Source of the DNA: Winogradskyella sp. | Lineage (GTDB): Bacteria > Bacteroidota > Bacteroidia > Flavobacteriales > Flavobacteriaceae | Direction of reading: 5' to 3' | DNA length: 44,490 bases | NCBI GenBank assembly: GCA_030149175.1 | Contig: JASBSA010000015.1 | Location: 1-44,490 of the forward strand | Shown here: piece after piece, positions 1-44,490 of the stretch | Layout: each line of letters starts with the position of its first letter | Position numbering within the stretch: position 1 is the stretch's first letter | Program-made: the position numbers and the translations under genes | The notes under the pieces: model-generated | What the model was told of the DNA's origin: nothing | What the model saw: the letters and a program-made list of their open reading frames with translations, nothing else | Database searches by the model: none

Positions 1-15
1 CTTAAATAAAACCTA

Positions 16-45
16 TTTGAATATTGAAACTATTGTTTATATTTG
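16..45 (+). promoter_or_regulatory. Bacteroidota-type promoter for tRNA-Leu
   Basis: TTTG at 16-19 and TATATTTG at 38-45, separated by 18 bases, match the primary sigma consensus of Bacteroidota (-33 TTTG, -7 TAnnTTTG). The -7 box ends ten bases before the mature tRNA 5' end at 56, so transcription would start just upstream of it. The match is seen directly; its use is inferred. Confidence 0.65.
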
Positions 46-55
46 CAGTCCTTTT

Positions 56-137
56 GCAGGCGTGGTGGAATTGGTAGACACGCTAGACTTAGGATCTAGT
101 GCCGCGAGGTGTGCGAGTTCGAGTCTCGCCGCCTGTA
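56..137 (+). tRNA. tRNA-Leu (anticodon UAG)
   Basis: The 82-nt cloverleaf can be folded by eye. The acceptor stem pairs 56-62 (GCAGGCG) with 130-136 (CGCCTGT), including one terminal G-U, and A137 is the discriminator. The anticodon arm has stem CTAGA/TCTAG around loop CTTAGGA, giving anticodon UAG, which reads CUA. A long variable arm, typical of the class II tRNAs Leu and Ser, precedes a T arm with GTTCGAG flanked by GCGAG/CTCGC. CCA is not encoded (CTA follows A137). A promoter lies immediately upstream and a terminator immediately downstream, so this is a single-gene unit. Confidence 0.96.
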
Positions 138-140
138 CTA

Positions 141-172
141 AAAAAAGCTTCAGTTATTTCTGAAGCTTTTTT
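141..172 (+). terminator. Intrinsic terminator of tRNA-Leu
   Basis: GCTTCAG (147-153) pairs with CTGAAGC (160-166) around a 6-nt loop, with an A-run before and a T-run after (167-172). It lies four bases after the tRNA. Confidence 0.85.
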
Positions 173-216
173 ATTGGATATATCTTAAATCAATAAAGCG
201 AGACGAGAAGTTTATG

Positions 217-233
217 CTGAGCGAAGTCGAAGT
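217..233 (+). repeat. Dispersed intergenic repeat, copy 1 (17 nt)
   Basis: The sequence CTGAGCGAAGTCGAAGT recurs with one mismatch at 29907-29923, also between genes. From memory, very similar short repeats are scattered through intergenic regions of many Flavobacteriaceae genomes. This copy abuts a partial duplicate of the tRNA-Leu 3' end. Confidence 0.6.
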
Positions 234-235
234 AA

Positions 236-251
236 GTCTCACCGCCTGTAC
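236..251 (+). repeat. Partial copy of tRNA-Leu 3' end
   Basis: GTCTCACCGCCTGTAC here matches GTCTCGCCGCCTGTAC at 123-138 of the tRNA-Leu in 15 of 16 positions, covering half of the T stem, the whole 3' acceptor strand and the discriminator. No 5' half is present. It could be a decayed tRNA copy, a recombination duplicate or an attachment-site remnant; the sequence does not decide between these. Confidence 0.6.
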
Positions 252-256
252 AGATA

Positions 257-288
257 AGATTCTTCAAAATTATGAAGGGTCTTTTTTT
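257..288 (+). terminator. Intrinsic terminator after tRNA fragment
   Basis: AGATTCTTCA (257-266) pairs with TGAAGGGTCT (273-282), ten pairs including two G-U, around a 6-nt loop and followed by seven T. It is placed after the tRNA-like fragment as the first terminator is after the intact tRNA. Its T-run serves only the plus strand, so it does not terminate the receptor gene that ends at 303. Confidence 0.65.
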
Positions 289-302
289 GTTTTAATTCTA
301 GA

Positions 303-2810
303 TTAAAAATAAATTCTCACTACAGCATTAGTGGTTAGTCCTAATGAAAGTCTTGTGAACTTGTCTACTTCGTTATTTGTGTTTATTCTGTAGAAATTAT
401 TTATTAAATTCTCCCTGTTAGAAATGTTCCAAATAGAGAATCCTAACTCTGATCTAAACGTGTTATTGATTTTAAACTTAAACAATGCAGAGGCATCAAT
501 TCTAAGATAGTCAGCTAATCTTTCATTATTTGCATTGTCAAAATTAACAGTGTTGTCTATTATTTCATTGTTGGCAAGAGGGACTGATGTTGGTTGTCCG
601 GTTCTGTAATTAATCCCAGCAGAGATATTCCAAGATTTGTTGCTGAATGTAGTTCCCAGTGTAACTGAATGTGTAATGTCGAAATTACTAGGAAATTCAA
701 TTTCATCTAACATTTCAAAAGTATAAGTATTGTTTATATACGAGTAGCTAAGCCACGTATTAAAATGTTTGATGTTTTTACGAAGTAAAAGCTCTAGTCC
801 ATAAGCTGTATAACTTCCTTTTTCTCTTGTAAACTCATACTTTGTGGTGAAACTTTGACTTTGTGTTGTTATACCATCAACTTCTTTATAAAATCCTTTA
901 GCATCCAATAACCAATTATTGTTTTTATAAGTTACGCCAAAAGAGGCTTGTTTGCTCTGTATAATAGGTATGCTGTCGTTATCGGTAAGTTGCCAACGTC
1001 TTCTTTCAATACCTAAAAAGTCGTTCTGAAAGTTTATAATCTGAGAGGTGCTTTGGTGCTTAAACTCGCCTTGAGCTTCAATTTGAATATGTTGATTAAT
1101 TGACTTTCTAATGCTTAGCCTAGGTTCAATAATTAGTTTACTGAATTGGGTTAAAAAATTTCCTCTTATACCACCTCTAATAGAAATGGTATTACTCTTG
1201 TTTTTAAACCAAGCTTGCCCAAATATGGCATGCTCACGCAGTACTTCTTCATCACGTCTTACAAAACGAGGGCGATCGATATCATTTAAGTTTATGACTT
1301 CTGTTTCTGTAAATTGATAGCCAAGGTTATAGACCAAAAGGTTATGCTCAAAGCGATTATTTAACTTAACACTAGTTTCTGACACGCTGTTCTCTTGCAA
1401 AAAGCGTTGTTGTTCTAGTATGTTGGCATTAATGGCGTTTAATTTATAATCTGTATTATAGATGTTGATGCTAGAACTTAGTTTTTCGCTCCATAATCTT
1501 TTGTAGCTTGCACCAAAAGCAGTACTTGTTTGGGAAGCACTACTTTGGCGCGTTTGATTGCTATTATTAATTATAGCATTTTCGTCAAAACTTAAATTAT
1601 TATTTACAAGAATGAAATTTAAACGAAGATAATCTTTATCACTTGGTTGGTATAACCAGCGTAAAGCGGCATCATGAAAGTCGAAATCTCTGTCAGAATT
1701 AGTGACATTATCTACATTGGTTTGAGCTTCTGTTTCTTGGGTTATTCTGTCAAAATAAACCTCATAAGTGGGTGTCCTAATTAGATTATCTAAAGATTTT
1801 CTAGAGGCGATTTGAAGGGAAGATTTTTTTCCAACAGGAATATTTGAAAAAAGTTCTGCATTTAAAAAATTAACACCAAAAACACCGTTAAATTTTGAAT
1901 CGATTTGCTCTTCTGTTTTCATATGTATTGTACCAGAAACACCATCGGTTAATGCAACGTCCGAACCATTATTGATGATACTTACTTTTTGGGTCATCAG
2001 TGGGTTAAAACTAGAAATGAGACCAAAAAAGTGCCCTGTTTGATACATTTTAACGTCATCCCAAAGCATAAGACTTTGATCGTGCGAGCCACCTCTAATA
2101 TTAATGTTAGACACTGTTTCGTCAACACTTAAAATGCCTGGAAGAGCCTGTACGGTTTGTAATACGTCTGATTCTATTAACCCAGGCAATAAGCTAAATT
2201 TTTTATAATCTATAGACGTGGTCCAATCTTGCCTTTTATCAATACCTTTTACAAGATAAGTTTCAATAAGCACAGGAGCAATAACTTCTTCTTGCATCAA
2301 AAGAGGTATGGTTACGCAGTCCTCTAGGTTAAAATATGAAGCTTGCCGCTCAATAGTTTTAAACCCTAGGTGTCTTATGGTGAGTAGTTCGTTTTTAGAT
2401 TTCAACTCAATTTCAAAATAACCGTTTTCATCAGATATAGTGTAAGCAGATTTTCCATTAATGGAGGCATTCTCAATTGCTAATTGGGTTTCTGAGTCTT
2501 TTATAAAACCACATATTGATATGGTTTTAGAGATGGTATAGACATAATCACTTACCTTTTCAAAAACTAAATTAGTTTGTTCTTCTAATTTTTTAAGTTT
2601 TTTTGAAAGGCTTAATTCTTCAGTTAATGGTACAACAACAATGTCTTTTAACAAGCTGCTCTCATAGTTAAATGTTACAGAGTGCTGCTTGGTTATTTTT
2701 TCTAAAACTGTAGATATTGAGACGTTTTGTAATTCTGTTTGTCCTTTTAAATTCAGACTAGAGAATATGGAAAAAATGAAACAGAATATATAAATTTTAG
2801 TTCTACTCAT
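303..2810 (-). CDS. TonB-dependent receptor with STN signalling domain
   Basis: This is an outer-membrane TonB-dependent receptor of about 835 residues. After a signal peptide ending near NLKGQ comes a secretin/TonB N-terminal (STN) domain (about residues 25-100), then a carboxypeptidase-regulatory-like beta-sandwich (SICGFIKDSETQLAIENAS), a plug domain containing NINIRGG, and a long beta-barrel ending in Phe (VVRIYF). Receptors with an STN domain usually signal through FecR to an ECF sigma factor, and both genes lie directly upstream. I chose the ATG at 2810: it overlaps the fecR-like stop (ATGAGTAG) and leads straight into the signal peptide. A TTG at 2840 would lengthen the protein by ten residues. 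The substrate is unknown; iron chelate, glycan or peptide are all possible. Confidence 0.9.
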   Translation of the reverse strand: MSRTKIYIFCFIFSIFSSLNLKGQTELQNVSISTVLEKITKQHSVTFNYESSLLKDIVVVPLTEELSLSKKLKKLEEQTNLVFEKVSDYVYTISKTISICGFIKDSETQLAIENASINGKSAYTISDENGYFEIELKSKNELLTIRHLGFKTIERQASYFNLEDCVTIPLLMQEEVIAPVLIETYLVKGIDKRQDWTTSIDYKKFSLLPGLIESDVLQTVQALPGILSVDETVSNINIRGGSHDQSLMLWDDVKMYQTGHFFGLISSFNPLMTQKVSIINNGSDVALTDGVSGTIHMKTEEQIDSKFNGVFGVNFLNAELFSNIPVGKKSSLQIASRKSLDNLIRTPTYEVYFDRITQETEAQTNVDNVTNSDRDFDFHDAALRWLYQPSDKDYLRLNFILVNNNLSFDENAIINNSNQTRQSSASQTSTAFGASYKRLWSEKLSSSINIYNTDYKLNAINANILEQQRFLQENSVSETSVKLNNRFEHNLLVYNLGYQFTETEVINLNDIDRPRFVRRDEEVLREHAIFGQAWFKNKSNTISIRGGIRGNFLTQFSKLIIEPRLSIRKSINQHIQIEAQGEFKHQSTSQIINFQNDFLGIERRRWQLTDNDSIPIIQSKQASFGVTYKNNNWLLDAKGFYKEVDGITTQSQSFTTKYEFTREKGSYTAYGLELLLRKNIKHFNTWLSYSYINNTYTFEMLDEIEFPSNFDITHSVTLGTTFSNKSWNISAGINYRTGQPTSVPLANNEIIDNTVNFDNANNERLADYLRIDASALFKFKINNTFRSELGFSIWNISNRENLINNFYRINTNNEVDKFTRLSLGLTTNAVVRIYF

Positions 2811-3705
2811 TCCTTGTAATGACCACTTTGTTGTTTTCAATAGTATAGGTCAGTTCAAGGGGTATGGTTATAGATTTTAAGGCCTTGTTGAGATCGCTGT
2901 GCTCAAAAGCACCTGTGAAATTAGAATTTAAATTTGTTGGATATTGAACATCAATTTTAAAATGAGTCTCAAGTTCATTCATAACCTCAATGAATGGAGC
3001 GTTTTCAAAAACACTCATATTTTTTAGCCAGTAAGGTTCAGCAACGGCAATTTTTGATTTTATTCCTTTATCTAAAACTAGGCTGAACTCTGTTCCTGCA
3101 GGTAGCTTAACATCTTTGTCATTGTATGTAACCTGCACAAGGCCTTCATAGCACGATACCTTAAAAATACTATCTCGCGAAGTGACATTAAATTCCGTTC
3201 CTAGAACGCTCACTGTACCATTAGAAGTATTAACATCAAAACGATTCCCTTTCTCAACATCAAAAAAGGCTTCGCCATTAAGCTGTAAAACTCTATTCTT
3301 ATCCCAGTTATTCTCGTTAAAAGCCAATTCTGACAATTCATTTAGCTTTACAATTGAGTTGTCTGGCAGTGTAATTGTTGAGTTTTCATTGGCCAGAGTT
3401 TTTATTTGCGTTTCTTGATTAAAGAAAAAAGTAAAATATAGGCCTAGTGCAACAATAACCATACTAGCTACTTTTAAAAGCGGACTCTGCCAGCCAATAT
3501 GTCTTACAGGAGTTTTGTGTTTTTTGTAGCGTTCGTTAAAGCTATTAAAGTCACTTATTTCCGAATGGTTTGAAGCTTTAAAATGCTTCGCGTAGTCTAC
3601 GATATAAGTGCTAAAATCAGCGTCGTCTAGTTGCTGAAAGACTTCTTTTTCAGCAGTAGAGAGCTCATTTTTTAACCATTTTTCTATTAATTCATCCTTC
3701 TTCAT
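2803..3705 (-). CDS. FecR-family anti-sigma factor
   Basis: This 300-residue inner-membrane regulator should hold the neighbouring ECF sigma factor inactive until the STN-type receptor signals. The first 70 residues are cytoplasmic and sigma-binding (NELSTAEKEVFQQL). One transmembrane helix spans about residues 75-95 (LLKVASMVIVALGLYFTFFF). The periplasmic part holds the FecR domain (about 105-200, with FDVEKGNRFDV and VLGTEFNV) and a C-terminal STN-like DUF4974 region (about 228-298, with IEVMNELETHFKIDVQYP). It lies between the sigma factor and receptor genes on the same strand and its stop overlaps the receptor start, so the three are probably one operon. Assignment to FecR is secure; the signal is unknown. 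Confidence 0.93.
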   Translation of the reverse strand: MKKDELIEKWLKNELSTAEKEVFQQLDDADFSTYIVDYAKHFKASNHSEISDFNSFNERYKKHKTPVRHIGWQSPLLKVASMVIVALGLYFTFFFNQETQIKTLANENSTITLPDNSIVKLNELSELAFNENNWDKNRVLQLNGEAFFDVEKGNRFDVNTSNGTVSVLGTEFNVTSRDSIFKVSCYEGLVQVTYNDKDVKLPAGTEFSLVLDKGIKSKIAVAEPYWLKNMSVFENAPFIEVMNELETHFKIDVQYPTNLNSNFTGAFEHSDLNKALKSITIPLELTYTIENNKVVITRNE

Positions 3706-3752
3706 AAGATGTTCTATTTATTATATAACAACCTTCTTTGTGTTTCTCCTGA

Positions 3753-4277
3753 TTATTTTTTTCTAAAGGCTTCAAGTTTGTCTTTCAGAATATTAAAAGC
3801 ACTATAAATTCTATACTCTACAACCTTTTGAGTAATGTTTAGCATCTGAGCAATTTCTTTATGGGTCTTCCCTTCAACCTTACTCAGTAAAAAAGCAACA
3901 CGTTGTTCTTCTGTTAGTGACTCTAAAACGTTTTGGTAGCGCTTTGCAAATTGTTCTTTTTCTAAAATAAATTCCGGTGTTTCGTAAGTGTAATTTTTAG
4001 GGCTTTCTTGCTGGTGTTTTAGAACTACTTTTTGGTGTTTAAGTTCGTTAAGCACCAAGTTATTTGCTACGGTGAACAGAAAAGATTTTGCTTTTGAAAG
4101 ATGTACTGTCTTACAATTGTCCCAAAGCTTAATAAAGGCTTCTTGTGCTTTGTCATCTACATTAATTTGAGAACCAAACTTGTAATATAAAAAGTTATGT
4201 AAATCTTGTCCTAAGCTATTATATACACGCTCAAAAACGCTTTCTTTACAGATATCTTCAGGTATGTTTTTACTCAC
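3753..4277 (-). CDS. ECF RNA polymerase sigma factor (FecI/RpoE-like)
   Basis: The 174-residue protein has a sigma region 2 (about residues 20-90, including DKAQEAFIKLWDNC and FLFTVANNLVLNELK) and a region 4 helix-turn-helix (about 115-165, with EEQRVAFLLSKVEGKTHKEI and LNITQKVVEYRI). It is of the Bacteroidota FecI type that works with FecR. The start at 4277 is GTG; no in-frame ATG lies nearby upstream and none occurs early in the frame. It heads a minus-strand operon with the FecR and receptor genes, with 47 bases before fecR. It probably activates this operon and perhaps other genes. It diverges from the small ORF and acidic lipoprotein genes at 4381-7032. Confidence 0.93.
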   Translation of the reverse strand: MSKNIPEDICKESVFERVYNSLGQDLHNFLYYKFGSQINVDDKAQEAFIKLWDNCKTVHLSKAKSFLFTVANNLVLNELKHQKVVLKHQQESPKNYTYETPEFILEKEQFAKRYQNVLESLTEEQRVAFLLSKVEGKTHKEIAQMLNITQKVVEYRIYSAFNILKDKLEAFRKK

Positions 4278-4380
4278 AACATCTATTTTGCTTTAAAAAT
4301 AGTATAATTTTTTTATGAAATCCATCAGGAGAAATGCAATAAGAGTTGTTCTATAAAAAAGTTTCATTCAAATTTAAAAG

Positions 4381-4638
4381 ATGAATACTTCAAAAGCTAC
4401 TAAGAAAACGTCAAGATTAATCCTCTCTCTGATAAATATGAAGAGGGAAGAACTAATACTTTGTGATCAAAAGGCGATAGCGCTCAGCAAACAACTAAAT
4501 TATATTGATAATAATGAAGCTAACCGATGCAAACTAAGATTGGCAAAACAGCGCAGAGCACAACTGCAAAAAACCATTAATAATCTTATTCAATTGGAAG
4601 AAAAAATAGAAAATTTAAAAATTTTTTCAGGAGAATGA
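4381..4638 (+). CDS. Small basic coiled-coil protein, unknown function
   Basis: An 85-residue ORF with ATG start and no signal peptide or membrane segment. It is rich in Lys, Arg, Gln and Leu and looks almost wholly alpha-helical; the stretch RLAKQRRAQLQKTINNLIQL has heptad character. I recognise no family. It starts 103 bases from the divergent ECF sigma gene and ends 70 bases before the large acidic lipoprotein gene on the same strand, so it could be the first gene of that transcript. No clear ribosome site is seen, as is normal in this group. It may be a genuine small cytoplasmic protein or a chance ORF; the position between two real transcription units and its composition favour the former. 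Confidence 0.5.
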   Translation: MNTSKATKKTSRLILSLINMKREELILCDQKAIALSKQLNYIDNNEANRCKLRLAKQRRAQLQKTINNLIQLEEKIENLKIFSGE

Positions 4639-4708
4639 TAAATACTGTTGTTATATAAATAAAGAGACAAAACAATTAAGTAATTAACAACAACAAAAAT
4701 AAAGAACT

Positions 4709-6517
4709 ATGAAAACCCAAAGTAAGCTTATCCATTTTTTATTAAGTATTGCCCTCTTGGTATTTGCTTCATCTTGTAGAACAGAGGAAGACTTAAGTAT
4801 TGACCCACCAGCCGAAGAAACACTAGAAGCTAACACGCAAACCGCAGCCTTAATGCAAAATGTTGTAATGAATGACGGATCGTCAGACAACATTATAGAT
4901 AACGCAAGTTGTCTAAGTATACAATTTCCTGTAACAGTAACTGTAAATGGCACAACACTCCAGATTGATAATGAAGATGATTTGGATGATGTTGAAGATA
5001 TTTTCGATGAGTTTGACGATGATGATGACAATATTGTTATCTCTTATCCGATAACAATTGTCCTTTCAGATTTTACAACAGTAGAGATTAATTCTGATGA
5101 TGAATTAGAAGATTTTGTTGAAGATTGTTTTGAGGATAACTTTGACGACGACGACATTGAGTGTATAGATTTTCAATACCCAATTACAGCATCAGCTTTT
5201 AATGAAAATAACGAACTGATTCTTTCTTTTACCATTAACAATGATTTTGAGATGTATAATTTCATTGATGACCTAGATGATTATGCTGCTGTTACCATAG
5301 ACTTTCCTATTACCGTAATACTAGCAAACGGAACAACACAAGTCGTAAATAATATTCAAGAATTAGCCATGGTTATTGAAGATGCAGATGACTCTTGTGA
5401 TGAGGACGATGATAATGATTATGATGATGATGATTGTGATAATTGTACCACGGATTTAGTTACAGATTTTATAACCCAATGTACTGACTGGTATGTTGAT
5501 GAATTAGAAAGAAACGATAATGATTTAGAAGATAACTACATAGGTTATTTCTTTACATTCAATGCTGATAACACTCTTCTTGTAGCATGGGATAATGGAT
5601 CACAGACCCAAAGTGGTACATGGAGTGCTACAGGCTCTGGTAATGATATTGTTTTTGAAATTAATATCCCAGGATTTAATGACATTAATGATGCTTGGAA
5701 TCTTCACGAAATTGAAAACGACGATGATGATAACGAGCTAGAGTTTGAACTTAGAATTGGTGATGATGACGAGTTAGAATTTAAAAATACGTGTTCTGGT
5801 AGTGGAAATGTTGATGATTCAAATTTGGTTAACGCTCTAACAAGTGGTGATTGGTATGTAACATATTTCTTTGATGATACTGATGAAACAGCAGACTTCT
5901 CAGATTATGTTTTTAATTTTGCAACAAATAACACAGCTACTGCTACAAACTCTGTTGGTTCTACAAATGGAGCTTGGTCTACAGTTTCTGGGGATACAAC
6001 TCCGCTTGGGCTTATATTAAATTTTGGAACAAGCATACCGTTAGATGAATTAGAAGATGATTGGGATGTTTTAGAAGTCACTAATGATATTATAAGATTA
6101 AAAGATGTAAGTGGAGGTGATGGTTCTGAAGATTTCTTAACTTTCGAGAGAACACCATACAATGGTGGTGGAACAGGAAATGATAACCTTATAAATACAC
6201 TATCAGACGGTCTGTGGTTTGTAGCATCTTACACAGAAGATTCGGACGATCAAACAACAGATTATGTAGGTTACGAATTAAATTTTGATAGCAATGGTAC
6301 CGTAACGGCCTCAAACGGGAGTACTACAAATAACGGAACATGGTCAGTATTTAATAGTGGAAATGAAGTAATGCTAAACTTTGGTACAGCTATGCCATTT
6401 CAAGAGCTTAATGATGATGATTGGGATGTAATCTCCTCATCAGATACCGAAGTTGTCCTTCAAGATGTAAGCGGAGGTGGAGGTGGAACAGATACCTTAA
6501 CCCTTCAAAAATTATAA
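4709..6517 (+). CDS. Large Asp-rich surface lipoprotein with repeated modules
   Basis: A 602-residue lipoprotein: signal peptide and lipobox end at Cys23 (LVFASSC), followed by RTEEDL, an acidic tail like the Bacteroidota surface-export signal. The N-terminal half repeats a unit of about 60 residues built on the core (I/V)x(F/Y)P(I/V)T (IQFPVTVTV, ISYPITIVL, FQYPITASA, IDFPITVIL), each followed by dense Asp/Glu runs, ending in a Cys/Asp cluster around residues 230-245. The C-terminal half has three copies of a module of about 100-120 residues (WYVDELE, WYVTYFFDD and WFVASYTED at their starts; GTWS or AWST in the middle; DDWDV near the end) resembling lipocalin-like beta-barrels. The net charge is extremely negative and cation binding is plausible. 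The function is unknown. The next gene is a single-module paralogue. Confidence 0.85.
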   Translation: MKTQSKLIHFLLSIALLVFASSCRTEEDLSIDPPAEETLEANTQTAALMQNVVMNDGSSDNIIDNASCLSIQFPVTVTVNGTTLQIDNEDDLDDVEDIFDEFDDDDDNIVISYPITIVLSDFTTVEINSDDELEDFVEDCFEDNFDDDDIECIDFQYPITASAFNENNELILSFTINNDFEMYNFIDDLDDYAAVTIDFPITVILANGTTQVVNNIQELAMVIEDADDSCDEDDDNDYDDDDCDNCTTDLVTDFITQCTDWYVDELERNDNDLEDNYIGYFFTFNADNTLLVAWDNGSQTQSGTWSATGSGNDIVFEINIPGFNDINDAWNLHEIENDDDDNELEFELRIGDDDELEFKNTCSGSGNVDDSNLVNALTSGDWYVTYFFDDTDETADFSDYVFNFATNNTATATNSVGSTNGAWSTVSGDTTPLGLILNFGTSIPLDELEDDWDVLEVTNDIIRLKDVSGGDGSEDFLTFERTPYNGGGTGNDNLINTLSDGLWFVASYTEDSDDQTTDYVGYELNFDSNGTVTASNGSTTNNGTWSVFNSGNEVMLNFGTAMPFQELNDDDWDVISSSDTEVVLQDVSGGGGGTDTLTLQKL

Positions 6518-6546
6518 ATTTATTAATTCACTAAAAACAACAAATT

Positions 6547-7032
6547 ATGAAAAACGTATTTAATCTAGGATTTGTCTTAATGCTCAGCCTCACATTAATG
6601 TCAGGTATGTGCTCGATTGATGACGATGACGGAACATCAAATAACAATAGCCAGCAAATTGCAGCAATAGAAGATGACGTGCAAACTGGTACCTGGACAA
6701 TAACAAACTTTGTAGATTCTGGGCAGAATGAAACATCAGATTTTAATGGTTACGGTTTTACCTTTAACCCTAATGGTTCTTTAGTAGCGACAAATGGTAC
6801 AAATACAATTACTGGTACATGGTCTGTAACTGACGATGATAGTAGTGATGACGATGGAAGCAGTAGTAGCGACATAGATTTCAACATCTTTTTCCCTGTA
6901 CCAGAAACCAGTGATTTTGAAGATTTAAATGACGATTGGGATATTGTTACGGCAACTTCTACAAGAATCGAGCTAATTGATATCAGTGGTGGTAATGGAG
7001 GTACAGATTTGCTGACTTTTGAGAGAAACTAG
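6547..7032 (+). CDS. Small acidic lipoprotein, single lipocalin-like module
   Basis: A 161-residue lipoprotein with lipobox at Cys22 (LTLMSGMC) and a tail SIDDDDG that fits surface export. Its single module matches the C-terminal modules of the preceding 602-residue protein: TGTWTITNFVDSGQNETSDF at the start, GYGFTFNPNGS, ITGTWSV in the middle, LNDDWDIV and DISGGNGGTDLLTFER at the end. It lies 29 bases downstream of that gene on the same strand and is followed by a strong terminator, so the two are co-transcribed. It is probably a duplicated single domain. No enzymatic motif is seen, and a role in binding ligand or cations is only a guess. Confidence 0.85.
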   Translation: MKNVFNLGFVLMLSLTLMSGMCSIDDDDGTSNNNSQQIAAIEDDVQTGTWTITNFVDSGQNETSDFNGYGFTFNPNGSLVATNGTNTITGTWSVTDDDSSDDDGSSSSDIDFNIFFPVPETSDFEDLNDDWDIVTATSTRIELIDISGGNGGTDLLTFERN

Positions 7033-7387
7033 TATGTAAAACACAATTAATCCCTCAGTTTATACATTAATTGTTGGTTAATAGCAGGCCAGCCATGAAA
7101 CTTCATGGTTGGCCTTTTTAATTTTAATGAAATTAGATTCTACTGTTAAAGTCTAAATATTAACCTTTTATGGTTAATTATGAACTTTTAAACGATAATT
7201 GGATAATTGCTTATTTGAAGAAATATTTTTTTACTACTTTCCAAATATATAATAAACGTATTGTCCTAAAGTTTTCTCCCCTACAGAATTAGGTAGTTTA
7301 TTAGTTTCATTCTCCATTTTCTACTTTTTGTTTAGAGCATTTAATAGGTTGTTATGGTTAGTATAATCAGCTAAATATTACTTTGTC
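7033..7387 (+). other. 355-bp intergenic stretch
   Basis: No gene is seen. It holds the terminator at 7087-7119 and a weaker 7-bp hairpin (ATTAACC 7159-7165 with GGTTAAT 7172-7178). The rest is AT-rich leader for the gene at 7388. I see no exact -7 TAnnTTTG box; a near match, TACTTTTTG, lies around 7322-7330. Confidence 0.6.
7087..7119 (+). terminator. Intrinsic terminator of the acidic lipoprotein operon
   Basis: GGCCAGCCATGA pairs with TCATGGTTGGCC (one G-U) around a 4-nt loop, followed by TTTTT at 7115-7119. It lies 54 bases after the last lipoprotein gene. Confidence 0.88.
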
Positions 7388-9637
7388 ATGAAATTAAGTC
7401 TCATCTATTCGTATGTACTAGTCGTTTGTTTTATCCTAATAAAGGATGTAAATCACTATGATGCTAACCTAGATAGAGCTACTGTAGTATATGAAACTAT
7501 TTCGTCGAGTGATTTTACAGAGTTTATAAGTCAAGGGCAATTGCGTTTGTCTCTCTATGAAGATAGCGCACTCTCAAACAACCAGTCTCCTGCGGATGGT
7601 TTCTTGATTTTTTTTGATTCCGAGGGCAACAATGACGTTGATATAAACGACGCTTTAGATATTCCTAACTTAGACGAGAATTTTTCAACTAATAATAACG
7701 GTATTTTGCTAAGTATTGAAAGTAGAGCGATACCAGTTAATGAAGAAGAAATTCAATTAGAAGTAAATACGTATAGGAACTCCAATTATACAATAGTGGC
7801 AGAGGGTATTTCCATGCAGTGTGCAACGGCTTTTTTAATAGATGACTATTTGAATATATCTACCGAAATACCACAAAGCGGATTGGTTAATTACAGCTAT
7901 TCCGTAGATTCCGGAGTACCTGCGTCTATTGCAAACGATCGTTTTAAGTTAGTGTTTTCTACAAATTCTTTACAACTTACTTGGAGTGGTTCGGTTTCTA
8001 ACGATTGGAATGACCCAGATAATTGGACACCAAATCAAGTGCCTGGGCTTTGTTCAGAAGTAATACTTTCAGATGCTGAACAGCCACCGTTGATTGCAGG
8101 AGATATAACCATTGCTGCCTTAAATATTTATAGTGGGCAAAATTTAACAGTACCTAATGGAACTACTCTAAACATCACAGGAGATTTAAATATGTTTTCT
8201 GAGTCAGACTCGTATTCTGGTTTATTAGTAAAAGGTACCATAGCAGTAGAGGGAACAACAAAATATCACAGATATACTAATTCAGAATTAAATGATAGAG
8301 ATTTAATTGCACCTCCGTTATCTGGTCAAAGTTGGACTTCCTTTTTAACCAACGAGAATAATTATAATGCAAATATACTGTTTAATAATGGCGCTGTGCC
8401 GCCAAATACAATCTATCTATTTGGCCCTTTTGAAAAAGGTAATGTAGACGACTATGTGGTTTATAACCATGATACTACAGAAACCTTATCCTCTGGTCGT
8501 GGTTATAGGGCTGCAACCAATACTCCTACAGGAGAAGGTAATGGTGAGGCTTTGGTTTTTACTGGGTCTGTTTTAACAGGTTCTGTTAATGTGGCCATTG
8601 AGAACGATTTTACAGGTAGTTTTCCAGAATGGAACCTTATAGGTAATCCTTATGCTTCTTATATAGATGCTAGTGCTTTTTTAAACCATGTTGGGTCTGC
8701 TTCAGGAATGTCAAACCTAAGTTTGTTAGGCGAGAATACTGCGGCTATCTATGGTTATGATGCAAATGATACAGACGAATCAGGGAGTAATTGGACTATT
8801 ACAAATTTACTCGAAGGACCAGCACTGATTGCTCCAGGGCAAGGCTTTTTTGTGTCGTCAAAGTTATCTTCAGCAAATTTGGAGTTTACACCAGAAATGC
8901 AAGTAGAAGGTATCTCTGATGATTTTATAGTTGGTAGAACATTAAGTGAAACCGGTTTTGTGAAAATAAGATTAAGCACATCATCTCAAAGTTCTCTAAC
9001 ATCCATTTATTTCCATAACAATGCGAGTTTGGGTTTAGATATAGGATATGATGCTTCTATTTTTGGTGGAGATGTTTCTGATTTGGCATTATACTCCCAT
9101 TTGGTAGAGGATAATGATGGTATGCCAATGGCAATACAGGCTGTTAATTCCGAAGATATTTCTAATGTTATAATTCCTTTAGGTGTGACTGCTAGCCAGT
9201 ATCAGGAATTAAGGTTTAGTGTTTCTGATATAGCATTATCAAATACAGTTAATATTTATCTTGAGGACGTTGTAGCTAATACAATAACATTACTAAACAA
9301 TACAGATTATGTATTGTTACCTCAAACCAACATTTCAGGGACTGGACGCTTCTTCTTAAGAATAATAGAAGGGGTATTATCAATTACTGAAAATGAATTG
9401 GATACTTTAGATATCTTCTTTATTAGTAGCTCAAAAGAACTAATAATAAAAGGTGAGTTGCAAGAAAATGCTTTATTGATGCTTTACGACTTTCAAGGGC
9501 GAAAAGTGCTAGAGTCCAAACTTGATTTGAATGTCTTTGAAAATCGTGTAAAGCTATCATCCCTTAACCAAGGTGTTTATGTTGTTGAGCTTAGTAATCA
9601 AAGGTTTCAAAAATCAAAGAAGGTTGTTGTCAACTAA
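7388..9637 (+). CDS. T9SS-secreted protein of unknown function
   Basis: A 749-residue protein with a hydrophobic N-terminus acting as signal peptide (LIYSYVLVVCFILI) and a C-terminal type A sorting domain (about residues 665-749, with LMLYDFQGRKVLESKL and LNQGVYVVELS), so it should cross the outer membrane through T9SS and be released or attached. The middle has the motif WNDPDNWTPNQVPG and a long low-homology beta-rich region (WNLIGNPYASYID, APGQGFFV) that often occurs in large flavobacterial secreted proteins. No catalytic residues are recognised. It stands alone between the acidic lipoprotein operon and the PUL regulator, so membership of the PUL is unproven. Confidence 0.85.
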   Translation: MKLSLIYSYVLVVCFILIKDVNHYDANLDRATVVYETISSSDFTEFISQGQLRLSLYEDSALSNNQSPADGFLIFFDSEGNNDVDINDALDIPNLDENFSTNNNGILLSIESRAIPVNEEEIQLEVNTYRNSNYTIVAEGISMQCATAFLIDDYLNISTEIPQSGLVNYSYSVDSGVPASIANDRFKLVFSTNSLQLTWSGSVSNDWNDPDNWTPNQVPGLCSEVILSDAEQPPLIAGDITIAALNIYSGQNLTVPNGTTLNITGDLNMFSESDSYSGLLVKGTIAVEGTTKYHRYTNSELNDRDLIAPPLSGQSWTSFLTNENNYNANILFNNGAVPPNTIYLFGPFEKGNVDDYVVYNHDTTETLSSGRGYRAATNTPTGEGNGEALVFTGSVLTGSVNVAIENDFTGSFPEWNLIGNPYASYIDASAFLNHVGSASGMSNLSLLGENTAAIYGYDANDTDESGSNWTITNLLEGPALIAPGQGFFVSSKLSSANLEFTPEMQVEGISDDFIVGRTLSETGFVKIRLSTSSQSSLTSIYFHNNASLGLDIGYDASIFGGDVSDLALYSHLVEDNDGMPMAIQAVNSEDISNVIIPLGVTASQYQELRFSVSDIALSNTVNIYLEDVVANTITLLNNTDYVLLPQTNISGTGRFFLRIIEGVLSITENELDTLDIFFISSSKELIIKGELQENALLMLYDFQGRKVLESKLDLNVFENRVKLSSLNQGVYVVELSNQRFQKSKKVVVN

Positions 9638-9842
9638 GATGACTTTCAAATCGGTTATGCAGCTTTATATTTCGGGTTATATTTTTGTTTTAGTTATCTA
9701 TTCTTTAGTTACTTTTTTAAAGAATTTACTTTTAACACCTCTACAAAAGTTCCCAAAATCCTTTTATTTGCATATATTAGTACCTTAACAATGATGTTGT
9801 GTTAATGTTTTTTCCTTAAATCATAATTATTCATTAGAAATA

Positions 9843-12641
9843 ATGATAAGCAGAAAGGTCCTATTACTTGTTTTTATAATCTCATCCATTATCCATGGTC
9901 AAGAGATTCCGCCTATACAAATTTTTACGACTCAAGATTATAACGCAGAAGATCAGAATTGGGATATTTCTCAAGACGATGAGGGTGTGATTTATTTTGC
10001 CAACAATAAAGGTCTTTTGAGATATAATGGAGCAAGATGGGAGTTGTTTCCAACTCCGAATCAATCTATTTTAAGGTCGGTTAATATTATCAACTCTAAA
10101 ATCTACTCAGGTAGCTACATGGATTTTGGTTATTGGGAAAAAGATAGCTACGGTGGGCTAACATACACATCTTTAATAGATAGTCATGGTATACAACCAA
10201 AAGAGGATGAGCAGTTTTGGGATATTATAGAGATAGATAATTACATTTTATTTCAATCATTAGATAGAATATATATATATGGCGTTGATACAAATGATTT
10301 TAAGATTATAGATTCTAATCAGAGGATAAACAAAATTTTTAAAGTTGGCGAGACCATATATTTTCAAAAGAACGGCGAGGGTATTTGTGAAATATTAAAT
10401 GGCGAGGAAAAACTCATTCTGTCATCAGAAAAATTTCTAAATCATGAAATTGTTAACATATATAAAGTTGACGAGACATTATTGTTGGTAACTAAGGAAA
10501 ATGGTGTTTATGAATATCGGAATGATGAAGTTTATATATGGGATAATAAGGGGAATGATGTAATTAAGGATTTAAGTATTTACAGTAGTATACAACTTAA
10601 CGATGGGAGTTTCATTTTTGGTACTATCTCAGAGGGTATTTTACATATAAACTCCAAAGGAGATAGAATATTAAAAATAAATCAGTCGGGTGGATTAAGC
10701 AACAATACTGTATTGTCTGCCTTAGAAGATAAACAGGGCAACTTATGGTTGGGTTTAGACAATGGTATTAATTGTGTAAACTTAAACTCACCTTATAGAG
10801 TTTATAAAGATAAACAGGGTGTTTTGGGAACTATCTATGCATCTGTAAAAGTTGGTGATAATCTCTATTTAGGAACTAACCAGGGACTTTTTTATAAGGA
10901 CGTAAAAAATGACTCTAAGTTCAGTTTTATTGAAAAAACCAAAGGTCAGGTCTGGAGTCTAAAGACTATAAAGGGCACATTGTTTTGTGGCCACGATAAA
11001 GGCACTTTTATAATAGAAAACAATAAGGCAGAACTTTTAAATGGGGACATAGGATCTTGGGTTTTAAATGAAATCCAAGATACGCCTAATTTAATTTTAC
11101 AAGGCAGCTACGAAGGATTAAGTGTGTTAGAATTCCAAGACGGAACTTGGTCGTTTAGAAATAAAATCATTGGCTTTGATATGTCTTCTCGTTACTTTGA
11201 GTTTGTAAATCCAAATGAACTTATAATTAATCACGAGTACAAGGGCGTTTATAAGGTAAAATTAGATTCTACCTACAGTAAGGTTTTAGACTTCAAAAAA
11301 TTAGATATAGAAGAAGGGCCTAAATCAAGTATTGCTAAATACCAAGAACATATACTTTATTGTAATAAGAATGGTGTCTACAGCTATAATCAGCAAAAAT
11401 CAGAGTTTATAAGAAATGAGGATTTGAGTGAGTTGATAGAGGGTCAGAATTATTTTTCGGGTAAATTAGTGTATGAAAAAATTAATGATAGGTTATGGCT
11501 ATTCAATAAAAATAGTATCCTCTATGTAGAACCAGGAACACTTTCAGAGAAGCCTAAGGTTAATAATGTTCCTATTCCACATGAACTTAGAAATAGTAAA
11601 GTGGGATACGAAAACATACTTAATATAGATGGAGACGAGTATTTAATTGGAGCAAATGATGGTTACCTGGTAGTTAATCTAAACAAACTCAATCTTGACT
11701 CAAAAGAAGTGGCTATAAATAGTATTTCTTTCAGCTCACTACACAATGAATCCATTAATTTAGATGTTAACGAACCTGCAGAATTAGAGAATAAGAATAA
11801 TAGTATTCTGTTTAAATATAATGTAACAGATTTTAATAAGTTTTCAAATACAAAGTACAAGTACCGATTAGTTGGTATTTATGACTATTGGAGCAATTGG
11901 TCTGCAAAATCAGAAGTTCATTTTGAAAATCTACCTCATGGAGACTATACCTTTGAAGTTAAAGCACATCTAGGTGGAATTGAGTCTAATAATACAGCCT
12001 CTTATAGTTTCGTTATAGAGAAGCCATGGTATTTAAAACCTATGGCAATTGCTACCTATATTATTTTTGGATTATTGTTCCTTTTTCTAATACAGTATTT
12101 TAATAGTAGATATTACAAGAAACAAAAACAAAAACTATTAGAAAAGAAGCAAAGAGAATTAGAGCTAGAACAGCTAGAAAACCAAAGACAACTCATTCAG
12201 TTTAAAAACCAGAACTTACAATTAGATATTGAGAACAAAAACAGAGAGCTAGGTACTGCAACTATGAATTTAGTAAAACGAAACGAGCTACTGAACAGTA
12301 TTAAAGAAGAGCTCTCTAAAAGCAAGTCTTTAAGCGATGTAAAAAAAGTAATAAAACTTATCAACTCTAACCTGAATAACACAAGTGATTGGAAATTGTT
12401 TGAAGAAGCATTCAATAACGTAGATAAAGATTTTTTGAAGAGAATAAAATCACTTCATCCATCTATAACACCAAATGATTTAAGATTATGTGCTTATTTG
12501 AGGTTAAATTTGTCTTCTAAAGAGATCGCGCCACTATTAAATATCTCTCATAAAAGTGTTGAGGTTAAACGATATCGTTTGCGTAAAAAAATGGGATTAG
12601 ACCACGAGCAGAGTCTTACAGACTATATTTTAGATTTATAA
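9843..12641 (+). CDS. Transmembrane PUL regulator: propeller sensor, Y_Y_Y, LuxR HTH
   Basis: A 932-residue one-component sensor-regulator. After a signal peptide (ending IIHGQ) come periplasmic beta-propeller repeats (WDISQDDEGVIYFANNKGLL, ALEDKQGNLWLGLDNGINCV), then a Y_Y_Y domain at about 660-722 (KYRLVGIYDYWSNWS), one transmembrane helix at about 733-753, a coiled coil at about 757-830, and a C-terminal LuxR/GerE-type helix-turn-helix at about 860-925 (SSKEIAPLLNISHKSVEVKR). Unlike hybrid two-component PUL sensors it has no histidine kinase, receiver or AraC domain. It lies 237 bases upstream of susC on the same strand, the usual place for a PUL activator, and probably senses glucan oligosaccharides in the periplasm and activates susC and downstream genes. 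How a membrane-bound helix-turn-helix reaches DNA is not shown by the sequence. Confidence 0.88.
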   Translation: MISRKVLLLVFIISSIIHGQEIPPIQIFTTQDYNAEDQNWDISQDDEGVIYFANNKGLLRYNGARWELFPTPNQSILRSVNIINSKIYSGSYMDFGYWEKDSYGGLTYTSLIDSHGIQPKEDEQFWDIIEIDNYILFQSLDRIYIYGVDTNDFKIIDSNQRINKIFKVGETIYFQKNGEGICEILNGEEKLILSSEKFLNHEIVNIYKVDETLLLVTKENGVYEYRNDEVYIWDNKGNDVIKDLSIYSSIQLNDGSFIFGTISEGILHINSKGDRILKINQSGGLSNNTVLSALEDKQGNLWLGLDNGINCVNLNSPYRVYKDKQGVLGTIYASVKVGDNLYLGTNQGLFYKDVKNDSKFSFIEKTKGQVWSLKTIKGTLFCGHDKGTFIIENNKAELLNGDIGSWVLNEIQDTPNLILQGSYEGLSVLEFQDGTWSFRNKIIGFDMSSRYFEFVNPNELIINHEYKGVYKVKLDSTYSKVLDFKKLDIEEGPKSSIAKYQEHILYCNKNGVYSYNQQKSEFIRNEDLSELIEGQNYFSGKLVYEKINDRLWLFNKNSILYVEPGTLSEKPKVNNVPIPHELRNSKVGYENILNIDGDEYLIGANDGYLVVNLNKLNLDSKEVAINSISFSSLHNESINLDVNEPAELENKNNSILFKYNVTDFNKFSNTKYKYRLVGIYDYWSNWSAKSEVHFENLPHGDYTFEVKAHLGGIESNNTASYSFVIEKPWYLKPMAIATYIIFGLLFLFLIQYFNSRYYKKQKQKLLEKKQRELELEQLENQRQLIQFKNQNLQLDIENKNRELGTATMNLVKRNELLNSIKEELSKSKSLSDVKKVIKLINSNLNNTSDWKLFEEAFNNVDKDFLKRIKSLHPSITPNDLRLCAYLRLNLSSKEIAPLLNISHKSVEVKRYRLRKKMGLDHEQSLTDYILDL

Positions 12642-12663
12642 ATAGGTAAAACCCTCTGTTTCA

Positions 12664-12685
12664 ACCTATACATTACCTATACATT
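12664..12685 (+). promoter_or_regulatory. Tandem 11-bp direct repeat upstream of susC
   Basis: ACCTATACATT occurs twice in direct succession (12664-12674 and 12675-12685), one helical turn apart. It lies 193 bases before the susC start, just after the LuxR-type regulator gene. Such spacing suits side-by-side binding of a regulator; that role is inferred. Confidence 0.4.
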
Positions 12686-12693
12686 TTATTGTT

Positions 12694-12706
12694 TTTGCAC
12701 TGCAAA
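12694..12706 (+). promoter_or_regulatory. Palindromic operator candidate upstream of susC
   Basis: TTTGCA and TGCAAA flank a single C, giving a perfect 6-bp inverted repeat. It lies eight bases after the tandem 11-bp repeat in the same intergenic region. It is too compact and T-poor to be a terminator. Regulator binding is inferred. Confidence 0.35.
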
Positions 12707-12878
12707 CAGTAGTTATGCTGATATTAAAGATTAGCTGAAATACTTGATTTAACAGCCTTTTAACATCATATTATCATTTTTTTATACTATTTTTTAAGTT
12801 GTATATTATTTGTATAGCCTTTTTTTGAGATTTCCATAAATTTTTATTTTAAGTTGCTAGGACTAATCTAACTAACTT

Positions 12879-15800
12879 ATGAAAATCAAATTTTTAACAT
12901 TCTTGGCTATGTTTTTTTGTTTACTAGTCAATAGCCAAAATGTAGATGTTTCAGGTACAGTTACAGAAGCATCTTCAGGTCAGCCGCTTCCAGGTGTTAA
13001 CGTATTGATTAAAAATACATCAAGGGGGGCCTCAACGGACTTTGATGGCAATTTTACATTGAATGATGTGCCTTTAAATTCCGTTATCGTAGTTTCTTAT
13101 TTGGGGTTTATAACTCAAGAAATTACCATTAAAAATTCAGAGCCATTAAGTATTATCTTGCAAGAAGACGCACAATCTTTAAACGAGGTTGTGGTCATTG
13201 GGTACGGAACCCAGACAAAAAAAGAGGTTACAGGTGCAGTAAGTGTTCTAGACTCTGAATCTATCGAAAAACTCAATCCTGTCAGGGTAGAACAGGCCAT
13301 TCAAGGTCAAATAGCGGGTGTTAATATTACATCAGCTTCTGGTTCACCAGGTAGTGGGCTTAACATTAGGATTAGAGGTATAACTACAAACGGTAATAAT
13401 GCACCTTTAATTCTGGTAGATGGTAATCGTATATCAGATTTATCAGTATTAAATCCAAACGATATTAAATCCATTAATGTTCTAAAAGACGCAACTGCAG
13501 GTATTTATGGTGTGCAAGCGGCCAATGGAGTCATTTTAATTACAACAAAGTCTGGTAGAAAAAATACTGGACTAAAATTTCAATTAGATACCTATACTGG
13601 GCAGCAATTCACTAGTAAAAAGATGGATTTAATGAATGCCAGAGATTTTGCTATATACGTAAATGATGCGGCAGATGCCACAGAGTTTTTTGTATATCCA
13701 AATTCAGGCACAGATTGGCAAGACGAAGTTTTTGAAAATGCATGGATATCAAATGTAAGCCTCAATATGACGGGAGGTACTGAAAAATCAGCGTATTCTG
13801 CTGGTATTTCATATTTAAATCAAGACGGTATTGTTGGTGGTAGTAAAAATAATTTTGAGCGTCTAACGGCAAGACTTAATTTTCAATACGATATTTTACC
13901 AAACTTAAAACTTACAGCAAACGGACTTCACACCCTATCAGAAAAACAAAACTTAGCAGAAGGTGGTATTGGAGCTGTATTGTACAATGCGGTAAATATA
14001 AATCCAACCATGCCTGTTTTTAATCCCAATGACGACCCTTTGTTAGATTTTGATAATTATGCATTGGCTAATGATATTACACAAATTGAAATTGTAAATC
14101 CGGTAGCACAAATTAACGATACGTACAATACGACTAGAGTTGCTAGATGGAGTGGAGTACTCGGATTGGAGTATACGTTTTGGAATCATTTTACGGCAAC
14201 TTCTCGCTTTCAGGGTAATCATGCCAATGTAAGAGATGATATCTTTAGACCTGAAGTATATTATGGTGGAGGTAAGTCTTTGAACACTGTAAACTCTTTT
14301 GCTGCCTTAAGTGATGATGTGGTATTTAATGAAGTTGTTGATTTTGGTGCTGATTTTACAGATTTTTTGTTTGATAATTTCCTTACTTATGAAAATACAT
14401 TTAACGGTAAGCATCATATAACAGCTCTAGCAGGGATTACCTTTTCTAGAGAAAAAGGTCGCTTTTATGGTGACATAGGAAGAACAAATATGGGTACCAA
14501 TGAGCTTGGGCAGACAATTTACGATGAAGGTATGGAAAGACAACCGCGTTTTACAGAAGCAGACTTAGAAAATGGTTTTGATTGGTTTGATTCTCGTTTG
14601 TTTTCAACATTCTTTAGAATTCAATACGATTATAAAGGAAAATATTTATTCTCATTTCTAATGAGAAGAGACCTTTCATCTAGGTTTTCAGCAGAAAACA
14701 ATAACAATGTAGGGTATTTTCCTTCTGGATCTATTGGATGGAATGTGTCTGACGAAAATTTTATGCAAAACATTAGTTGGATAGATAACTTAAAGTTTAG
14801 AGCTAGTTATGGTATAATAGGTAATGACAGAATAGGTCCTTTGTTTGGTTCAATAACTAGATTGGATGGTCAAGCTACAATTGATAACGGTTTTAACGAA
14901 TTACTATTTGGCTTGTCACCAGGTACACCTGGCAACCCAGACCTAAAGTGGGAGGAACAAGAGACTGCCAACGTTGGTTTAGACCTTCGTTTATTTAACA
15001 ATAAAGTGAGTATTACAACAGATTATTACAGGAAACAAACTAAAGATTTGTTATTGGATCCACAGGCCTCTGCATTAATCGGTGTTGGTGCGCCTGGTAC
15101 TGGCTTTTCATTTGTAAATGCTGGTACAGTCCGTAATACGGGCTTAGAATTTGCAATCGGCTATAATGATAATATTGGTGATGATTTTCAATTCAATATT
15201 AACTTTAATATGACAACTATAGACAACGAAGTAGTTTCTTTAAACGGAAGAACTGCGCCAGTGGGTGGTGAGTATGGTGTTGGTCTTGGTATCACCGATA
15301 TAACGCGCATGGTTCCTGGTTTGCCTTTAGGCTATTATCATGGTTATAAGACCAATGGTATTTTCCAAACTCAAGCAGAGATAGATGCCCTAGATGCAGC
15401 ATCTCCTAATGGCACTTATGTAGATAGTAGTATTGGAGAAGTAGCACCAGGCGATTTAAGATTTGTTGATGTTAATGGTGATGGTGAGATAACCGCAGAT
15501 GACAGAACTAATATTGGCAATCCAATACCAGATGCAACTTTTGGTCTAAATATAGGATTTACGTACAAGAATGTAGATTTCAGTGCTAATGCCTTTGCCT
15601 CTGTAGGTCACGAAATGATTAGAAATTATGAACGCAAGGATTTGTATGCCAACAGGGGTACTTATATGTTAGAAAGATGGCAAGGTACAGGTACAAGCAA
15701 TTCTGTGCCAAGGGCTGTTTCAGGAGCAAACATCAACACCGATCAATTTTCGGATTTTCATGTAGAGGATGCCTCATTCTTGCGATTACAAAACGTACAA

Positions 15801-16010
15801 ATCGGATATACGTTTGGAGAAAAATTCAATTCAACTGTTGGAGTTGATAAATTTAGAATTTATCTTTCTGGTAATAATCTATTTACACTTACAGATTATT
15901 TTGGTTTTGATCCTTCTGCCAACTCTGGTGCTCCACTTGGTGGTGGAATAGATAACGGTTTTTATCCGGTTGCAGCGTCTTATTTATTAGGAATTAATTT
16001 AAACTTTTAA
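12879..16010 (+). CDS. susC: SusC/RagA-type TonB-dependent glycan transporter
   Basis: A 1043-residue outer-membrane SusC-family transporter, which imports glycan oligosaccharides in partnership with a SusD lid. It has a signal peptide ending LLVNSQ, a carboxypeptidase-regulatory-like domain at about 24-100 (VSGTVTEASSGQPLPGVNVL), the TonB box-like EVVVIGYG, a plug domain (about 115-225, with IRIRGI, APLILVDG and ILKDATAGIYG-type motif KDATAGIYGVQAANGVI), and a beta-barrel ending LLGINLNF. There is no STN domain, so it is a transport rather than a signalling receptor. The susD gene follows after five bases. It begins the PUL structural genes, downstream of the LuxR-type regulator. Confidence 0.97.
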   Translation: MKIKFLTFLAMFFCLLVNSQNVDVSGTVTEASSGQPLPGVNVLIKNTSRGASTDFDGNFTLNDVPLNSVIVVSYLGFITQEITIKNSEPLSIILQEDAQSLNEVVVIGYGTQTKKEVTGAVSVLDSESIEKLNPVRVEQAIQGQIAGVNITSASGSPGSGLNIRIRGITTNGNNAPLILVDGNRISDLSVLNPNDIKSINVLKDATAGIYGVQAANGVILITTKSGRKNTGLKFQLDTYTGQQFTSKKMDLMNARDFAIYVNDAADATEFFVYPNSGTDWQDEVFENAWISNVSLNMTGGTEKSAYSAGISYLNQDGIVGGSKNNFERLTARLNFQYDILPNLKLTANGLHTLSEKQNLAEGGIGAVLYNAVNINPTMPVFNPNDDPLLDFDNYALANDITQIEIVNPVAQINDTYNTTRVARWSGVLGLEYTFWNHFTATSRFQGNHANVRDDIFRPEVYYGGGKSLNTVNSFAALSDDVVFNEVVDFGADFTDFLFDNFLTYENTFNGKHHITALAGITFSREKGRFYGDIGRTNMGTNELGQTIYDEGMERQPRFTEADLENGFDWFDSRLFSTFFRIQYDYKGKYLFSFLMRRDLSSRFSAENNNNVGYFPSGSIGWNVSDENFMQNISWIDNLKFRASYGIIGNDRIGPLFGSITRLDGQATIDNGFNELLFGLSPGTPGNPDLKWEEQETANVGLDLRLFNNKVSITTDYYRKQTKDLLLDPQASALIGVGAPGTGFSFVNAGTVRNTGLEFAIGYNDNIGDDFQFNINFNMTTIDNEVVSLNGRTAPVGGEYGVGLGITDITRMVPGLPLGYYHGYKTNGIFQTQAEIDALDAASPNGTYVDSSIGEVAPGDLRFVDVNGDGEITADDRTNIGNPIPDATFGLNIGFTYKNVDFSANAFASVGHEMIRNYERKDLYANRGTYMLERWQGTGTSNSVPRAVSGANINTDQFSDFHVEDASFLRLQNVQIGYTFGEKFNSTVGVDKFRIYLSGNNLFTLTDYFGFDPSANSGAPLGGGIDNGFYPVAASYLLGINLNF

Positions 16011-16015
16011 TAGTT

Positions 16016-17527
16016 ATGAAAAGGAAATTAATAATTTTATTTAGCTTCATTGCCCTTTACACAATAAGTTGTACCGACGATTTTGTTGAGGTAGAACCAG
16101 ATGGGTTTAATGATTCGGATTTCTTCAACAATCAAGAAGAATACGAAAGTGCATTAATAGGTGCTTACGATATGTTACAGGCAACGTTTTGGAACGTTCT
16201 TACTGGTATTGTCGCCTCACCAGATTATGCTGCTGGTGGTGATGAGTTTAATTACGATCAGCCTACACTACAAAATATAAACCTGATGATACACACACCA
16301 TCGGACGAAAACCAACTACGAAGTATTTGGGGACTTATGTACGCAGGTTTAAACAGGGCTAATTTTATCTTAGAATTTAAAAACAAGACCGATTTTGAAG
16401 GTAAAGACGAGATTATTGCAGAAGCCTATTTTCTTAGAGCGTATTATACCTTTGAGCTAGCAAAATTCTTTGGCAATGTGCCTTTAAAAACTGAAGATAG
16501 AAATGGAGCTTTAAGAATTAAAGACGAGCGTATTTTTCCTGAAGATGAGTTTAGTATGGAAAGAGTTTCTGATATAGCTACTACATACAGCTTAATCGAA
16601 GAAGATTTAAAGGAAGCAATTCCAAGCCTTCCAGTAACTCAAGACTTACCATATGAAGTTACTAAGGGAGCGGCTCAAGCCCTGTTGGGCAAGGTGTATT
16701 TATATCACGGTAAATTCGATCAGACAAAATATACTGAAGCAGCTACTGTTTTAAACCAAGTGATTTCAAGTAATCAATATACATTAACAACAGGATCTAA
16801 TTACCAGATGCTTTTTGAAGGAGAAGGAGAAAATAGTTCAGAAGCTGTTTTCGAAATTCAATACACAGGAATACAAGCAGCAGGTTGGGGATGTATAGAA
16901 TGTAGCCAAGGTACATACTTTCCGCAATTTTGTGGGCCAAGATCACCATTTAGTAATGCAACTTACAATGCTGGTTGGGGTTTTTGTTTGCCTTCAGTTG
17001 AGCTATATGATCTTTTCGAAGATGATGATGCAAGACGAGACGTTACTTTTTTCGACTTAAGAGATGCACAAGATTCATATACTCAAAGTAGAGATGATAC
17101 CGGATTGTTCAACAGAAAGTACATGCCTCGTAAAGCAGATGACGGTGTAGGTGCTGACCCATTAAACTATTCACAAAACTACCGCGCTATTAGATATGCA
17201 GATGTTTTACTAATGGCAGCTGAGGCGGAAGCTCAAAGTGGAGGTAGTAATGCAGAAAACTACTTAAATCAAGTTAGAGCCAGAGCTTATGGAGATAATA
17301 GCCATGATTATACTACTGCTGAAGGCGGCTTGTTAGAAGCTATTTATTTAGAGAGACGCAAGGAAATGGCGGGAGAAGGACATGGCTTCTTTGATTTAGT
17401 TAGAACAGATAGAGCGGCCTCTAATATAGAAGGGTTCGTGTCCAATAAAAACGAAGTTTTCCCAATCCCATTAATTGAGCTTCAATTGGCTCAGGCCGAA
17501 GAACGATGGGGAAATCCTGGATATTAA
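16016..17527 (+). CDS. susD: SusD/RagB surface glycan-binding lipoprotein
   Basis: A 503-residue lipoprotein with lipobox at Cys19 (LYTISC) followed by TDD, an acidic surface-export tail. The SusD fold is shown by the N-terminal TPR-like region (SALIGAYDMLQ, WGLMYAGLNRANFIL, AEAYFLRAYYTFELAKFFG) and the C-terminal RagB region (NYRAIRYADVLLMAAEAEAQ, YLNQVRARA, IYLERRKEMAGEGHGFFDLV). It should form the lid of the SusC transporter and bind glucan at the cell surface. It starts five bases after susC, so the two are translationally close and co-transcribed. Substrate specificity cannot be read from sequence; the neighbouring GH16, GH17, GH30 and GH149-like genes point to beta-1,3/1,6-glucan. Confidence 0.97.
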   Translation: MKRKLIILFSFIALYTISCTDDFVEVEPDGFNDSDFFNNQEEYESALIGAYDMLQATFWNVLTGIVASPDYAAGGDEFNYDQPTLQNINLMIHTPSDENQLRSIWGLMYAGLNRANFILEFKNKTDFEGKDEIIAEAYFLRAYYTFELAKFFGNVPLKTEDRNGALRIKDERIFPEDEFSMERVSDIATTYSLIEEDLKEAIPSLPVTQDLPYEVTKGAAQALLGKVYLYHGKFDQTKYTEAATVLNQVISSNQYTLTTGSNYQMLFEGEGENSSEAVFEIQYTGIQAAGWGCIECSQGTYFPQFCGPRSPFSNATYNAGWGFCLPSVELYDLFEDDDARRDVTFFDLRDAQDSYTQSRDDTGLFNRKYMPRKADDGVGADPLNYSQNYRAIRYADVLLMAAEAEAQSGGSNAENYLNQVRARAYGDNSHDYTTAEGGLLEAIYLERRKEMAGEGHGFFDLVRTDRAASNIEGFVSNKNEVFPIPLIELQLAQAEERWGNPGY

Positions 17528-17555
17528 AAAAGTGTTGAACAAAAATTAGATTAAA

Positions 17556-19409
17556 ATGAAAATATTAAAAAAAGGAGTTTATTACATTTTAGCATTGTTA
17601 ATGTTAAGTATTTCGTTTTCTTGTGAAGACGACGACCAATTAAATATAATTGAAGGCTTAGACTTCAATATTGCTGAATTAAATGCTGAAGGTAATGAAA
17701 TAGGCGTTATAGCAACAACAATACCACCAGACGGAAGAATCTTATATACGGTAGATTTTGGCAACCCAAATGATGATGCCGATGTATTTCAAACAAGTGG
17801 TCCAATGGTATCTTACGAATATCCAGAAGAAACCGCAACATATACTATTATGGTTACGGCTTCACTTCCAGGTAGAGATGATGTGTCTATTACAAAAGAT
17901 TATACGGTTATTTTTACTGTAGAAGAAAATCCTACTGACAACCCACCTATTGTAGGTACATGGCGTTTGGTGCCAGAGGCAGGAGCCTTTGGTGTAGGGC
18001 CAGGACAGGGAGACGTATCGTGGTTTTCAAGTTCTGCAGATGATGTGGTAACTAGAGATTGTCTATTCGATGATGAGTATGTTATTAATGCTGATGGAAC
18101 TTTTCAGAATATTCTGGGCAGTGAGACATGGTTAGAGCCATGGCAAGGATCAGACCCAGAAGCCTGCGGCACTCCTGTAGCACCTCACGATGGAAGCATA
18201 TCAGCTACGTGGTCTTTTAGTGGAGGTGAACTTACAATAGAAGGTGCAGGTGCATTTATGGGACTTGCTAAAGTATTCAATGGTGGAGAATTAACTAATC
18301 CTGCTGATGCGCCAGATTCAATTACGTACTTAGCGACACTTTCCGAAGACGGACTTTCAATGACCTTAGAAATACAAGTTGAAGGTGATGGCTGGTGGAC
18401 ATTTAACTTTGCAAAGGATGCACCGCCTGCACCTTCAGCCCTAGAGGGATCTTGGAGATTGGCGCCAGAAGCTGGTGCGTTTGGTGTAGGTCCAGGGCAA
18501 GGTAATGTTTCTTGGTTCTCTAGCTCATTAGAAGACGTAACTACAAGAGACTGTTTGTTTGATGATGAGTATGTATTTAACGCAGATGGAACTTTTCAGA
18601 ATGTATTAGGTTTAGAAACATGGTTGGAAGCTTGGCAAGGACAAGATCCAGAAGGCTGTGGCACACCTGTTTTTCCTCACGATGGAACGGCATCAGCAAC
18701 CTACGATTATGACGCGACAAACAACACATTAACTATAGAAGGTGCAGGTGCGTTTTTAGGTCTAGCTAAAGTATTCAATGGAGGGGAATTGACTAATCCA
18801 GCAGATGCCGTAGATAGCATAGAGTACATTATAGATTTAGTTGATGAAAATACAATGATTTTAGATATACCAGTAGCTGGTGATGGCTGGTGGAGATTTA
18901 AGTTAGTCAGAGATGCTGCACCAGCAAATCCATTAGTAGGTTCATGGCGATTAGCTCCAGAAGCAGGTGCTTTTGGTGTAGGTCCTGGGCAAGGTAATGT
19001 GTCTTGGTTTTCTAGTTCTGATGACGATGTAACGACAAGAGATTGCTTATTTGATGATGATTATGTATTTAATGCAGATGGAACATTCGAAAATGTTTTG
19101 GGCTCTGAGACTTGGGTAGAAGCTTGGCAAGGTAACGATCCAGAAGGATGTGCTGCTCCTGTGTTTCCGCATGATGGTTCTGCATCAGCAACTTATGACT
19201 ATGACGCAGGTCTTGGTACAGTAACTTTAAATGGTACTGGAGCATTCTTAGGTTTGGCTAAAGCTATTAATGGAGCTGAATTGGCTAACCCTGGTGATGC
19301 ACCAGATTCTGTAGAATATATTGTTGATTTTGAGGATGATAATACAATAATAGTGGATATCGCAATAGCTGGTGACGGCTGGTGGAGATTTAAACTTGTG
19401 AGACAATAA
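17556..19409 (+). CDS. SusE-position lipoprotein with three tandem binding domains
   Basis: A 617-residue lipoprotein with lipobox at Cys23 (LSISFSC) followed by EDDD, predicted to be surface-exposed. A PKD-like or Ig-like domain (about residues 35-125) is followed by three near-identical domains of about 160 residues starting near 134, 298 and 462. Each contains (W)RL(A/V)PEAGAFGVGPGQG, VSWFSSS, TRDCLFDD, ETW(L/V)E(A/P)WQG, PHDG, FNGGELTNP or its variant, and a final GDGWW. Conserved Trp residues suit stacking on sugar rings, and two conserved Cys per repeat (DCLFDD and the later C before a GTPV- or AAPV-type segment) could form a disulphide. It follows susD by 28 bases, the place of surface glycan-binding proteins. 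The domain family is not recognised by name. Confidence 0.88.
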   Translation: MKILKKGVYYILALLMLSISFSCEDDDQLNIIEGLDFNIAELNAEGNEIGVIATTIPPDGRILYTVDFGNPNDDADVFQTSGPMVSYEYPEETATYTIMVTASLPGRDDVSITKDYTVIFTVEENPTDNPPIVGTWRLVPEAGAFGVGPGQGDVSWFSSSADDVVTRDCLFDDEYVINADGTFQNILGSETWLEPWQGSDPEACGTPVAPHDGSISATWSFSGGELTIEGAGAFMGLAKVFNGGELTNPADAPDSITYLATLSEDGLSMTLEIQVEGDGWWTFNFAKDAPPAPSALEGSWRLAPEAGAFGVGPGQGNVSWFSSSLEDVTTRDCLFDDEYVFNADGTFQNVLGLETWLEAWQGQDPEGCGTPVFPHDGTASATYDYDATNNTLTIEGAGAFLGLAKVFNGGELTNPADAVDSIEYIIDLVDENTMILDIPVAGDGWWRFKLVRDAAPANPLVGSWRLAPEAGAFGVGPGQGNVSWFSSSDDDVTTRDCLFDDDYVFNADGTFENVLGSETWVEAWQGNDPEGCAAPVFPHDGSASATYDYDAGLGTVTLNGTGAFLGLAKAINGAELANPGDAPDSVEYIVDFEDDNTIIVDIAIAGDGWWRFKLVRQ

Positions 19410-19421
19410 TTGTTTAGTCAA

Positions 19422-19477
19422 AAGAACTGAGATTAGGTCAATATTTACCATGTATTGACCTTTTCATCTCAGTTCTT
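19422..19477 (+). terminator. Two-tier stem-loop between the susCDE-like genes and hydrolase genes
   Basis: An outer perfect 12-bp stem (AAGAACTGAGAT 19422-19433 with ATCTCAGTTCTT 19466-19477) encloses an inner perfect 9-bp stem (AGGTCAATA 19435-19443 with TATTGACCT 19453-19461) with a 9-nt loop. TTTT follows the inner stem and TTTT occurs again at 19481-19484. It could be a partial terminator or an mRNA-stabilising end that keeps susCD and binding-protein transcripts more abundant than the downstream hydrolase mRNAs. The structure is seen; the function is inferred. Confidence 0.7.
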
Positions 19478-19542
19478 CAGTTTTAAATTCTACTAACGAA
19501 AAGGCTTATAACCTTAATCAAATAAAACATAAAACTAACTAT

Positions 19543-22500
19543 ATGAAAAATAATCTAATAATACTGTTCTTTATGTTTAGTGTGTCTTTTGCACTAGCAC
19601 AATCAGACAAAGTATCCGTTGTGAAAAGTACTGATGGTTTTAGGCTTGTCGTTAATGGAGAAAATATGATGGTAAATGGAATGAATTGGGATTACGTTCC
19701 TATTGGTACCACCATTACAGACACAGGCATTTGGGGCAGATCAGATGATATTATTAAGGCAGCCTTAGATGAAGAGATGCTACTTTTAAGGAATATGGGT
19801 GTTAACGCTATAAGAACTTATGGTCTGGAGCCTAAATGGATTCAATATATCTACGAAAACTATGGAATCTATACCATGCTCAATATTACTTTTGGTGCTT
19901 ACGGTCTAACTATTGATGGAGCTTGGACTCCTCAAACCGACTATGCAGATGAAGCTACAAGAGAAATTCTTATGCAAGAAGCCATTGATATGGCAAATAC
20001 CTATAAAAACACTCCTGGTTTACTATTATACATGATAGGAAACGAAAACAACTATCATTTATCATGGACAGGTGCCGAAACGGAAGCAATTCCTATTGAA
20101 GGTGCTGAAGATACAGGAAAAATTGCTGCTGCTCGGGCATTATATAAAGCGTTTAATGATGCTGCAAAAGAGGTAAAAGCAATTGACCAATCTCACCCAG
20201 TAGCCATATGTAACGGAGATTTGTTGTATTTAGATATTGTAAAACAAGAATGTAAAGACATAGATATCTATGGAACCAATATGTATAGAGGTGTTTCTTT
20301 TGGTGATGCATTTCAACGCGTTAATGATGAATTAGATATGCCTATTCTTTTTGCAGAATTTGGTTCTGACGCTTTTAATGCCAAAGACAACAAAGAAGAC
20401 CAATACATGCAAGCTTATTTTGATGTAGAAAACTGGAAAGATATTTATCAAAATGCAGCCGGTTTAGGTAAAGCAGGAAATTCTATAGGTGGATTTACAT
20501 TTCAGTTTAGTGATGGTTGGTGGAAATTTGGGCAGACTAAAAATCTAGATGTTCATGATAATAATGCTTCTTGGCCAAATGGCGGCTATTATATGGATTT
20601 AGAACCTGGACAAAATAACATGAACGAAGAGTGGTTTGGTATTTGTGCTAAGGGTCAAACGGATTCTAGAGGCTTATATACACTTTACCCTAGAGCTGCT
20701 TATTATGCTTTAAAGGAAGTACATCAACTTAATCCTTATGGTGAAGGTGTTACTCAAGATTTTCTTTATAATTATTTTAAAAATATCAACGTAATGGACG
20801 CGGTACTTAGAGCAAGAGGCGATAAGGCTGCGCTTGGAGGTGGAGATTCAGAAAAATTAAGTATAAGTAGGCTTTCGGCTCAATTCACAACATTTAATAC
20901 AGGTGGTAGTTTAATTACCACACCAGAAACTGAAGATCCAGATGCAAATGTATTTCCAAATCAGTTAGGTTTTGACCATATGCAATCTTACTTTGTTGGT
21001 ATTCAGGGAAAACCTGCAGCTAACATGAGAGCTAATGTAGAGTTCAATATCTTAGGTAATGTAGCTCAAAACCCAATAAATGAAATTTTCTATGAAAATG
21101 TCGGTAGACCAGTTACGGTTACTGGTGAAGAAGAAAACATTATACTAGCAGACAACAATAGATTGCGTGTTTACCAAGCAGAATTTGAATGGAAAGCTAA
21201 GGAATTTGACCTAAGAGGATTTTACAGAACTGGCCACTATCATTGGGCGTATGAAGGAGATTTCTTCAACCTTTATCCTGAGGCTAACTATGGACCAAAT
21301 TTAGATATCTATAATGGTGAAATTCTAGGTGTCGAAGTCGACGCCAAAGGTGAATTAGAAGGTTTGAAAGCTGCTTTTGGACCACAGCTTTGGTGGGGAG
21401 CAAACCCAACAATGTTATTAAAATATTCAAGAAATATCCTTAATTGGGATGTTACAGGAATTTATCATAGAGATCTTAACACAGATTTAGAGTTTGATGA
21501 AAATGGTAGACGAGTCCTAGATCCTAATCAGGTACGTTCAGGTATAATTCCACCATGGCCAACAGAAAGAGCAACTCTTGCTATAGAAAGAGATTTTGGT
21601 AGCTTCGGTGTAACGCTAGGTGGTATGTGGGGAGGTAATCCATTAAATGGGAGTTCTTTTCAAATGTATCAAGAAGAGAATGATGTCGTAGTTGTAGATA
21701 AAGTTAACAGTAAAGATAATTGGGGAGCTAAGGCAAAAGTAACGTACCAAAAAGGACGATTCAATTGGTATGCACAAGGTTCTTACATGGGATTAGTGGC
21801 CAATGGTGGTGCTGATCAAACGAGAACATTTACAGGTTGGAGGCTTAAGGATTCTGGTAGTGGTAACATGACAAATTTCCTGTCAGGTTTCACATACTCT
21901 TTTGGAAATGTACAAGTAGCGCCTAACTTTATGTGGCAAAAACCTTTGGTAGATCCTATGCCAAACGGTGTTTTTGCGCCAGGCCGATTAAGAAATGTTA
22001 TTGATGATCCTTTTGCTGTAAGAGGAGGAAATAGAGAAACAACAGCAGGTGAGGTTTTATTCACTTTTGACCCTACGCCAGGAACTTGGATGTACGAGTG
22101 GAATAACGATAGAGAAGAAGACGCTAAGTTTGCTATGAGCGCAGGATTTGTATACAGACATCTACCAACAACACAAGATGCGCACATAGGTTTCTTAGCA
22201 AATCGTACATTTTTTGCCTTCTCAGAATCTGCACCAGCAGAAGATTTATGGGAAGCACATACCCGTGTAGTTTCAAAACTTAGTCCAGATTTAGGAATCA
22301 TTGGTAACTTCTACTACGGTAACGGACAAGGTAATGGTGATTCAGACAGAACCATTACTCGTTTTGGCGGCGATGTAAGAATGCTTTACAAAAACTTTAA
22401 AGTAATGTCTCATGTTAAAGTGAACGATTGGGGACCTTTTGATTATCACAGAGATTTTAACTTAACGTTTCCGTTGCAGTTAATGCTAGACGTGTCAACA

Positions 22501-22707
22501 ACCCTTGGGAAACCAGATTGGTTTATTTTACCTAGTACACAGGTTGGGATTAGAGGAACTTGGCGTTCTTTAGATCAAAACTCTCCACGTTTCTTGCCTA
22601 ATGCTACTGCCGAGTTTGAAACTGAACCAGCAATAAGCCCAGTAGGCTTTCCTGATGGAACAGAGTGGGAAATAAGAACTTACATCCATATTAATATTGG
22701 TAAATAA
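19543..22707 (+). CDS. Clan GH-A-like glycosidase fused to predicted outer-membrane beta-barrel
   Basis: A 1054-residue secreted protein with signal peptide ending FALAQ. Residues about 25-400 look like a (beta/alpha)8 glycosidase of clan GH-A, near GH2/GH5: an entry strand (FRLVVNGENMMVNGMNWDY), LLRNMGVNAIRTYG, a likely acid/base Glu168 in IGNEN after strand 4, and a likely nucleophile Glu272 in ILFAEFG after strand 7. From about residue 430 to the end the sequence changes to alternating hydrophobic/polar strands separated by Gly/Asp/Asn-rich turns (FDLRGFYRTGHYHW, GVTLGGMWGG, FNWYAQGSYMG, FKVMSHVKVNDW), typical of an outer-membrane barrel, though it ends in Lys rather than Phe. It lies in the PUL, 133 bases after the binding-protein gene. 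The exact GH family is uncertain; action on beta-glucan is inferred from context. Confidence 0.8.
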   Translation: MKNNLIILFFMFSVSFALAQSDKVSVVKSTDGFRLVVNGENMMVNGMNWDYVPIGTTITDTGIWGRSDDIIKAALDEEMLLLRNMGVNAIRTYGLEPKWIQYIYENYGIYTMLNITFGAYGLTIDGAWTPQTDYADEATREILMQEAIDMANTYKNTPGLLLYMIGNENNYHLSWTGAETEAIPIEGAEDTGKIAAARALYKAFNDAAKEVKAIDQSHPVAICNGDLLYLDIVKQECKDIDIYGTNMYRGVSFGDAFQRVNDELDMPILFAEFGSDAFNAKDNKEDQYMQAYFDVENWKDIYQNAAGLGKAGNSIGGFTFQFSDGWWKFGQTKNLDVHDNNASWPNGGYYMDLEPGQNNMNEEWFGICAKGQTDSRGLYTLYPRAAYYALKEVHQLNPYGEGVTQDFLYNYFKNINVMDAVLRARGDKAALGGGDSEKLSISRLSAQFTTFNTGGSLITTPETEDPDANVFPNQLGFDHMQSYFVGIQGKPAANMRANVEFNILGNVAQNPINEIFYENVGRPVTVTGEEENIILADNNRLRVYQAEFEWKAKEFDLRGFYRTGHYHWAYEGDFFNLYPEANYGPNLDIYNGEILGVEVDAKGELEGLKAAFGPQLWWGANPTMLLKYSRNILNWDVTGIYHRDLNTDLEFDENGRRVLDPNQVRSGIIPPWPTERATLAIERDFGSFGVTLGGMWGGNPLNGSSFQMYQEENDVVVVDKVNSKDNWGAKAKVTYQKGRFNWYAQGSYMGLVANGGADQTRTFTGWRLKDSGSGNMTNFLSGFTYSFGNVQVAPNFMWQKPLVDPMPNGVFAPGRLRNVIDDPFAVRGGNRETTAGEVLFTFDPTPGTWMYEWNNDREEDAKFAMSAGFVYRHLPTTQDAHIGFLANRTFFAFSESAPAEDLWEAHTRVVSKLSPDLGIIGNFYYGNGQGNGDSDRTITRFGGDVRMLYKNFKVMSHVKVNDWGPFDYHRDFNLTFPLQLMLDVSTTLGKPDWFILPSTQVGIRGTWRSLDQNSPRFLPNATAEFETEPAISPVGFPDGTEWEIRTYIHINIGK

Positions 22708-22713
22708 AATTCT

Positions 22714-24132
22714 ATGATTATGAAAAATAAAAAATTAAAATTCAGTATCATCTTACCTTTAATAGGTTTGATATCTATCGTGGCAATCAGTTGCGAAAGA
22801 GGTTTTTCAGATGATGTAGATTTAGCAACATTTCCAACAAATGGGGATATCTACACAGATGATCCGGTAGGTTTAACAGATGATTTTTTTGAATCTTTTG
22901 ATCCTGCTACTGGTGCAAACACTAATGGATTTGGTACTGATAATAATGAAGTTTATGAAGGGTCATCTTCAATCAGAATTGATGTACCAAGCCCAAATGA
23001 TCCAGATGGTGGTTATATAGGTGGTATTTTTAGAGATCGAGGTGAAGGTAGGGATTTAACAAGCTATGACGCCTTAACATTTTGGGCAAAAGCATCAACC
23101 TCCGCAATTATTGAGGTAGGATTTGGTTCGGATTTTATTGAAGATAAATATGCTGTAGGTATAAATGATTTAGAACTTTCAACAGCGTGGGAAAAATATA
23201 TCATTCCTATTCCTGATCCATCAAAACTAGTTCAAGAACGAGGACTTTTTTTATTTTCAGCTGGTACTGAAAGCACTAACGGAGCATCTTATTCCTTTTG
23301 GATTGATGAGTTACGTTTTGAAACCTTAGGTACTCTTGGACAACCTAGACCGAGAATACTTGGTGGACAAGACCAAACAGCACAAGCCAATATAGATACA
23401 TCAGTACCATTGATAGGTTTGTCCTATACGGCTAACCTTCCTAACGGACAAGATGTTACAGTGTCTGCAACACCCTCATATTTTGATTTTGAAACGTCTA
23501 ACCCATTCGTAGCATCAGTAGACGAATTAGGTGTTGTTACTGTTGATGGCCCTGGTGAAGGTGGAAATAATACAGCGCTAATCACAGCAAGTCTTGGTGG
23601 TATAGAGGCTCAGGGTTCACTAACTGTAGAGGCTGTAGATATTGAGGTTATTTCAATTTTTAGCGATGTTTTTGCCAATGTGCCAGTTGACAATTACAAT
23701 GGGTTTTATGCAGAGTTTCAAACAACACTAGGTGGAGCGGTCAATGAGAATGGTAATAACGTGATAACCTATACTGATTTAAATTTCGTAGCTATTGAGT
23801 TTTACGGAAGAGACGGTAGTGGTGTACAACCTGTAGATGCAACAGATATGACCCACTTGCACATTGAGATTAGAGTTAATGAAGGTATTGATCCTGCAGA
23901 CTTTCTTAGATTTGAATTGTTTAATGACTTTACCTTACCAGCTCAACTATCAGGTTCTTACACTATTGCAGCTAATGAACTTCTAAGCAATCAATGGGTA
24001 GAGTTTGATATTCCATTATCAAGCTTCACTGGTCTAACATCTAGAAATGCTTTAGGTGCATTATTCACGGTGTCAGACGCAACCCTATCAAATGTATCCT
24101 TGGATAACATTTATTTCTACGCAGAAAACTAA
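22714..24132 (+). CDS. Surface lipoprotein with two beta-sandwich (CBM-like) modules
   Basis: A 472-residue lipoprotein with lipobox at Cys27 (IVAISC). It contains a first jelly-roll-like domain (about 45-208: YEGSSSIRIDVP, LTSYDALTFWAKAS, WIDELRFE), a bacterial Ig-like BIG2 region (about 225-312: VSATPSYFDFETSNPFVASV, NTALITASLGG) and a second jelly-roll (about 313-472: EVISIFSDVFANVPVDNYNG, WVEFDIPLSSFTGL, SLDNIYFYAEN). The last module recurs in the two T9SS proteins at 35157-38160. No catalytic residues are seen, so it is probably a surface glucan-binding protein. Start ATG is at 22714; ATG 22720 (MKNKK) is equally possible. It is six bases after the hydrolase/barrel gene and four bases before the GH16 gene. 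Confidence 0.85.
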   Translation: MIMKNKKLKFSIILPLIGLISIVAISCERGFSDDVDLATFPTNGDIYTDDPVGLTDDFFESFDPATGANTNGFGTDNNEVYEGSSSIRIDVPSPNDPDGGYIGGIFRDRGEGRDLTSYDALTFWAKASTSAIIEVGFGSDFIEDKYAVGINDLELSTAWEKYIIPIPDPSKLVQERGLFLFSAGTESTNGASYSFWIDELRFETLGTLGQPRPRILGGQDQTAQANIDTSVPLIGLSYTANLPNGQDVTVSATPSYFDFETSNPFVASVDELGVVTVDGPGEGGNNTALITASLGGIEAQGSLTVEAVDIEVISIFSDVFANVPVDNYNGFYAEFQTTLGGAVNENGNNVITYTDLNFVAIEFYGRDGSGVQPVDATDMTHLHIEIRVNEGIDPADFLRFELFNDFTLPAQLSGSYTIAANELLSNQWVEFDIPLSSFTGLTSRNALGALFTVSDATLSNVSLDNIYFYAEN

Positions 24133-24136
24133 AAAA

Positions 24137-24988
24137 ATGCTAAAAATGAAAACTAAAATTTTAAACAATAAACTAAAGTCAATCCTTATCTGCACTGTAT
24201 TTAGTGTTGGATGCATGATTTTGGTTTCTAACTGTAATCCAGACGAAACACAAAATGTGACTAATTTCAATACCATATCCATGCAAGATGAGTTCGATGT
24301 AGATGGAGCACCAAATCCGGCTATGTGGACCTATGATATAGGTACTGGTAATAATGGATGGGGAAATAATGAGCTTCAGTATTATACAGATAGGCCAGAA
24401 AATGTTGTTGTAGAAGATGGTATGCTAAAAATTACTGCAATTCAAGAAGATTTTGAAGGCTCTGGTTACACATCCGCAAGACTTTTAACGCAAGGTTTGT
24501 TTGAGCAAAAATACGGACGTTTTGAAGCTAGAATGAAATTACCATATGGAAAAGGTATGTGGCCAGCATTTTGGTTATTGGGTGCCAATATAGACGAGAT
24601 TAGTTGGCCATTTTGTGGCGAAATTGATGTCATGGAAAATGGTGGCTCAAAACCGACAATTGTTAGTGGTGCAGTTCACGGACCCGGATATTCAGCAGGT
24701 AATGCCATTGTAAAAGAATATGAATTTACGGATAGTCGCGTAGATTCCGAATTTCATATTTATGGCATAGAATGGGGACCAAACTATATTAATTACTATG
24801 TTGATGATGTACTCTATAACCAAATTACTCCTGAAGATGTAACAGGAGACTGGGTTTTTAACAATGGCCCATTTTTCATGATTATTAATTTAGCAGTTGG
24901 TGGTGTGTTTGATGGTAATCCTAATGAAAACACAGTGTTTCCGCAAACAATGTACGTAGACTACGTAAGAGTGTATTCGGCTAACTAA
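24137..24988 (+). CDS. GH16 endo-beta-1,3-glucanase (laminarinase) lipoprotein
   Basis: A 283-residue lipoprotein (lipobox LVSNC, Cys33) followed by NPDE. The catalytic domain fills the rest. The GH16 signature GEIDVMENGG carries the nucleophile Glu162, Asp164 and acid/base Glu167. Other family features are WTYDIGTGNNGWGNNELQYY, YTSARLLTQGLFEQKYGRFE, GKGMWPAFWLLG, the HGPGYS segment and IEWGPNYINYYVDD. This set is typical of bacterial laminarinases rather than agarases or carrageenases. It should cleave beta-1,3-linkages at the cell surface or in the periplasm. I chose ATG 24137, four bases after the preceding stop; ATG 24146 is equally plausible. A further upstream ATG at 24056 lies inside the preceding gene and would spoil the signal peptide. 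Confidence 0.95.
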   Translation: MLKMKTKILNNKLKSILICTVFSVGCMILVSNCNPDETQNVTNFNTISMQDEFDVDGAPNPAMWTYDIGTGNNGWGNNELQYYTDRPENVVVEDGMLKITAIQEDFEGSGYTSARLLTQGLFEQKYGRFEARMKLPYGKGMWPAFWLLGANIDEISWPFCGEIDVMENGGSKPTIVSGAVHGPGYSAGNAIVKEYEFTDSRVDSEFHIYGIEWGPNYINYYVDDVLYNQITPEDVTGDWVFNNGPFFMIINLAVGGVFDGNPNENTVFPQTMYVDYVRVYSAN

Positions 24989-25008
24989 AAGAATTACAAA
25001 AAAATAAT

Positions 25009-25040
25009 AAGGTCAAGAATTATAACATCTTGACCTTTTT
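25009..25040 (+). terminator. Hairpin/attenuator between GH16 and phosphorylase genes
   Basis: A perfect 10-bp stem (AAGGTCAAGA 25009-25018 with TCTTGACCTT 25028-25037) has a 9-nt loop and ends in TTTTT (25036-25040). It has the form of an intrinsic terminator but lies within a run of co-directional genes. Its arms share GGTCAA/TTGACC with the inner hairpin at 19435-19461. It includes the TTG at 25030. Confidence 0.72.
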
Positions 25041-25077
25041 GACCCTTACCATAAAATTTACAATTATTACTAAGACA

Positions 25078-28000
25078 TTGAAAGATATAATTACAAAAGA
25101 TAAAGACATTTCTCTAGAGCCAGTAAACATAGATAACAAGGCATATTTTAAGATATCTAATAGTGACCAAATGCGTCCATTTTTTATGAGCATAGTCAGT
25201 GATTCCAACCACTGGATGTTTATATCGAGTAATGGCGGTTTAACTGCAGGAAGAAAGAATGCCGAGTACGCACTTTTCCCTTACTATTCAGACGATAAAA
25301 TCACAGAGTTTTCAGAAATAACTGGTGCAAAATCTATTTTTCAAGTCACAAAAAATGGCAAAAAATACATTTGGGAACCCTTTTCAATCCGATTTCAAGA
25401 TAGCTACAATACCAAACGTAATCTTTACAAAAGCGTGTATGGTAATGCTTTGATTTTTGAAGAGGTAAATGTTGATCTCGATTTAACTTTTAGATATGAG
25501 TGGTGTTCTAGTAATAAGTATGGATTTGTCAAAAAATCAACTTTAGTTAATAATTCTGACCAAACGGTTGAAGTAAAGCTTGTAGACGGTATTCAGAATG
25601 TAATGCCTTTTGGCGTTAGCAGTGCACTTCAAAACGCAAGTAGTAACTTGGTTGATGCATACAAGAGAACAGAGTTGGTAGAGCAGTCTGGAGTAGGAAT
25701 TTTTGCTCTGAGTGCTATTATCGTAGACAAAGCAGAGCCAAGCGAGGCTCTTAAAGCTAATATCGCTTGGTCCTTGGGTATTAAAAATCCTACTTACTTA
25801 TTATCTTCTTTGCAGTTAGATACATTTAGAAAATTTGGTGAGCTTACACAAGAAACCGACGTTAAAGCAGAAAAAGGCGCTTATTTCATTAATACTGCGT
25901 TACAGTTAGATTCAAAAGAATCTAAAAATTGGATGATTGTAGCCAATGTTAACCAAGATGTCTCAGATATTATTGCTATTTCTAAACAAATAGAAACAGA
26001 TAATAAACTTTTGAGTAAAGTTGAAGCAAATATTCAACTTGGCACTAAAAAATTGATAAAACTCAATGCCTCATCAGACGGTTTACAGTTAACTTCAGAT
26101 AACTTTAGGGATACCAGACATTTTTCAAACACGCTTTTCAACATTATGCGAGGTGGTATTTTTGATGATGGCTACAATATTGAAAAATGGGATTTTGAAA
26201 ACTATTTAAAGAATGCCAATAAAGATGTACATCGTCAAAGTGACGATATATTAAAAGATTTACCTGAAACATTCTCTTTGCAAACCTTACGAAAGTTTGC
26301 CAATTGGAACAATAATAAAGATTTTAAGAGACTAGCTCTAGAATATTTGCCACTAAAGTTTAGTAGACGACACGGTGACCCTAGCAGACCTTGGAATAAG
26401 TTTTCAATCAATACCAGAAGTGAGGTAGATGGTTCTAAAATTCTAGATTACGAAGGTAACTGGAGAGATATTTTCCAAAACTGGGAAGCGCTTGCCGTTT
26501 CTTATCCAGAGTTTATTGAAAACATGATTCATAAGTTTCTCAATGCCACTACGTTTGATGGTTATAACCCTTACCGCGTAACCAAAGGTGGTTTTGACTG
26601 GGAGACAATTGAGCCAGACGACCCGTGGTCTTACATAGGATATTGGGGTGACCATCAAATCATATATTTGTTGAAGTTTCTTGAGTTTATAGAAGATTAT
26701 AACCCTGGAAAATTAGAGAGTTTCTTCTCTCAAGATATTTTCGTCTATGCGAATGTACCCTATAAAATCAAAGGCTATCAAGATATTTTAAAAAATCCAA
26801 AAGACACCATAGAGTTTAATGAAGATTCCGATAAGGAAATACGATTAAAAAGAGATAAGATTGGTGCAGATGGTGCATTATTGCAATATTCAAATGGAAC
26901 TGTTGTTAGAGCGAATTTTTTGGAGAAGATTTTAGCAACAACCTTAGCTAAACTTTCAAACTTTATACCAGAAGGCGGTATATGGATGAATACCCAAAGA
27001 CCAGAATGGAACGACGCCAATAACGCCTTGGTTGGTAATGGAGTGTCTATGGTAACACTCTATTATCTCAGAAGGTTTTTAAAGTTTTTTGAGGGTGTTT
27101 TTAACAATACATCTCTGACTGAAATTGAAGTTTCATCAGAAATAGCTGAGTTTTTTAATGCTGTTAAATCCGCATTTCAGAAAAACGAATCCATTTTAGA
27201 TGGCAAAATAGATAATATTTCAAGAAAACAACTTTTAGACTTGCTAGGTTTGGCGGGTAGCAACTACAGAGAGCATATCTATAATAATTCATTCTCTGGA
27301 GATAAAATAAAAATAACTCTAAGTGATGTTTTAGACTTCACCAAAACAGCTATTAAGCATCTAGAGCACTCGATAAATGCTAACAGAAGAAGCGATAATC
27401 TATACCACGCCTACAATCTTATGACCGTTAAGGGAGATGAGGTTTCTATTTCGTATTTAGACGAAATGTTAGAGGGCCAAGTTGCGGTATTGAGTTCTGG
27501 ATATTTAAGTTCTAAGGAAAATCTAGCAGTTTTAGATGGTCTAAAGCAAAGCAAATTGTTTAGAGAAGATCAGTATAGCTATGTCCTATATCCGTTTAAA
27601 AACCTCAAAGGTTTTATGGACAGGAATACAATTCCTTATAGCGCTGTCAATGATTCTAAATTATTGAAAACTTTAGTATCGGACGGTAACACACAGATCC
27701 TTAAAAAGGATAGTAATGGTGATTACCATTTCAATGGAAATTTTAAAAATGGAAATGATTTAAAAAAGGCACTTCAAAACCTAAAAGACACCAAATATGA
27801 AAGCTTAGTCAATAACGAAGAAGAAGCCGTTCTTAAAGTTTTTGAAGATGTATTTAACCACAAAGCATTTACAGGTCGTTCAGGGACGTTTTATGGTTAT
27901 GAAGGTTTGGGCTCTATTTATTGGCATATGGTTTCAAAATTGCAGCTAGCGGTAATGGAAGTATGTCAAAAGGCAATCGCTGAGAATGAATCGGCAGAAG

Positions 28001-28521
28001 TTATAGGAAGGCTATTAGAGCATTATTACGAAATCAACGAAGGTATAGGCGTACATAAATCGCCAGAATTATATGGTGCCTTCCCTACCGATCCGTATTC
28101 ACATACACCTGCAAATAAAGGAGCGCAACAACCAGGAATGACAGGTCAGGTAAAAGAAGATATTCTCAGTCGTTTCGGAGAATTAGGTGCTTTTGTAAAA
28201 GATGGCTTGTTAGTGTTTAACCCTTCTATGTTAAGGAAAAATGAATTTTTAGATCAAGCACAAACCTTCAACTATATTGATGTCAAAGGAGAAGAATCAA
28301 CCATCGAGGTTAATAACAATCAGCTGGTGTTTACCTATTGCCAAGTACCTGTAGTTTATGCCATTTCCGATACATATAAAACAACAGTTTCGTTAAACGA
28401 TGGTTATCAACAGGCTTTTGATCAAATGGGTTTGGATAAAGAATTAAGTGAGAAGGTGTTTAGTCGTTCAGGGGATATTAAGCACATTAAAGTTCATATC
28501 AAAGAAGACTATTTAAGGTAA
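25078..28521 (+). CDS. GH149-like beta-1,3-oligoglucan phosphorylase
   Basis: A cytoplasmic protein of about 1147 residues with no signal peptide. The sequence resembles glycoside phosphorylases related to GH94 and specifically the long GH149 type: N-terminal beta-sandwich (NGGLTAGRKNAEYALFPYYS, RYEWCSSNKYGFVKKS), then an (alpha/alpha)6 domain with the likely catalytic Asp region FDWETIEPDDPWSYIGYWGD (about residues 505-525) and GRSGTFYGYEGLGSIYWHMV. Such enzymes cleave beta-1,3-oligoglucans with phosphate to give glucose 1-phosphate. The start is unusual: the open frame has no ATG until residue 32 of this model (QMRPF), so TTG at 25078 is the likeliest start; TTG 25030 and 25039 fall in or next to a terminator-like hairpin. 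Context with GH16, GH17, GH30 and a sugar symporter supports the activity. Family assignment is from recognition, not alignment. Confidence 0.8.
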   Translation: MKDIITKDKDISLEPVNIDNKAYFKISNSDQMRPFFMSIVSDSNHWMFISSNGGLTAGRKNAEYALFPYYSDDKITEFSEITGAKSIFQVTKNGKKYIWEPFSIRFQDSYNTKRNLYKSVYGNALIFEEVNVDLDLTFRYEWCSSNKYGFVKKSTLVNNSDQTVEVKLVDGIQNVMPFGVSSALQNASSNLVDAYKRTELVEQSGVGIFALSAIIVDKAEPSEALKANIAWSLGIKNPTYLLSSLQLDTFRKFGELTQETDVKAEKGAYFINTALQLDSKESKNWMIVANVNQDVSDIIAISKQIETDNKLLSKVEANIQLGTKKLIKLNASSDGLQLTSDNFRDTRHFSNTLFNIMRGGIFDDGYNIEKWDFENYLKNANKDVHRQSDDILKDLPETFSLQTLRKFANWNNNKDFKRLALEYLPLKFSRRHGDPSRPWNKFSINTRSEVDGSKILDYEGNWRDIFQNWEALAVSYPEFIENMIHKFLNATTFDGYNPYRVTKGGFDWETIEPDDPWSYIGYWGDHQIIYLLKFLEFIEDYNPGKLESFFSQDIFVYANVPYKIKGYQDILKNPKDTIEFNEDSDKEIRLKRDKIGADGALLQYSNGTVVRANFLEKILATTLAKLSNFIPEGGIWMNTQRPEWNDANNALVGNGVSMVTLYYLRRFLKFFEGVFNNTSLTEIEVSSEIAEFFNAVKSAFQKNESILDGKIDNISRKQLLDLLGLAGSNYREHIYNNSFSGDKIKITLSDVLDFTKTAIKHLEHSINANRRSDNLYHAYNLMTVKGDEVSISYLDEMLEGQVAVLSSGYLSSKENLAVLDGLKQSKLFREDQYSYVLYPFKNLKGFMDRNTIPYSAVNDSKLLKTLVSDGNTQILKKDSNGDYHFNGNFKNGNDLKKALQNLKDTKYESLVNNEEEAVLKVFEDVFNHKAFTGRSGTFYGYEGLGSIYWHMVSKLQLAVMEVCQKAIAENESAEVIGRLLEHYYEINEGIGVHKSPELYGAFPTDPYSHTPANKGAQQPGMTGQVKEDILSRFGELGAFVKDGLLVFNPSMLRKNEFLDQAQTFNYIDVKGEESTIEVNNNQLVFTYCQVPVVYAISDTYKTTVSLNDGYQQAFDQMGLDKELSEKVFSRSGDIKHIKVHIKEDYLR

Positions 28522-28527
28522 AAAAAT

Positions 28528-29835
28528 ATGAGGATCATGAAAAACAGAAAAATAATCATATATGTTTTGTGTACAGTATTCATGATGTCTTGTGAAAGTG
28601 AAAAGAAGAAGAAAGAGCAAGAGCCTTCAACCCAAATTAAAAAAGAAGTGACAGCAAAAGATATATTAGGAAATCCGGATTATTTGGCCATTTCTTATGG
28701 TGGATATAGAGAAAAGACTAGAGATAGTCAGCCTTCAATCGCAGAGCTAAAAGAAGATTTAAGAATCCTTTCGGCAATGGGTATTAAGTTGATCAGAACC
28801 TATAACGTTCAACCAAAATTGCCACACGCATCAAATGTTTTAAAGGCCATTTCAGAATTGAAAACCGAAGACCAAAATTTTGAAATGTATGTTATGCTTG
28901 GGGCTTGGATAGATTGCCTAAATGCATGGACAGATAAAGTGCCAAATCATGAAGTCGAAAGTCCTAACAACGAAGGTGAGATTAAAAGAGCAGTGGCCTT
29001 AGCTAATCAATATCCAGACATAGTAAAAATAATTGCAGTTGGCAATGAGGCCATGGTAAAATGGGCAACATCGTATTATGTGCAACCAGCTGTAATTTTA
29101 AAATGGGTGAAACATTTACAAGAATTAAAAAACAAAGGTGAGTTGCCAAAAGACCTTTGGATTACAAGTTCAGATGATTTTGCGTCTTGGGGAGGCGGTG
29201 AGAGTAGCTATCATGTTGATGATTTAAATGAATTAATAAAAGCGGTTGACTTTATCTCTATGCATACCTACCCTTACCATAATACACATTACAATCCAGA
29301 GTTTTGGGGAGTTCCAGAAGCTCATGCCAATATGCCAGACACCACGAAAATTGAAATGGCAATGGAACGAGCTATAAAATTTGCCCAAAAGCAGTACGAC
29401 AGTGTTACGAATTATATGAAAAGCCTAGGAGTCAATAAACCAATACATATAGGAGAAACAGGCTGGGCAACCACTTCTACAGGTTACTATGGGCCAGATG
29501 GTTCAAGAGCCACAGACGAATATAAGCAAGGTCTGTATTACAAACAAATGAGACGATGGACCAACAGAGCAGGTATTTCTTGTTTTTATTTTGAAGCTTT
29601 TAACGAGCAGTGGAAAGACGCCCACAATCCATATGGATCGGAAAACCATTTTGGATTATTCACAATAGACGGAGAAGCAAAATATCCAATTTGGGATTTA
29701 GTTGACAAAGGAATTTTTAAAGGATTAAAAAGAAATGGTAATCCCATTGTTAAGACCTACAATGGTAATAAAAAAGCACTTCTTAAAGAGGTTTTAGTGC
29801 CACCATCAGAAAATGAAATTATGGCAAATAAATAA
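28528..29835 (+). CDS. GH17 beta-1,3-glucanase lipoprotein
   Basis: A 435-residue lipoprotein with lipobox at Cys22 (VFMMSC). The tail ESEKKKKEQE is mixed acidic/basic, so a periplasmic rather than surface position is likely. The GH17 (clan GH-A) catalytic pair is visible: acid/base Glu174 in AVGNEAM and nucleophile Glu310 in IGETGW. Other typical segments are IKLIRTYNVQP, VMLGAWID, ISMHTYPY and CFYFEAFNEQWK. Enzymes of this family cut internal beta-1,3-glucosidic links, some with transglycosylation. It starts six bases after the phosphorylase stop (ATG 28528; ATG 28537 is an alternative). The C-terminal 40 residues after IFKGLKRN are an extension beyond the usual catalytic domain. Confidence 0.92.
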   Translation: MRIMKNRKIIIYVLCTVFMMSCESEKKKKEQEPSTQIKKEVTAKDILGNPDYLAISYGGYREKTRDSQPSIAELKEDLRILSAMGIKLIRTYNVQPKLPHASNVLKAISELKTEDQNFEMYVMLGAWIDCLNAWTDKVPNHEVESPNNEGEIKRAVALANQYPDIVKIIAVGNEAMVKWATSYYVQPAVILKWVKHLQELKNKGELPKDLWITSSDDFASWGGGESSYHVDDLNELIKAVDFISMHTYPYHNTHYNPEFWGVPEAHANMPDTTKIEMAMERAIKFAQKQYDSVTNYMKSLGVNKPIHIGETGWATTSTGYYGPDGSRATDEYKQGLYYKQMRRWTNRAGISCFYFEAFNEQWKDAHNPYGSENHFGLFTIDGEAKYPIWDLVDKGIFKGLKRNGNPIVKTYNGNKKALLKEVLVPPSENEIMANK

Positions 29836-29906
29836 AATAATGAAACATCCATGATTAACATTAAATCCCATAGCGAAAATAATAATAGGATGTTCCATAG
29901 CCTGCA

Positions 29907-29923
29907 CTGAGCGCAGTCGAAGT
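29907..29923 (+). repeat. Dispersed intergenic repeat, copy 2 (17 nt)
   Basis: CTGAGCGCAGTCGAAGT differs from the copy at 217-233 by one base. It lies in the 120-bp gap between the GH17 and GH30 lipoprotein genes. CACT and AGTG at its edges (29905-29924) could close a short hairpin. Confidence 0.6.
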
Positions 29924-29955
29924 GTGTCCATTGAAAAAACAACAAATATTTACAC

Positions 29956-31449
29956 ATGAAAGCACTAAGAATTAGTATTTATTGTCTTTTAATATCAGCT
30001 ATGAGTTGTAATACCCAACCACAAGAGTTAAAAGTTGAAATTTTTGAAACTTCAGCAAATGGAAATAAATTAACTCAAATAGAGCCTTTGTCATCAGATA
30101 AAAAACTTGGTAAATTGCCTGTCATTAGAATACTGCAAGACCAAAAGTTTCAAACCATAACAGGTTTTGGTGGTGCATTTACAGAATCTTCAGCATACTT
30201 ACTCAATAAACTAAGTCAAAAAAACAGAGACCTTATTCTAAAAGCGTATTTCAGTGAAGAAGGGGCTAATTATTCACTATGCAGAACACACATGAATTCT
30301 TGTGATTTTTCATTAGATCACTATTCTTATACTCCAACAGAAGATAAAGACTTAAAAGACTTTTCTGTTAAGGAAGATATGGACGATTTAATTCCAATGA
30401 TTAAAGATGCTCAAGCTATTTCAAAAGATGGCTTTAAATTGTTTGCTTCACCATGGACAGCACCACCTTGGATGAAAGATAATAAGGACTGGGTTGGAGG
30501 TAAGCTACTCAAAGAACATTATCCAACTTGGGCGTTATTTTTCTCGAAATATATAGAGGCTTATAAAGAGCAGGGTATTGAGCTTTGGGGTTTTACGGTT
30601 GAAAATGAACCTCATGGTAATGGCAATAATTGGGAAAGTATGCATTTTACACCAACAGAAATGACAGATTTTGTTCAACATCACTTAGGACCAAAATTAG
30701 AAGCTGATGGTTATGGGGACAAAATTATTTTAGGCTATGATCAAAATAGAGCAGGCTTAAAAGAATGGGTAGATGTTATGTATGCCACTGAAGAATCATC
30801 CAAATATTATGATGGCACAGCGATACATTGGTATGAAAGCACTTATGAGGTCTTTCCAGAAGATCTTCAGTATGCGCATAATAAAGCACCAGATAAATAT
30901 CTTATAGAAACCGAAGGTTGTATAGATGCACAAGTACCAGTATGGAAAGATGATGCTTGGTACTGGAAAAAAGAAGCCACAGATTGGGGCTGGGATTGGG
31001 CAGCAGAAGAAGATAAATATCTGCATCCTAAATATGCACCAGCAAATAGATATGCAAGAGATATTATCGGTTGCTTAAATAATTGGGTAGATGGTTGGGT
31101 AGATTGGAATATGGTTTTAAACAAACAAGGAGGCCCTAATTGGTTTAAAAACTGGTGTATCGCGCCTGTAATTGTAGATGAAAATAACGATGAAGTATAT
31201 TTTACACCATTGTATTATATAATGACCCACTTTAGTAAGTATATACGTCCGGGTGCTGAAGTTTTGGGAATTGACAATGAAGATTCTGATTTAATGATTA
31301 CTGCGGCAAAAAACCCAGATGATACTACTGCAATTGTAATATTTAATGAAGGAAAAGAAGCTAAGAAGTTTCACTTATGGCTTAACGAAAAGCAAACCGC
31401 AATACATATAGATGCTCAGGCTATTCAAACTATACTAATACCTAACTAA
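29956..31449 (+). CDS. GH30 beta-glucosidase/glucanase lipoprotein
   Basis: A 497-residue lipoprotein with lipobox at Cys18 (LLISAMSC) and a non-acidic tail NTQPQ, suggesting a periplasmic position. It carries the GH30 hallmarks: ITGFGGAFTESSAY near the start, FASPWTAPPWMK, acid/base Glu218 in FTVENEPHG and nucleophile Glu320 in LIETEGC, plus the beta-sandwich formed by both ends (C-terminal part about 420-497, TTAIVIFNEG). In marine Bacteroidota laminarin loci GH30 enzymes act on beta-1,6 side branches, and that is the likely job here, clearing the main chain for GH16/GH17. It is preceded by a 120-bp gap with a dispersed repeat and followed after 12 bases by the symporter gene. Confidence 0.93.
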   Translation: MKALRISIYCLLISAMSCNTQPQELKVEIFETSANGNKLTQIEPLSSDKKLGKLPVIRILQDQKFQTITGFGGAFTESSAYLLNKLSQKNRDLILKAYFSEEGANYSLCRTHMNSCDFSLDHYSYTPTEDKDLKDFSVKEDMDDLIPMIKDAQAISKDGFKLFASPWTAPPWMKDNKDWVGGKLLKEHYPTWALFFSKYIEAYKEQGIELWGFTVENEPHGNGNNWESMHFTPTEMTDFVQHHLGPKLEADGYGDKIILGYDQNRAGLKEWVDVMYATEESSKYYDGTAIHWYESTYEVFPEDLQYAHNKAPDKYLIETEGCIDAQVPVWKDDAWYWKKEATDWGWDWAAEEDKYLHPKYAPANRYARDIIGCLNNWVDGWVDWNMVLNKQGGPNWFKNWCIAPVIVDENNDEVYFTPLYYIMTHFSKYIRPGAEVLGIDNEDSDLMITAAKNPDDTTAIVIFNEGKEAKKFHLWLNEKQTAIHIDAQAIQTILIPN

Positions 31450-31461
31450 CACTAAAAAATT

Positions 31462-33027
31462 ATGTCAGAAGTTAAAACTGTTTCTAGAAATAAAGTGCCT
31501 TTAGGACAAAAAGCTGCCTTTGGAGCTGGTCATTTTATATTAAATATCCTACCAGGAACGTTAGGTGTTTTTATTCAATTTTTCTTACTAACAGCGTGGG
31601 GTGTAGACCCTTTATGGGCAGGGCTTTTAGGCGGTTTACCAAGAATATTTGACTCTATTACTGACCCAATAATGGGTTTTATATCGGATAATACAAAGTC
31701 TAAGTGGGGAAGACGACGACCATATATTTTTATCGGTGCAATCATTAGTGGTATACTATTCTTTTTAATGTGGCAATTAGACGATAATGCATCTCAAAGT
31801 TATATTATATGGCATGTCATGGTTTTGCAATTGTTGTTTCTTATTGGAAATACAATGTTTGCTACACCTCTTGTAGGTTTAGGTTATGAAATGACATCAG
31901 ATTATAATGAACGTACTAGATTAATGGCCTTTTCTAACACCATGGGCCAAATTGCATGGATGATAGTGCCTTGGTTATACGTAATAATACCTGATACTGA
32001 AACTTTTAACACTCAAACAGAAGGTGTACGAACTATGGCACTTATTGTTGGAATCATGTGTGCAGTATTCGGAATTTTACCTGCGTTATTTTGTAAAGGA
32101 ATAGATTCGTCGCACATGGAGAACCGAAAAGAAATCAACTTTAAAACATTGGCTTCTAATATGAAGGAGCTCCTTGCAGGTATAGTTCAGGTTTCTAAGA
32201 ACAAACCTTTTATGAAACTTTGTGGCGCTACTTTTTTAGTGTTTAATGGTTTTCAATTGGTTGCTGCATTCGGTGTTTTTATTATAGTATTTTACATGTA
32301 TAATGGTAGTTATGAACTGGCGGGAACATGGCCAGCTTGGTTTAATACTATAAACGCTATAATTACAGCATTTATAGTAATTCCTATTATTTCTAGAATG
32401 GCCAACAAATGGGGTAAGAAGAATGCCTTTATTATTTCTACTGTGCTGTCAATCATAGGATATGTGCTAAAATGGTGGGGCTTTGATAAAGAATTAAATA
32501 GTGAATTTGCACAAACAGGTTTGGGCAAAAGTTTAAATTCAGGAGTTGGTTCTTTATTTGAATCTTTAAATCCAGTCTTAGAAAATATTGGTATGTCTTG
32601 GTTTAGTATAGAGCCAGGAAGTGAAATCCCGTGGCTAATATTTTTTCCAATACCGTTATTTGCATTTGGAATGGGAGGTCTGTTTACTCTTATGATGTCA
32701 ATGACTGCAGATGTTTGCGATTTAGATGAATTGGAAAATGGTATGCCAAGGAAAGAAGGCACATTTGGAGCTATATATTGGTTAATGGTGAAGATTGGCC
32801 AATCTATAGCACTAGTTTTAGGTGGTGTTATATTAAGCATTGTTGGTTTTGATCCTAATGCAACAGAGCAATCTATAGAAACCATGAACAACCTTAGAAT
32901 CGCAGATATATTAGTTCCATCAGCTACTGCAGCATTAGCTATTTGGGTCATGTGGAGGTATAGTTTAACAGAAGAAAGAGCTAGAGAAATAAAGGCGGAG
33001 TTGGTAGAGCGAAGAGGTGAATTATAA
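31462..33027 (+). CDS. GPH-family sugar:cation symporter (MFS)
   Basis: A 521-residue polytopic inner-membrane protein. The glycoside-pentoside-hexuronide (MelB-type) signature is clear in the first third: LPRIFDSITDPIMGFISDNT followed by KSKWGRRRPYIF, between transmembrane helices 2 and 3. About twelve hydrophobic segments are present, and a long loop at about 345-390 (WGFDKELNSEFAQTGLGK through WFSIEPGSEIP) lies between late helices. It should carry glucose or short beta-glucan oligosaccharides across the inner membrane with a cation. It is flanked by the GH30 lipoprotein gene (12 bases) and two signal-less GH17 genes (16 bases to the first), which suggests oligosaccharides rather than only monosaccharide are imported. 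Confidence 0.93.
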   Translation: MSEVKTVSRNKVPLGQKAAFGAGHFILNILPGTLGVFIQFFLLTAWGVDPLWAGLLGGLPRIFDSITDPIMGFISDNTKSKWGRRRPYIFIGAIISGILFFLMWQLDDNASQSYIIWHVMVLQLLFLIGNTMFATPLVGLGYEMTSDYNERTRLMAFSNTMGQIAWMIVPWLYVIIPDTETFNTQTEGVRTMALIVGIMCAVFGILPALFCKGIDSSHMENRKEINFKTLASNMKELLAGIVQVSKNKPFMKLCGATFLVFNGFQLVAAFGVFIIVFYMYNGSYELAGTWPAWFNTINAIITAFIVIPIISRMANKWGKKNAFIISTVLSIIGYVLKWWGFDKELNSEFAQTGLGKSLNSGVGSLFESLNPVLENIGMSWFSIEPGSEIPWLIFFPIPLFAFGMGGLFTLMMSMTADVCDLDELENGMPRKEGTFGAIYWLMVKIGQSIALVLGGVILSIVGFDPNATEQSIETMNNLRIADILVPSATAALAIWVMWRYSLTEERAREIKAELVERRGEL

Positions 33028-33043
33028 ATAATTAGAAAATAAA

Positions 33044-33961
33044 ATGTCTTACAGAGAGGGTTACTATTTTAAAAAGACAGGCTACAGTCAAAAATCAGTT
33101 TTAGGTGTAGATCTTGCAAAACATTCGTTAGAAGAACTAAAAAACTTATGGAGAAAAACCCTTAATGAGGGTTTACACGGAATTTGCTTTAGTATGTATG
33201 AAGATGGTCAGAGGCCTGGTGATGACATAAGTATGGAACAAGTAGAACGACGAGTAAAAATTTTAAAACCTTATGTAGGTGCTATACGTTCTTTTTCATG
33301 TGTTGAAGGAAACGAGTTTGTACCAATGATGGCAAAAAAACATGGGATAAATACCTTGGTCGGTGCTTGGCTTGGTGATGATAAAGAGGATAATGAAAAG
33401 GAGATTGAAGGCTTGATTAAGTTAGCTAGGGAAGGTTTTGTCGATGTGGCTGCGGTAGGCAATGAAGTACTTTATCGCAATGATTTAAGTCTAGAAGAAT
33501 TAGTTCAATATATATCACGTGTAAAGGAAGCACTTTCAGGTATGGATATTCCTGTAGGTTATGTCGATGCGTATTATGAGTTTTCTCGTCACCCAATATT
33601 AGTAGAAAGTACCGATGTTGTATTAGCTAACCTTTATCCATACTGGGAAGGGTGTCCTATTGAATACGCTTTAGGGCATATGCAAGCTATGTATGGACAA
33701 GTCGTCGATGCAGCACAAGGAAAACCAATCATCATTACCGAGACTGGTTGGCCAAGTCAAGGAGGTGGCCTAAGAGGTGCCATAGCTGGTGAAGAGGCTG
33801 CTATGAAATATTTTATAGATACAATGCGATGGACCAAAGAAAACGATATTCCAATATTCTACTTTTCTTCATTTGACGAGTCATGGAAAGTTGGCCCAGA
33901 AGGAGAAGTCGGAGCATATTGGGGACTTTGGGACAAATATGAGAATCTAAAGTATAGCTAA
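33044..33961 (+). CDS. Cytoplasmic GH17 beta-glucanase, first of tandem pair
   Basis: A compact 305-residue GH17 enzyme without signal peptide, hence probably cytoplasmic. The acid/base is Glu141 in AAVGNEV and the nucleophile Glu233 in ITETGWPSQGG. The second Glu in VEGNEF (Glu91) resembles a GNE motif but lies before the expected strand 4. Other segments are LVGAWLG, VGYVDAYYEF, ANLYPYWEG and YFSSFDESWKVG. It is co-directional with the symporter gene (16 bases) and followed after 19 bases by a close paralogue. Likely it shortens or rearranges imported beta-1,3-oligosaccharides before phosphorolysis. Hydrolase versus transglycosylase cannot be told from sequence. Confidence 0.9.
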   Translation: MSYREGYYFKKTGYSQKSVLGVDLAKHSLEELKNLWRKTLNEGLHGICFSMYEDGQRPGDDISMEQVERRVKILKPYVGAIRSFSCVEGNEFVPMMAKKHGINTLVGAWLGDDKEDNEKEIEGLIKLAREGFVDVAAVGNEVLYRNDLSLEELVQYISRVKEALSGMDIPVGYVDAYYEFSRHPILVESTDVVLANLYPYWEGCPIEYALGHMQAMYGQVVDAAQGKPIIITETGWPSQGGGLRGAIAGEEAAMKYFIDTMRWTKENDIPIFYFSSFDESWKVGPEGEVGAYWGLWDKYENLKYS

Positions 33962-33980
33962 ACATAAAGTGTCCTAAACT

Positions 33981-34874
33981 ATGTCTTTCAGAGAAGAAAA
34001 ATTTTTTGCTCTGGCATCCATTGATTATCAAGGAAAATCTCTCAAAGATTTAAAGAAAATGTTTGAGAAATCCTTAAATACTGGAATGCATGGACTCTGT
34101 GTTAGTCCTTATTGTGAAGGTCAACAACCAGGTAATCAGTTAACAGAAAATCAAATACGTCGTCGCTTAGAAATAATGAAACCATATACTAAGTGGATAC
34201 GGTCATTTTCATGTACTGAAGGTAATGAGTTAATCCCTAAGATAGCTAAAGAAATGGGAATTAAAACCTTAGTAGGTGCTTGGCTGGGTGGTGACTCTAA
34301 TATCAATGAGAATGAGCTAGAAGGACTTATAAAGCTTTGTCATGATGGTCTAGTTGATATTGCCGCTGTTGGTAATGAAGTAATGTATAGAGGTGATTTA
34401 ACAGAAGAGGAATTGCTAAACAAAATTTACCACGTTAAAGATGCGATAAAAACTACCAAAATTCCTGTAGGTTATGTAGATGCATACTATGAATTTGAAG
34501 AGAGGTCTGCCATTACTGAAGCGTGTGATATTATTCTTGCCAATTGTTATCCATTTTGGGAAGGATGTGATTTAGACTATTCTTTATTGTACATGAAAGA
34601 TATGTACCAAAAAGCTAAAAGGGCAGGTAATGGAAAAAAAGTCATAATAACTGAGACGGGTTGGCCTAGTGCAGGTACAAATTTACAAGGAGCTTTTCCC
34701 TCTAAAGAAAATGCCATAAAGTATTTTATTAATACACAGAAGTGGTCTAAAGAAGATAATATTGAAATATTCTATTTCTCGTCATTTGACGAATCTTGGA
34801 AAGTAGGTGGAGAAGGAGACGTTGGTGCTTTTTGGGGCATATGGGATAAAAATGAAAAACCAAAATACCAATAA
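33981..34874 (+). CDS. Cytoplasmic GH17 beta-glucanase, second of tandem pair
   Basis: A 297-residue paralogue of the preceding gene, also without signal peptide. The catalytic residues are Glu133 (AAVGNEVMYRGD) and Glu225 (ITETGWPSAG). Shared blocks include GLIKL, LVGAWLG, VGYVDAYYEFE, FWEGC and FYFSSFDESWKVGGEGDVGA. Its N-terminus is eight residues shorter than the first copy. Divergence along the whole length shows the duplication is not recent, so the two may differ in chain-length preference or in hydrolysis versus transfer. It ends the enzyme cluster; a 282-bp gap follows before the secreted binding proteins. Confidence 0.9.
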   Translation: MSFREEKFFALASIDYQGKSLKDLKKMFEKSLNTGMHGLCVSPYCEGQQPGNQLTENQIRRRLEIMKPYTKWIRSFSCTEGNELIPKIAKEMGIKTLVGAWLGGDSNINENELEGLIKLCHDGLVDIAAVGNEVMYRGDLTEEELLNKIYHVKDAIKTTKIPVGYVDAYYEFEERSAITEACDIILANCYPFWEGCDLDYSLLYMKDMYQKAKRAGNGKKVIITETGWPSAGTNLQGAFPSKENAIKYFINTQKWSKEDNIEIFYFSSFDESWKVGGEGDVGAFWGIWDKNEKPKYQ

Positions 34875-34892
34875 CTACACTACAAGCACAAG

Positions 34893-34908
34893 AAATAACT
34901 AAAATAAA
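34893..34908 (+). repeat. Copy of the 35133-35148 leader sequence
   Basis: AAATAACTAAAATAAA here is identical to 35133-35148, the untranslated leader directly before the T9SS gene at 35157. This first copy follows the GH17 stop by 18 bases and has no ATG after it. Confidence 0.5.
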
Positions 34909-35096
34909 CACAACATTACCACTACAGATTAAGTTTTTTGTATTGATTAACAAGAGTTTAAACGTCTATTAAACCTAATGTTTACAGTGTTTCTAAGAAG
35001 TTAGTGAATTATTTACTAAATCGATTTCGTTGTATGTTTTTTGTAAAGGTAAGATTTTGGAATATTCAATTTTAAAACCATAATTTTATAAGATTA

Positions 35097-35121
35097 GCAA
35101 TTTTACGTTTAAAATAATTGC
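35097..35121 (+). promoter_or_regulatory. Inverted-repeat operator candidate before T9SS gene
   Basis: GCAATT and AATTGC flank a 13-nt centre that itself contains TTTTA-CGTT-TAAAA. CG-centred AT-rich palindromes are typical of LacI-family operators, and a LacI gene lies downstream at 38241. A related GTTTAAACG occurs at 34956-34964. Regulator binding is inferred. Confidence 0.3.
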
Positions 35122-35156
35122 TTGCGATAAATAAATAACTAAAATAAATAACAATT

Positions 35157-36734
35157 ATGAAAAAAATTACTTTGATGTTTATGTTGTTTACGTTTGCCTT
35201 AGTGCATGCGCAACCTTCAACTAATCCTGCAGCACCAACAAATGACCCTGCAGATGTTATTTCAGTATACGGTGATACATATACTAATGTAGCTACGAAC
35301 TATGACCCTAATTGGGGACAATCAGGACATACCCAAGTAAATCCAAGTTACGATCCTGGTACAGGGCAACTCTTGTTAGCTTATCCAAATTTCAATTATC
35401 AAGGAACCGAGTTGACGACTCAAAATGCTGCAGCAATGGAATTTTTACACATAGACATATGGACCAATGCAGATCCATCAGGAACAACAATTCAAGTAAG
35501 TCCTATTAATAACGGGACTGGAACAGGTGAAACTTTAGTTACGATCAATTACACTCAAGGCGCTTGGACAAGCGTTGATATACCAAAATCTGATTTTACA
35601 GGTATGACTTGGGATAGTGTTTTTCAAATGAAGTTTGCAGCTAATGGACCAGGCAGTACAGTTCCAGTAGATATTTATTTAGACAACATTTACTTTTGGA
35701 AAGCACCAGTAGATCCATTAGCAGATGCTACATTAAGCGACTTACAAGTTGATGGTTCTACGATAGCAGGCTTTAGCCCTGGTACTACAGACTATACCTA
35801 TGAGTTGCCAACAGGTACAACTGTTGCACCTCAAATTACAATGGTAACAACAACGAATGAGAATGCTACAACAAATATAACACAAGCATCAGGGGTTCCC
35901 GGTACAGCAACAGTGGTTGTTACGGCCGAAAACGGAACTGATACAGAAACTTATTCAGTATCCTTTGTGGCAATAGGTCCATCGACAGCGGCTCCAACGC
36001 CACCAAACAGACCAGCCTCAGATGTTATTTCAATTTATAGTGATGCCTATAGCGATGTAACAAGTAATTTTGATGCAGGATGGTGTGGTGTTGGCTCTGT
36101 GCAAGAAGTAAGTGTAGACGGTAATGCAACTCAGCGTTACTTATCTAACCCATGCCAAGGCATAGATTTTGCTGGAAGTAGAGTGGATGCTACTTCTTTT
36201 ACTAACATGCACATCGATTTTTATACTAGTGAAACTAACTTAGTGGGCAAAGTATTCAACTTAAAATTAGTGAATTTTGGACCAACCGGGAATGCTGAAG
36301 TTTCAAGTGTAGAGATAAACTTAAATGATGCATCTTCTCCAGCCATTGTTTCGGGATCGTGGGTTTCTCTTGATGTTCCTGTTGATTTATCTGGATTTAC
36401 TGGTTTAGCTCAGGCGGCAATAACTAGTAACCTTAATGGTACAGTATGGTATGATAATTTTTATGTTCATAAAAATACAACACTAGGTGCAAATGAATTT
36501 GAAGCGGCAGAGTTTAAAGTATTCCCTAACCCTACAAATAACAAATGGAATATAACAAGCTCAAACATTATTAAGGATGTTGCTGTTTATGACATTCTAG
36601 GAAAAGAAGTGTTAACATTGTCACCAAACTCTAATGAAACTGTATTAGATGCTTCTTCTTTAAGAACTGGTATATACATGGCGAAAATTGAAGGAGAGAA
36701 CGGAACAGAAACAATCAAACTAGTCAAAAATTAA
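35157..36734 (+). CDS. T9SS-secreted protein with two CBM-like modules
   Basis: A 525-residue secreted protein with signal peptide ending VHAQ. Module 1 (about 30-183: DVISVYGDTYTNVATNYDPN, FLHIDIWTN, WTSVDIPKSDFTGM, YLDNIYFWK), a cadherin-like beta-sandwich (about 187-272: ATLSDLQVDGSTIAGFSPGT, TVVVTAENGTDTETYSV), module 2 (about 283-440: DVISIYSDAYSDVTSNFDAG, TNMHIDFYTS, WVSLDVPVDLSGFTGL, YDNFYVHK) and a C-terminal type A sorting domain (about 450-525: KVFPNPTNNKWNI, VYDILGKEVLTL, GIYMAKIEGENG). No catalytic motif is seen. It is probably a surface or secreted glucan-binding protein exported by T9SS. It heads a two-gene set with a paralogue and precedes the LacI regulator. Confidence 0.88.
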   Translation: MKKITLMFMLFTFALVHAQPSTNPAAPTNDPADVISVYGDTYTNVATNYDPNWGQSGHTQVNPSYDPGTGQLLLAYPNFNYQGTELTTQNAAAMEFLHIDIWTNADPSGTTIQVSPINNGTGTGETLVTINYTQGAWTSVDIPKSDFTGMTWDSVFQMKFAANGPGSTVPVDIYLDNIYFWKAPVDPLADATLSDLQVDGSTIAGFSPGTTDYTYELPTGTTVAPQITMVTTTNENATTNITQASGVPGTATVVVTAENGTDTETYSVSFVAIGPSTAAPTPPNRPASDVISIYSDAYSDVTSNFDAGWCGVGSVQEVSVDGNATQRYLSNPCQGIDFAGSRVDATSFTNMHIDFYTSETNLVGKVFNLKLVNFGPTGNAEVSSVEINLNDASSPAIVSGSWVSLDVPVDLSGFTGLAQAAITSNLNGTVWYDNFYVHKNTTLGANEFEAAEFKVFPNPTNNKWNITSSNIIKDVAVYDILGKEVLTLSPNSNETVLDASSLRTGIYMAKIEGENGTETIKLVKN

Positions 36735-36755
36735 TTTCAGAAATTGATTAATAGC

Positions 36756-36793
36756 ATGAGAAAGGGCGTACCTATTGTGCGCTTTTTTCTCAT
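36756..36793 (+). terminator. Hairpin after first T9SS gene
   Basis: ATGAGAAA (36756-36763) pairs with TTTCTCAT (36786-36793), enclosing a GGGCGTAC/GTGCGC inner stem. The T-run (36783-36788) is inside the structure. It is probably an intrinsic terminator, perhaps partial. Confidence 0.6.
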
Positions 36794-36864
36794 CTAAAGG
36801 TTTATGACTTTGATGATGTAGAAATAAAAGAAGATTTAAACATTACTTCAAATAAACAATAATT

Positions 36865-38160
36865 ATGAAAAAAATTACTTTTCTGTGTTTAACACTAATT
36901 TTAACTGCTTTAAGTTTTGGTCAGTCCCTGCCTTTAGATTTTGAAGTTGTAGAAGATGATAACTGGAGCGCTTTTAATGGTGCAACAGTAGCTGTGGTCA
37001 CAGACCCAACTAATGCTTCAAACCAAGTATTAGAATTAACAAGTAATGGTGTAGACTTTGATGGTGCATCTATCAACATGGGTGTATACATAGACCTGTC
37101 TAATGATAGTGACAATACCATAACTTTAGATTTTTGGGCTCCAGATGCAACCAATAGAACGCACTTACTAAAACTAGAGGGTGCCTCAAGCCAACCAGTA
37201 GCAACGGAACTTTATTTTAATACTTCAGCTGCAGGATGGCAGACTATAACTCTAGATTTTGGTTCTGGTTTAGCAAATGATTATTCAATTTTAGTACTGT
37301 TTGCAGATTCAGGTCCTGGTAACACAGCATCAGGCACCTATTACATAGATAATATTAATGGTCCAAACGGAGCGGTAATACCACCAGATCCAATACCATC
37401 TGGCCCAGCTAATCTCCCTAATGTTCCAAACGCTGAAGTTTATAGCATCTACAACGATAATTCAGGTTTTACAACTAATTTTCCGGTTGCTTATGATTTT
37501 GGTACTCTGTCTGGAGAGCCAGATTTAGACCCTTCAGCTACTGAGAACAAAGCTCTTAAATTTAATTTTGGTGTCGCTGGTTGGGGACAGGGCGAAGGCG
37601 GTCCTGATGATGTGTCTTCTTATAATTTTGTGTCATTTGATTATTGGGCTGGTCCCTCAGTTGTTGGTTTTGACTTTGTGTTAATCAGCAACAATGGCGG
37701 AATAACAGAACATAAGTACCAAATAAGTATTCAAGAACCTATTGTAAATGAAACCTGGACTAAAGTCCAAATTCCAATGTCGTTTTTCACTAATATTGGT
37801 TTTGCAGATACAGCATTATGGCAATGGAAATTTAGTCCACTTAATGATAGTGTGGATAATAGCGGTATTGTGTATGTAGATAACATAATTTTTACTCAAA
37901 ATCTACTTTCAACAAATGAATTAAGTGTTGATCGCTTTAGCGTATCTCCAAATCCAACAAGTTCAACTTGGAAAATCAATTCGAATCATCAAATTATTAA
38001 AACAATTTTGATTTTTGATATTTTAGGAAAACAAGTTATTAGAGTGGCACCAAATTCAAATCAGGCTACTATTGATGCATCAAGTTTAAAAGATGGTATT
38101 TATATGGCAAAAGTTGAAGGCGAAAATGGGACAAGAACAGTTAAGCTCGTTAAAAATTAA
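36865..38160 (+). CDS. T9SS-secreted CBM-like protein, paralogue of preceding gene
   Basis: A 431-residue secreted protein with signal peptide ending LSFGQ. An N-terminal beta-sandwich (about 20-170: LPLDFEVVEDDNWSAFNGAT, ITLDFWAPDATNRTHLLKLE, YYIDNING) resembles CBM4/CBM-like jelly rolls. A second module (about 190-345: EVYSIYNDNSGFTTNFPVAY, FVSFDYWAG, WTKVQIPMSFFTNI, YVDNIIFTQ) matches the module in the 525-residue neighbour. The end is a type A T9SS sorting domain (RFSVSPNPTSSTWKI, IFDILGKQVIRV, DGIYMAKVEGENGTRTVKLV) nearly identical to that neighbour. Both genes begin ATGAAAAAAATTACT, and they probably arose by duplication. The likely role is glucan binding outside the cell; no catalytic residues are recognised. 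Confidence 0.87.
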   Translation: MKKITFLCLTLILTALSFGQSLPLDFEVVEDDNWSAFNGATVAVVTDPTNASNQVLELTSNGVDFDGASINMGVYIDLSNDSDNTITLDFWAPDATNRTHLLKLEGASSQPVATELYFNTSAAGWQTITLDFGSGLANDYSILVLFADSGPGNTASGTYYIDNINGPNGAVIPPDPIPSGPANLPNVPNAEVYSIYNDNSGFTTNFPVAYDFGTLSGEPDLDPSATENKALKFNFGVAGWGQGEGGPDDVSSYNFVSFDYWAGPSVVGFDFVLISNNGGITEHKYQISIQEPIVNETWTKVQIPMSFFTNIGFADTALWQWKFSPLNDSVDNSGIVYVDNIIFTQNLLSTNELSVDRFSVSPNPTSSTWKINSNHQIIKTILIFDILGKQVIRVAPNSNQATIDASSLKDGIYMAKVEGENGTRTVKLVKN

Positions 38161-38187
38161 TAGCCTAAATTAACTAATAGCTAGGGG

Positions 38188-38219
38188 AAAGAGCGTATTT
38201 TTACAATGCGCTCTTTTTT
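38188..38219 (+). terminator. Intrinsic terminator before LacI gene
   Basis: AAAGAGCG (38188-38195) pairs with CGCTCTTT (38209-38216) and is followed by further T. It separates the second T9SS gene from the LacI gene, whose start is 22 bases further on. Confidence 0.75.
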
Positions 38220-38240
38220 ATGTAACTAAAAAAATTAACT

Positions 38241-39239
38241 ATGACTACTTTAAAAGAATTGGCAAAACTCTTAAATATTTCGGTATCAACAGTTTCAAAA
38301 GCACTAAATGATAGCCATGAAATTAGCGAAAATACCAAAAGAAGGGTTAATGAGTTGGCAGAGAAGTTAAATTACAAACCCAACCGTATTGCACAGCAGT
38401 TAAAAACAAATAAAACAAAAACTATTGGTGTCATTTTACCAACCGTAACAAATCCCTTTTTTGCCGAGGTCTTGCATGGTATAGAGACAAGTGCAACAAA
38501 AAACAACTATGACATCATTGTGTGTCTGTCCGATGAGTCTTTAAAAAAGGAACAGCGAAGCTTAGAATTACTATCTAATGGAAGTGTGGATGGCTTTATA
38601 ATTGCTGTAGCTAGAGAAAGTCAGGTAGAAGAACAAACAGAGCACATCCATACGGCTATTAATAATAAAATACCAATATTAATGTTCGATAGGGTTGTCA
38701 ACGAAATAGAGTGTGATAAAGTTATAGTTGATGACTTTCAATCGGTTTATGAAGCTACTGACTATTTAATCAAAAAAGAGAATAGAAAGCATATTCTATT
38801 AGTTAGTAATATTGAAGAGTTAAGTGTAGGGAAATTGAGAATCAAAGGTTACCAAAAGGCCATTGAAGATACTGGTTTAAAGCCTAATATTTTAAAACTT
38901 AGCAAGGTTGATGATGTAGAAAAACATATATACAACTACCTTAAAGACAACCCTAGCACTGATGCTATTGTCTCAATAGATCACATAACAGGTATCATTG
39001 CCATTAATATGGCAAAAAAGACAGGAAAATCGGTTCCTAAAGACTTATCTGTAATAGGATTTGGCTATGAGCACACACAATTGCTGTCTAGCCCAAAGAT
39101 TTCAATTGTTCATCAAAAAGCCCTTGAAATTGGAGAAATGTCAGTAAAATTACTAATTGATAATTTACATTCTGATACCCACAAGCCACAAACTACAATT
39201 GTGCCAAGCGAACTTAAGCTTAGTGAGTCCACTATATAG
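38241..39239 (+). CDS. LacI-family transcriptional regulator
   Basis: A 332-residue cytoplasmic regulator. The N-terminal LacI helix-turn-helix is complete (TTLKELAKLLNISVSTVSKA, then LNDSHEISENTKRRV), followed by a hinge (KLNYKPNRIAQQLKT) and a periplasmic-binding-protein-like effector domain (IGVILPTVTNPFFAEVLHGI, DGFIIAVA, ILMFDRVVNEIECDKVIVDD, LSVIGFGYEHTQLLSSPKIS, PSELKLSEST). It lies at the downstream end of the PUL and should repress or activate part of it in response to a cytoplasmic sugar such as glucose, a glucan oligosaccharide or a phosphorylated derivative. Together with the membrane-bound LuxR-type regulator it gives the locus a second input from the cytoplasmic side. Effector and targets are inferred. 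Confidence 0.93.
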   Translation: MTTLKELAKLLNISVSTVSKALNDSHEISENTKRRVNELAEKLNYKPNRIAQQLKTNKTKTIGVILPTVTNPFFAEVLHGIETSATKNNYDIIVCLSDESLKKEQRSLELLSNGSVDGFIIAVARESQVEEQTEHIHTAINNKIPILMFDRVVNEIECDKVIVDDFQSVYEATDYLIKKENRKHILLVSNIEELSVGKLRIKGYQKAIEDTGLKPNILKLSKVDDVEKHIYNYLKDNPSTDAIVSIDHITGIIAINMAKKTGKSVPKDLSVIGFGYEHTQLLSSPKISIVHQKALEIGEMSVKLLIDNLHSDTHKPQTTIVPSELKLSESTI

Positions 39240-39242
39240 AAT

Positions 39243-39280
39243 AATAAAAGCCTGATTGAAAAATCAGGCTTTTATTATTT
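39243..39280 (+). terminator. Bidirectional terminator between lacI-like gene and minus-strand lipoprotein
   Basis: A perfect 15-bp stem (39243-39257 with 39262-39276) closes a GAAA tetraloop. The stem core is AAAAGCCTGATT/AATCAGGCTTTT, with T-rich runs on both outer sides, so it can serve the convergent genes ending at 39239 and 39304. Confidence 0.9.
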
Positions 39281-39303
39281 TTTTAAATTATAAAAAAGGC
39301 TTT

Positions 39304-39693
39304 TTAGTTTCCTTTTATCTTATCCGCTGCGTTTTTACCAGCCTCTTTCACTTTTTCAGCAGCATCATTAGCAGCATCTTTTACATCATTAGCAGCATCC
39401 TTGGCGTCATTAGCCATTTCTTGTGCACCTTCTTTAACGCTGTCTACAGCATCATTTGCAGCATCCTTAGCGTCATCCATTGCGTCGCTTGCTTCATCAG
39501 CAGCGTCTTCGGCAGCATCTTTAACGTCGTTTACAGCATCATTTGCTGCGTCGGCAGCATTATCCATAGCATCTCCTGCAGCATCAGAGGCATTCTCTAC
39601 TGCATCTTCAGTTTTTTCTTTAGTTTCTCTACAAGAATTTAACGATAGGCCTAAAAATGCAACTAAGGCTAAACTTAATACAACTTTTTTCAT
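39304..39693 (-). CDS. Ala/Asp-rich helical lipoprotein (LEA-like repeats)
   Basis: A 129-residue lipoprotein with lipobox at Cys21 (GLSLNSC) followed by RETKEKTED. From about residue 30 to the end it is an almost unbroken series of amphipathic helical repeats of about 11 residues based on (D/N)AA(N/D)DAV(K/D)-type units (DAAGDAMDNAADAANDAVND, DVKDAAEDAADEASDAMDDA). It contains no aromatic residue after the lipobox. Such sequences resemble LEA or apolipoprotein-like proteins and YtxH/CsbD-like stress proteins; a role in envelope or desiccation stress is only suggestive. The repetitive codons keep long antisense frames open, but the signal peptide and lipobox are on this strand. It shares a terminator with the convergent LacI gene. 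Confidence 0.85.
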   Translation of the reverse strand: MKKVVLSLALVAFLGLSLNSCRETKEKTEDAVENASDAAGDAMDNAADAANDAVNDVKDAAEDAADEASDAMDDAKDAANDAVDSVKEGAQEMANDAKDAANDVKDAANDAAEKVKEAGKNAADKIKGN

Positions 39694-39790
39694 TTTAATA
39701 GTTTTAGTGTTAATTGTTGTTAATGCACTAAATTAACAATTTAAATGAAATTTTAACAAAATTCCAGTATTTATTAATAGTGCAACTTAG

Positions 39791-41026
39791 CTATATACGG
39801 ATGAAATCTAATATTTGGATGACTGATCCTTTATTTTCTTCTATATAATTTTTATTTATTAAGCCTTGACTCTTCCTTAAGGACGTATCTGATATAAGGC
39901 TTTTAATTGTTGAGTTGAAGTCTAGAGATGTTGATACCGATGTTATGCCTCCAAGTTTAATCAAGGCCTTTGCTTCAGGAAATTTATTATATTTTTTCCC
40001 AATAATAATCGGAACACCAAATACAGCAGGCTCAAGTACATTATGTAACCCAGTTGTTCCGGCAGCTCCACCTACATATGCTATGTCTGCGTAATTATAA
40101 GCTCTGCTGAGGTAGCCTATAGTGTCTAGAATAAATATATTATACTCAGAAAGATTTTGATTTTGCATTTCAGAAAAGCAAATTGATTTAGCTTTAATCT
40201 GTGTTTTTAGAGAATAAATATAACTAGGTTTAATGTTATGCGGAGCAATAATAATTTTTAGATTATCAAAATCTAGATTGTTGATGTAATCCATATAAAG
40301 TTTATCGTCATTAGGCCAAGTACTTCCAAAGACAATGCATAAATTATTTCCTTTGAATTTTTTGATAAAGCCTACGGAATTATCAACATTTAGTTGATTG
40401 GAAACCCTATCGAAACGAGTATCTCCAGAAACGGAAACACTACTGTAATTAATGCTTTTCAGAAGTTTTTTTGAAGATTCATTCTGTGTAAAAATATGAT
40501 TAAATCCAAACAGAGCAGATTTTGTATAGCGTCCATACCATTTAAAAAAACTTTGATTTTCTCTGAAAACAGCAGAAATAAGAATAGCATTGAGATTTCT
40601 GTGTTTTATTTCATGCAGAAGATTTGGCCAAATCTCATATTTTACAAAGATGATATAGTCTGGATGCACAAGATCTAAAAATCGCTTTGCATTGGCTTTG
40701 GTGTCTAAAGGTAAATAAACAACGACATCTGCAATTTTTGTGTTTTTTCTAACCTCATAGCCAGATGGAGAAAAGAATGTTAAAACAATTTTATGGTCAG
40801 GGTACTTAGCTTTTAAAGCTTCAAAAACAGGAAGACCTTGCTCGTATTCGCCTAGAGATGCCGCATGAAACCAAAATGTTTTATCTTTTTTTGAAATTGT
40901 ATTTTCAAGTTTTGTAAATGTTTCTTTTCTTCCTAAGACCCCTTGTTTTAGTTTAGAGTTGAAAAGAGCAAGTAGTCTAACAATAAAACTAGCAATATAA
41001 ATTCCTATGGAATAAAGTGTCTTCAA
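39791..41026 (-). CDS. waaA: 3-deoxy-D-manno-octulosonic acid transferase (Kdo transferase)
   Basis: A 411-residue GT-B glycosyltransferase of family GT30 that adds Kdo to lipid A precursor at the inner membrane. It has an N-terminal membrane anchor (IGIYIASFIVRLLALF), the catalytic Glu60 in WFHAASLGEYEQG, FFSPSGYEV, PDYIIFVKYEIWPNLLHEIK, a C-terminal nucleotide-sugar part (FGSTWPNDD, IIAPHNIKPSYI, YVGGAAGTTGLHNVLEPAVF, GVPIIIG) and normal family length. It lies 97 bases from the minus-strand lipoprotein start and diverges from the aminotransferase gene at 41152. This is a core envelope gene and marks the end of the accessory PUL. Confidence 0.95.
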   Translation of the reverse strand: MKTLYSIGIYIASFIVRLLALFNSKLKQGVLGRKETFTKLENTISKKDKTFWFHAASLGEYEQGLPVFEALKAKYPDHKIVLTFFSPSGYEVRKNTKIADVVVYLPLDTKANAKRFLDLVHPDYIIFVKYEIWPNLLHEIKHRNLNAILISAVFRENQSFFKWYGRYTKSALFGFNHIFTQNESSKKLLKSINYSSVSVSGDTRFDRVSNQLNVDNSVGFIKKFKGNNLCIVFGSTWPNDDKLYMDYINNLDFDNLKIIIAPHNIKPSYIYSLKTQIKAKSICFSEMQNQNLSEYNIFILDTIGYLSRAYNYADIAYVGGAAGTTGLHNVLEPAVFGVPIIIGKKYNKFPEAKALIKLGGITSVSTSLDFNSTIKSLISDTSLRKSQGLINKNYIEENKGSVIQILDFIRI

Positions 41027-41071
41027 TACCTAAGATTTGTGCTAAAATACATTTCTTTAGGTAAAAATGCA

Positions 41072-41102
41072 TTGGCTTAGCGGTTACAATTTCGTATTTT
41101 CG
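41072..41102 (+). promoter_or_regulatory. Candidate promoter for aminotransferase-galE genes
   Basis: TTGG (41072-41075) and TATTTTCG (41095-41102), spaced by 19 bases, resemble the Bacteroidota -33 TTTG and -7 TAnnTTTG boxes with one mismatch each. They lie 50 bases before the gene start at 41152. Confidence 0.4.
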
Positions 41103-41151
41103 CTTAGTGCTATATAATATTGCCTCTTTATTAAAATATTGAAATTCAGAA

Positions 41152-42309
41152 ATGAAAAAAATTCAAATGGTTGACTTGCAAAGTCAATATGCAAAGATAA
41201 AAGATGTTGTAGATCCTTCCATACAAGAAGTAATGGAAAGTGCAGCATTTATAAATGGACCAAAGGTTCATCAATTTCAAAAAAACCTAGAAGATTACCT
41301 TGGTGTAAAACATGTCATTCCTTGTGCTAACGGTACTGATGCTCTGCAAATAGCGATGATGGGCTTGGGTTTAAAACCTGGCGATGAGGTTATTACGGCA
41401 GATTTTACCTTTGCCGCAACTGTAGAGGTTATAGCTTTATTACAATTAACTCCTGTCTTGGTTGATGTTGATCCTGTATCGTTTAATATAGATGTTGAAG
41501 CTATCAAAAAAGCGATTACTCCAAAAACAAAAGCTATAGTCCCTGTGCATTTATTTGGTTTAGCTGCTGATATGGATGCGATAATGGAGATTGCAAAAGA
41601 ACATGATTTATATGTCATTGAAGATAATGCCCAAGGTATAGGTGCAAATTATTTGCATAATGATGGAACCAAAACCAAAACAGGAGCTATTGGTCATGTA
41701 GCCTCAACATCATTTTTCCCATCAAAGAATTTAGGCTGTTATGGAGATGGTGGAGCTATTTTTACAAATGACGATGATTTAGCCCATATCATAAGAGGTA
41801 TTGTGAACCATGGTATGTACGAAAGATATCACCATGATGTAGTTGGTGTAAATTCTCGACTAGATTCTATACAGGCCGCAGTTTTAGATGCCAAATTACC
41901 GCATTTAGATAGTTATAATGAAGCAAGGAGACATGCAGCGAGAAAATATACAGAAGCTTTTAAAAACCATCCCAAAATTATAACTCCATCTGGGAGAACG
42001 TCTTGTAATGGTATTTGCGAAACTTGCGATTGCCATGTATTCCATCAATATACACTGAACCTAAAGGATGTGGATAGGGATGCTTTGGTGAAGCATTTAC
42101 AAGAGAATAACATTCCTTGTGGAGTGTATTATCCAATACCATTGCATAAGCAAAAAGCGTACGAGGATGAGCGTTACAATCAAGAAGATTTTAAAGTGAC
42201 GAATGCTTTGGTGACTTCTGTTATTTCATTGCCAATGCACACAGAATTAGATGATGAGCAAATTGAATTTATAATTGAAAAGGTTTTAAACTTTGTAAAC
42301 GAAAACTAA
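41152..42309 (+). CDS. DegT/DnrJ/EryC1/StrS-family PLP aminotransferase
   Basis: A 385-residue cytoplasmic sugar aminotransferase that transfers an amino group to a nucleotide-linked keto sugar for surface polysaccharide synthesis. Family features are VDLQSQYAKI, FINGPKVHQFQKNLEDYLGV, CANGTDALQIAMMGLGLKPG, DEVITADFTF, VHLFGLAADM, VIEDNAQGIGA, the PLP-binding Lys192 in FFPSKNLGCYGDGGAI and VNSRLDSIQAAVL. The segment at residues 284-295 holds four Cys in ten residues (SCNGICETCDCH) before VFHQYTL, an insertion absent from the classical enzymes I recall. It is four bases before the epimerase gene, so the two are co-transcribed. The exact sugar is not determinable here. Confidence 0.92.
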   Translation: MKKIQMVDLQSQYAKIKDVVDPSIQEVMESAAFINGPKVHQFQKNLEDYLGVKHVIPCANGTDALQIAMMGLGLKPGDEVITADFTFAATVEVIALLQLTPVLVDVDPVSFNIDVEAIKKAITPKTKAIVPVHLFGLAADMDAIMEIAKEHDLYVIEDNAQGIGANYLHNDGTKTKTGAIGHVASTSFFPSKNLGCYGDGGAIFTNDDDLAHIIRGIVNHGMYERYHHDVVGVNSRLDSIQAAVLDAKLPHLDSYNEARRHAARKYTEAFKNHPKIITPSGRTSCNGICETCDCHVFHQYTLNLKDVDRDALVKHLQENNIPCGVYYPIPLHKQKAYEDERYNQEDFKVTNALVTSVISLPMHTELDDEQIEFIIEKVLNFVNEN

Positions 42310-42312
42310 ATT

Positions 42313-43332
42313 ATGAAAATACTTGTAACGGGTGGCTTAGGTTTTATAGGTTCTCATACGGTAGTAGAACTACAAAATAAAGGTTTTGAGGTTGTAATTA
42401 TAGATAATTTAAGTAATTCATCAATTGATGTTTTAGATGGTATTACAGCAATTACAGGTGTTAAACCCCTTTTTGAAAAGTTAGACCTTAAAGTTAAGCC
42501 TGATGTTACTCGATTTTTTGAAACTCATAATGATATAGCAGGGGTTATTCATTTTGCTGCTAATAAAGCTGTGGGCGAGAGTGTTAAAGAACCTTTAATG
42601 TATTATGAAAATAATATAGGCACTTTGGTCTACATACTTCAAGAACTCTCTAAATTAGATAAACAAAATTTCATTTTTAGCTCATCTTGCACGGTTTACG
42701 GTCAAGCAGATGAATTGCCAATCACCGAAAATGCTCAGGTAAAACCAGCAGAGTCTCCTTACGGTAATACAAAACAAATAGGTGAAGAAATTATTAGAGA
42801 TACTTGTAAGGTAAATTCAAACCTAAAGAGTATAGCCTTAAGATATTTTAACCCTATCGGTGCGCATCCTTCTGCAGAAATTGGAGAATTACCTATTGGA
42901 GTGCCTCAAAATCTAGTACCATACATTACACAAACAGGTATGGGTTTGCGTGAGCAATTGTCTGTTTTTGGTGGAGATTATCCAACACCAGATGGAACTT
43001 GCATTAGGGACTATATCCATGTGGTAGATTTGGCAAAAGCTCATGTTGTAGCTCTGCAACGTTTGTTAGAAGAAAAAAACCTTTCCAATTATGAAGTGTT
43101 TAATTTAGGGACAGGAAAAGGAAGTTCTGTACTAGAAGCTATTCAGTCTTTTGATAGGATTTCGGGTAAAAAATTAAAATATCAGATTGTAGGAAGAAGG
43201 GAAGGCGACATTACTGCGGCCTATGCAGACACAACAAGAGCAAATGATGTTTTAGGTTGGAAAACACAACTCACCTTAGACGACGCTATGGCATCAGCAT
43301 GGAAATGGGAAAAAAAGATTAGAAATAAATAA
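42313..43332 (+). CDS. galE: UDP-glucose 4-epimerase
   Basis: A 339-residue short-chain dehydrogenase/reductase of the extended type that interconverts UDP-glucose and UDP-galactose using bound NAD. The Rossmann motif is TGGLGFIGSHT (Gly7, Gly10, Gly13). The catalytic Tyr150 and Lys154 lie in SPYGNTK, and the serine region in FSSSCTVYG. Other GalE features are IDNLSNSS, HFAANKAVGESV, LRYFNPIGAHPSAEIGE, FGGDYPTPDGTCIRDYIHV and a C-terminal GRREGDITAAYADT. It follows the aminotransferase gene by three bases and probably supplies sugar nucleotides for envelope polysaccharides. It may equally use N-acetylated sugars. Confidence 0.96.
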   Translation: MKILVTGGLGFIGSHTVVELQNKGFEVVIIDNLSNSSIDVLDGITAITGVKPLFEKLDLKVKPDVTRFFETHNDIAGVIHFAANKAVGESVKEPLMYYENNIGTLVYILQELSKLDKQNFIFSSSCTVYGQADELPITENAQVKPAESPYGNTKQIGEEIIRDTCKVNSNLKSIALRYFNPIGAHPSAEIGELPIGVPQNLVPYITQTGMGLREQLSVFGGDYPTPDGTCIRDYIHVVDLAKAHVVALQRLLEEKNLSNYEVFNLGTGKGSSVLEAIQSFDRISGKKLKYQIVGRREGDITAAYADTTRANDVLGWKTQLTLDDAMASAWKWEKKIRNK

Positions 43333-43344
43333 AATACAATACTT

Positions 43345-44490
43345 ATGAAAGCCTTATTCAGTACCCTAGCATTCATTTTTTCTTTATTATTAACAGGTCA
43401 AAACACCTACTTACATTGTGGAAAATTAATAGATACTGAGTCTGGTAAAGTACTTACTGAGCAAACAATTATAGTTTCAGGGAATAAAATAGTTTCTGTT
43501 AATAAGGGTTATCAAAACCCAGAAAATTTAGAAGACACTATTGTTGATTTAAAATCAAAAACCGTAATGCCAGGATTGATTGATATGCATGTGCATATTG
43601 AAAGTGAAACCAATCCAAAATCTTACCTTGAAGATTACACTTTGAATGATGCTGATATAGCATTTAATTCTGTAAAATACGCTGAAGTTACTCTTATGAA
43701 TGGTTTTACAACCGTAAGAGATTTAGGAGGTACTGGAGTTAATGTGGCTCTGAGAAATGCTATAAATGCAGGCAAAGTTAAAGGGCCAAGAATTTTTACA
43801 GCTGAGAAAGCTTTGGCAACTACAGGTGGTCATGCCGATCCTACTAACGGTGCAAGTAGAGATTTAATGGGGAATCCTGGTCCAAAAGAAGGGGTGGTAA
43901 ACGGTTTAGATGATGCAAAAAAGGCCGTAAGACAACGTTATAAAAACGGTGCAGACCTCATTAAAATAACTGCAACAGGAGGTGTGCTAAGTGTAGCCAA
44001 GAGTGGACAAAATCCGCAATTCACTGTTGAAGAAATTAAGGCTATCTGCGAAACCGCCAAAGACTATGGTTTTCATGTTGCAGCCCATGCTCATGGAGAC
44101 GAAGGTATGCAACGTGCTATTTTAGGTGGTGTAAAAACCATTGAGCATGGCACTTTAATGAGCGATGAAACCATGGAGCTTATGAAAAAGCATGATGTTT
44201 ACTTAGTTCCAACCATTACAGCAGGAAAATTCGTGTCAGATAAAGCTAAAATAAAAGGCTATTATCCTGAAGTTGTTGTGCCAAAGGCCTTGGATATTGG
44301 GCCAAAGATTCAGGATATGTTTGGCAGAGCATATAAGTCTGGTGTAGGGATTGCTTTTGGAACAGATGCTGCGGTTTTTTACCATGGAGAAAACGGAAAA
44401 GAATTTGGTTATATGGTTGAAGCAGGAATGCCAGCAATCGAAACCATTCAAAGTGCTACAGTTACCAATGCAATGATTCTTAAAATGGAA
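43345..44490 (+). CDS. Secreted amidohydrolase (imidazolonepropionase-like), partial
   Basis: The frame opens with ATG at 43345 and runs without a stop to the window edge, giving 382 residues of an incomplete C-terminus. A signal peptide (LAFIFSLLLTGQ) is followed by the amidohydrolase entry domain (LIDTESGKVLTEQTIIVSGN) and the metal-dependent barrel. Metal and catalytic residues are visible: HVH in MPGLIDMHVHIE, Lys in GADLIKITATGG, His in HVAAHAHGD and IEHGT, and Asp in GIAFGTDAA. This matches the Xaa-Pro dipeptidase/imidazolonepropionase-like group common in Flavobacteriia, probably periplasmic or secreted and acting on cyclic amides or dipeptides. It lies 12 bases after galE. The substrate is not predictable. 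Confidence 0.88.
   Translation, partial: MKALFSTLAFIFSLLLTGQNTYLHCGKLIDTESGKVLTEQTIIVSGNKIVSVNKGYQNPENLEDTIVDLKSKTVMPGLIDMHVHIESETNPKSYLEDYTLNDADIAFNSVKYAEVTLMNGFTTVRDLGGTGVNVALRNAINAGKVKGPRIFTAEKALATTGGHADPTNGASRDLMGNPGPKEGVVNGLDDAKKAVRQRYKNGADLIKITATGGVLSVAKSGQNPQFTVEEIKAICETAKDYGFHVAAHAHGDEGMQRAILGGVKTIEHGTLMSDETMELMKKHDVYLVPTITAGKFVSDKAKIKGYYPEVVVPKALDIGPKIQDMFGRAYKSGVGIAFGTDAAVFYHGENGKEFGYMVEAGMPAIETIQSATVTNAMILKME

Follow-up and report, generated by a model that had tools for sequence, protein, structure and literature searches.

A glycosidase joined to a predicted outer-membrane barrel in laminarin-type gene clusters of Bacteroidota

Laminarin is among the ocean's most abundant food sugars, and TonB-driven SusC/SusD systems are credited with bringing it into Bacteroidota. 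Barrels of the SusC/BtuB type have 22 strands, and outer-membrane barrels usually sit with short turns in the periplasm and long loops outside. Enzymes are joined to such barrels in type V secretion, where autotransporters with an enzymatic passenger have an N-terminal enzyme, a helical linker, and a C-terminal barrel. Among the glycosidases, clan GH-A carries its two catalytic Glu residues on strands 4 and 7, with an Asn just before the acid/base Glu, and GH2 enzymes have jelly-roll and Ig-like domains preceding the TIM barrel. In the accessible text of PMC7157763, the GH158 enzyme BuGH158 is located in a beta-1,3-glucan locus, and that of PMC6246565 describes a laminarin enzyme joined to a transporter, the Formosa MFS-GH17 fusion FORMB_24740, for which cleavage and uptake may be coupled.

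The gene described here lies in a window of 44,490 nucleotides, the whole stretch of Winogradskyella sp. DNA that was analyzed, and its reading frame opens with ATG and contains zero internal stops (Table 1). AlphaFold2 places the TIM barrel first, two helices (405-413 and 417-432) after it, and finally 24 strands of at least 8 residues (439-1053), and alignments reveal a conserved ARxDKA stretch in the helical linker. The preliminary description had proposed a glycosidase fused to a porin-like outer-membrane barrel and had named an AlphaFold prediction as a check; structure prediction, fold search, and conservation now back that proposal, with both a TIM barrel and a membrane barrel predicted. 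The full-length model has a pTM of 0.54 and does not fix the relative placement of the halves, so a reading of the enzyme's side from it was dropped.

Table 1. Coordinates of the fusion gene, its parts, and its neighbors in the window
Feature	Position	Strand	Basis
Regulator, propeller/Y_Y_Y/LuxR-type	9843..12641	+	Pfam-type search, locus comparison
SusC	12879-16010	+	Pfam/NCBIfam
SusD	16016-17527	+	Pfam/NCBIfam
Whole fusion gene, 1054 aa	19543..22707	+	ORF and translation, full-length relatives
Signal peptide, residues 1-20, ending ALAQ, without lipobox	19543..19602	+	Inspection; helix 2-17 in model
Clan GH-A TIM-barrel glycosidase domain, residues 24-400	19612..20742	+	Pfam PF02836, model, Foldseek
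Glu168, predicted acid/base, preceded by Asn167	20044..20046	+	Invariant; aligns with GH158 GNE motif
Glu272, predicted nucleophile	20356..20358	+	Invariant; aligns with GH158 TEFG/TEWG motif
Helical linker, enzyme to barrel	20755..20838	+	Model, alignments
Predicted outer-membrane beta-barrel, ~24 strands, residues 439-1053, no plug domain	20857..22701	+	Model, Foldseek
Partner lipoprotein, 472 aa, lipobox SC then ERGFSDD	22714..24132	+	Next gene downstream in 77/80 loci
GH16 family beta-glucanase, lipoprotein-like	24056..24988	+	Pfam PF00722, E 2e-25
GH149 beta-1,3-glucan phosphorylase	25030..28521	+	NCBIfam NF058639, 1801.6 bits, above cut-off
GH17 enzyme, lipoprotein-like	28528..29835	+	Pfam PF00332, E 4.3e-9
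GH30 enzyme, lipoprotein-like	29956..31449	+	Pfam PF02055, E 1.7e-77
MFS sugar transporter, inner membrane	31462..33027	+	Pfam PF13347, E 9.3e-64
Two GH17 genes, no signal peptide by inspection	33044-33961, 33981-34874	+	Pfam PF00332

Within the enzyme half, residues 62-304 match the Pfam family Glyco_hydro_2_C (PF02836) at E 9.2e-8, above the cut-off, and 19 of a set of 22 enzyme-half sequences match this GH2 TIM-barrel domain as well, with E values no higher than 0.01. The fusion is annotated only as GH2. Membership in GH2 was rejected, since the TIM barrel starts at residue 24, directly after the signal peptide, with no jelly-roll or Ig-like domains ahead of it. No variation occurs at the candidate catalytic residues Glu168 (motif GNEN) and Glu272 (motif AEFG), either across 69 aligned sequences or in the 22 enzyme-half sequences, three of them distant, and Glu168 aligns with the GNE motif of the GH158 chains 9oro and 6pal. 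Foldseek returned GH158 at E 4e-13 and GH157 at E 7e-11, and GH158 is the best match by both fold and sequence profile, the profile match being weak (E 6e-8). A modeled TIM barrel together with Asn167-Glu168 and Glu272 in the alignment is the pattern of clan GH-A, and the GH-A-like glycosidase with candidate catalytic Glu168 and Glu272 that had been claimed from the letters alone stands. Membership in GH158 itself was rejected on the profile E value of only 6e-8 and on the outer-membrane barrel that stands after the TIM barrel where an Ig-like domain would be expected. The prediction of an enzyme of clan GH-A resembling GH158 has good support, and its fold and neighbor genes suggest a beta-glucan of the laminarin type as substrate.

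Modeled alone by AlphaFold2, the barrel half has about 24 strands with a pLDDT of 75.5 and a pTM of 0.75. Of 819 Foldseek matches with E up to 10, the 50 listed all belong to outer-membrane barrels, with BtuB3G3 at the top. The low TM-scores of these comparisons with solved barrels (0.27-0.42, rmsd 10-17 A) leave strand number, closure, and pore size uncertain. A Pfam search with the C-terminal part of the window protein gave zero families at E 1 or better. The alternating hydrophobic pattern of the strands exceeds that in all 5000 within-strand shuffles, and in the barrel model pore-facing positions are conserved at 0.84 versus 0.72 for lipid-facing ones, with the pore-facing residues and several loops nearly invariant. 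In the same model, short turns averaging 5 residues connect strands 2-3, 4-5, and so forth, and long acidic loops averaging 24 residues connect strands 1-2, 3-4, and so forth. A signal peptide, an even number of amphipathic strands, alternating loop lengths, and the fold matches together argue for an outer-membrane barrel, and the 24 strands predicted at 439-1053 agree with its earlier placement at residues about 430-1054. The TonB plug PF07715 is absent from the fusion protein; the neighboring SusC matches it at E 8.7e-19 in the same search. No carboxypeptidase-like domain was found in the fusion by Pfam search, and a TonB transporter with a degenerate plug was rejected, as only the signal peptide, TIM barrel, and linker come before the barrel. 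The fusion also departs from the autotransporters, with 24 model strands where 12 are expected and no match to the autotransporter Pfam domain in 19 members of the fusion family.

The lipoprotein encoded next to the fusion probably binds glycan at the cell surface. A full-length match (E < 1e-100) is present in 33 of 33 intact-barrel genomes and in none of the 12 genomes that have the enzyme without an intact barrel. The lipoprotein matches listed (55 of 385 genomes) consist of these 33, 21 matches to the C-terminal domain only, and genome G408, which encodes a near-full-length weaker relative (E 2.9e-75) and gave no match to barrel or enzyme. Co-inheritance of the lipoprotein with the enzyme-barrel fusion inside laminarin-type clusters is predicted with good support. 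The window itself has the GH16, GH17, GH30, GH149, and MFS genes of a laminarin locus clustered on one strand; GH149 is likely cytoplasmic, with no clear signal peptide by inspection. The true start of the GH16 gene is likely near 24137, where a signal region is apparent by inspection. Across 80 loci, many of which end at contig edges or at the 10-kb flank, the markers are GH16 in 75, GH149 in 62, GH17a-type in 52, GH30 in 44, MFS in 21, and GH17b-type in 10, and in 46 a relative of the regulator immediately precedes the fusion gene.

That the gene sits between SusCD-type genes and a laminarinase, as first described, is true of this window (the laminarinase being GH16) but does not extend to a general rule. 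Of 60 fully flanked loci, 21 have SusC within 10 kb, and it was not found in that range in the other 39. The stretch around locus L035 contains SusD but no SusC, neither was found in six stretches outside the order, and neither was found in a whole 45.8-kb record of Bacteroides finegoldii, where the fusion gene is followed in turn by genes for the lipoprotein, GH16, a fimbrillin-family protein, a hypothetical protein, and BglX. Genomes lacking local SusC/SusD could carry them elsewhere.

A survey of 296 genomes in the order turned up 12 more copies of the fusion that are full-length and colinear. Relatives numbering 581 were confirmed in GTDB genomes, and the best-scoring 80 that were kept, each covering at least residues 32-1049, are all full-length fusions; the fusion is therefore no assembly or frameshift artefact, and a split into two proteins, raised earlier as a possible undoing of the claim, is excluded. 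Of 395 Bacteroidota genomes sampled, 33 have an intact barrel, in every case behind the enzyme and in the same reading frames. Conservation over 68 sequences is 72% for the barrel and 68% for the enzyme. Of 21 loci that have both, 20 carry a barrel closer to the window's version than their SusC is (mean 74.9% vs 53.2%), these loci having been chosen by likeness to the fusion, a choice that favors it. A tree of 67 enzyme sequences, in which every fourth of the 80 GTDB loci was used and which was built by a quick search without bootstrap, has 10 enzyme-alone rows: two form the outgroup, two (L172 and L173, family f44) lie near the base and could predate the fusion, and six fall among fused rows, with five changes between fused and alone across the tree. 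The ancestor may have consisted of the enzyme alone. Enzyme-alone rows account for three of the four longest end branches, yet the very longest, L166 (0.99), belongs to a fused protein, and the tree therefore does not show that the enzyme evolves faster once the barrel is lost.

The loop-length asymmetry, read with the usual topology of outer-membrane barrels, puts the start of strand 1, and with it the N-terminus and the enzyme, at the periplasmic side in the model. The original idea of cleavage at the pore mouth therefore keeps its joined enzyme and barrel and loses its location. The enzyme would meet sugar leaving the pore, unless it were threaded outward through the barrel, as autotransporter passengers are. 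We give an even chance to the reading that the fusion is a port for the uptake of laminarin-type beta-1,3-glucan and carries its own hydrolase, a reading for which we infer transport, side, and substrate. In such a port, the lipoprotein would catch glucan at the cell surface, the GH16 lipoprotein would shorten it, and oligosaccharides would cross through the barrel to be cut by the tethered enzyme at the periplasmic exit. Cleavage there would in effect turn a plug-less pore driven by diffusion into a one-way entry, and its products would go on to the GH17 and GH30 lipoproteins, the MFS importer, and the GH149 phosphorylase. More tentatively, there may be a SusCD- and TonB-independent class of glycan uptake in Bacteroidota, defined by a wide outer-membrane channel, a beta-glucanase of its own at the periplasmic exit, and a co-inherited surface lipoprotein, in which hydrolysis of the arriving sugar, in place of TonB energy, renders import one-way.

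A rather unlikely alternative is that the barrel exports the enzyme and anchors it on the surface, with an autotransporter-like helix in the pore, and that uptake is left to SusC/SusD. The helical linker of about 30 residues directly before strand 1 would suit this arrangement, as would the SusC genes in this window and the 21 loci, where the window's own SusC/SusD could do the uptake, and the lipobox seen by inspection in 6 of the 10 enzyme-alone tree rows, as if a membrane anchor mattered. Acidity after the lipobox was rejected as a surface signal for being too weak, one enzyme-alone protein equaling SusD over the first five residues. Surface display is opposed by the strand count and missing autotransporter match, by near-invariant pore-facing residues and loops that are unusual for an anchor, by the majority of fully flanked loci without local SusC, and by a default topology that places the enzyme inside. 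Less probable still is that the barrel serves only to tether a periplasmic beta-glucanase to the outer membrane, with no sugar passing through it. In several genomes the enzyme persists alone beside GH149, GH17, or GH30 genes, so some lineages can do without the barrel, and the lipobox count would fit here as well; yet the barrel is as conserved as the enzyme and, in 20 of 21 loci, more so than SusC, and the full-length lipoprotein is kept where the barrel is intact and was not found in the 12 genomes where it is not. A soluble beta-rich C-terminal half (a sandwich or propeller had been named as refuting the barrel) or an assembly artefact is very improbable, for although the TM-scores are low and Pfam is silent, the fold matches listed and the strand, turn, loop, and alternation patterns suit a membrane barrel as far as prediction reaches, and the same fusion recurs in all 80 kept loci.

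An uptake port of the proposed kind would be a second entry route for laminarin, with enzyme and channel in one chain. The fusion may be an overlooked route, as it is conserved in bacteria with laminarin genes and travels with its partner lipoprotein. Loci without SusC/SusD would then escape searches for polysaccharide utilization loci that rely on SusCD, and fusion-based loci reach a gut Bacteroides (B. finegoldii).

The open-access papers surveyed gave no description of the enzyme-barrel fusion. The accessible text of PMC13188888 names the enzyme GH2 in Muricauda clusters and does not mention a membrane barrel there; GH2 and the fusion share the Pfam TIM-barrel domain and differ in the preceding jelly-roll and Ig-like domains, which the fusion lacks. 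The GH158 enzymes BuGH158 (PDB 6pal) and GH158(Pro) (PDB 9oro) align with the fusion at the catalytic Glu pair, but BuGH158 continues after its TIM barrel with an Ig-like domain where the fusion has the predicted membrane barrel. FORMB_24740 differs in its twelve MFS helices and other enzyme family, as against an outer-membrane barrel. Relative to a classical autotransporter, the fusion has twice the strands, no family match, and a conserved pore and loops. SusC/SusD and BtuB-BtuG resemble it in pairing an outer-membrane barrel with a dedicated lipoprotein partner, whereas the fusion dispenses with the TonB plug and carboxypeptidase-like domain, is predicted to have about 24 strands rather than 22, and carries an enzyme of its own.

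A glycosidase and an outer-membrane barrel had been proposed to share one chain in the preliminary description of the fusion gene, and this two-part architecture, in which we have very high confidence, is borne out by the agreement of AlphaFold2 models, Foldseek matches, and full-length colinear relatives. Modeling with 69 sequences (whole protein mean pLDDT 75.4, pTM 0.54) places a TIM barrel at approximately residues 24-400. The sole Pfam match in the protein is a GH2 TIM-barrel domain (residues 62-304, E 9.2e-8); the C-terminal half of the window protein gave no Pfam match, and among 19 C-terminal half sequences the one match was to DUF6882 at a chance-level E of 0.11. The top Foldseek matches to the enzyme half are GH158 structures (9oro, E 4e-13; BuGH158, 6pal, E 1.9e-12), followed by GH157 (9g5g, E 7e-11), and a profile search matched GH158 at E 5.8e-8 and 5.7e-7 along with GH2 beta-galactosidases. 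The candidate catalytic residues named earlier also hold up: in the profile alignments Glu168 coincides with the GH158 motif GNE and Glu272 with its TEFG/TEWG motif, and both are unchanged across the 69 aligned sequences and a separate set of 22. For BuGH158, the available text names N136, E137, and E220 and states that alanine mutants are inactive, with data not shown there (PMC7157763). Because of the motif alignment and the invariance of both glutamates, we read the enzyme half as a retaining beta-glucanase or glucosidase that would act on beta-1,3-glucan.

Coordinates of the features discussed (window positions unless a genome is named)
Feature	Position	Strand	Description
TonB-dependent receptor barrel match, second	456-959	-	848-aa open frame at window edge, outside cluster
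617-aa lipoprotein	17556-19409		Between SusD and fusion gene; three near-alike tandem modules, two starting GSWRLAPEAGAFGVGPGQGNVSWFSSS and one GTWRLVPEAGAFGVGPGQGDVSWFSSS; best Pfam match lipocalin-like, below threshold
Fusion gene	19543-22707	+	Uninterrupted open reading frame on translation, 1054 residues
Partner lipoprotein	22714-24132	+	Cys-Glu-Arg start unchanged in 13 aligned copies
Two neighboring GH17 genes	33044-34874		No evident signal peptides; follow separate MFS gene
Por-secretion-tail protein	35157-36734		
Domain within Por-secretion-tail protein	35793-36470		Akin to C-terminal part of partner lipoprotein, E 5e-23
Lipoprotein relative, genome G408	G408:C1:379424-381127		780-aa open frame akin to most of partner lipoprotein

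When the barrel half was modeled alone with 69 sequences (pTM 0.75, mean pLDDT 75.5), it formed 24 strands of at least eight residues, with strand count and barrel closure as predicted by the model. Outer-membrane barrels account for every one of the 50 Foldseek matches listed (of 819 with E up to 10), headed by BtuB3G3 (E 4e-10) and with Campylobacter MOMP, OprC, and ZnuD also leading, at TM-scores that are low for the listed matches, just 0.27-0.42. The hydrophobicity gap between strand faces is 2.36 units, compared with 1.43 (sd 0.22) for shuffled sequences, none of 5000 being as high, and conservation in the barrel model is greater at pore-facing (0.84) than at lipid-facing positions (0.72). 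Mean length is 24 residues for loops 1-2, 3-4, and so on, whose summed net charge is about -27, and 5 residues for turns 2-3, 4-5, and so on. Long loops of outer-membrane barrels usually point outwards; strand 1 would therefore be entered from the periplasm, leaving the enzyme periplasmic by default. The main alternative is export of the enzyme through the pore, but the modeled loop pattern makes the periplasmic side the likely location.

The architecture recurs well beyond the window, whose source is a draft genome (2.5 Mb, 75% complete). A search of 296 genomes of the order found a match in 18; counting the window's copy, 13 of these are colinear over the full length. Among GTDB genomes, at least 588 stretches matched a pattern, and 581 proved to be relatives of one kind or another. 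The best 80 of these 581 each cover residues 32-1049 or more, with identities of 64-83%; nearly all carry the label Flavobacteriaceae or that of a genus in this family, and a single locus each is labeled Lewinellaceae and Saprospiraceae. The barrel profile matched 35 of 395 Bacteroidota genomes. In 33, an open frame of 1028-1084 residues contains the barrel at 892 bits or more, with the enzyme in the same frames (the G477 copy has its tail on a separate contig), and in two, G401 and G502, the barrel is a fragment with stops. The enzyme profile gave 56 hits across 390 genomes, and 12 genomes have the enzyme (E < 1e-50) without an intact barrel: G201, G401, G616, G388, G588, G556, G405, G509, G585, G365, G419, and G502 (broken). 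Enzyme copies in G588, G365, and G502 have stops, and that of G585 is truncated by the contig end. A barrel search of these 12 returned nothing beyond the known fragments in G401 and G502; the G401 fragment lies immediately after the enzyme gene, which points to barrel loss. In a quickly built tree of 67 enzyme sequences, two of ten enzyme-alone rows form the outgroup, two branch near the base, and six lie among fused rows, with five label changes. The simplest explanation is that the barrel was lost repeatedly, though this is not proven. Three genomes of the order (loci L024, L025, and L026) have a distant enzyme-alone relative of about 335 aa, 29-31% identical to the window protein, adjoining GH17- and GH30-like genes; a lipobox is seen by inspection in L024 and L025.

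The partner lipoprotein gene is present in 78 of the 80 loci and immediately downstream of the fusion gene in 77; of the other three loci, two are cut off by the end of the contig and one had no neighbor under the rule applied. A search of 385 Bacteroidota genomes (E 1e-20) matched 55, 21 of them by the C-terminal domain only, and the 33 genomes with E < 1e-100 are precisely those with an intact barrel. By listed coordinates the two genes adjoin in 32 of these 33 (on contig pieces in G477 and G563), and in G423 they lie about 9.5 kb apart on the same contig. The full-length lipoprotein was found in none of the 12 enzyme-only genomes; its C-terminal domain is in G388, G405, and G365, with a trace in G556. 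G408 matched lipoprotein positions 44-470 (E 2.9e-75) and returned no match in barrel and enzyme searches; a lipoprotein relative can thus occur by itself. Despite G408, this genomic tie argues that the barrel and lipoprotein function together.

The same 80 loci contain GH16 (75), GH149 (62), GH30 (44), and GH17 of two types (52 and 10), together with a LuxR-type regulator in 68 (immediately upstream in 46). SusC and SusD are each found in 24 of 80, and SusC in 21 of the 60 loci that retain both 10-kb flanks. At E 1e-6, neither SusC nor SusD of the window matched any of six stretches from outside the order: L175-L178 (19 kb each), L181 (a Persicobacter record), and L179 (Bacteroides finegoldii). 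The B. finegoldii record NZ_OY725931.1 (45.8 kb) encodes a fusion protein of 55.7% identity in the order DUF6377 protein, fusion, lipoprotein, GH16, fimbrillin-family protein, hypothetical protein, and bglX; its listed features, from an incomplete gene table, include no SusC/SusD, and sequence searches of both halves of the record gave no SusC/SusD match. This record (L179, L180) is called a plasmid but is probably a piece of chromosome because it carries valine-tRNA ligase, rpsA (ribosomal protein S1), FtsK, and glutamine synthetase genes. Across 21 loci with well-covered SusC, mean identity to the window's copy is 74.9% for the barrel half and 53.2% for SusC, with the barrel half higher in 20, in a comparison biased towards the barrel since loci were picked by fusion-protein similarity.

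Sequence or model gives an enzyme, a predicted barrel with no plug, a co-inherited lipoprotein, and a laminarin-type setting. We lean towards a transport role for the barrel fusion. Surface GH16 and the lipoprotein would provide oligosaccharides that cross via the barrel, cleavage by the enzyme at the barrel exit would drive net import, and GH17, GH30, MFS, and GH149 would complete degradation. We regard this full sequence, from GH16/lipoprotein supply to GH149 finish, as evenly balanced between right and wrong.

The accessible portions of PMC6298971, PMC11345257, and PMC7553746 do not mention the fusion. A GH17-MFS fusion is described for Formosa in the available text of PMC6246565, and the window's separate MFS and GH17 genes may be its unfused state. 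The consulted text of PMC13188888 reports a 'GH2 beta-glycosidase' in laminarin clusters of Muricauda, with no mention of a membrane barrel in that protein. One record there, SGIU01000001.1 from strain 176CP4-71, is the contig that carries locus L062, and another strain, 2012CJ35-5, is the source of L049 under a different contig number; because of these correspondences, the Muricauda GH2 gene is very probably the fusion gene.
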